Source of the DNA: Anaerolinea sp.
GTDB taxonomy: Bacteria; Chloroflexota; Anaerolineae; Anaerolineales; Anaerolineaceae
Direction: 5' to 3'
Assembly (NCBI GenBank): GCA_029975965.1
Contig: JARKOV010000160.1
Location: 1 to 33,534, forward strand
DNA length: 33,534 nucleotides
Shown here one piece after another: positions 1 through 33,534 of this stretch. The notes beneath the pieces were generated by a model that made no database searches, was not told the DNA's origin, and saw only the letters and a program-made list of their open reading frames with translations. The first letter of the stretch is position 1; each line of letters starts with the position of its first letter. The translations under genes were made by a program, and so were the position numbers.

Positions 1-63
1 GTGAAACCCCATGTTGTCGATCAGGGTGCCGTCCATGTCGAAGATATAGGCTGAAAAGGGCAT
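1..63 (-). CDS. HAD-superfamily hydrolase, N-terminal fragment
   Basis: Only the first 21 codons are inside the window, starting at the ATG whose complement is 61-63. The residues include IFDMDGTLIDN, which is HAD motif I with the nucleophile Asp9 and the acid/base Asp11; DMDGTL is typical of beta-phosphoglucomutase-like sugar or small-molecule phosphatases. It is the last visible gene of a minus-strand operon, 35 bp after a kinase-like gene. A kinase and a phosphatase next to each other suggest a phosphorylated intermediate, but the substrate cannot be read from this fragment. Confidence 0.8.
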   Translation of the reverse strand, partial: MPFSAYIFDMDGTLIDNMGFH

Positions 64-98
64 CGTTTGCTATTCCCCGTTGTCCTGGATGTTGTGAT

Positions 99-1070
99 TC
101 ACTCCGCCAGCGCCTGCGACACCACATTGCCCGGCTCGAAAAGCCGGCGGAACTCGGCCAGCGAGTCGGCTTTCTGCTCCTCGCCCAGCGGCAGGAAGAA
201 GACGTTCTCGCCAAAATCGGCGACCTCCTGCACCACCCATTCATGACCGTAGTAGGCGATCAGCTCACCATCCGGCTCGCCAGCCAGGCCATAGGCCGCG
301 GCGATCTCCGGCCACTCCGGCGCGTTGCGCCAAAAGACGAGGTCGCGCTCCGGCGGGGCGAGCATGATTCCGCCCCAATCGATCACCGACAAACGCCCAT
401 CCGCGCCGGTGAGGATGTTCGCCCCGTGAATATCGGCGTGGCACACCACCTGCGCCGGCCCTCGGCTGCGGGCGCGCGCTCCCAGCGCTCGCGCTCCGAG
501 CAAGACACGCTCGATTGACGCGGTCTTGTCGCGGATGAACTCCGCCAGCGCAGCCTCTGCCGAACCGGGCGGCCAGCTTGCGAGGGCGGCCTGTAACACG
601 CGCGCAGCGGTCTCCTGGTGCGCACGAAAGCTCTCCGCCGGGAGCATGGCGCGCAAGTCCGGCGGCAGGCTGCCGGTCGCGCCGTGCAACTCGGCCAGCA
701 TTCGCCCAATGCGCTGCGCGTCGCCCGACCGCAAGCCGCGGTCCATCAACGACTCGCCCGCCACGAAAGGGTACACCACCAGGTGCAGGTCGCTCACCTG
801 CGCCGCGAGCAGGCCGTCCGGGGTGGGTCGGGCAGCCACCAGCCATTCCAGCCCCAACCGCTCGCGCAGGTAGGCCGTCACGGGCAGCTCGCCGGGTTGA
901 AGTGCCTGGCGCAGCTTGGCAAACCAGGCCTCACCGTGCGCGTCCTCAACGCGGTACGCCCAGCCGTCCATGCCAACGGGCAGGAACTCGACCGCGCTCA
1001 CGCCGAGGCGGTAATGGCGCTCCAGGAGGGCGCCCACTTCTTCGTCGCTCAAATGCGGCCGGTAACGCAT
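99..1070 (-). CDS. APH-family small-molecule kinase (spectinomycin phosphotransferase-like)
   Basis: A 323-residue protein of the aminoglycoside phosphotransferase/choline kinase fold. Visible motifs are the N-lobe VGMDGWAYRV (about 32-41) with candidate ATP-binding Lys52, the catalytic loop HADIHGANIL (His211, Asp213, Asn218) and the metal-binding IDWGG (Asp231). The N-terminal pattern and length resemble APH(9)-type spectinomycin kinases, but such proteins are often metabolic kinases, so a resistance role should not be assumed. It lies 16 bp downstream of the aminotransferase with an AAGGGA ribosome site, inside the GRE operon. Together with the following HAD gene it may process a hydroxylated or amino metabolite (inference). 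Confidence 0.8.
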   Translation of the reverse strand: MRYRPHLSDEEVGALLERHYRLGVSAVEFLPVGMDGWAYRVEDAHGEAWFAKLRQALQPGELPVTAYLRERLGLEWLVAARPTPDGLLAAQVSDLHLVVYPFVAGESLMDRGLRSGDAQRIGRMLAELHGATGSLPPDLRAMLPAESFRAHQETAARVLQAALASWPPGSAEAALAEFIRDKTASIERVLLGARALGARARSRGPAQVVCHADIHGANILTGADGRLSVIDWGGIMLAPPERDLVFWRNAPEWPEIAAAYGLAGEPDGELIAYYGHEWVVQEVADFGENVFFLPLGEEQKADSLAEFRRLFEPGNVVSQALAE

Positions 1071-1086
1071 CGCGATCCCTTGCGGA

Positions 1087-2196
1087 TCAACCCAGGTGTT
1101 CCGCGAAGAGGGCCAGCGCCTCGGGCAGGTTCTTGCGCCCCAGCCCGACGCGAAAATGCCGGCCCGGCCAGCCGAACAGGCTGCCCGGCACGATCATCAC
1201 CCCGTGCCGGGCGACCACCTCGTCGGCCAGCGCTTCGACCGGCTGCACGCCGAGCCACTGCGGAAAGGCGATCGAACCGCCGTCCGGCTCGATCCAGCCG
1301 AAGAGCGAGCTGCGCGAAGCGAAGAAGGCGCGCGCCGCCCCCAGGTTGGTCCGCACAATGTCCAGGTTGCGCGCCAGGATCGACTCGCCCGCGCGCAGGG
1401 CGACGATGGAGAGAATTTCGCCTGGAGCGCTTGCGCAGATGGTCGTGTAATCTTTGAACGCCTGGCACTGCGCCAGCAGCTCTCGATCTGCGCAGGCCAG
1501 CCAGCCGCTGCGCAGCCCCGGCAGCCCGTAGGCTTTAGAAAGCCCGGCCAGGCTGAGCGCCCGCTCGTACTGCGTGCAGGCAGCGGGCAGGCGCTGCCGC
1601 GGGTCATGCTCGAGCAGGCGGTACATCTCGTCTGAGAACAGGTATGCTCCCGCGCGGCGGACCAGCTCGATCAGCTTCTGCCACTCCTCCGGCGTGGGAT
1701 GAAAACCGGTCGGGTTGTTGGGGAAGTTGACCACCACCAGGCGGGTGGGCGCGCGCAGCGCGTCTTCAAGGCGCGCCAGGTCGAGCGCCCAGCGGTCTCC
1801 CTCCAGCCGCAACGGCCAGCCGGTCACCGCGCAGCCCAGCGCGCGCGCCACAGCGTGCAGCGATTGGTAGGCGGGTTCCAGCACCACCACCCGGTCGCCG
1901 GGGCGCAGCAAAGCGTTCATGGCGATGAAAATGGCCTCTTCGGGGGCGGCGCATAACACATCCTGCGCCGAGAGCCCCGCATATTGTCCAGCGATCTCCG
2001 CGCGCAAGAGCGGGTGACCCGGCGACTCGGTGTACCCCAGGCGCAAATCCTCCCACAGCCGGCGCGTTTCATCGTCCGCCATTTCCAGCAGCTCCGCCAT
2101 GCCCAGGCTCTCGCAGTCCGACGGGCTGAGCAGATAGCGCGCGGTGAACTCGTGGCGGGCAAAGTAACGCTCGAGGGAGAAGGGTTCAATCCTCAT
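1087..2196 (-). CDS. PLP-dependent class I/II aminotransferase
   Basis: A 369-residue fold-type I aminotransferase. Visible landmarks are NNPTG at 160-164, the PLP-pyridine Asp189 with Tyr192 in LFSDEMY, the Schiff-base Lys221 in GLSKAYGLPG, and Arg229 in LRSGW, the phosphate-binding position. All catalytic residues are present and the length is normal. The start ATG is preceded by GGAAAG. It follows the GRE by 42 bp on the same strand and precedes the APH-type kinase by 16 bp, so co-transcription is likely. In context it would make or remove an amino group on the GRE substrate or product (inference). The amino acid specificity cannot be deduced. Confidence 0.88.
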   Translation of the reverse strand: MRIEPFSLERYFARHEFTARYLLSPSDCESLGMAELLEMADDETRRLWEDLRLGYTESPGHPLLRAEIAGQYAGLSAQDVLCAAPEEAIFIAMNALLRPGDRVVVLEPAYQSLHAVARALGCAVTGWPLRLEGDRWALDLARLEDALRAPTRLVVVNFPNNPTGFHPTPEEWQKLIELVRRAGAYLFSDEMYRLLEHDPRQRLPAACTQYERALSLAGLSKAYGLPGLRSGWLACADRELLAQCQAFKDYTTICASAPGEILSIVALRAGESILARNLDIVRTNLGAARAFFASRSSLFGWIEPDGGSIAFPQWLGVQPVEALADEVVARHGVMIVPGSLFGWPGRHFRVGLGRKNLPEALALFAEHLG

Positions 2197-2238
2197 GGCA
2201 ATGATCGATCTTTCCGAAAAAGAATTTTTAAATAAGCT

Positions 2239-4485
2239 CTACAGGTTGGTGATGATCCGCTCGACGACCAACTGGCGGAATCCGGGCGACAGGCTGGCGA
2301 AGTAGGCGCTGAAACCGGTCACCCGCACGACCAAATCGGGATATTGGCTGGGGTTTTGGTGGGCCTCGAGCACTTTTTCCGCGTCCATCACATTCAGGTT
2401 GATCTGCGTGCCGCCCAACCGGAAGTGCGCGCGGATTAAGCCGGCAACCAGGTCGATGCCTTCTTCCTCGCGGGCGATCAGCGGGTCGAGTTCGATCTGC
2501 ATGGGGGCGGTGTTGCCGTATCCGGGCTGCACGGCGGCGATCGCCGCCGCCATGGCGGTCGGCGCGCCGTCTTTGCGAAAACCCGGGTCGGGGTTGGCGC
2601 CGTGCGAGATGGGGTCGCCGGCAAAACGTCCGTTGGGCGTCGCGCCGACGTCCCTGCCCATCGGGATGGTATTGGCCCACGAGAACAGCCCGGGGATCAT
2701 GCGGTAGCCGTCGGGCGTGCGCGCCCCGGACACCTGAGCGGCAAAGGCGCGCGCGATGCGCACGGCGTACTCGTCGGCCGTTGAGCCGCCGGAGCCGTAG
2801 CGCGGGATGCTCTTGAGCATGCGCCGGGCGCGCTCGCCCTCGGGACCGGCCCAGTTCTCGCGCAGGTGGGCTCGCACCTCGGTCCAACTGAGCAGTCGCT
2901 CGCGCTCCACACGCTGCTCCAGCGCCGCGAACGAATCGGCCACCGTCGCCAGCGCCGCGCCGTCCACGCACAGGTTGTAGAACTCCAGCCCGCCCTGCGA
3001 CGCGTCCAGCCCGCTCTCCAGCGGCCCGTGGCAGCACAGGTCGAGCACCAGTTCCGGGTACACCGCGTGCATGTGCTCGAGGTGGAAATCCAGGCAGCGC
3101 GCGGTGGCCAGCACGGCGCGCTCCAGGTGCTTCTCGAAACGCCGCCACAGCTCGGCGGTGGAGGGCGGCGCGGCAGGGTCGTCCAGCATATCGTCCAGGG
3201 CAACCTCGAAGACGCGCGCAAAGTTGATCTTCACGCAGTCGTTCAGCGTGTACTCTCGCCCAGGGATCGCCGACCAGTGGCAGCCTGAATAGGCGCGCTG
3301 GCGGCCGAGCTCGATCGGGTATCCGCTGCGCGCAAAACCTTCCGCGGTGCGCTCGACGCCGAGAAACTTGGGGTAGCCCGCCTTATCGGCGAACTGGATC
3401 TCCACCGCCCGGCGCAGCAAGCCGGGGTCGATGCCCTCGCCGACGCACACGCCGACGTTGGCGGGAATGCGCAGGCGGTGCCCGGCTTCGAGCACCAGGT
3501 AAGACACGCGGCTGGTCAGGTCGTTGCCCTGCGCATCCGGCCCGCCGAGCTGCAGGTAAGCCGTATCGCGCAGCAAGAGGCAGGCCACGTAGAAGATGGC
3601 CTCCTCGTCGTCCAAGATCCCGTCGGCCGTGTCGCGCTGGTAGAAAGGCTGCAGCAGCACGTCCAGCCGCCCGAGCGAGCCCGATCCGTTGTACATGCGC
3701 GCAATTAATTGGAACCACAAAATCCACTGGCAGGCTTCGCGGAAGGTGCGTGGGGGCTGCTCGACCAGGCGCGCGTTGATCTCGGCGATCTCTGCGAGGT
3801 TGCGGCGCAACAGGGGGTGGCTCTCCTCGCCGGCCATCCGGCGCGCCTCCGCGACGTGGCGGCCGATCCAATCTTGCACGCCGTGCACCACCGCTTCGAG
3901 CCCGGCGTAGAAATCGGCGCTGCGCCCCGCGTTGGCCCTGCGGTAGTGCTCGATCTTCGCCAGCAGCCCGCCCCAACCCAGCTCCAGCCCAATCTGCAGA
4001 TCCTGGCAGAAGTGCTGGGTCGCGCCGATCCCTGGCAGCAGCCTGTATTGCTCGATTTCAGCCTGGAACCGGGCAGTGCTCAGGTCTGGATTCCAGTGCG
4101 GCTTGCGGTACGACATGAAGTTGACCATGTAACCGCCTGCCAACGAGCTGAGCGGGTCGAGGTACACCGGGTGCTGTTCGAGCAGCCGCCGGTAATTCTC
4201 ACCCACCGCGCGCGGCCCAAAGAACCCGCCGGAGGGGTGATTGGGTTGGATCTCGTAGCCCTCCAGCAGGCAGTCGGTGATCGGCATACCCGAGGAGCTG
4301 ATCGTCTGCACAATTTTCCGCCGGTCCGGCGGCGGCAAGATGAGCCCCCAATCGTCGTGGTCCATCGCTCCGATCAGGGCTTGTTTCTCGGCGGTTTGGG
4401 CCAGCTTGGTCGCGCGCAGCGCCTCCAGGCGATCCTGCCAGCCAAACGGTGCAGTCGGTCGCGCATTTTTCATCCGGTGGTTCAC
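2239..4485 (-). CDS. Glycyl radical enzyme (PFL-like family) of unknown reaction
   Basis: A 748-residue member of the pyruvate formate-lyase/glycyl radical family, oxygen-sensitive and cytoplasmic. The glycyl loop is RVTGFSAYF with the radical Gly at 724, close to the family consensus RVxGYSAxF. The thiyl Cys is Cys402 in SGCHWSAIPGREY. Another conserved block is TPNGRFAGDPISHG at about 616-629. Eliminase GREs (glycerol, propanediol, choline, hydroxyproline, isethionate enzymes) have Cys-x-Glu; here position 404 is Trp. PFL itself has two adjacent Cys, also absent. It therefore fits neither class. The start overlaps the activase stop by 4 bp, showing tight coupling. The family is certain; the substrate is unknown. 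Confidence 0.93.
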   Translation of the reverse strand: MNHRMKNARPTAPFGWQDRLEALRATKLAQTAEKQALIGAMDHDDWGLILPPPDRRKIVQTISSSGMPITDCLLEGYEIQPNHPSGGFFGPRAVGENYRRLLEQHPVYLDPLSSLAGGYMVNFMSYRKPHWNPDLSTARFQAEIEQYRLLPGIGATQHFCQDLQIGLELGWGGLLAKIEHYRRANAGRSADFYAGLEAVVHGVQDWIGRHVAEARRMAGEESHPLLRRNLAEIAEINARLVEQPPRTFREACQWILWFQLIARMYNGSGSLGRLDVLLQPFYQRDTADGILDDEEAIFYVACLLLRDTAYLQLGGPDAQGNDLTSRVSYLVLEAGHRLRIPANVGVCVGEGIDPGLLRRAVEIQFADKAGYPKFLGVERTAEGFARSGYPIELGRQRAYSGCHWSAIPGREYTLNDCVKINFARVFEVALDDMLDDPAAPPSTAELWRRFEKHLERAVLATARCLDFHLEHMHAVYPELVLDLCCHGPLESGLDASQGGLEFYNLCVDGAALATVADSFAALEQRVERERLLSWTEVRAHLRENWAGPEGERARRMLKSIPRYGSGGSTADEYAVRIARAFAAQVSGARTPDGYRMIPGLFSWANTIPMGRDVGATPNGRFAGDPISHGANPDPGFRKDGAPTAMAAAIAAVQPGYGNTAPMQIELDPLIAREEEGIDLVAGLIRAHFRLGGTQINLNVMDAEKVLEAHQNPSQYPDLVVRVTGFSAYFASLSPGFRQLVVERIITNL

Positions 4486-5411
4486 CCTTTCACCACAACC
4501 CCGTGAGAGCGAGCCGCCTCAGCCAGCTCCGCCATCCGCTCTTTGCCCGGTGCGACCAGCTCGCCGGCGCGGTAGTCCAGCCCCAGGCTGTGGTATTTCT
4601 CCTCCGCCAGGCGGTGGAAGGCGAGGAGCTCCAGCGTGAGGCCGGCCCCGCCATCGGCGCGCTCCGCGCCCAACGATGACACGAACGCGGCGATCGCGCC
4701 GACCTCTTCCGGCGTATCGTTCACCCCCGGCACCACCGGCACGCGGAAAATGAGCAGCTTGCCTGTAGCTGCCAGGCGGCGTATGTTGGCGAGGATAGTG
4801 TGGTTGGTGACCCCGGTGGCAGCGCGGTGTTTTTCCGCGTCGATGTGCTTGATATCGACCATGAACAGGTCAACCAGCGGCAGGGCGTTTTCCAGATGCT
4901 CCCAACGGCACTGCGTGGTGGTTTCCACTGCCGTGTGCAGGCCCTCCGCCTTCGCCGCCGCCAGCAGCGCCAGCGAGAACTCGGGCTGCAGGAACGGCTC
5001 ACCCCCCGAAAGAGTCATCCCGCCGCCCGACGTCTCGTAAAACACGCGGTCCGCCAGCACCTCGCGCATCACCTCTGCCGGCCCCACCTCGCGGCCCACC
5101 ACCTGCAGCCCTTCGGCAAAGCACACTTCCACGCATTCGCCGCACACCACGCAGCGCTCTCGGCGGTAGATGCGTTCGCCGCCGGCAGACAACTCCTGGG
5201 CGCTTTCCGGGCAGGCGCGCACGCACTCGCCGCAGCCGATACAGCGCGAGGGATAGAACTGCACCTCTGCCCTGGGGCGCAGCCCTTCCGGGTTGTGGCA
5301 CCAAAAACAGCGCAGCGGGCAGCCTTTGAGGAAGACGGTCGTGCGGATTCCGGGGCCGTCGTGAATCGAAAAGCGTTGGATGTTGAAAATGGTGCCGGTC
5401 GGATGGGGCAT
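4482..5411 (-). CDS. Glycyl radical enzyme activating enzyme (radical SAM)
   Basis: A 309-residue PflA-type activase that installs the glycyl radical on its partner using SAM. The radical SAM cluster motif is Cys31-x3-Cys35-x2-Cys38 (GCPLRCFWC). It is followed by an inserted bis-[4Fe-4S] ferredoxin domain with Cys57/60/63/67 and Cys87/90/93/97, typical of activases for GREs other than classical PFL. The SAM-binding SGGEP is at 135-139. It is the first gene of the operon and its stop overlaps the GRE start (ATGA), so the two are translationally coupled. The ATG lies exactly 6 nt after a TATAAT box, which implies a leaderless mRNA. No Shine-Dalgarno sequence is seen. Confidence 0.95.
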   Translation of the reverse strand: MPHPTGTIFNIQRFSIHDGPGIRTTVFLKGCPLRCFWCHNPEGLRPRAEVQFYPSRCIGCGECVRACPESAQELSAGGERIYRRERCVVCGECVEVCFAEGLQVVGREVGPAEVMREVLADRVFYETSGGGMTLSGGEPFLQPEFSLALLAAAKAEGLHTAVETTTQCRWEHLENALPLVDLFMVDIKHIDAEKHRAATGVTNHTILANIRRLAATGKLLIFRVPVVPGVNDTPEEVGAIAAFVSSLGAERADGGAGLTLELLAFHRLAEEKYHSLGLDYRAGELVAPGKERMAELAEAARSHGVVVKG

Positions 5412-5417
5412 AGCTGA

Positions 5418-5423
5418 ATTATA
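5418..5423 (-). promoter_or_regulatory. -10 box TATAAT of the GRE operon (leaderless)
   Basis: On the minus strand TATAAT is followed by TCAGCT and then the ATG of the activase. With initiation about 7 nt after the box, the transcript would begin at or next to the start codon. No good -35 hexamer is seen 17 nt upstream. The same 6-nt spacing recurs at three other genes in this window. Confidence 0.6.
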
Positions 5424-5495
5424 CGGTAACTATGATTTTACGCCGGTCGGGAAAGGATCGTCCGGCCCTGGCCGGAGGATCGCAAAGGCAGAACG

Positions 5496-5528
5496 GAAAC
5501 CACCGCTGAGCGCAGATGAACACGGATA
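5496..5528. repeat. Degenerate intergenic repeat (ATCCGTGTTCATCTGCG type)
   Basis: On the minus strand this reads ATCCGTGTTCATCTGCG followed shortly by GTGGTTTC. It belongs to a short-phrase repeat type seen between genes in many environmental bacterial genomes (recalled, not searched). A related copy is at 11660-11722. The rest of the 237-bp gap 5412-5648 holds the operon promoter, a small TCCGGCC/GGCCGGA hairpin at 5461-5476 and no gene. Confidence 0.5.
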
Positions 5529-5648
5529 TTCGATAGGGAAGGGGTTTGAGTTTATGTCTGGCCGGAAAATTTTTTGCCAACCCAAATAAAATTTAGGGAC
5601 CAGTTCTCAGAAATCTGTGGCGGTGACGCTGAACCTCTGGCCCGGCGC

Positions 5649-6920
5649 TTAATTTTGCGCAGGCAAGGCAGCCGCCTTTTCGCGCCGCGCCAGCCTGGAA
5701 GCCAAAACGACCAGCAGCGCCCCGATGAGGAAGAAGCCGATGTTCATCATGAACGGGTAGGTGCGGTCGATCGAGGAGAGCAACCCGCCGATCCAGCCGA
5801 AGGGCGAGGTGGCTGCCACCTGGATCACCAGCAAGATCGCCAGGATGCGCGCCCGCTCCTGCGCGTCCACCGTGACGACCAGCATGCGGTCGAGTTGGGT
5901 GCCGAGCACCGCGTAGCTGCACGTCTCGATTAACACCGATGCCAGCAACAGCAGGTAGCTCCCCTGCGGGATGTTGATCAGCAGCAAATTGGCAGCGGCA
6001 AAACCCGCCAACCCCACCAGCATGGGATTGCGGAAGTGCATCGAGCGCACGCGGGGGATGACGGCGAAGAAGAAGGTCAGCATGATCAGCGACCTGGCGA
6101 ACGGGTAGAGCGCGATGTGCTCCGCCGGGATGCGCAGCCGCTCGGTGACGAGGATCGCCCAAAAGGTGGAGCCAACGGTGGTGGCGATGCTCATCACCAG
6201 CATGATGCCCAGGGTGTACAGCGTCGCCGGGGTGGAGAAGATCTGGCGCAGCACGCCGCGATATTCGCCCAGCATGCTGAACAGGCTCTGATCGCGCGTC
6301 TCCTGCATGCGCACCACCCCCTGGCGCGTTTCGGTGACCATGAAATTCATCACGATGAACTTGACCGTCATCATCACGCATGCCAGCAAGTACAGCCCGC
6401 GCATGGTCGGCACCAGCCCGAACTGGTTGATCAGCACACCCGCCAGCGGTGCAAAGAATACCGCCAACTGGCCGGAAATGTAAATCCAGGCGTAGATGTC
6501 GACCAGCAGCTCTGGGTCGGCGTCCTCCACCAGCACGCAGCTCCACGAGGTGTGGGTGATGCGCCACAGCGAATTGACCATCGCGGCGACGACAAAGTAG
6601 GTAAAGTTCTGCGCGATAGCCCAGATCAAGGTCGGGATCGACCAGGAGAGGATATCGAAGATCAGCGTGGTGCGCTTGCGCCCCAGTTTGTCGGTGATCA
6701 CGCCGCTGAGCAGCGCAAAGACGATCTGCCCCGCCAGCCCGATGCTGGTGACCAGCCCGATCTGCGTGTCGCTCAGGCCGAATGACAGCATGTAGATCGA
6801 TACGTACGGCGCGTACAGGTTATAGGGGATACCCCACAGGGGCTCGGTCAGCACCGCGCCGCGCGCGTTGCCTTGCAGGCTTTTCAGGGTGGTGACGAGG
6901 GGGTGTGAGGCAAAGTTCAT
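5649..6920 (-). CDS. MFS transporter
   Basis: A 423-residue major facilitator with about 12 hydrophobic segments. MFS motif A is seen as SGVITDKLGRKRT between segments 2 and 3 (about residues 73-85), and a central charged loop (about 205-230) separates the two six-helix halves. The substrate is not evident. It is on the same strand as the GRE operon and ends 237 bp before the activase start. Because the operon has its own -10 box, the transporter may be a separate transcript, but it is the obvious candidate to move the substrate or product. A TACAAT box at 6950-6955 gives a short leader; no Shine-Dalgarno sequence is visible. Confidence 0.85.
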   Translation of the reverse strand: MNFASHPLVTTLKSLQGNARGAVLTEPLWGIPYNLYAPYVSIYMLSFGLSDTQIGLVTSIGLAGQIVFALLSGVITDKLGRKRTTLIFDILSWSIPTLIWAIAQNFTYFVVAAMVNSLWRITHTSWSCVLVEDADPELLVDIYAWIYISGQLAVFFAPLAGVLINQFGLVPTMRGLYLLACVMMTVKFIVMNFMVTETRQGVVRMQETRDQSLFSMLGEYRGVLRQIFSTPATLYTLGIMLVMSIATTVGSTFWAILVTERLRIPAEHIALYPFARSLIMLTFFFAVIPRVRSMHFRNPMLVGLAGFAAANLLLINIPQGSYLLLLASVLIETCSYAVLGTQLDRMLVVTVDAQERARILAILLVIQVAATSPFGWIGGLLSSIDRTYPFMMNIGFFLIGALLVVLASRLARREKAAALPAQN

Positions 6921-7015
6921 GCAATGTGATCGTTAACGGAAGTGATGGTATTGTACCTTCTTCCCCACCTTCGCATGGCTTTTTTAAGGATGCTTCGCGC
7001 GCTGCCGCAATATAC

Positions 7016-7050
7016 CCTCATCCGTTTGGGTGATTGGATGAGGATTTTTT
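7016..7050 (+). terminator. Hairpin plus T-tract without an upstream gene
   Basis: CCTCATCC (7016-7023) pairs with GGATGAGG (7036-7043), followed by A and six T. This is the form of an intrinsic terminator on the plus strand, but no plus-strand gene ends here; the nearest upstream gene is the divergent MFS gene. It may block read-through toward the CBS gene, or be a repeat of the GGATGAGG family. Confidence 0.5.
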
Positions 7051-7061
7051 AGCTTCCTTTC

Positions 7062-7090
7062 TTGTGATCGGCGGGGGAGTCGAGTATACT
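7062..7090 (+). promoter_or_regulatory. Sigma-70-like promoter for the CBS gene
   Basis: TTGTGA (7062-7067), a 17-bp spacer and TATACT (7085-7090) match the sigma-70 consensus at 4/6 and 5/6. Initiation near 7097 leaves a leader of about 125 nt with a strong AGGAGG (7211-7216) 5 nt before the ATG at 7222. Confidence 0.65.
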
Positions 7091-7221
7091 AAAAACGGAC
7101 TTTCTGGATGGAAATACAAGGTGCTGCGTATGTAGCCAGGGCTGTGCTTCTCATCATGCCGAGAGCCACGTCAAGGAGTTTTACTTCTAAATGCAAGAAG
7201 CAGTAATTTAAGGAGGCTAGC

Positions 7222-7659
7222 ATGCTTGCGACCGCGCGACATTTGCTCGAAGTCAAAGGACCGGACGTCTGGTCCATATCGCCCAACGCCACCGTCTACG
7301 ATGCCCTGCGCATGATGGCCGATAAAGATGTCGGTGCCCTGCTGGTCATGGAAGGCGATACCCTCGCCGGCATCATCTCCGAGCGCGACTACGCCCGCAA
7401 GGTGATCCTGGTCGGCAAGACCTCGCGCGACACGCTGGTCAGGGAGATCATGAGCAGCAAGGTGTTCACCATTCACCCCGACCAGACCGTCGAAGAAGCG
7501 ATGGAATTGATGACCAATCGCCGCGTGCGCCACCTGCCCGTGGTTGCCGACGGTCATGTCTACGGGGTGATCTCGATCGGCGACGTGGTCAAGAACATCA
7601 TCTACCGGCAGCGCGAGACGATTAAAACCCTCTCCTCCAAGCCGACTCAGACGCCCTGA
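7222..7659 (+). CDS. Tandem CBS-domain protein
   Basis: A 145-residue protein made of two CBS motifs and little else. CBS1 spans about 12-68 (WSISPNATVYDALRMM through GIISERDYARKV). CBS2 spans about 77-135 (VREIMSSKVFTIHP through GVISIGDVVK). Such stand-alone CBS pairs bind adenosine nucleotides (AMP/ATP/SAM) and act as energy or redox sensors on partner proteins; no partner is adjacent. The start is fixed by a strong AGGAGG site. It is monocistronic between the promoter at 7062 and the hairpins at 7689-7821. Confidence 0.92.
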   Translation: MLATARHLLEVKGPDVWSISPNATVYDALRMMADKDVGALLVMEGDTLAGIISERDYARKVILVGKTSRDTLVREIMSSKVFTIHPDQTVEEAMELMTNRRVRHLPVVADGHVYGVISIGDVVKNIIYRQRETIKTLSSKPTQTP

Positions 7660-7688
7660 GCGCGTTTAAATCGCTCAAATGTGATTGG

Positions 7689-7727
7689 ATGGGTTTATTG
7701 GGGGGCTTTGCCCCCATAATGACCCAT
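7689..7727. repeat. Imperfect hairpin with CTTTG loop
   Basis: ATGGG/CCCAT forms the outer stem and TGGGGG/CCCCCA the inner stem around a short GCTTTG-type loop, with an internal loop between the stems. It lies 30 bp after the CBS stop and may terminate that transcript, although no T-run follows. It shares the G-run/CTTTG/C-run core with the hairpin at 21977-22018. Confidence 0.55.
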
Positions 7728-7771
7728 CAAAAGCAATCTGACTGATCGTTCAGCCTGGAGGCCGACGTTCT

Positions 7772-7821
7772 TGAATTGAGGGTGTTTGTGGGGACGAAGC
7801 CCCACAAACACCCTCAATTCA
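7772..7821. repeat. Perfect 22-bp inverted repeat
   Basis: The arms 7772-7793 and 7800-7821 are exact reverse complements with a 6-nt loop ACGAAG. There is no T-tract on either side. It sits between the CBS gene and the helicase and ends about 40 bp before the helicase -10 box. It could be a terminator-like structure or a mobile palindromic unit. Any reading frame that begins inside it is not a credible helicase start. Confidence 0.85.
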
Positions 7822-7860
7822 CAGTTTCCCCCCATTGAACCGAACAAAAGCACAACTTCT

Positions 7861-7869
7861 TGTTATAAT
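7861..7869 (+). promoter_or_regulatory. Extended -10 promoter of the helicase (leaderless)
   Basis: TGTTATAAT is a perfect extended -10 element (TGn plus TATAAT at 7864-7869). Six nucleotides later comes the GTG at 7876. There is no ribosome-binding site, so a leaderless mRNA starting at the GTG is the simplest reading. Confidence 0.7.
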
Positions 7870-7875
7870 CCCCGC

Positions 7876-10092
7876 GTGGATATCCTCAAAGACCTCAACC
7901 CGCAGCAGCGCGCCGCTGTATCGGCGCAGGCCGGGCCGATCCTCGTCCTGGCCGGACCCGGTTCCGGCAAGACCCGCGTTCTCACCCACCGCATCGCCTA
8001 CCTGATTAACCAGATGGGCGTCTCGCCCTACCACATCCTGGCAGTCACCTTCACCAATAAGGCCGCCCGCGAGATGCAAAACCGCCTGGAGAAGCTGCTC
8101 GACCGCAGCGTGCAGGGACTATGGCTGGGCACCTTCCACGCCATGTGCGCGCGCATCTTGCGCCGCGAGGGCCAGTACCTGCCCTTCACCGCGTCATTCG
8201 TCATCTTCGACGACGACGACCAGCTCGCCCTGGTCAAGCGCGCCACCAAAGACCTCAACCTGGACGAGAAGCTCTACAAGGCGTCCAGCGTGCACGCCGC
8301 CATCTCCACCGCCAAGAACAACCTGCTCTTTCCACAAGATTACCCTGCCTCGACGTACCGCGACGAGGTCATCGCGCGCATTTACCTGCGCTACCAGGAG
8401 CTGCTCCTGGCGAGCAACGCCGTCGACTTCGACGACCTGCTGCTTTACACCTGGAAGCTGCTCGAGGAAAACCCCGCAGTGCGCGAAAACTACAGCCGGC
8501 GCTTCGAGCACGTGCTGGTCGACGAGTTCCAGGACACCAACCTGGTGCAGTATGAGCTGCTGCGCCACCTGGCTTCGTTCCACGGCAACATCTTTGTCGT
8601 CGGCGACGAGGACCAGTCGATCTACCGCTGGCGTGGAGCCGACTACCGCAACGTGCTGCGCTTCGAGGAGGATTTCCGTAAGGGGCAAAAAATCCTCCTC
8701 GAGCAAAATTATCGCTCCACCCAGACCGTGCTGGACGCCGCCCAGGCGGTGATCAACCGCAACCACCACCGCACCCCCAAGCGCTTGCGCTCCTTGCCAG
8801 AGCGGGGGACGGGTGAGAAAATCACCCTCTTCGAGGCGGTGGATGATTACGGGGAGGCCGCCTACGTGGTGGACACCATCCAGCAGCTCGTCTCGACGCG
8901 GCGCAACAAGCTGGGCGATTTTGCCGTGATGTACCGCACCAACGCCATGTCGCGCCTGCTGGAAGAGGCCTTCCTGCGCGCCGGGCTGCCTTACCGGCTG
9001 GTCGGGGCGATGCGCTTTTATGGGCGGCGCGAGATCAAGGACCTGATCGCTTACCTGCGCCTGGTGCAGAACCCGGCCGACGAGGTCAGCCTGGGCCGGG
9101 TGATCAACGTGCCCGCGCGGGGCATCGGCGACAAAGCGCAGGTGGCGCTGCAACTGGCTGCCCGCAAAGCCAGCCTGAGCGCCGGGCAGGTGCTGATGGA
9201 GCTGGCCGAGCAGGGCAAAGACTCGCCGCATTGGGCGCAGGTGGGGCGCCCCGCCCCGCTGCTGGCCGATTTCGGCGCGCTGCTCTCCGGTTGGCGCGAG
9301 CAGGCGCAGAACATCCCGCTGCCGGCGCTTTTCGGTCACATCCTCGACGACCTGGGTTACCAGGACTACATCGACGACGGCACCGAAGAAGGCCGCAGCC
9401 GCTGGGAGAACGTCGAAGAGCTGCGCCGCCTGACCTACGAGTATGAGGAGCGCGGCCTGACCGTCTTCCTCGAAAATTTGGCGCTGGTTTCCGATCAAGA
9501 CACCGTCCCCGAGGCCGCCGAAGCCCCCACCCTGCTCACCCTGCACGCCGCCAAAGGGCTGGAATTCCCGGTGGTCATCATTGTCGGGCTGGACGACGGC
9601 ACCCTGCCGCACAACCGCTCGCTGGACGACCCCGAGGAGATGGCCGAAGAGCGCCGCCTGTTCTACGTCGGTCTCACCCGCGCGCGCAGCCGGGTTTTCC
9701 TGGTGCGCGCCGCGCAGCGCAGCACCTTTGGCTCGTTCCAGGACTCGATTCCCTCACGCTTCCTGGATGACCTGCCCGACGAGCTGCTCTCGCAGAACGG
9801 CGGCGGGCGGCGCGGCTTTCAATCGCGGCGGGCGAGCAGCGCCGCCTGGGAAACCCGCAACCTGCGCCAGAACGGGTACGCCAGCCCGCCGCAGCGCGCG
9901 CAACCGCGCTCGGCGCCCATCCTTCAGCCGCGCTACCGCGCTGGGATGCGCGTGAAGCACCCCAGTTGGGGCGAAGGGTTGGTGATCGACAGTCGCGTCC
10001 AGGATGATGACGAGACGGTGGATGTCTTTTTCGAAAGCGTGGGTTTCAAGCGCGTCGCCGCTTCGCTGGCGAACCTGGAGCAAATTTCCTGA
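7876..10092 (+). CDS. pcrA: UvrD/PcrA-type superfamily 1 DNA helicase
   Basis: A 738-residue 3'-5' SF1A helicase for repair and replication-fork or transcription conflicts. The motifs are in order: Q-motif LNPQQ at 7-11, Walker A GPGSGKT at 27-33, VDEFQDTN (Walker B), GDEDQSIYRWRGA (III), LEQNYRST (IV), TLHAAKGLEFP (V) and RLFYVGLTRAR (VI). The C-terminal 50 residues (GMRVKHPSWGEGLV onward) form the Tudor-like domain by which PcrA/UvrD contacts RNA polymerase, preceded by an Arg/Gln-rich linker. The GTG at 7876 is chosen because it follows the extended -10 box by 6 nt and the protein then starts as PcrA homologues do. An open frame extends to 7786, but it begins in the palindrome. Confidence 0.95.
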   Translation: MDILKDLNPQQRAAVSAQAGPILVLAGPGSGKTRVLTHRIAYLINQMGVSPYHILAVTFTNKAAREMQNRLEKLLDRSVQGLWLGTFHAMCARILRREGQYLPFTASFVIFDDDDQLALVKRATKDLNLDEKLYKASSVHAAISTAKNNLLFPQDYPASTYRDEVIARIYLRYQELLLASNAVDFDDLLLYTWKLLEENPAVRENYSRRFEHVLVDEFQDTNLVQYELLRHLASFHGNIFVVGDEDQSIYRWRGADYRNVLRFEEDFRKGQKILLEQNYRSTQTVLDAAQAVINRNHHRTPKRLRSLPERGTGEKITLFEAVDDYGEAAYVVDTIQQLVSTRRNKLGDFAVMYRTNAMSRLLEEAFLRAGLPYRLVGAMRFYGRREIKDLIAYLRLVQNPADEVSLGRVINVPARGIGDKAQVALQLAARKASLSAGQVLMELAEQGKDSPHWAQVGRPAPLLADFGALLSGWREQAQNIPLPALFGHILDDLGYQDYIDDGTEEGRSRWENVEELRRLTYEYEERGLTVFLENLALVSDQDTVPEAAEAPTLLTLHAAKGLEFPVVIIVGLDDGTLPHNRSLDDPEEMAEERRLFYVGLTRARSRVFLVRAAQRSTFGSFQDSIPSRFLDDLPDELLSQNGGGRRGFQSRRASSAAWETRNLRQNGYASPPQRAQPRSAPILQPRYRAGMRVKHPSWGEGLVIDSRVQDDDETVDVFFESVGFKRVAASLANLEQIS

Positions 10093-10094
10093 AC

Positions 10095-10124
10095 AAAAAG
10101 GTGACCCCGGGCGCTGCCCTTTTG
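10095..10124. terminator. Possible bidirectional terminator
   Basis: AAAAGG (10096-10101) can pair with CCTTTT (10118-10123) around a GC-rich centre. It falls exactly between the convergent helicase and DMT transporter genes. The T/A tracts are part of the stem, giving U-rich ends in both directions. Confidence 0.4.
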
Positions 10125-10134
10125 GTTGGTGCGG

Positions 10135-11058
10135 TTACTTTTTGCGTCCCAGGGGTTGGGTGAGGGTGATCACCGCCACCGCGCCGGCGATGATCCCCGT
10201 CGAGAGCAAAATGCGCGGGTTGAGCGGCTCCTGCGCCAGCAGGTTGCCCATCACCACCGCCACCACCGGGTTGACGTACGCGTAGGTGGAAACCAGCATC
10301 GTCGGCGCCACGCGCAGCAGCCAGGTGTAGGATGTGAAGCCAATCAGCGAGCCGAAAAATACCAGGTAACCCAGCCCCAGCCATGAGGGCAACGTGATGG
10401 ATGCCAGATCCAGGCGCGCCCACTCCCCGCTCAGCGTGCCGGCCGCCAGCAGCCCCAGGCTGCCGGTGATCATCTCCATGCCGGTTGCCATCAGCGGCGA
10501 GGGGGGCAGCTCGGCGTTGCGGCTGTACAGCGAGCCAGCCGCCCACGAAAGAGAAGCCAGCAACAGCACCACCGTCCCCACCGGGTCGATCGAGCCCTGC
10601 AGCCCGGTCAGCTCGGCGGGGCCCACCAGCACCGCGATGCCGGCGAAACCGACCAGCACGCCGGCGACGGTCAGCCAGGCCGGGCGGTACATCCCGCGCA
10701 CCCAGTCGATCAGCACCATCCACAGCGGCGTGGAGCCCACCAGCAGCGCCGCCACCCCCGAGACGACGTGCTGCTCGGCCCACACCACCCCGCCGTTGCC
10801 GCCCAGCAGCAGGAACAACCCGACGATTGCCGTCGAGCGCCAGTGGATTCGCTTCGGCGGGGCGTCGCCGCTCAGCCGCCGCCACAGGTAGAGGATCAGG
10901 CCCGAGAGCATAAAGCGAAAAGCCGCCATCAGGAAGGGCGGCATGGTCTGCACCGCAAAGCGTATGGCCAGGTACGTCGAACCCCAGACGATGTAAACGC
11001 TGATCATGGCGGCCCAAATGGCTGCCGGGCTGGCAGAGCGGTTTTCGGTTGGCGTCAT
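10135..11058 (-). CDS. DMT-superfamily permease (EamA family)
   Basis: A 307-residue integral membrane protein with about ten hydrophobic helices arranged as two EamA repeats (about 14-145 and 160-300). The signature is SVYIVWGSTYLAIRF near the N-terminus and TYAYVNPVVAVVMG in the second repeat; both are hallmarks of YedA/RhtA-like metabolite exporters. It probably exports amino acids or related small metabolites, but the substrate is not determinable. A TATAAT box lies at 11088-11093 on the minus strand, giving a leader of about 22 nt with no clear Shine-Dalgarno. The C-terminus LGRKK is cytoplasmic-type. Confidence 0.9.
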   Translation of the reverse strand: MTPTENRSASPAAIWAAMISVYIVWGSTYLAIRFAVQTMPPFLMAAFRFMLSGLILYLWRRLSGDAPPKRIHWRSTAIVGLFLLLGGNGGVVWAEQHVVSGVAALLVGSTPLWMVLIDWVRGMYRPAWLTVAGVLVGFAGIAVLVGPAELTGLQGSIDPVGTVVLLLASLSWAAGSLYSRNAELPPSPLMATGMEMITGSLGLLAAGTLSGEWARLDLASITLPSWLGLGYLVFFGSLIGFTSYTWLLRVAPTMLVSTYAYVNPVVAVVMGNLLAQEPLNPRILLSTGIIAGAVAVITLTQPLGRKK

Positions 11059-11087
11059 GGGTGGCTGGCCTGCGGAAGAATGGCTGG

Positions 11088-11093
11088 ATTATA
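11088..11093 (-). promoter_or_regulatory. -10 box TATAAT of the DMT permease gene
   Basis: A perfect TATAAT on the minus strand, 29 bp before the ATG. No convincing -35 is seen. Confidence 0.45.
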
Positions 11094-11117
11094 CCGGGGG
11101 GAGGGGAGATCGTCAAC

Positions 11118-11166
11118 GAATGAGGAATGAGGAATGAAGAATGGTGATTGGAGAATGAGGAATGTG
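11118..11166. repeat. GAATGAGG-type short tandem repeat
   Basis: Degenerate 7-8-bp units (GAATGAGG, GAATGAAG, GAATGGTG, GAATGAGG, GAATGTG) run in tandem. On the other strand they read ATTCCTCATTC, a low-complexity intergenic phrase. No gene is present. Confidence 0.6.
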
Positions 11167-11183
11167 ATCCGTGTCATCCCAAC

Positions 11184-11540
11184 CTTTCGCCGGCGAAGGC
11201 TGGATGAGGGTTCTTTTCCTTCTCCCTCCGGGAGAAGGCCAGATGAGGGTTCTTTTCCTTCTCCCCCCGGGAGAAGGCCGGATGAGGGACCTTTTCCTTC
11301 TCCCTCTGGGAGAAGGCCAGGATGAGGGTCTTTCGCCTCCCCCACCGGGCGAAGGCTGGATGAGGGCCTTTTCCTTCTCCCCCAGGAGAAGGCCGGATGA
11401 GGGTCTTTCGCCTCCCCCCCGGGAGAAGGCCGGATGAGAGTCTTTCGCCTCCCCCACCGGCGAATGCCGGATGAGGGGTCTTTCCCTTCTCCCTCTGGGA
11501 GAAGGCCAGGATGAGGGCCTTCAATCTTCGCCTCCCCCGG
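11184..11540. repeat. Tandem array of about nine hairpin-forming units
   Basis: Units of about 36-41 bp each carry GGATGAGG followed by a hairpin of the form CCTTCTCCC-n-GGGAGAAGG. Unit starts are near 11201, 11241, 11281, 11319, 11358, 11394, 11432, 11468 and 11509. Some units have TTCGCC in the left arm and GGCGAA in the right arm instead, so both arms changed together. Open frames through the array only read the repeat and are not genes. The 688-bp gap 11059-11746 holds this array, two other repeat types and no gene. Confidence 0.85.
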
Positions 11541-11659
11541 ACACGGCAAGCCGCGTCGATTCGGGTCGCTTTTCTGGGTGTCGAAGTTCAGGGCCGCTCT
11601 CGCATAAAGGATTTGTAAAATTCCGCGCGGGATTCACGAAAACTCGTTAAAATGAGAGC

Positions 11660-11722
11660 GCACATTCATCTCGGTGTGCATCCGTGGTTATCGGTGTGGA
11701 TCTGTGGTTTATCCGTGGTTCC
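11660..11722. repeat. Degenerate intergenic repeat (ATCCGTGGTT type)
   Basis: Three overlapping phrases, ATCCGTGGTT, ATCTGTGGTT and ATCCGTGGTT, occur with GGTGTG between them. They end 25 bp before the zinc-ribbon gene. A related copy is at 5496-5528. The open frame that continues upstream from the next gene runs through this repeat and is not used for its start. Confidence 0.55.
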
Positions 11723-11746
11723 AACCTCATCCGAACAGGTGACGAC

Positions 11747-12697
11747 ATGGACGACTCCCTCGCCAAATTATCTGCCGGCCAGTTAGCCGCGCTGAGCGAC
11801 GAGCAAAAAGCAATCTTCGCTTCGCTCGCCCCGCCCGACCAGGATTTCTTCGCTGGTGCCTTCAAACCGGCCGAGTTGCCCGGCGCGCTCACCCGCAAGG
11901 GCGAGATCATGCAGCGCAACCGGGCGGAGCGGGAAAAGCTGGCGAAAAATTTGGAAGCCCTGCGCCAGGGCGCCGCGGCCCACCCTCCCGTGGAGGATGC
12001 GCTGGAAGGTGCGCTGGGCACCGCCGCCCTGGGGGCAATCGGTATCGGCGGGGCGGTCGCCATCGCCACCGACAACACCGCCCGTTACCGCGGGGTGAAA
12101 CCCACCGAGCTCATCCAGCCGCTGCGCGCCGAGTTCGACAGCGGCGGCACAACGGTCAGCTTTAGCGGGCGCGAGGAAGCGCTTCTCTCCACCGTGGCGC
12201 TGGTCGGCGGGGGCAACGCCGTCCCGGCGCTGACCATCAACCTCACCGCGGTCGACGACGGCACCGAGGTCAAAGTCAATGACCTGACCACGCGCGGCGT
12301 GCTGGAATCGGTCAAAGAAGGCGGGAAAAAGCTGCTCGATGCGGCCGGCAAAGGCCTGGACCTGCTTCGCGGCGGGGCGCGCTCGCCGATGGAGTTTTTC
12401 GACAAGGCCGACCAGGCCCTCACCAGCGGGACCGAGCTGGCCGGGAGCGCGGGCAACCTCAACCTCAAACAGCGCGCCTGGAGAGCGATCAAGCAGGCTG
12501 CCGAAGCGATCGAGAAGAACTACCTCAGCCAGTTGGATGAAGAGCGCCAGGCGCGCTACGCGCTCGAAAAAGCCTGGGATAACCACTACAACTGCCCCAA
12601 CTGCGGCGTCTCCTTCGGGCCTGAGGAAACCGCCTGCCGGGTGTGCGCCACCGCGCGACCTGAACAACCCGCGCGGCCCGATCCGCGCCGGCAGTGA
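11747..12697 (+). CDS. Uncharacterised protein with C-terminal zinc ribbon
   Basis: A 316-residue protein that I do not recognise. The first ~75 residues are charged and helical (MDDSLAKLSAGQLAAL onward). A Gly/Ala-rich hydrophobic segment at about 88-107 (GTAALGAIGIGGAVAIA) could be a membrane-associated helix. A middle beta-rich part carries repeated Gly-Gly turns, and a second helical part follows at about 185-275. The C-terminus has CPNC and, 13 residues on, CRVC, a four-Cys zinc ribbon. The ATG at 11747 is chosen because the frame upstream is intergenic repeat. No strong ribosome site is visible. The aldo/keto reductase downstream has its own promoter. Confidence 0.7.
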   Translation: MDDSLAKLSAGQLAALSDEQKAIFASLAPPDQDFFAGAFKPAELPGALTRKGEIMQRNRAEREKLAKNLEALRQGAAAHPPVEDALEGALGTAALGAIGIGGAVAIATDNTARYRGVKPTELIQPLRAEFDSGGTTVSFSGREEALLSTVALVGGGNAVPALTINLTAVDDGTEVKVNDLTTRGVLESVKEGGKKLLDAAGKGLDLLRGGARSPMEFFDKADQALTSGTELAGSAGNLNLKQRAWRAIKQAAEAIEKNYLSQLDEERQARYALEKAWDNHYNCPNCGVSFGPEETACRVCATARPEQPARPDPRRQ

Positions 12698-12738
12698 CGC
12701 GCCCGCTAAGCTCATCGGCTCAGCCCCAGCAATTCCGA

Positions 12739-12744
12739 TATAAT
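12739..12744 (+). promoter_or_regulatory. -10 box TATAAT of the aldo/keto reductase gene
   Basis: A perfect TATAAT 102 bp before the ATG, giving a leader of about 95 nt. The -35 region is poor. Unlike the leaderless genes here, the reductase has a clear AAAGGAG at 12837-12843. Confidence 0.5.
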
Positions 12745-12846
12745 GAGAGTCGTTTGGTCTGGTTTTAACCTGTGACCTGCCGAAAGAAACGGCGCGGCGC
12801 AGCGTCTTCGCGCCCGACCTTTAGGTTTGGCTTGAAAGGAGCCTGC

Positions 12847-13878
12847 ATGCGTTACAAGCTGTTAGGGAAATCCGGCCTGCGCGTCTCGGAATTGTGCCTC
12901 GGCACAATGACTTTCGGGGAAGATTGGGGTTGGGGCGCCTCGAAAGAGGAAAGTCGCAAAATTTTCGATGCCTTCGTCGCTCAGGGCGGCAACTTCATCG
13001 ACACTTCGAGCAACTACACCAACGGCACCGCCGAGCGCTTCACTGGCGAGTTCATCGCCGGGCAGCGCGATGCCTTCGTCGTCGCCACCAAATACACCCT
13101 CCGCCGCCCCGGCGCCGATAAAAATGACCTCAACGCGGGCGGCAACCACCGCAAGAACATGCTGCGCACGGTGGAAGAGTCGCTGCGCCGCCTCAACACG
13201 GATGTGATCGACCTGCTCTACCTGCACATGTGGGATTTCTCCACCCCGATCGAGGAGGTGCTGCGCGGCCTGGACGACCTGGTGCGCTCCGGCAAGATCC
13301 TCTATGCCGGCATCTCCGACACCCCTGCCTGGGTCGCCGCTCACGGCCAGGCGATCGCCGAGCTGCGCGGCTGGAGCCGGTTGGTGGCCTACCAGGGTGA
13401 GTACAACCTGCAAGAGCGCGGCATCGAGGACGACGTGCTGCCGATGGCCAGGGCCCTCGAGATGAGCGTGCTGGCTTTCGGGCTGCTCGGCGGCGGCGCG
13501 CTGACGGGTAAATTTAACCAGCCGGGCGGTCCGAGCGAACCGACCCGCGCCCGCCAGGCCAGCGACAAGGAAAAAGCCCTGGCCGAAGCCCTGATGGGTG
13601 TGGCAAAGGAAATCGGGCGCACCCCTTCGCAGGTGGCGATCAACTGGGTGCGCCAGCAGGCTGCGCACATCATCCCTATCCTGGGGGCGCGGCGCGAGGC
13701 GCAGATCCTTGACAACCTGGGCGTGCTGGAATTCACCTTGAGCGACGAGCAGCTCCGGCGCCTCTCGGATGCCAACCCACAAGAGACGCGCTACCCGCAC
13801 ACTTTCTGGAACGATTACGTCCGCAAAGACCTGATCTACGGCGCGCAGGCCGACGCGCTGGACGGCTTGAGGCGCTAG
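12847..13878 (+). CDS. Aldo/keto reductase
   Basis: A 343-residue NAD(P)H-dependent oxidoreductase of the AKR TIM-barrel fold. The catalytic tetrad is Asp52 and Tyr57 (IDTSSNY), Lys82 (ATKYTL) and His127 (LYLHMWD). The start LGKSGLRVSELCLGTMTFG and the late SQVAINWVRQQ plus PILGAR are typical of the YajO/Gfo-like AKR branch that reduces aldehydes and quinone-like carbonyls. The length is normal. The start ATG follows AAAGGAG and GCC; the frame is open further upstream but without family similarity. The gene is monocistronic and ends at a hairpin terminator shared with the convergent gene. Confidence 0.93.
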   Translation: MRYKLLGKSGLRVSELCLGTMTFGEDWGWGASKEESRKIFDAFVAQGGNFIDTSSNYTNGTAERFTGEFIAGQRDAFVVATKYTLRRPGADKNDLNAGGNHRKNMLRTVEESLRRLNTDVIDLLYLHMWDFSTPIEEVLRGLDDLVRSGKILYAGISDTPAWVAAHGQAIAELRGWSRLVAYQGEYNLQERGIEDDVLPMARALEMSVLAFGLLGGGALTGKFNQPGGPSEPTRARQASDKEKALAEALMGVAKEIGRTPSQVAINWVRQQAAHIIPILGARREAQILDNLGVLEFTLSDEQLRRLSDANPQETRYPHTFWNDYVRKDLIYGAQADALDGLRR

Positions 13879-13884
13879 GCTCCA

Positions 13885-13923
13885 TGCAGGGCGACCGGCT
13901 CACCGCTCGCCCTGCACGCTTTT
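13885..13923 (+). terminator. Intrinsic terminator of the aldo/keto reductase gene
   Basis: TGCAGGGCGA (13885-13894) pairs perfectly with TCGCCCTGCA (13907-13916), followed by CGCTTTT. The stem starts 6 bp after the stop. Its right arm is the coding end of the convergent deoxyribosyltransferase-like gene. Confidence 0.55.
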
Positions 13924-14301
13924 GGCAAACGCTTCCAGGTCGGTGGGTCGCTCGTAAACCCACACCCGGCGCGATATCCCTCGCAGCGTCTCCGACACGT
14001 CGCAGCCGCGGGGCGCCAGGGTGAAGACGGGCTTGCCGCGGGCGTGCGCGTAGCCGGCTTCGATGCCGATCCCCACCCCTTTTTCAGATAGCTCGACCAC
14101 CACCGCATCGCAGGAATCGATGGCGGCGAAGGTGCGCCGCATCAGCTCGCCTGGCGCGAAGCTGTGCGCGCCCCACGCCTCCACGTCGCGCGCCACGCAC
14201 ACCACCCGCATGCCGCGCCCCTCAAGCGCGGCGCAGATTGCCTCAACCAATGGGCGGTTGGCGGCGTCGGGGTGGTACTTGATCGAAAAAAACACCTTCA
14301 T
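13900..14301 (-). CDS. Nucleoside 2-deoxyribosyltransferase-like protein
   Basis: A 133-residue Rossmann-like protein. It starts with MKVFFSIKYHPD, and the central CDAVVVELSEKGVGIGIEAGYAHARGK block resembles the nucleoside 2-deoxyribosyltransferase family, where the Glu in the E-x-GYA helix is the nucleophile (Glu81 here by count, inferred). Related proteins act in base exchange or nucleotide salvage, and some of this fold are TIR/SLOG-like nucleotide binders, so the function is tentative. It starts 6 bp after the end of the broken methyltransferase gene, implying one transcript. Confidence 0.7.
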   Translation of the reverse strand: MKVFFSIKYHPDAANRPLVEAICAALEGRGMRVVCVARDVEAWGAHSFAPGELMRRTFAAIDSCDAVVVELSEKGVGIGIEAGYAHARGKPVFTLAPRGCDVSETLRGISRRVWVYERPTDLEAFAKSVQGER

Positions 14302-14307
14302 CGCGGG

Positions 14308-15123
14308 TTACAGATCGAAATACAGGATGCGGTGCGCCTTGCGCGCCGCCTCGAACCGCCCGCTCACCCAAAACATCAGCCGGTAGAAGGCCTTCATGCG
14401 CGGGATGTCATCGGACTGGTCGAAACACCACTCCTCGCGCAGGCGGATGCCGGGCGCCCAGCTTTCGATCGCGTGTGGGTCGTCAATGCCCCAGCGGATC
14501 GTTGCCCCGGTCTGCCGCAGGGAGGGATTGCGGTGCACCCGGCTGGCGGTGAACTGGCTGAACGCGTCGAAGGCCATCCGGCAGCCCGGGAAGAGCGCTT
14601 TGAGGGCGAGCAACAGGTTTTACACCTGGGCTTCCTCCAGGAACATAAGCAGTCCTTCCGCAACAACGATCGTCGGGCGTTCATCCCGCGCAACGGCGTC
14701 CAGCCAGCGGGGATCGACCACCGAAGAAGCCAGCATGTGGTAGTGGGAAGCCTCCTCGTAGAACTTTCGCCGCAACTCGATCACGTCCGGCAAATCGAGG
14801 TCGTACCAGTCTGCCTGCCCGTTTCCCGCGCGGATGCAGCGGCTGTCCAGCCCGCAGCCGAGGTGCAGCACCCTCCCCTCGGGGTGCTCTGCGAGGAACT
14901 CGCGCACGTACTGGTCGAGACGCTTGGCGCGGAGGCACACCGTCACCAGGGTTCCCGGCTTGACGCGCAGTCTGGCGAAGTCGTATTCCACGCTCGCCAG
15001 GATCTCGCGCGCCTTGGGGTCGTCGAAAATCTCGCGCGGCAGGCCGTACACCCTGGCATAGAGCGTGATCAGCAGGGTTTCTTGCGCTTCGCTCAGGCGA
15101 ATCTTTTCTTTGGCAACACTCAT
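14308..15123 (-). pseudogene. Leucine carboxyl methyltransferase-family SAM enzyme, in-frame stop
   Basis: About 270 codons of a class I O-methyltransferase of the LCM/TcmP type. The N-terminal part has the SAM loop VLHLGCGLDSR (about 93-103), then WYDLDLPDVIELRRK and the late VAEGLLMFLEEAQV. At codon 168 (14620-14622) a TAA interrupts the frame, and the same frame continues without shift as NLLLALKALFPG through to 14308, which is exactly the expected family sequence. A single base change would restore Lys or Gln. It is therefore a recent nonsense mutation, a sequencing error, or a recoded stop. The ATG has a good AAGGAG site. A truncated product would lack the C-terminal substrate lid. Confidence 0.8.
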
Positions 15124-15157
15124 TCGAAAGTCTCCTTCACTTGAGGCTACTAAGTAG

Positions 15158-15170
15158 TCAGTCAGACTGA
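15158..15170. promoter_or_regulatory. Operator-like palindrome upstream of the methyltransferase
   Basis: TCAGTC-A-GACTGA is a perfect 13-bp palindrome 34 bp before the methyltransferase start. TetR-family regulators often bind sites of the type TGACTGACTGGTCA. No regulator gene is nearby. Confidence 0.25.
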
Positions 15171-15275
15171 TTTTGATGGAAATTACATTTGACAGAGTAC
15201 TAAGGATTATAGACCCTATTGGCACCGACCCTGAAGACGCCGGGCAAATTTCACCGGGTGTGCACGAGAGGGCAT

Positions 15276-15360
15276 ATCCTGGTGGTTGATCCGGTCTTGG
15301 TTTTTGCACCTTTCTCTTCCCTTTTTGCCCCCTTCGTGTCTTTGTGCCCTGGTGGTTGAT
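15276..15360. repeat. CCTGGTGGTTGAT-type repeat, two copies
   Basis: A full copy at 15329-15360 (CCCTTCGTGTCTTTGTGCCC then TGGTGGTTGAT) is preceded by a partial copy ending at 15290. The same phrase family occurs at 16467-16580 (inverted), 20037-20142 (three copies) and about 30759-30782. Confidence 0.65.
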
Positions 15361-15399
15361 TTCCTCTCCGGGGTTGATCGGTTCTTCCCCTCATCAAGG

Positions 15400-15405
15400 T
15401 ATACT
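15400..15405 (+). promoter_or_regulatory. -10 box TATACT of the THUMP methyltransferase (leaderless)
   Basis: TATACT is followed by exactly 6 nt (AGGCTC) and the ATG at 15412. A TTGATC at 15374-15379 is 20 bp upstream of it. No Shine-Dalgarno is present. The spacing is the same as at the activase, helicase and GNAT genes. Confidence 0.6.
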
Positions 15406-15411
15406 AGGCTC

Positions 15412-16428
15412 ATGCATCCCATCTTCGCCGTCACCACGCGTGGGCTGGAATCCGTGTGCGCCGATGAAATGGGCGAGATCCCCGGCCTGCAGGTCGAGCG
15501 CACCGCCTACCGGCGCGTAACTGCCAGCTACGATGGCCCGCTTGCCGCCCTGCTCGCTTTGCGCACCGTGGACGACGTGTTCCTGCACATCGCCGAGTGG
15601 CACCCAATCGTGCCGCAGCGCGAGGCGCTGGCCTGGCTCACCGACCAGAGCCGGCGGGTCAACCTGCCGCTCAGGCTCCTCGCCGGCGAGCGAGCGATAC
15701 CGCAGCCGGTGCGCTTCTCGGTGACCGCCAACTTCGTCGGCAAGCGCAACTACACCGCCGACGAGATCAAGCAGGCCGTGGCCGGTGGCATCCGCGCGCA
15801 TTACCCCTGGGAGTACGCCCCCAACGACGAGGACAGCCAGGTCAACCTGCGCGTGTTCATCGAGCACGACCTGGCCGTGGTGGGGCTGCGCGTCGGCGCG
15901 CGCCCGCTGCACCGCCGCGCTTACAAGCAAGCCCACCTGGGCGGCTCGCTCAAGCCGCCGGTGGCCGCCGCCATGCTGCGCATGGTCCAGCTCACGCCCG
16001 GTCAACGCCTGCTGGACCCGTTCTGCGGGGCGGGCACCATCCCTATCGAAGCCGCGTTGACCGGCGCGCGGGCGCTGGGCGGCGACAACGACCCCGCCGC
16101 GCTGGTCGCGGCGCGCGCCAACGCCGGTCTGGCCGGCGTGCCGGCGGGTCTGCACGCCTGGGACGCGCGCGCCCTGCCGTTGGCTGCCGGGTCGGTGGAG
16201 CGCATCGCTGCCAACCTGCCGTGGGGTCGCCAGGTGCCGGTCGACGCCCGCCTGGAAGACCTATACCGCGTGGCCTGCGCCGAGATGCAGCGCGTCCTTG
16301 CGCCGGGCGGCAGAATCGCGCTGCTCACCAGCCTGCCGGGGCTGGTTACCTTCGAGCGCCTGGCGTTGCTCAGCCAGGTGGAGGTGAGCGTCTTCGGGCA
16401 GAATCCGCAAATCCTGGTGTTCGGGTGA
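15412..16428 (+). CDS. THUMP-domain RNA guanine-N2 methyltransferase (Trm14/TrmN-like)
   Basis: A 338-residue SAM-dependent RNA methyltransferase. The N-terminal half (about 1-165) is a ferredoxin-like plus THUMP RNA-binding region, beginning IFAVTTRGLESVCADE. The C-terminal half is a Rossmann methyltransferase with motif I LLDPFCGAGTIPIEAA (201-216), the acidic GGDNDPAA (223-230) and the catalytic NLPWG (268-272), equivalent to the N/D-P-P-Y of N-methylating enzymes. The likely product is m2G in tRNA (position 6 in Trm14/TrmN homologues; inferred here). The start is fixed by the -10 box and homology; an open frame continues upstream through a repeat and is discarded. Confidence 0.9.
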   Translation: MHPIFAVTTRGLESVCADEMGEIPGLQVERTAYRRVTASYDGPLAALLALRTVDDVFLHIAEWHPIVPQREALAWLTDQSRRVNLPLRLLAGERAIPQPVRFSVTANFVGKRNYTADEIKQAVAGGIRAHYPWEYAPNDEDSQVNLRVFIEHDLAVVGLRVGARPLHRRAYKQAHLGGSLKPPVAAAMLRMVQLTPGQRLLDPFCGAGTIPIEAALTGARALGGDNDPAALVAARANAGLAGVPAGLHAWDARALPLAAGSVERIAANLPWGRQVPVDARLEDLYRVACAEMQRVLAPGGRIALLTSLPGLVTFERLALLSQVEVSVFGQNPQILVFG

Positions 16429-16466
16429 TGAGGGAAATAAAACCGCGAGAGCGCAGCCAAGAAAAA

Positions 16467-16640
16467 TTAACCACCAGGGCACAAAGGCACCAAGGAGAAA
16501 GAATTCGGTTAAAAAATCACCGGGAGCCAGGCGATATCAAACACCCAGGCTCGAAGACACTAAGCATTCAAAGGAGAAAACGGCCTGCGCGGTAAGGGTA
16601 ATCCTCTATTTTTGAAACGGGTTACCACCACCAGGGCGGG
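16467..16640. repeat. Inverted and degenerate copies of the TGGTGGTT repeat
   Basis: TTAACCACCAGGGCACAAAG at 16467-16486 and its continuation to 16500 is a clear copy on the minus strand. A second, decayed copy (ACACCCAGGCTCGAAGACAC) lies at 16541-16560, running on to about 16580, and a fragment ACCACCAGGGC is near 16625. The gap 16429-16653 contains these and no gene. Confidence 0.6.
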
Positions 16641-16653
16641 GAATCTGCCCCGG

Positions 16654-17103
16654 TCACTCCCCCGTCTCGGCGGGCGCCAGGTCTTTCTGGAGAAAATAGC
16701 GCGTGAAACCGGGCGGGAGGTCCTCCAGCACGCCAAAAAGGCGGTAGCCCAGCTTCTCGTAAAACGGGCGCGCCTGGAAGGTCAGCGTGTCCAGGTAGGC
16801 GTGGCGGCAACCGCGGCGCACGGCTTCTTCCTCGGCGGCGGCCATCAGGCGCGCGCCGAAGCCCTGCCCACGGGCGCGCTCGTCGACCCACAGGATCGAG
16901 ACGTACAGCCAGCCCCAAAAGGTCTCGCCGAGCAGGCCGCCGGCGATCTCGCCGGCCTCGTCGCGCAGGAACACATTCAACGCGCAATTTTGTTCGTCGG
17001 GGGCATACTTGCGGTTGTAGGCAAACAGGCCTTCGCGGACCGCCGCCTGGTCGGCTTCGGAGGATTGGTCTTCCAGGGTGAGGTGGAAAATGGGTTGTGT
17101 CAT
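16654..17103 (-). CDS. GNAT-family N-acetyltransferase
   Basis: A 149-residue GCN5-related acetyltransferase. Motif A is at about 70-90 (LYVSILWVDERARGQGFGARL) with the acetyl-CoA pyrophosphate loop R-G-Q-G-F-G. Motif B follows (AYLDTLTFQARPFYEKLGYRLFG), including the Tyr that usually protonates CoA. The N-terminus (IFHLTLEDQSS) and size match a common subfamily that may modify small amines; the substrate is unknown. The gene is monocistronic. The ATG lies 6 nt after a TACAAT box, another leaderless arrangement. Confidence 0.9.
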   Translation of the reverse strand: MTQPIFHLTLEDQSSEADQAAVREGLFAYNRKYAPDEQNCALNVFLRDEAGEIAGGLLGETFWGWLYVSILWVDERARGQGFGARLMAAAEEEAVRRGCRHAYLDTLTFQARPFYEKLGYRLFGVLEDLPPGFTRYFLQKDLAPAETGE

Positions 17104-17109
17104 GCATCC

Positions 17110-17115
17110 ATTGTA
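17110..17115 (-). promoter_or_regulatory. -10 box TACAAT of the GNAT gene (leaderless)
   Basis: On the minus strand TACAAT, then GGATGC, then ATG. This is the fourth gene in the window with a 6-nt gap between a -10-like hexamer and the start codon. Confidence 0.55.
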
Positions 17116-17229
17116 GCGCCATCTGTCCAGATCGTGACCGGGATCTCTCCAGACCCCCGGCAGGGCAGGAGGTTGCCCCGTAAATCAGGCCGGTTCAGGC
17201 GGGTCGCGCCGTTGCGCGGGAAACCGATT

Positions 17230-17266
17230 TGCTATACCATTTCCCCAACCAAACTCTTTGAAGGAG
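17230..17266 (+). promoter_or_regulatory. Extended -10 and ribosome site of the GH172 gene
   Basis: TGCTATACC provides TGn plus TATACC (-10 at 17233-17238). AAGGAG at 17261-17266 is 7 nt before the ATG at 17274. The leader is about 30 nt, so this gene is translated in the standard way. Confidence 0.5.
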
Positions 17267-17273
17267 AATCTCC

Positions 17274-18401
17274 ATGCTGTTCGACTTGACTCGACTGAAA
17301 CCCGCCCGAACCGCGCGCCGTTCCTCCTGGGACGTCTCCGGGCGCAACGCCGACTCGTGGCGCATCGCCCCCGGCGAGACGCGCGTGCTGGCCGACCTGA
17401 CCGGCCCCGGCTGCATCACCCACCTGTGGATGACCCAGGGCGAGCATTACCGCGAATGCCTGCTCAAGATCACCTGGGACAACGCCGACCGGCCCAGCGT
17501 GCTCGTTCCCCTGGGCGATTTTTTCTGCCTCGGGCACGGCATGGTCAACTCATTCCAGTCCTTCCTTTTCACCGCTTCCACCGCCTCGAACAACCAGCTC
17601 AACCGGGGCTGCGCCCTGAACTGCTACGCGCGCATGCCCTTCCGAGAGCGGGCGCTGGTCGAGCTGGTCAACGAGAGCGGCGAGTGGCACAACCAGTATT
17701 TCTACGTCGATTACGAGAGCTACGACCAGCCCCTCCCCGCCGACAGCGCCTACTTCCACGCCGAGTTCCGCCGCCAGAACCCCTTCGGCGGCTGGGGGCA
17801 CGAGATCGAGGTCAACACCCCCGAGGCCGACATCGCCAACAAGGAGCGCCTCGCCTGGGACAACAACTACCTGATCCTCGAGACGCAGGGGCGCGGGCAC
17901 TACATTGGCTGCAACCTGTCGGTGACCAACTTCCAGGGCACCTGGTGGGGCGAGGGGGACGACATGATCTGGGTGGACGGCTATAAATGGCCGCCCGACC
18001 TGCACGGCACCGGCTCGGAGGATTACCTCAACCAGGCCTGGGGCATGCAGCCCAACGCTTTTCTGCGCAACGGCAGCTCTATCTTCCACGACTTTACCCA
18101 CGGCTACCAGACCAGCTACGTCTTCCACCTGGAAAACCCGGTGCGCTTCGAGCGCGAGATCAAGGTGACCATCGAGCACGGGCATGGCAATCACCTGCGC
18201 AACGAGATGAGCAGCACGGCTTACTGGTACGCCGCGCAGCCCGCGCCCGCCGCGGCGGTCCCGCCGGTGGAAAAGCGCCTGCCCGTGCTGCGCGACAACC
18301 AGGGCAGGTGGCTCTACGACCCGGCCAACCAGATCACCTCGCGCGAGATCTCGCCCAACGAGGAGATGCTGGCGATGAAGAAGCGCTGGAAAGAGCGTTA
18401 A
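17274..18401 (+). CDS. GH172 / DUF2961 glycoside hydrolase-like protein
   Basis: A 375-residue DUF2961 protein, the family now classed as GH172, which includes difructose-anhydride-forming alpha-fructofuranosidases and D-arabinofuranosidases. Family blocks seen are ADLTGPGCITHLWMT (40-54), PLGDFFCLGHG (79-89), the paired WWGEGDDMIWVDG (224-236) and HGTGSEDYLNQAWG (244-257). Glu227 and Glu249 are the likely catalytic pair, with nearly the same separation as in the characterised enzyme (recalled, not aligned). No signal peptide is present, so it would be cytoplasmic or exported by other means. It is monocistronic with a strong terminator. Which furanoside it uses is not predictable. Confidence 0.88.
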   Translation: MLFDLTRLKPARTARRSSWDVSGRNADSWRIAPGETRVLADLTGPGCITHLWMTQGEHYRECLLKITWDNADRPSVLVPLGDFFCLGHGMVNSFQSFLFTASTASNNQLNRGCALNCYARMPFRERALVELVNESGEWHNQYFYVDYESYDQPLPADSAYFHAEFRRQNPFGGWGHEIEVNTPEADIANKERLAWDNNYLILETQGRGHYIGCNLSVTNFQGTWWGEGDDMIWVDGYKWPPDLHGTGSEDYLNQAWGMQPNAFLRNGSSIFHDFTHGYQTSYVFHLENPVRFEREIKVTIEHGHGNHLRNEMSSTAYWYAAQPAPAAAVPPVEKRLPVLRDNQGRWLYDPANQITSREISPNEEMLAMKKRWKER

Positions 18402-18406
18402 GCAGA

Positions 18407-18438
18407 GCCGGGCGGTATGAGCACCGCCCGGCTTTTTT
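18407..18438 (+). terminator. Strong intrinsic terminator of the GH172 gene
   Basis: GCCGGGCGGT (18407-18416) and ACCGCCCGGC (18423-18432) form a perfect 10-bp GC-rich stem with a 6-nt loop, followed by six T. It starts 5 bp after the GH172 stop and ends at the stop of the convergent URO-D-like gene. Confidence 0.92.
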
Positions 18439-19671
18439 CTAACTCACCACTTGCATAGCGATCTGCGCCCATTGGGCGAGCCGGCGCGGCTCGTAACGCA
18501 CCGTGCTGATGTCTTTGAGGATCAGCTCCAGCGGGCAGCCGCATTCGGCGCAGATGCTCACCGTCGCTTCCAGGTCTTCGCGCACGGCCCGCGGGTCGAA
18601 GTCGTCGAAGGCCAGCAGCGCCGGGTTGGGCTTGCGCGAGAAGACGTAATCGCGCCCAATTTGCTCCGCCCCGCGGCGCTGGTTGGCCCACGGGCTCATC
18701 GACACCTTGCGCACGTTGGGAATCATGCGCACCTGGGCCATCTTCTGGTCCAGAGGGTCGCAGCAGCCGTAGTAGACCAGGCCAAAGCGCTCGCAGATGC
18801 GCGAGGCGTAGTCCACTTCGTACTCTTTGAACATGCGCGGCGAGACGGTGGAGAACATCTGCGCCAGGCCGAACATCCAGATATCCTGGGTGCGCGGCTT
18901 ACGTGGGTCGTAACCCGGGGCGGGCAGCTCGTCGGTGTAGGCGCCGGTGCAGTGGATCAGGCTCTGCGGCTGGCACAGCAGCCCGCCCTCCACCAGTTGG
19001 TCGAGCATGCTCAGGTAACCTTCGGTCATGCGACCGACCAGCCCGTGCATCAGCTCGGGTTGGTCGATCAGGGCGTAGAGCGCGTTTTCCACCCCCATCC
19101 AGGTGGCGATCGGGTCCCACAGGGATAGGTAGGGGTCCATGCCCCAGGGGCGCACCTCTAGCAGCCCATCGAACAGCGCGTGAGCCACATCCAGGCGGCG
19201 CTCGGTTTCGGCGGGGTCGTGGGAGATCTGCGGGATGCGCACTTTGTCCAGGTCGTCTGGCGTCTGGAACTGGTTGAGGTAGCGGTGCGCCACCACGTCG
19301 TTGCTCGGGTCGGTCACGGCGACGTTCTCAAGCACTTCGATGCCAAAGCCGCTGTTGCTGATCGCCATGGGCACGCGCAAGAAGGGCTCCACCACCATGT
19401 CCACGCGGAAATGCGCCCACTGGTAGAGGGTGCGGCGCAGGAACTCCTCGTAGGCGCGGCACTCGGGGTCGACGCAGCGCAGCACCAGCTCCTCCTCGGC
19501 GGCGAACTCGTTCCAGCAGACCTGGTCGATCATCACCATCGGGCGGACGGGGTCGAGCGCGTTGAGCCGGCGCCACAGGGCGCGTTTCTCTTCCTGCGCC
19601 GGCAGCGCGGCGATCTCGGCGGTGCGGGCGGCCAACTCGCGCAGGACGGCAGCGTCTTTCGGGTCGATCAT
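18439..19671 (-). CDS. Uroporphyrinogen decarboxylase-fold protein (methyltransferase-like)
   Basis: A 410-residue protein of the URO-D superfamily, which includes heme-pathway HemE and the zinc-dependent methylcobamide:CoM/cobalamin methyltransferases. The long N-terminus with MIDQVCWNEF, the central GMDPYLSLWDPIATWMG, and the late GCCDPLDQK (about 300) plus AECGCPLELILKDIST (about 378-395) are unlike HemE. The Cys-rich blocks could supply zinc ligands as in methyltransferase relatives (inference). Such proteins often accompany corrinoid demethylation or sugar-catabolic clusters, but no corrinoid protein is nearby. The start has GAGGAG and a TAAAAT box at 19699-19704. It converges on the GH172 gene. 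Confidence 0.8.
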   Translation of the reverse strand: MIDPKDAAVLRELAARTAEIAALPAQEEKRALWRRLNALDPVRPMVMIDQVCWNEFAAEEELVLRCVDPECRAYEEFLRRTLYQWAHFRVDMVVEPFLRVPMAISNSGFGIEVLENVAVTDPSNDVVAHRYLNQFQTPDDLDKVRIPQISHDPAETERRLDVAHALFDGLLEVRPWGMDPYLSLWDPIATWMGVENALYALIDQPELMHGLVGRMTEGYLSMLDQLVEGGLLCQPQSLIHCTGAYTDELPAPGYDPRKPRTQDIWMFGLAQMFSTVSPRMFKEYEVDYASRICERFGLVYYGCCDPLDQKMAQVRMIPNVRKVSMSPWANQRRGAEQIGRDYVFSRKPNPALLAFDDFDPRAVREDLEATVSICAECGCPLELILKDISTVRYEPRRLAQWAQIAMQVVS

Positions 19672-19746
19672 GGCATTCTCCTCAAGGTTGTTCCTGTTAT
19701 TTTAACCTCGATTGGAAATGATCGGGTCGTGAAGAACGGGACGACA

Positions 19747-19988
19747 TGCATGGGCACCACCCTCATCGCCATGTCATTGCGAGACGCCAAAGGCGGCGAA
19801 GCAATCTCTCTTACTCCCACACTCAGAAAGAGAGATCGCCACGGGCGCTTTGCGCCCTCGCGATGACGTGCATGGGCACCACCCTCATCGCCATGTCATT
19901 GCGAAGCGGGCGAAGCCCGCTGCGGCAATCTCGTCTGCGGCGTGGAGTGAGAGATCGCCCCGATCGCTGCTCGCACTCGCGATGACGG
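19747..19988. repeat. Tandem pair of GTCATTGCGAG-type palindromic repeats
   Basis: Two units lie 122 bp apart and begin with an identical 36-bp segment (19747-19782 and 19869-19904). Each contains GTCATTGCGA, a GCGAAGC hairpin core, CAATCTC and GAGAGATCGC, and closes with CGCGATGAC, so each unit folds back on itself. This matches the widespread CATTGCGAG...GCAATCTC repeat type of environmental bacteria (recalled). No gene is present. Confidence 0.8.
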
Positions 19989-20036
19989 GTGGGGGCTACC
20001 GGACCTGGTAGTTTATATTTAACTGAATGCATTCTT

Positions 20037-20142
20037 CTTGGTGCCTTCGTGCCCTGGTGGTTGATTCTGCAGATTCTGGTGCCTTCGTGTCCTGGTGGTT
20101 GATCCTGCGCATCCCAGTGCTTCGTGCCCTGGTGGTTGTTCG
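20037..20142. repeat. Three tandem copies of the TGGTGGTTGAT repeat
   Basis: Copies begin near 20037, 20076 and 20115, with a period of 39-40 bp. Each has GTGCxTTCGTGxCCTGGTGG and GTTG. With the preceding element they fill the gap 19672-20203; the only other feature there is the URO-D gene's promoter and ribosome site. Confidence 0.75.
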
Positions 20143-20203
20143 CCCTTCTTTGAATAAAATTAATGTATAGTTGGGATATTTCCACCTGCAAAGGAACCCA
20201 ACC

Positions 20204-20323
20204 ATGGCAAAATCCGCGCAAGCCACGCCCCCCATTCTCCGGGAATCGAGCCTGCCCAAGGTGGCGGTCGCCGCGCCGGGGCAGAACACCGCCCGGACGC
20301 GCCGCTCTGAACTCACCGGTTGA
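20204..20323 (+). CDS. Possible 39-residue small protein
   Basis: A short open frame starting ATGGCAAAATCC, 8 nt after AAAGGA (20190-20195), and ending 8 nt before the hydrolase ATG. The product is basic and Pro/Ala-rich (MAKSAQATPPILRESS at the start) with no recognised domain. It has a better ribosome site than the hydrolase behind it, so it could be a leader peptide or a coupling ORF. It could equally be chance. Confidence 0.3.
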   Translation: MAKSAQATPPILRESSLPKVAVAAPGQNTARTRRSELTG

Positions 20324-20331
20324 ATTCTCCC

Positions 20332-21429
20332 ATGCAAAACCCACTCGCGTTCTTCACCCGCCTGGCGCGGACGCTCCGCGCGGTAGCCAGGGCCACGGTC
20401 TTCTTCCTCAAAGTCTTCCCGATGCTGCCGTCGCGCCCGGTGGATTGGGTGACCCATGCGCCGCTGCTGGAGAAGGTGCGCTATCCGACCCGCGCCGGGG
20501 AGGTCGAAGGCGAGCTATACCGGCCTCCGGGCGGCAGCCCGCACCCGTGCATCCTGGTGTGCCTGGGCGTGGTTCCCTTCGAGGTCGACCATCCCCAGGT
20601 GCCCCGCCTGGGAAAGGCGCTGGCCCGGGCGGGTTTCGCGGTGCTGCTCTACTGGTCGCCCGCCATGCGCGACTTCCGGCTGGACCCCGGCGACATCGCA
20701 GATATCGCGCTGGCTTACGCCTGGCTGGTCGAGCAGCCCTTCGCCGACCCGGCTCGCAGCGGCCTGCTGGGCACCTGCGTGGGCGGGTCGTTCGCCCTGA
20801 TGGCGGCCGCCAGCCCGCTGATCCGCGACCGCGTCCATTTCCTCAGCGCATACGCGCCATTCTCCTCGATGTGGACCTTCGCGCGCGATATCGCCAGCGC
20901 CACCCGCTCCGGCGATGACGGGCGCGAGGCGTGGCAGGTCGACCAACTGACCCGCAGAGTTTTCGTCCACTCGCTGACCGCCGCGCTGGAGCCGGGGGAA
21001 GCAGAACGGCTGCGCGGCGCATATGCCGCCGGAAACGGGCATCTCGACGGCGAAAGTTTATCGCCGCTGGGCCGGGCCGTGCATTCGCTGCTCTCCGCCG
21101 GCACTTCCGATGCGGCCGAAGCCGCGCTGCGCCGCCTGCCCGCCGGCCTGCAGGAGCAGTTGAGCGCCATGTCGCCGCTGAATTACCTGCAAGACATTCG
21201 CGCCCCGCTCATCCTCCTGCTGCACGACCGCGGCGACCAGGTGATCCCGGTGGGCGAGTCGCGGCGGCTGGTCTCAGCCCTCGGCGGGCGCGAGGGGGTG
21301 CGTTACACCGAGATGCGCTTTCAGCACCTGGACCCTTCCAAAGGCAGGCTGCCGCTGCACCACCTTGCCTGGGAGTTCGCCAAGTTCTTCCGCGCCGTGT
21401 ATCCCATCTTCCGCCAGTCGGTGAAATAG
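20332..21429 (+). CDS. Alpha/beta hydrolase, dienelactone hydrolase-like (Cys nucleophile)
   Basis: A 365-residue alpha/beta hydrolase. The nucleophile elbow is GTCVGGS with Cys149 instead of Ser, as in dienelactone hydrolases. The probable acid and base are Asp302 (LLHDRGDQVIP) and His332 (RFQHLDPSK). The first ~30 residues are basic and hydrophobic (FFTRLARTLRAVARATVFFLKVFP) and may be a membrane anchor or lid. Beta strands ILVCLGVVPF and AVLLYWSP precede the elbow, and a helical cap at about 185-275 follows it. A TTG start 12 bp upstream is possible; the ATG is preferred, though it has no clear Shine-Dalgarno. The substrate is unknown. Confidence 0.82.
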   Translation: MQNPLAFFTRLARTLRAVARATVFFLKVFPMLPSRPVDWVTHAPLLEKVRYPTRAGEVEGELYRPPGGSPHPCILVCLGVVPFEVDHPQVPRLGKALARAGFAVLLYWSPAMRDFRLDPGDIADIALAYAWLVEQPFADPARSGLLGTCVGGSFALMAAASPLIRDRVHFLSAYAPFSSMWTFARDIASATRSGDDGREAWQVDQLTRRVFVHSLTAALEPGEAERLRGAYAAGNGHLDGESLSPLGRAVHSLLSAGTSDAAEAALRRLPAGLQEQLSAMSPLNYLQDIRAPLILLLHDRGDQVIPVGESRRLVSALGGREGVRYTEMRFQHLDPSKGRLPLHHLAWEFAKFFRAVYPIFRQSVK

Positions 21430-21493
21430 CAACCCGGCAAAGCCTCCGGGCGGGGGTTCTCTTTCACTTCTGGCTGAGTGGCTACAATAAAGA

Positions 21494-21499
21494 TATAAT
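21494..21499 (+). promoter_or_regulatory. -10 box TATAAT upstream of the VOC gene
   Basis: A perfect TATAAT 62 bp before the ATG of the VOC gene. The -35 region is weak. The leader carries a strong AGGAGG (21550-21555). Confidence 0.5.
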
Positions 21500-21561
21500 A
21501 GGTCATCATTATATATAAATCAGCTCCATTTCAAGTCAAGGGCACAGCACAGGAGGTTAGC

Positions 21562-21933
21562 ATGGAACTGGGAGCATTCTCGGTCAGCCTGGCGGTAAAA
21601 GATATCGCGGCGTCCAGGGCGTTTTATGAAAAGCTGGGGTTCACCGTGTTCATGGGGGACCAGTCGCAGAACTGGCTGATCTTGAAGAACGGCGACACCG
21701 TGATCGGGTTGTTCCAGGGCATGTTCGAGAAGAACATTCTCACCTTCAACCCGGGTTGGAACAGCGACGCCCAGCCGCTCGAGGACTTTGCGGACATACG
21801 CGAGATCCAGCGCGCGCTAAAAAAGCAGGGCGTGCCGTTGACCAGCGAGGCGGACGAGAGCTCGAAAGGCCCCGCCAGTTTCATGCTGATCGATCCGGAT
21901 GGAAATCATCTCCTCTTCGACCAGCACGTGTGA
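21562..21933 (+). CDS. VOC-family (glyoxalase-like) protein
   Basis: A 123-residue single-module-pair vicinal oxygen chelate protein. The beta-alpha-beta pattern is plain: [22 protein letters not shown] at the start and [16 protein letters not shown] at the end, with DPDGN the usual turn and the last Asp/His near a metal site. Typical VOC metal ligands (His/Glu) are only partly present, so it may be a binding protein or a lyase of unknown substrate. AGGAGGTTAGC gives a strong ribosome site. It is followed by a hairpin and then another VOC-containing gene on the same strand. Confidence 0.88.
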
Positions 21934-21976
21934 GCGGCGGCAGCCGCGCTATCACGTAGCATGATTGTGTTTCATT

Positions 21977-22018
21977 TTTTCTGTAAAATGTGGGCTTTGC
22001 CCCACATTTTACAGAAAA
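21977..22018. repeat. Perfect 18-bp inverted repeat with CTTTGC loop
   Basis: Arms 21977-21994 and 22001-22018 are exact complements around CTTTGC. The stem begins with four T and ends with four A, so either direction could act as a weak terminator after the VOC gene. Its GGG-CTTTGC-CCC core is like that at 7700-7716. Confidence 0.8.
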
Positions 22019-22055
22019 TAAAATACACGATCCGTAGCACGCCAGGGAGACCAGG

Positions 22056-22724
22056 ATGAGCGACGCAATCACACCGAGCCAATTTCAGGAAGCCGAGGGC
22101 GTCGAAGATTGGCGCCTGACCAGCGAAGGCGCGACCGCCTTCTTCCGCACTCGCTCCTTCGCCGAGAGCGCCCGGTTCGTCCAGGCGATCGGCGAGCTGC
22201 CAGGGGTTGAGGAACACCGCCCCAACGTCGACGTGCGGCGCGACGGCGTGACCGTGCTGTTGATCACGTACACCGACGACTACTTCGGCCCCGGTCGGCG
22301 CGACGTCGAGCTGGCCAGGCAGGTCTCGGCGGCGGCGCGGAAGCTTGGGCTCGCCGCCGACCCGTCTGCGGTGCAGAGCCTGCTCATCATCCCCGGCGCG
22401 CCAGACATCGCACAGGTGATGCCGTTCTGGCGCGCGGTGCTCGGCTACGAGCCCCGGCGCGACAGCCCCGCCGAAGACCTGGTCGACCCGCACGAGCGCG
22501 GGCCGGCGTTCTGGTTCGAGCAGATGCACGAGCCGCGCGGCGACGGCGGCGGCGCGATCCACGTGGCGATCTGGGTGCCCTACGAGCAGGCCGAAGCGCG
22601 CGTCGCGGCGGCGCTCGCCGCGGGTGGCCGGATGGTGCGCGATGAGTTCGCCCCCTCCTGGTGGACTCTGGCCGACGCAGCAGGCAACGAAGCCGACATC
22701 GCCACCGTCAAAGGCCGCGACTGA
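22056..22724 (+). CDS. Pterin dehydratase-like domain fused to a VOC domain
   Basis: A 222-residue two-domain protein. Residues 1-105 follow the 4a-hydroxytetrahydrobiopterin dehydratase (DCoH) plan: FxTxSFAESARFVQAIGEL, the EHRPNV region, VTVLLITYTDD and RDVELARQ. Residues 108-220 are a glyoxalase-like VOC domain (MPFWRAVLGYEPRRDSP through IHVAIWVP). In active DCoH the motif is His-His-Pro and a later Thr-His. Here these read His-Arg-Pro and Tyr-Thr, so the dehydratase site looks inactive and the domain is probably structural. This fusion is a known actinobacterial/Chloroflexi architecture without assigned function (recalled). The start has AGGGAG upstream. Confidence 0.82.
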   Translation: MSDAITPSQFQEAEGVEDWRLTSEGATAFFRTRSFAESARFVQAIGELPGVEEHRPNVDVRRDGVTVLLITYTDDYFGPGRRDVELARQVSAAARKLGLAADPSAVQSLLIIPGAPDIAQVMPFWRAVLGYEPRRDSPAEDLVDPHERGPAFWFEQMHEPRGDGGGAIHVAIWVPYEQAEARVAAALAAGGRMVRDEFAPSWWTLADAAGNEADIATVKGRD

Positions 22725-22742
22725 GCCGCGACCGCCCCGGCC

Positions 22743-23018
22743 ATGACCGTGGCGCAGGATTACTACATGGCGATGAGCAGCGTGGAGAAACGGATGGAAT
22801 TGCTTGGGGATGGGGAGGAGAAGCCGGAACTGGTCAGCGCAGTCGAAAGAAATGAATTGCTATTGCTGGCGGAGCAGCTTGCGCAGCCGGAGGTGAATGA
22901 CACAGTGAGACTGGAGATTGCGCTCCGCATGCGCCAGGTGCTGGAGAGAACCCACCCAATTGAAAACGGAAGAATGCCGTGGGAACACCCGCCGCCTTCC
23001 TCCGTCTCCGTGGGGTGA
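22743..23018 (+). CDS. Small hypothetical protein
   Basis: A 91-residue frame starting 18 bp after the previous stop. The product is acidic and helical (VEKRMELLGDGEEK, NELLLLAEQLAQPEVND, LEIALRMRQVLERTHPI) with a Pro-rich tail. No family is recognised and no strong ribosome site is seen for the first ATG; internal ATGs at 22767 and 22773 are alternatives. The tail PPPSSVSVG is probably not structured. It may be a real small protein co-transcribed with the VOC gene, or the remnant of one at the edge of the acquired region. Confidence 0.4.
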   Translation: MTVAQDYYMAMSSVEKRMELLGDGEEKPELVSAVERNELLLLAEQLAQPEVNDTVRLEIALRMRQVLERTHPIENGRMPWEHPPPSSVSVG

Positions 23019-23042
23019 GAGGAGTCTACCACGAGTATAGGC

Positions 23043-23056
23043 GGTTGGTAAGGTAC
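23043..23056. repeat. Direct repeat GGTTGGTAAGGTAC, copy 1
   Basis: An exact 14-bp match to 26607-26620. It lies 20 bp downstream of the stop of the first tip-associated lipoprotein gene. The two copies enclose that gene, RHS tip 1 and the IS110 element. A decayed copy (GTTTTTAAGGTAC) is at 28556-28568. Confidence 0.55.
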
Positions 23057-23076
23057 GACTCACCTCATCAGTAATA

Positions 23077-24063
23077 CTATGGCCAGATGTCGGCAGGTGA
23101 AGTAAAGCAGGCTGGCTGCTCGGTTTGTGCGAACAACTCGTAGAATTGCTGTTCACTCAGCCCTGAAGCCTCTTCGATCCGTTTGCCTTGTTCGATCAGG
23201 TAGTGGCGATCTAATACCCCGCCAAATTCATCCAACGGACGAGGATCATCTGCCGCCTGGAGATACACTTCCATATATTCGATATCCATCCCTTCTTCGA
23301 ATCGCGGACAAAACCGGAGATTCGAACCGATTTTCGTCAAGAAGCCTTCATAGTGAATGATGATTCCTATCTCATCGTATGCGAGGATCAACCCATATCC
23401 ATGGACATCTCCCGGAGTTTCGGAGGTTGTGTCTAGCCAAACTCTCGACGGAGGGCCATATTCAAGCATGATATTGCGGGGGGAATAGAACACCCAAACT
23501 GTCTGAAATTCTTTCGGCGCTTTGTCACCCTCTATCATTAGCGCGAGTCCTTTAACGAGTTCGGCTTGTTCCAACAAGTAGAATCTATGAAGCAGACGTG
23601 GTATCTCAAAGTCGAACCCCCCGAATGAATGAAGGGTTTCACCATCCTCCAATTCTAATTCACTCATCCGGCCGATTCCAAGATAGCGCACGAAGGTTCT
23701 AGCCTCCTGCCAAGTTGTTTTTCCCGGGGTGATTCCCAACCAGCAAGGCAGCGCACAATCATTGTTCGTGGGCAGTCGCTCCTCAAGGTAAAGCTGCCTT
23801 TCAGTAGGGTTGAGTGTCGGAACAGGCGTAGGGGTTGCTGTAGGAGGTATCGTAGTGGATGTGACGGTTGGACTCGGCGTCGGAATGCTTGTCCGGGTAG
23901 GCGTCGGCTGTGTCGCAATTGGGGTATGGGGCGTTACTGGAACGTTTGGGGTAAGCGAGTTCGAAATATCAGGAAGTGCCGTATTACTCGGTTGGTTACA
24001 ACCGGCGCAAAGCAGCAAGATCAAGAAGCAGGGCAATGAAACATCAAACTGATTCTTTTTCAT
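23077..24063 (-). CDS. Lipoprotein, candidate immunity protein of RHS tip 1
   Basis: A 328-residue predicted lipoprotein. The signal peptide (MKKNQFDVSLPCFLILLL) ends in a CAGC lipobox with acylated Cys22. A Thr/Pro-rich linker at about 38-88 (TPTPTRTSIPTPSPT type) would span the cell wall. A globular domain follows from about 90, with NNDCALPCWLGITPGKTTW. I know no function for it. It starts 3 bp after the stop of RHS tip 1, whose toxin domain looks like an extracellular peptidase. By position and surface location it is a candidate immunity protein (inference). The base composition is lower in GC than the flanking chromosome. Confidence 0.7.
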   Translation of the reverse strand: MKKNQFDVSLPCFLILLLCAGCNQPSNTALPDISNSLTPNVPVTPHTPIATQPTPTRTSIPTPSPTVTSTTIPPTATPTPVPTLNPTERQLYLEERLPTNNDCALPCWLGITPGKTTWQEARTFVRYLGIGRMSELELEDGETLHSFGGFDFEIPRLLHRFYLLEQAELVKGLALMIEGDKAPKEFQTVWVFYSPRNIMLEYGPPSRVWLDTTSETPGDVHGYGLILAYDEIGIIIHYEGFLTKIGSNLRFCPRFEEGMDIEYMEVYLQAADDPRPLDEFGGVLDRHYLIEQGKRIEEASGLSEQQFYELFAQTEQPACFTSPADIWP

Positions 24064-24066
24064 CGC

Positions 24067-24948
24067 TTACCGTCCATTGAGCGTTTCTGTGATGTTCACG
24101 GTCATCCAATCATAGCGTTGATTACCCGCTCCCAATAAGCCGCCTGATGAATCGAACGAATTGTATACCCAGTTCATAAACATATCGGCGTAATCCTCGT
24201 TACGAGCAACGTTATTGACGTTGGAATCCCAATCAGTCCAATTCCTTCGCCCATGATACATATACGGGGGCGCATCACCCTGGTAGCCCAATAATGTACG
24301 CTCATAACTTCCTCCAGGATGGGTACCGAAAACCCAGTTTCCATCTTGATCGATTAATTGTGTATCGTCCAGAGCAAAATAGGGTCGATTTCCATACTCT
24401 TGAGCAAAAGTGTGGCCGAACTCGTGAGTGAATAAACGCGGGTCACTAGCCGCACCAGTTCCACACACAAACCCATTTCCACCACCCGCGTTGCACCCAT
24501 TTCCGTCTCCAGCGAAGGTCGCAGTTACTTCTCCCATGGCCGAAGAAAAGGCTTGCGCAGCAGACGATACCCCTTTCACCAAAGGCTCTAGAGCATGCCC
24601 AATTTCAATTGCTGCCAGGACGATGGCAGCTCTTTGAGCAGATTTTCCACCAACGAACTTTACGCCATAGCTCTTCGCCACCTTGAGCATGTCAAGAGCG
24701 TCTGGTTCTTTGTAGTTACCTTTATACCCCGGTCTTGGATCGTGGCCCGTTGGGTCGCTGTAATTGATGGGATTATTTTGGACGTAACTGTATCGATCCA
24801 GGTCTAGGGGATTATAAGGGTCGGGTATAATGCTGTTAGTATGCTCCCACGCAGCCCGCAGGGACGCTTGCGAGTTGCGGCCGGGCACGTTTTGGGGTAC
24901 GCTTCCCTCGTTGAGCAGACGGGGATGCGAATTCCGGGTACGCTGCAT
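24067..24948 (-). CDS. RHS C-terminal tip 1 with HExxH metallopeptidase domain (5' truncated)
   Basis: About 293 residues. NPLDLDRYSYVQNNPINYSD plus PTGH (about 47-69) is the end of an RHS core. After the P-x4-D-P-x-G-H boundary comes a variable domain with THEFGHTFAQEYG, an HExxH zinc site at 175-179, and NEDYADMFMNW, which supplies a likely third ligand as in gluzincin-type peptidases. Everything N-terminal of the core end is missing. The first ~38 residues are not RHS-like and read into the left end of the IS110 element, so the ATG at 24948 may not be a native start. It is an orphan tip waiting to be joined to an RHS shell, or a relic. Confidence 0.75.
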   Translation of the reverse strand: MQRTRNSHPRLLNEGSVPQNVPGRNSQASLRAAWEHTNSIIPDPYNPLDLDRYSYVQNNPINYSDPTGHDPRPGYKGNYKEPDALDMLKVAKSYGVKFVGGKSAQRAAIVLAAIEIGHALEPLVKGVSSAAQAFSSAMGEVTATFAGDGNGCNAGGGNGFVCGTGAASDPRLFTHEFGHTFAQEYGNRPYFALDDTQLIDQDGNWVFGTHPGGSYERTLLGYQGDAPPYMYHGRRNWTDWDSNVNNVARNEDYADMFMNWVYNSFDSSGGLLGAGNQRYDWMTVNITETLNGR

Positions 24949-25150
24949 CAGGGTCCGTCGAGGCCGGATTGAGAAGTCGTATTTGACAAGCTCGCGATTG
25001 CTGTTTGACGGCCCGTTCGATTACTCAACTGGGAACCCAGTGACTTTGACAGGGAAGCCCGAGTCTGTGTCTGCAACAGCCACCCAAAAAAGAAACGTGC
25101 CCGGCCTTGCTGGTGGGTCCACCAGAACATTTCGAAAGGAGCATACGGAA
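24949..25150 (+). ncRNA. Candidate bridge RNA region of the IS110 element
   Basis: IS110-group elements encode a structured bridge RNA in the non-coding left end, upstream of the transposase, that base-pairs with donor and target DNA. This 202-bp stretch is in the right place and size and carries no believable gene. I did not fold it, and the RNA boundaries are unknown. Confidence 0.3.
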
Positions 25151-26374
25151 ATGTCGCCTGTCAAACCTGGTCCCAAACGTTTCGTTGGGCTCGATCTGCA
25201 TAAATACTACCTGGTCGCCACAGCGGTGGATCAAGACCTGAACAAAGTCTATGGTCCCAGGCGAGTGGACTTGACCGAACTTCAGGGATGGATGGGGAAA
25301 ATACTGACCCCTGAAGATGCCGCTGTACTCGAAATGACCGGCAATACGTGGCATGTGTATGATGAACTGCTGCCACATGTCCACTCCGTTACCGTTGTGC
25401 ATCCGCCGCATGTGGCGCTGATCGTGCGCGCCCAGGTGATGACCGACAAAATCGCCGCATTGCAGCTGGCTCGCCTGCACGCCAAAGGTCTGTTAACCGG
25501 TATTTGGGTGCCGCCCCAAGACGTGCGCGATTTGCGAACGCTGGTGGCGCAACGCCAGAAAATGACCGCCATCAAAACGCAAGCCAAAAACCGCCTGCAA
25601 GCCACTCTGCATCGCTATCACATTCTGCCGCCTGGTGGCAAGCTGTATGAGATCGCAATGCGTTCGTGGTGGCTGGAGTTGCCGGTTAGCAAGCTGGAAT
25701 TGGTGCGGATTCAATCGGATCTCGATACCCTCGCCTTTTCCGAACAACAAATTGCCAATCTCGAAGGCTGTATGGCAGTTTGGGCAGCTGAGGATGAGCG
25801 CGTCGCAATGCTCTTTGAACTCACCGGGGTTGGGCTGGTCACTGCCGTGACGGTACTGGCCGCCATCGGCGACATTTCCCGCTTTCCGGATGCCGATCAC
25901 CTGGTCGGCTATTCTGGACTTGGCGCACGCATCCATGACTCTGGCCTTACCAGCCGCAAAGGCGGGATTACCAAAGCCGGGCGAAAAGAACTGCGTGCCG
26001 TTCTGGTCGAAGCAGCCCAAATCGGTGTGTTACACGACCCGCGTTGGAAAGCCGAATTGGATCGCCTTTCGCCACGCACCGGACGCAATAAAGCCATCGT
26101 TGCCATTGCCCGCAAAATGCTGATCGTCATCTGGCATATCCTGAGCCGGCACGAGGCCGACAAGAAGCTGGATCTGGAACGCCTGGCCCGAAAATATTAC
26201 GAGTTTGCCTACACCGTGGGCAAGGCCAACTGGGGCGATTGCCTGTCAGCAACCGCCTTCATCCGCAAGAAGCTGGACGAGGCCGGGGTGGGCCAGGAGA
26301 TGAGTTCGTTCATCTATGCTCGCCGGCGCATCCTCCTGCCACCCAGCTCATTGCCTCCTATGCCAAAACAATGA
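25151..26374 (+). CDS. IS110-family transposase
   Basis: A 407-residue DEDD-plus-Ser recombinase. The N-terminal RuvC-like domain has Asp15 (FVGLDLHKYYLVA), Glu61 (LEMTGNTW) and Asp99 (MTDKIAALQLARL). The fourth acidic residue normally sits at +3 (TDxxD); here position 102 is Ala. The C-terminal Tnp domain has GVGLVTAVTVLAAIGDISRF, then GYSGLGARIHDSG and RKGGITKAGRKELR, with the expected serine region. The ATG at 25151 follows AAAGGAG by 13 nt. A longer frame upstream has no family similarity. Apart from the Ala102 question the gene is intact. Confidence 0.92.
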   Translation: MSPVKPGPKRFVGLDLHKYYLVATAVDQDLNKVYGPRRVDLTELQGWMGKILTPEDAAVLEMTGNTWHVYDELLPHVHSVTVVHPPHVALIVRAQVMTDKIAALQLARLHAKGLLTGIWVPPQDVRDLRTLVAQRQKMTAIKTQAKNRLQATLHRYHILPPGGKLYEIAMRSWWLELPVSKLELVRIQSDLDTLAFSEQQIANLEGCMAVWAAEDERVAMLFELTGVGLVTAVTVLAAIGDISRFPDADHLVGYSGLGARIHDSGLTSRKGGITKAGRKELRAVLVEAAQIGVLHDPRWKAELDRLSPRTGRNKAIVAIARKMLIVIWHILSRHEADKKLDLERLARKYYEFAYTVGKANWGDCLSATAFIRKKLDEAGVGQEMSSFIYARRRILLPPSSLPPMPKQ

Positions 26375-26390
26375 GCGGTGGCACAAATAG

Positions 26391-26606
26391 GTAGGCGCTC
26401 CTGAAGCCAGGATTTCCCTGACGCCCTGGGATCGAGACCTGTTCCCAGCACTTGGGGCCGTGCTCACCGCTCAAGGCGATTATATCACCGCGAGCATCGG
26501 GCGCGACCGGCAGTGGACGGCGACTGGACAAGTGAATAGCTCAGCCCAACGCTTTCTGCAAGGAAAAAGCGATATGGGATCGCGCGTCCTGTTCAATGGA
26601 CTATGA
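26391..26606 (+). pseudogene. 3' remnant of an unknown gene cut by the IS110 insertion
   Basis: An open frame of 71 codons without a start codon, from just after an in-frame TAG at 26388 to a TGA at 26604. The product reads like real protein (LTPWDRDLFPALGAVLTAQG, then DYITASIGRDRQWTATG) with codon use like a gene. It begins 17 bp after the transposase stop, so the element's right end probably removed the 5' part. The family is not recognised. The direct repeat at 26607 starts immediately after its stop. The rest of the gap to 26721 has an isolated TATAAT (26658-26663) and no gene. Confidence 0.4.
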
Positions 26607-26620
26607 GGTTGGTAAGGTAC
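26607..26620. repeat. Direct repeat GGTTGGTAAGGTAC, copy 2
   Basis: Identical to 23043-23056. It is 102 bp beyond the stop of the tip-2 immunity gene, on the side away from the tip. Confidence 0.55.
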
Positions 26621-26721
26621 AAGGCAGCTGAGACAGCCGCGGTTGACGAAGCTGCGGTATAATCAGGGTACCCCAATACGGAATGCGAACAGCATAAGGT
26701 TCAATCCGATGCGCTCGTCTT

Positions 26722-27168
26722 TCATTTTGGGCGTTTTTCGAGGTCGTCCAGCATGGCCTGAATGACAATAGATAAATCCGTGCTTGCTGGGAAGTTGATC
26801 TGCTTTTCTAAGGGGAAGATCCAGCGACCCTTCCTATCCAGTTCAGATATTTCTAATTCAAATCCTTTTTCAGTTAGCACAATATCATAAGCAATCCCAT
26901 TTTTGGAAAGACGTTTCCAACTGCGCGCTCCGGTCGCTTTTGGAAGCAGGTCTCGACGGAACCTAATCTCCTCCGGAGTTGGATTGGGTAATATTTCGGG
27001 CTTTTCGGATAATATTGATTGAATTATAGGAAGTAATTCAGATTGCGTTGGGTTGACGACATACACAGGTTCAAGGTCCGTAAACGGACCTTCGTTAACA
27101 TAGCGAGCAGGTGTCGGTATGTAGGCTTTATTATTCCAGATTGTGATTGCAGCTGATCGAATATCCAT
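26722..27168 (-). CDS. Candidate immunity protein of RHS tip 2 (CdiI-like role)
   Basis: A 148-residue soluble protein with no signal peptide or membrane segment. It is mixed alpha/beta in character (AITIWNNKAYIPTPARYVNE, then DIVLTEKGFELEISELD) with a Pro-rich turn EILPNPTPEEIRF. No named family is recognised. It starts 8 bp after the stop of the nuclease-type RHS tip 2, with AGAGGG before the ATG, the classical toxin-immunity layout. Being cytosolic is what an inhibitor of a cytoplasm-acting nuclease needs. The role is inferred from position only. Confidence 0.7.
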   Translation of the reverse strand: MDIRSAAITIWNNKAYIPTPARYVNEGPFTDLEPVYVVNPTQSELLPIIQSILSEKPEILPNPTPEEIRFRRDLLPKATGARSWKRLSKNGIAYDIVLTEKGFELEISELDRKGRWIFPLEKQINFPASTDLSIVIQAMLDDLEKRPK

Positions 27169-27176
27169 GCTTCCCT

Positions 27177-27956
27177 CTATTTTATGACCTTCAACACCAA
27201 ATTGACGCCCTGGTTCGCGGCATCTGCTGCAAGTTTCTGAAGCGCTTTCATCTGTTCAGCACCTGCATTTCTCGGTATCGCTAATATCAGATCGCGCCCT
27301 CTAATCATTGTGTTTGTGATTCTCACACCGCCGTATCTAGCACCAGTAAAATTGGCAAGCTTATCAATATAACCTTGAACTTGTGAGGTTAATGCTCCAA
27401 TATTCTGATAGGTCTTTGCCCCTAAGTCAACACTCTTGATACTGGTGGCAATGCCGTTTTCAAAACGATCTATCGTCGGGAAACCGGACAGGTCTCGCAG
27501 TAAAGTACCTCTTCCAATCAATTTTTCTATTGCCCAACCTCTCTGAAGAGTATCAAGACTCCATACACTTGTTCCTATGCCTAAAGATGCCTCAACAGCA
27601 GCTGCGCATGGAGCTACAGCGCTACAAGCCAGTGCAGCAGTCCCCAAAGCTAAAGCCCCATGTGCTAAGCCTTCAGCTGCGATGTACGCCCCTGCTCCTG
27701 CTTTCTGGGAGATGCTTGCTCTTGGGTGTTGGACAATCGAAAGTGCCATGTCCAGGTTATTGCAGGTCGTAGTATAGCTCGGTATACCTCGTATTGCACT
27801 GGCTACGCCCCAGCAATGGCCACTTGGGTCTTGGTAAACGATCGGATTATTTGCAACATACGCGTAGCGGTCGAGTCCTCTACCATCTTGACTTTCTGGT
27901 ACATCTGTATCAGGCTGGCACCAGCGGTTAAGATAAGACCTGCTATTAGGAGTCAA
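27177..27956 (-). CDS. RHS C-terminal tip 2 with PD-(D/E)XK-like nuclease domain (5' truncated)
   Basis: 259 codons. SYLNRWCQPDTDVPES and LDRYAYVANNPIVYQDPSGH (about 28-47) are the end of an RHS core. A hydrophobic Ala-rich segment (about 86-135) may help entry or packing. The C-terminal 120 residues carry WAIEKLIGRG (Glu144), FPTIDRFENGIATSIKSVDL (Asp163, Lys174) and a final VNLVLKVIK. Glu...Asp...SIKS is the layout of the PD-(D/E)XK DNase/tRNase tails of CdiA effectors (recalled). The frame starts with a TTG at the junction with an IS110 fragment, so the native 5' part is gone. Confidence 0.75.
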   Translation of the reverse strand: MTPNSRSYLNRWCQPDTDVPESQDGRGLDRYAYVANNPIVYQDPSGHCWGVASAIRGIPSYTTTCNNLDMALSIVQHPRASISQKAGAGAYIAAEGLAHGALALGTAALACSAVAPCAAAVEASLGIGTSVWSLDTLQRGWAIEKLIGRGTLLRDLSGFPTIDRFENGIATSIKSVDLGAKTYQNIGALTSQVQGYIDKLANFTGARYGGVRITNTMIRGRDLILAIPRNAGAEQMKALQKLAADAANQGVNLVLKVIK

Positions 27957-28150
27957 GGGGCAATTCTCACAGGATGGACTTCGTAAGGGCGGTTCTCCTT
28001 CAGGATGACATAAATTCGGATGAGCAGCTTGCGGCAGACCGCACCCAAAGCCACGCCGTGCGGCTTGCCTTCAGCGAGCTTCTTGTGGTAATACGCGCTC
28101 AATTCCGTGTTGTGCTGGATGCACATCGAGGCGGCTTGCCACGCTATCAC
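27953..28150 (-). pseudogene. IS110-family transposase, C-terminal fragment (minus strand)
   Basis: About 60 codons with QHNTELSAYYHKKLAEGKPH and VCRKLLIRIYVILKENRPYE, the standard end of many IS110/IS116 transposases (HNPxLxAYYxxLxxxGKPxxVAL then RKLL). All N-terminal catalytic parts are missing. It meets a second IS110 fragment head to head near 28150 and abuts the RHS tip 2 sequence on the other side. Confidence 0.7.
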
Positions 28151-28484
28151 CGGTCACGCGCACTGGAAAGCGCAGTTCGAAGCCCTCTCCAGTCGCATCG
28201 GCAAGAAAAAGGCCATCGTGGCCATCGCCCGCAAGCTGCTGGTGGTGATCTGGCACGTCCTGACCAAAGAGGTGGCCGACAACAAGGCCAACCCTACCCA
28301 GGTGGCCTGTTCGCTGTTCGCCTTTGCCCATAAGGTACGTGTGAAGAACCTACCCAAGGGCCAGACCGCGCTGGGATTTACCCGCCAGCAACTCGACCGG
28401 CTTAAGATTGGTCAGGAGGTGCGCCAAATCCCCTGGGGTACGAAGAAATTCACGCTCCCGGAGAGTAAGCTGACCGCCAAGTAA
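28150..28484 (+). pseudogene. IS110-family transposase, C-terminal fragment (plus strand)
   Basis: About 110 codons aligned by eye to the end of the intact transposase: HWKAQFEALSSRIGKKKAIV and ARKLLVVIWHVLTKEVADNK against RWKAELDRLSPRTGRNKAIV and ARKMLIVIWHILSRHEADKK. The divergence shows it came from a different IS110 element. It has no catalytic domain. The following gap 28485-28691 holds a decayed direct repeat and a hairpin. Confidence 0.75.
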
Positions 28485-28555
28485 GCAACGAGGCCAGACA
28501 ACGGAATACGTATCCAAAAACCTGCTTTCGAACAAGCGGGCTGTGGAGATATTTT

Positions 28556-28568
28556 GTTTTTAAGGTAC
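28556..28568. repeat. Decayed copy of the GGTTGGTAAGGTAC repeat
   Basis: GTTTTTAAGGTAC differs from the other copies at two positions over 13 bp. It lies 124 bp beyond the stop of the tip-3 lipoprotein gene, again on the distal side of an immunity gene. Confidence 0.35.
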
Positions 28569-28624
28569 TGAGGTATTGGCTTTCGGCTCAGTCCGAGCTA
28601 TACTGAAGACACACGGCAAGAGAG

Positions 28625-28673
28625 GCGAGCAGAGGTGGTCTTCCACCCCTTCGCTCGTCTTTCAATTATGGGT
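28625..28673 (-). terminator. Hairpin downstream of the tip-3 lipoprotein gene
   Basis: CGAGC (28626-28630) with GCTCG (28653-28657) and GGTGG (28634-28638) with CCACC (28643-28647) form an interrupted stem 35 bp after the stop. There is no T-tract. The segment CGCTCGTCTTTCA here recurs at the end of the tip-2 immunity gene (about 26709-26724). Confidence 0.35.
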
Positions 28674-28691
28674 AAAGTACCAGTGATCTTC

Positions 28692-29432
28692 CTAATATTT
28701 CATAGCAAAATCCGCGAAGCATTCAATATCGTCTGTAGGAATTTCCTCTATTGCTTCAACAGAGCGATTAACTCTCCAAGCGCGTAAGACTTTGTTATTT
28801 GTTACATAACGTGATGTCTCTACTTCTTTATCAAAAGCTATGATAGCTAATATTTCGTGATTGACTTCGGTTCCTTGTCCGGTTTTACATCCATCAGAAA
28901 GAAAACGCTCTGCGCTTTGCAGTTTTGGAAGGATAAGAATATCTACCACGACCCAATATGCTTTATCCTGCTTATCCCGGCTTTTTAACTTGCTAAACAA
29001 CAGCAAATTATTGGTTCCATCATTTGCTATGTTGATGGCGAACTCATGTCCGGAGTAGGCAGTGTCAGGGGGCAAACCTTGACCAAATCCACTTGAGAAA
29101 GTGTCCGGCAGTGGAGGAAACTCCATCCCAATGTATTCTCTTAAGGAATCTGGAACAGATTTATTGCTGATCATAGGTTCGGTCAATGTTGGCGTAGGTG
29201 TAACATCAAGCTGTGTGGGTAGAGATTGTGTGGTCTGTGTAGGTTTTTCCGTCACTGTAGTTTGAGTAGCAGGTCCCCAGGTCGGTGTGGGTCCTTCGAT
29301 GGAAACTGTTGGTTCCGTCACTCGTACTGTTGGGGTAGGCGTGACAGAATAAATATTCGCCATGCTGCAAGCGACCAACAGAATGACAAGTAATAAAGCG
29401 CTAATTGCTATTATAGTTCTGCTTGTTTTCAT
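28692..29432 (-). CDS. Lipoprotein, candidate immunity protein of RHS tip 3
   Basis: A 246-residue predicted lipoprotein. The signal peptide MKTSRTIIAISALLLVILL ends in the lipobox LVAC (acylated Cys22). A Thr/Pro-rich linker (about 30-85) is followed by a globular domain of unknown family (SLREYIGMEFPPLPDTF onward, with two Cys). The ATG at 29432 is chosen because AGGAAGAGG precedes it and the signal peptide then begins normally; the open frame extends further into the RHS gene. It starts 16 bp after the stop of the M23-type tip, so a surface-anchored protector against a peptidoglycan-cutting toxin is a reasonable inference. Confidence 0.72.
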   Translation of the reverse strand: MKTSRTIIAISALLLVILLVACSMANIYSVTPTPTVRVTEPTVSIEGPTPTWGPATQTTVTEKPTQTTQSLPTQLDVTPTPTLTEPMISNKSVPDSLREYIGMEFPPLPDTFSSGFGQGLPPDTAYSGHEFAINIANDGTNNLLLFSKLKSRDKQDKAYWVVVDILILPKLQSAERFLSDGCKTGQGTEVNHEILAIIAFDKEVETSRYVTNNKVLRAWRVNRSVEAIEEIPTDDIECFADFAMKY

Positions 29433-29448
29433 GGAACCTCTTCCTAAT

Positions 29449-30770
29449 CTATCTTGCCCAAAAGCTTCCGCCATATCTACTAATGGTTGGGAGCATTAAT
29501 GATGCAGGAGGAGGGTATGAATAAGCGCTCGTTCCATCATAAAATTTTCCCATCTCGATTTCTGTTCGCTGCAACTTCGATGCATCAACCACTGTAGCTT
29601 GTGCTTTAGGATCCATCAATACTAGCGGATTTACACTTACACCACCAGCCCATCCACCTGGACCTCGAACTTCTAAATGGATGTGGTTGATCTGACCACT
29701 GGTAGGGCTTCCGCCCATGTTCCCAACCCCCGATATTACAGTGGTGGGATTAACTTTATCACCCACTTGAACGAAAGCTGTACCATCGGTATGTCCATAA
29801 GTGATGACATAACCTCCCGCCCCACCAACCATAACCATTATTTTGTATGGCCCCTCATACGTAGCTCTGCCCGTTCCTTCGCTATAAACAGCGTATACTG
29901 TCCCATAAACACCAGCTTGTACAGACGTACCATATGGTGCAAGCAAATCTAAGCCACAATGAAGAGACTGACAATACGCGTATATGTCATCATCGTAGGC
30001 ATAAAGATCATACGCTCTTTGTGTCGGGCCAAACCATTGTACCCCTTCTAATGAAACACCTGAGATGGGTGATTCGAAAAAGATAGGAGGTATAGGTACC
30101 CAATTATCAACATAGTCGGGATCACATTCTGGATCTGCACCAGCCACATCACACGGAGAATGGCCTGATGGATCAACCATCCTTAAAGGATTCCCCCGGG
30201 CGTACTGATACCGATTCCAGTCGAGTGGGTTGTAAGTATTTGGAACCAACGTATCCGGTTGTTGGAACATCATTATACTAGGGTCAAAAAACCTGGCTAC
30301 GAAGTAATATATCCCAATATCCGTCTCTAACTGCCCCGTGTACTTATAATCCGTCGGCATCGCCCCACTGGCGTACCTTACCTCCCCCCATGCTTTGTAG
30401 CGAATCTCGCTCACCACCGCGCCGCTCTCATCGGTGGTCAGGCTGGTGCTGCCTCGCGCAGCACCCTGAGCGAAGCGAAGGGCAGATGGTCGGCGTGCAG
30501 GTAGTACACGTGCGTCTCTACGGTCGTATGAATTCGCATTGCAATTCGCTGGCTGCCAACGTAGTAATAGCTGTGCCATATCACCCCCGTAGGGGGCTCA
30601 ACGCCTGCCGGTTTTGTGGAAACCTGGTTCAGTTTGACCTCGGCTTCGCGCAAAGATACAGCCAACGGCACCAGGTCGGCCTCTTTGGCCCCGCCAAACC
30701 AGCCGCGGATGCTGGCCCACAACGCCGCCAGGGCAAGTGGATCGTCCCCTCCATCGCGCCTTCTCCCCTT
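29449..30770 (-). pseudogene. RHS core remnant with M23 peptidase tip 3, frameshifted
   Basis: The upstream part (about 30483-30700) encodes RHS core WHSYYYVGSQRIAMR and HVYYLHADHL. In another frame GSTSLTTDESGAVVSEIRY and WGEVRYASG continue it through YTGQLETDIGIYYFVARFFD, RYQYARGNPLRMVDPSGH and into the tip. A 29-bp insertion at 30454-30482 separates HADHL from GSTS and causes the shift. The tip is an M23 (LytM) peptidase: HCGLD (zinc His and Asp), TYGH and HIHLEV (HxH). The shell upstream is gone; ComEC begins at once. The ATG at 30579 is in the wrong frame for RHS and is probably not native. Confidence 0.75.
30454..30482. repeat. Short palindromic element inserted in the RHS core
   Basis: A 29-bp insertion containing CCCTGAGCGAAGCGAAGGG (30464-30482), a small fold-back with a GCGAAGC centre. 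Removing it rejoins the RHS phrase HADHL-GSTSLTTD in one frame. The ends are ambiguous by a few bases. Confidence 0.7.
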
Positions 30771-30787
30771 CGTGGTTGATTTCCGCT

Positions 30788-33058
30788 TCACCTGCCCTCC
30801 TCCACCCATAACCTTTCCCCGTCCGTCTGCAGGTGCGCCCAACCGCCGGATGCCAGCCTGCCCGGCTCGAACAGGTAGGGCGTGCCGAGCGCCTGCCAAT
30901 CCGCCAGCGGGGCGGCCTTGAGGTCGGCGGGGGTGAGCAGCACCGCGGAGGCCCAGGCGGTCTCTGCCTGCGCCAGCTCGCCGGGGGCGTAACCGCCGGG
31001 CAGCAGCGCGGCGAAGTTTTTCCACTCCACCCACAGGGCGCAGCCGGACTCCTGGCAGGCCAGCGCGCGCGCTTGCGCCCCATCCCCCAGGTCGAGCGCG
31101 TCCCCGGGCTGCAGGCGCTGCGGTTCCAACCCGCGCTCGGCCAGCGCCTGCTGCAGATTGCGGCCGCTGGCGTTGCCGGGCAGGTCCGCGCCCAGGTAGA
31201 CCGCTGTGGGTGGGAAGCGCGCCAGGCTGTCGGGCAAGCCCTTGAGCGCGTTGGCGGCGGGGTTGTCGATCAGCAGCGCGTCCAGGTGGCGGTCGAGGGG
31301 TGGCAGCCAGCGTCCCAAGGCTGCCGAGAGCTGGCTGGCGCGCGGGCCGCCGTTGATCAGCACGGACTCCCCGCCGGGCGCGCGCAGCAGGAAGGCGCTC
31401 TCACCGCCCAGGGTGAAGGCCAGCACGTGCAGCCGCCCGTCCCCACTCGCCAGGGCCTGCCGCCAGGCCATCCCGGCCAGCCCCGCCAGCACCAGGATCA
31501 CCGCCGCCGGGCTGAGCCTGGGCAGCTGCGCCTTCAGCCACTGCCCGCCAAAGGCCAGTGCCAGCAGCACGGCGTAGACCAGCAGCACCCAGCCCAGCCC
31601 GCCGGGGCCGGTCACCCACTCCGCACCGGGATTCTGCCCCAGCCAGCCGACCACGCGCAGGGTGTAGGCTGCCAGCCCCCAGGCCGGGGCCGCCAGCAGG
31701 CCGCCCAGCGGAAGCCAGATTAACCCCGCCAGCACGGCCAGCCCGGCGAAGATCATCAGGTAGGGCTGCGCGGGCAGGATGAGGAAGTTGGCCAGCGGGG
31801 CGACCAGCGAGATGCGCCCGAAGTGGTACACGATCACCGGCAGGGTGAAGGCCTGCGCGACCAGGGTGAAGAGCACGTTCTCGGCCAGCAACCCGGCCGC
31901 CGTTTGCGCCGCCCGCCCCGGCAAATGTCGCTCGGCCGCTCGCAACGCCCAGCCCTCCAGCCGCGCGGCATAGACCACCAGCCCGAAGGTGGCGGCGAAG
32001 GAAAGCTGGAAGCTGACGTCCCAGGGCAGGTCGGGGTGGAACAGGCTCATCACCCCCGCCGCCAGGAAGAGCGCGTTCAGCCCGCCACTGCGCCGCCCGA
32101 TCTGCACCGCCACCAGGCTGAGCCCGCTCATCACCGCCGCGCGCACCACCGAGGCGCCCGCCCCGACCATGACCGTATAGCCGGCCAGCGCCAGCAGGGC
32201 CGCCAGCGCCGCCCACCAGCGCGAGAGTAGCCGCCCGAACAGGCTGGCAAACAGACCGGCGAGAATCGCCATGTTGAAGCCCGAAATCGCGATGATGTGC
32301 GCGGTGCCCGTGCGGCGGAATGCCTCCTCCGTCTCTGGCGGCAGGCCCTTGTCCAGGCCGAGCAAGATGCCCTCCAGCAGCGGGCCTTCCGGCGGCGGGA
32401 ACAACGTCTTCAGGCTGGCCTGCGCTCGCTCGCGCAGGGCGTAGATGGCCGCCAGCAGCGGGCTGCCCGCGCCGGTGCCCAACCGCCTGGCGCGCGGATA
32501 GGCCATGGTTGCGTAGACCCCTTGGCGGGCGAGGTAGGCGCGGTAGGAGAAGTCCTCGGCTTCCGGCGGTGCTGTGAGCGAGCCGGTCAGCGCCAGCCGG
32601 TCGCCGTAACGCCAGTCTGCGCCGGGCGGCAGCATCACCTGAAGGTCGCCGCGCACCGCAAGCGGGGCGGCTTCAGCGTCAGGCTGGATCGACTCGGCGC
32701 GCAGGCGCAGCAGCGCGACCGTGTCGCGCCGGTCGGGCGGCGCGGACACCCACCCGCTGACCACGGCCGAGTCCGTGCCGTTGTAATGGGCCAGTTCGGT
32801 GGGGCCAAAAGCCGGGCGAGAGAGCTGGTAGCGCAGGCCTCCGGCCGCTAACGCCGCCAGCAGAAGGACAGGAGGCAATTTGATGCGCCGGTCGGTGTGG
32901 CTCAGCCACGCCAGGTTTCCCCACGGCGCGCGCTGGAGCAGCGGCCACAACCCGAGCGCCAGCAGTCCCAGCGCCAGCCAGGCGCCCCAATGCGCGCCGC
33001 TCCAATCGGCGATCAAGATTCCGGCGATGAAACAGAGCGAGAGCCAGAGCAGCGGCAT
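30788..33058 (-). CDS. comEC: ComEC/Rec2-family DNA uptake channel with degenerate C-terminal domain
   Basis: A 756-residue polytopic membrane protein for import of single-stranded DNA during transformation. The N-terminal DUF4131 part (about 1-195) includes an OB-like soluble domain. The Competence domain (about 225-500) has GTAHIIAISGFNMAILAG (251-268) and SVVRAAVMSGLSL. The C-terminal domain (from about 540) is placed as the metallo-beta-lactamase domain: LLRAPGGESVLINGG. The zinc motif THxHxDH is replaced by DNPAANA (598-604), and the Asp of the DxGQGD turn is lost. Channel function may remain; nuclease activity is unlikely. The rest of the competence machinery is not in the window. Confidence 0.92.
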   Translation of the reverse strand: MPLLWLSLCFIAGILIADWSGAHWGAWLALGLLALGLWPLLQRAPWGNLAWLSHTDRRIKLPPVLLLAALAAGGLRYQLSRPAFGPTELAHYNGTDSAVVSGWVSAPPDRRDTVALLRLRAESIQPDAEAAPLAVRGDLQVMLPPGADWRYGDRLALTGSLTAPPEAEDFSYRAYLARQGVYATMAYPRARRLGTGAGSPLLAAIYALRERAQASLKTLFPPPEGPLLEGILLGLDKGLPPETEEAFRRTGTAHIIAISGFNMAILAGLFASLFGRLLSRWWAALAALLALAGYTVMVGAGASVVRAAVMSGLSLVAVQIGRRSGGLNALFLAAGVMSLFHPDLPWDVSFQLSFAATFGLVVYAARLEGWALRAAERHLPGRAAQTAAGLLAENVLFTLVAQAFTLPVIVYHFGRISLVAPLANFLILPAQPYLMIFAGLAVLAGLIWLPLGGLLAAPAWGLAAYTLRVVGWLGQNPGAEWVTGPGGLGWVLLVYAVLLALAFGGQWLKAQLPRLSPAAVILVLAGLAGMAWRQALASGDGRLHVLAFTLGGESAFLLRAPGGESVLINGGPRASQLSAALGRWLPPLDRHLDALLIDNPAANALKGLPDSLARFPPTAVYLGADLPGNASGRNLQQALAERGLEPQRLQPGDALDLGDGAQARALACQESGCALWVEWKNFAALLPGGYAPGELAQAETAWASAVLLTPADLKAAPLADWQALGTPYLFEPGRLASGGWAHLQTDGERLWVEEGR

Positions 33059-33092
33059 GGGTGAAACTTGCCCAGGATCTATCCGAAGTTGT

Positions 33093-33121
33093 TAATTTGT
33101 GCGGCGAAGCCGGACAAATTA
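33093..33121. repeat. Hairpin with GCGAAGC core
   Basis: TAATTTGT/ACAAATTA outer arms and CGGC-GAA-GCCG inner stem with one G/G mismatch. It is between the nitroreductase stop and the ComEC start on the minus strand; no gene is in the 95-bp gap. Confidence 0.65.
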
Positions 33122-33153
33122 CATTGGTGACCTCAAGGGTCGGCCAGGCATGC

Positions 33154-33534
33154 TTAACTGAGGATCAGCTCGTCCAACGAGCGCTTGGGCACGTGGTGCA
33201 CCCCCTCGGAGTCGCGCCAGTAACGGATGTCCCCATCCTCGCCGACCGGCTCGAGGCGCACCGTCTCAGCCGGCACGCCCAGCGCCAGGACGAGCAGGAT
33301 TTCGTACTTCATCGGCAACTGCAGGATTCCGCGCAGCTTGTCGCGCTGCACCGAGCCGACCATGCAGCCGCCCAGGCCGCGCTCGGCGGCGCCGAGCAAG
33401 ATGGTCTGCGCGGCGATGCCGTGGTCGCAGCCGGCGTTCTTGCTGATCTCGGTGTCGAGCAGGATGATGATGTACCCGGCGGGGCGCTCTCCCTCGGCCG
33501 GGCCGGGCCAGTCGCGCAGGTAGCCCGCCCAGGC
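33154..33534 (-). CDS. Nitroreductase-family protein, C-terminal part
   Basis: The last 126 residues of an FMN-dependent nitroreductase-like oxidoreductase, running off the right edge. Typical end features are DHGIAAQTILLGAAERGLGG and CMVGSVQRDKL (the helix and turn over the flavin), the strand EILLVLALGVPAE, and the terminal YWRDSEGVHHVPKRSLDELI, found in the subfamily that ends in HHVPKR. The 5' end and dimer-interface residues are outside. The gap to ComEC is 95 bp with a hairpin, so co-transcription is possible but unproven. Confidence 0.88.
   Translation of the reverse strand, partial: AWAGYLRDWPGPAEGERPAGYIIILLDTEISKNAGCDHGIAAQTILLGAAERGLGGCMVGSVQRDKLRGILQLPMKYEILLVLALGVPAETVRLEPVGEDGDIRYWRDSEGVHHVPKRSLDELILS

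Follow-up and report, generated by a model that had tools for sequence, protein, structure and literature searches.

What chemistry is open to a glycyl radical enzyme (GRE) that carries Trp where the eliminases of its family carry Glu? The question is raised by a gene in a 33,534-nucleotide stretch of an Anaerolinea sp. contig (JARKOV010000160.1), the whole of which is called the window here. The gene occupies positions 2239..4485 and encodes a PFL-like GRE of 748 aa. The original prediction had these coordinates right, and the strand has to be added to them: in the ORF listing the gene runs from 4485 to 2239 on the minus strand with a GTG start, and the plus strand of this interval contains stop codons. 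A 100%-identical database copy (P0001) has 744 aa. The true start may be an ATG four codons downstream, and all residue numbers would then drop by 4; the numbering used here follows the original prediction and is counted from the GTG start of the 748-aa ORF.

The protein matches the PFL-like (288 bits) and Gly_radical (56 bits) families of Pfam and passes the curated cut-offs of PF02901 and PF01228, indicating a PFL-like barrel and a C-terminal Gly radical domain. Translation bears out the catalytic residues that had been named for it. The Cys loop SGCHW (residues 400-404; 3274..3288, minus strand) contains the thiyl Cys402 and has Trp404 two residues further on (Cys+2), and the Gly loop RVTGFSAYF (residues 721-729; 2299..2325, minus strand) contains the radical Gly724. 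The gene for a radical-SAM glycyl radical activase with a ferredoxin-like insert (4482..5411, minus strand; TIGR02494, 357 bits, cut-off 174) shares 4 bases with the start of the GRE gene at a GTGA junction. With the radical Gly and the thiyl Cys in their proper loops and an activase gene present, the radical apparatus is shown, at the level of sequence, to be intact.

Conservation and placement of the Cys-x-Trp group

A search of 5.8 billion proteins for homologues of the window GRE gave 2056 matches at an E value of 1e-30 among the candidates scored, and the best 120 of these, ranging from 69 to 100% identity, were taken for listing. The glycyl motif RVTGFSA[YF]F occurs in 119 of these first 120 homologues, the window copy included, and the pattern was unmatched in one. 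Three subfamilies with Trp at Cys+2 (Cys-x-Trp, or CxW) are named clades A, B, and C here, each represented by the best-scoring 120 per homologue search and by fetched loci, not by the entire family. In clade A, which includes the window GRE, Cys402 and Trp404 are invariant (152/152 rows), with His (148 rows) or Asn (4 rows) between them. The clade A alignment has 153 rows, 151 of them distinct over the last 500 residues, and one 48%-identical sister was set aside. Clade B, a sister family with ~48% identity, reads CNW in 121 of 121 rows, and clade C, a third subfamily with 29% identity, reads CQW in 120 of 120.

Fetched loci yielded 103 distinct GREs, of which 58 are CxW and the remaining 45 are all Cys-x-Glu (CxE). 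This set was drawn from the homologue contig scan, a scan of sampled genomes, PF02901 searches of 18 clade A/B genomes, and two E. coli GREs; the PF02901 searches returned 30/49 and 30/54 places as loci, and the set holds the returned places only. Thr723, next to the radical Gly, is Thr in all 55 ungapped CxW rows versus one CxE row, and clade C has 117 Thr and 1 Cys at this position. Conservation across clades A, B, and C rules out chance or a sequencing error at the Trp404 codon. The reading of Trp, and not Glu, at Cys+2 therefore holds beyond the window, being fixed in every row examined of three subfamilies, and the aligned sequences show the Glu to be lost across the Cys-x-Trp branch. Among the listed titles and abstract openings of openly licensed papers, no Cys-x-Trp GRE was described.

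In a tree of 52 rows, a branch with 100/100 support (200/200 bootstrap trees) sets all 27 CxW rows apart. PflB, HypD, PflD, and YbiW lie outside, as does a Citrobacter GRE that belongs to a pdu-type gene cluster and that we take to be a diol dehydratase. An earlier 63-row quick tree agrees (SH-aLRT 99), and its single clade C row sits on a long branch. By the 52-row tree, which has a midpoint root only and is built without rows for X-succinate synthases (XSS), CutC, IslA, and HPAD, the Cys-x-Trp GREs are one group with a single origin.

All 12 NCBIfam models listed for the window GRE score below their cut-offs, and no characterised equivalog is reached; the best has 214 bits against a cut-off of 1109, and the HPAD and IAD models have 114 and 132 bits against 1150 and 1100. 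The match to PflD has 204 bits. The structures nearest in fold are PflD (8yjo, and 8id0 with 1,5-anhydromannitol-6-phosphate bound) and the glycerol and propanediol dehydratases. Clustering with a characterised GRE had been named as a check on the original prediction, and the window GRE groups with none of those placed in the tree or by model scores. The best explanation of these sequence comparisons is that it belongs to a distinct, uncharacterised branch of the PFL-like GREs.

Cys-x-Glu is called conserved among GRE eliminases (PMC7077986, PMC8473560). The motif, as found in GD, PD, CutC, HypD, and IslA, is absent from the window GRE and from clades A, B, and C. The original prediction had contrasted eliminases with Cys-x-Glu and PFL with Cys-Cys. 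This contrast is incomplete, as it omits the Ser of PFL and BSS and the Gln of PAD. E. coli PFL has Val-Ser after its thiyl Cys419 in our alignment, which puts the second Cys at -1. BSS is reported to read Cys493-Met494-Ser495, thus with Ser at Cys+2 (PMC11194802, PMC13298812). PAD is described with Gln at this position, and the decarboxylases HPAD and IAD keep Glu (PMC9248008, PMC6181972). Since PFL, BSS, and PAD are also without Glu at Cys+2, its absence does not by itself imply a new class.

Each of these three differs from the window GRE in other respects. PFL identity is rejected for the window GRE, which has no adjacent Cys pair (Gly401-Cys402-His403) and matches the PFL model only distantly (87 bits). 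The X-succinate synthases, of which BSS shares the lack of Glu according to the papers cited above, give weak matches (MasD, 91 bits; TutD, 76 bits) and are absent from the tree. PAD/PhdB, with Gln rather than Trp and an aromatic substrate, is set apart by its description (PMC9248008). A limonene GRE (PMC12583861) was considered and rejected; it is described as an X-succinate synthase and lies outside the Cys-x-Trp group.

Gene context in the window and in relatives

In the window, the GRE gene is part of a same-strand run (99-6920) that contains genes for a kinase, a PLP enzyme, the GRE, the activase, and an MFS transporter. The gene for a PLP fold-type I aminotransferase-like protein (1087..2196, minus strand; PF00155) lies directly downstream of the GRE at a distance of 42 bases. 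Another 16 bases past it is a gene for an APH-type kinase (99..1070, minus strand; PF01636, 59 bits). The MFS transporter gene (5649..6920, minus strand; PF07690) lies upstream of the activase, and its protein cluster recurs at locus L030. X-succinate synthases have small accessory subunits encoded next to the catalytic subunit; the run also contains, from the activase to the MFS gene, two short candidate ORFs (51 and 53 aa) that overlap and start with TTG. An Rfam search of the window gave no match. The near neighbours of the window GRE are thus the PLP enzyme, the kinase, and the MFS transporter, with no sugar genes among them.

Such neighbours raise the possibility of a lyase that cleaves a C-N or C-O bond in an amino compound and is tied to the PLP enzyme and the kinase. 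The named models nearest to the PLP protein include VioD, its best NCBIfam match (266 bits, below the cut-off of 391), and GntC, which is described as acting on a hydroxyarginine, as does VioD. The PLP cluster recurs at L030 and, on the other strand, at L017, but these and the window are its only members among 37 clustered sequences. The APH-type kinase clusters with no ORF of other loci, its link to the GRE is uncertain, and genes of sugar-related families are more frequent next to other clade members. We consider an amino substrate unlikely.

The homologue contig scan found 36 loci in Chloroflexi/Anaerolineae, Ignavibacteria, Bacteroidetes, Poribacteria, Verrucomicrobia, Armatimonadetes, Latescibacterota, Lentisphaerae, and a Clostridiales MAG. 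Among 298 genomes sampled from one bacterial class, 26 have matches of the clade A/B type (E value 1e-100 or better). Phage and plasmid records contain only matches with <60% identity. A same-strand activase gene lies at most 600 bases from 34 of 63 CxW GREs, the window included, or from 32 of 59 after merging repeated contigs.

Genes within two positions of the GRE were scanned for near neighbours (124 of 139 candidates, with 15 omitted for size and five loci skipped as repeats or fragments). Their products most often match SBP_bac_1 solute-binding proteins (11), Gfo/Idh/MocA oxidoreductases (8), URO-D-like proteins (6), ABC permeases (5), and MFS transporters (4), followed by enolase-superfamily proteins (3) and by alpha-L-fucosidase, sulfatase, GH20, and others (2 each). 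Control genes came from at least 5 kb and at least five genes away; the 114 that were scanned out of 119, including 14 from the window, have at most one each of SBP_bac_1 and Gfo/Idh/MocA and two each of URO-D, permeases, and MFS; they also carry carbohydrate-type families (RraA-like, 4; PfkB, 2). The neighbour counts are not independent because 10 loci, mostly from Ignavibacteria, share one binding-protein cluster in related operons, which contain an activase, the GRE, a URO-D-like protein, a solute-binding protein, permeases, and a PfkB-HAD fusion. One binding protein that was examined closer resembles sugar binders, with a score far below the cut-off.

Single loci have further genes of this kind. 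At locus L136, the GRE follows a gene for a ManD-like sugar-acid dehydratase (352 bits, below its cut-off of 550). A 44%-identical homologue on a plasmid of Persicobacter psychrovividus NBRC 101262, also with an activase, adjoins a GH47 gene and has cellulase-family, TonB-receptor, and SusD genes within ~15 kb. Upstream of the GRE at one clade C locus are genes for a transketolase, a 2-hydroxyacid dehydrogenase, and an aminotransferase. Taken as a weak hint, the neighbours point to carbohydrate catabolism.

Residues of the presumed pocket and the lid segment

The pocket was read from sequence alignment only, including a profile alignment to the B12-independent glycerol dehydratase (GD, 1r8w) in which residues were counted by hand. 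The profile contains PflD and YbiW rows and was not used to rank PflD against the X-succinate synthases. Cys402 aligns with Cys433 of GD, Trp404 with Glu435, His158 with His164, and Asp416 with Asp447, and GD His281 falls in a deletion of the window GRE. We take the roles of these five GD residues as known.

His158 (4012..4014, minus strand), which also aligns with HypD His160, is present in 57/57 CxW and 41/43 CxE rows and is not special to the CxW group. Asp416 (3238..3240, minus strand), which also aligns with E. coli PflD Asp433 (Met1 counted), is Asp in 57/57 CxW versus 6/43 CxE rows, and it is kept throughout clades A (152/152), B (121/121), and C (120/120). The six CxE rows with this Asp include PflD and the Citrobacter GRE. 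According to the original prediction, a structural alignment that supplied a carboxylate equivalent to the missing Glu would speak against it. Asp416 is only halfway to such an equivalent: its counterpart in GD is Asp447, which is present there in addition to the Glu.

Glu478 (3052..3054, minus strand) is fixed in the CxW group (57/57 versus 0/43 CxE rows; 120/120 in clade C) and is also Glu in PflB. Lys419 (3229..3231, minus strand), replaced by Arg in clade B, lies at the place of PFL Arg435 and HypD Tyr450. A basic residue is present here in 152/152 clade A and 120/121 clade B rows (272/273 together) and in 4/43 CxE rows; as a mark of the whole group it was dropped, clade C having Ser, Ala, Thr, Leu, or Gly. 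The beta2-beta3 segment that forms the lid (D275-G314; 3544..3663, minus strand) is shortened to 39 residues. Its length is 39-40 residues in 57/57 CxW rows, one of them from clade C, versus 44-86 (median, 49) in the 43 CxE rows. A substrate-contacting helix of HypD is described on the matching stretch (PMC7077986).

Compared residue by residue, PflD, one of the nearest folds, has the aligned Asp in common with the window GRE but differs by CVE for CHW, a longer beta2-beta3 segment, Met at 419, and a position outside the CxW group. PflB is similar in having Ser instead of Glu at Cys+2, Asn at 696, Glu at 478, and a basic residue that aligns with Lys419; it differs by its adjacent Cys pair, by Arg in place of His158, and likewise by lying outside the CxW group.

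Three other positions were considered. Glu411 is fixed in the CxW group, and a first alignment suggested it as a CxW-specific stand-in base. It is probably structural, since a better alignment has Glu there in 8/43 CxE rows as well, HypD included. In HypD this Glu coexists with the Cys+2 Glu and is not among the residues known to us as substrate contacts. A swap of aromatic residues between Trp404 and position 308, which is Thr in 152/153 clade A alignment rows and aromatic in GD, HypD, and PFL, is only a suggestion because an aromatic (Phe/Tyr) is found at 308 in no more than 12/43 CxE rows and clade B mostly has Thr or Pro. Cys160 was rejected as a second catalytic Cys: it is present in clades A and C but is Gly, Ser, or Ala in clade B, and therefore would be no part of a chemistry common to the group. 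The loss of Glu at Cys+2 thus appears as one among several linked changes around the presumed pocket, and the shortened lid segment, Asp416, and Glu478 are further marks of the group.

A further alternative is a dehydratase of the ordinary kind that acts on a known substrate, with another residue having taken over from the Glu and no new chemistry involved. Dehydratases are nearest in fold, and Glu411 and Glu478, both fixed in the group, could take such a role. The scores below the cut-off of every NCBIfam model listed do not fit it, a different substrate is suggested by the short lid and the further changes in the pocket, and Glu411 has a counterpart in HypD beside the Cys+2 Glu. An ordinary dehydratase is an improbable account.

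Candidate reactions and their meaning

The reading that we tentatively favour from sequence and context is a lyase acting on a sugar-derived acid, with His158 and Asp416 replacing the Cys+2 Glu and with dehydration as the most likely outcome. The activase would install the radical on Gly724, from which it would move to Cys402, and Cys402 would abstract a hydrogen from the substrate, a polyhydroxylated acid derived from sugar. Its carboxylate (or another anion) would be bound by Lys/Arg419 in clades A and B. His158 and Asp416 would take over the acid/base work done elsewhere by the Cys+2 Glu, Trp404 would occupy the space of that Glu, and a hydroxyl would be expelled without a ketyl base. Dehydration is ranked first on account of Asp416, a residue that the nearest folds, diol- and sugar-type dehydratases, also have and that recurs in CxW clades differing at 419. 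The lack of Lys/Arg419 in clade C, the presence of His158 in nearly all GREs compared, and the window's own neighbours, none of them a sugar gene, count against this explanation. Dehydration without a Cys+2 Glu would also be unusual for the family because this Glu is essential in HypD, the E436Q variant being inactive (PMC7077986).

C-C cleavage or decarboxylation of a sugar-derived acid, in line with the original prediction, is ranked close behind because of the chemistry of Glu-less PFL-like GREs and the basic residue at 419. The carboxylate would be bound at Lys/Arg419, in the manner of PFL and BSS, without need for a base at Cys+2. To our knowledge, the PFL-like GREs without a Cys+2 Glu (PFL, XSS, and PAD, with Ser, Ser495 in BSS, and Gln) all make or break C-C bonds. 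Position 419 aligns with PFL Arg435, the pyruvate-binding residue, and Asn696 and Glu478 are common to the window GRE and PflB. BSS Arg508 and MASS Arg492 are reported to bind fumarate (PMC12358834); compared by spacing and not by alignment, BSS Arg508 is at Cys+15 and Lys419 at Cys+17. With Gly at 401 and no second Cys, however, the acyl-transfer route of PFL is closed. The type of Asp416 is that of GD and PflD, the basic residue is absent from clade C, and the PFL match is distant. C-C chemistry is also not obligatory for a GRE outside the CxE type, as class III RNR, a more distant GRE, removes a hydroxyl. We regard C-C cleavage as possible and only slightly less likely than dehydration.

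A radical reaction in which a sugar acid undergoes no net loss of a bond, such as epimerisation or isomerisation, would be compatible with the missing acid/base Glu and the shorter lid, neither of which demands elimination. It has no direct evidence, we know of no GRE that performs such a reaction, and we consider it very unlikely.

Whether the favoured lyase amounts to a new reaction class, as the original prediction had inferred, can be answered only as possible. Slightly more tentative than the lyase itself is the proposal that Cys-x-Trp GREs constitute an additional mechanistic class of the superfamily, breaking a bond in sugar-derived acids that is handled by no known GRE. Having lost the Cys+2 base and part of the lid segment, they would rely on His158 and Asp416 and, in two of the three subclades, on Lys/Arg to anchor the carboxylate.

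Where sources name CxW proteins, they mostly call them pyruvate formate-lyase or formate acetyltransferase. This label is doubtful because the missing Cys pair argues against PFL activity, and metabolic reconstructions that count these proteins as PFL are likely wrong. The Cys+2 residue is one mark by which GRE eliminases are recognised, and the whole branch with Trp at this position provides a defined enzyme set for testing which chemistry is possible without a Cys+2 base. If the proposal is true, anaerobic Chloroflexota, Ignavibacteria, and Bacteroidota would have an oxygen-sensitive route of carbohydrate breakdown.

Activase supply and neighbouring genes of the CxW enzymes

Glycyl radical enzymes (GREs) with Trp two residues after the thiyl Cys (CxW) often show no adjacent activase gene. 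A same-strand match to the radical-SAM activase within 600 bases was absent for 27 of the 59 distinct CxW GREs. Ample flanking sequence is present for several of these 27, so the enzymes in this group may use a shared activase encoded elsewhere. At locus L015 (4249-9748), a clade A (CHW) GRE adjoins a clade B (CNW) GRE; a single activase gene separates the two, and a neighbouring sequence weakly matches GH42. This arrangement suggests that the two sister enzymes can act in one shared pathway, and it is known from one contig, as locus L161 lies on the same contig as L015. In several related operons a URO-D-like gene is located downstream of the GRE, including at locus L018 (12333-13430), where the encoded protein resembles methylcobalamin:coenzyme M methyltransferase (43.5 bits, far under the cut-off).

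Other features of the window

A 410-aa protein encoded on the minus strand (18439-19671) clusters with one protein from locus L019 and had no match in Pfam and NCBIfam scans; its gene adjoins a DUF2961 gene (17274-18401). A tandem array at 11195-11521 has a 39-base unit in 8.5 copies with 81% matches, and yields spurious minus-strand reading frames. The region at 24067-30579 is probably a degraded RHS region: several of its ORFs contain what we take to be RHS-like fragments, amid which lies what by eye is presumably an IS110-type transposase (24830-26374).

GRE-rich genomes and a named strain

Genomes G255, G185, G009, G007, and G205 each have 9 to 17 matches to the PFL-like GRE domain (PF02901), counts that include fragments of broken genes. 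Unusual Cys loops (GCME, GCWE, TCVE, and GCHE) are frequent among their GREs. Plasmid pPP6 of Persicobacter psychrovividus (L129, 11072-22564) carries a CNW GRE and an activase close to glycan-utilisation genes, making this named strain a practical organism for tests.
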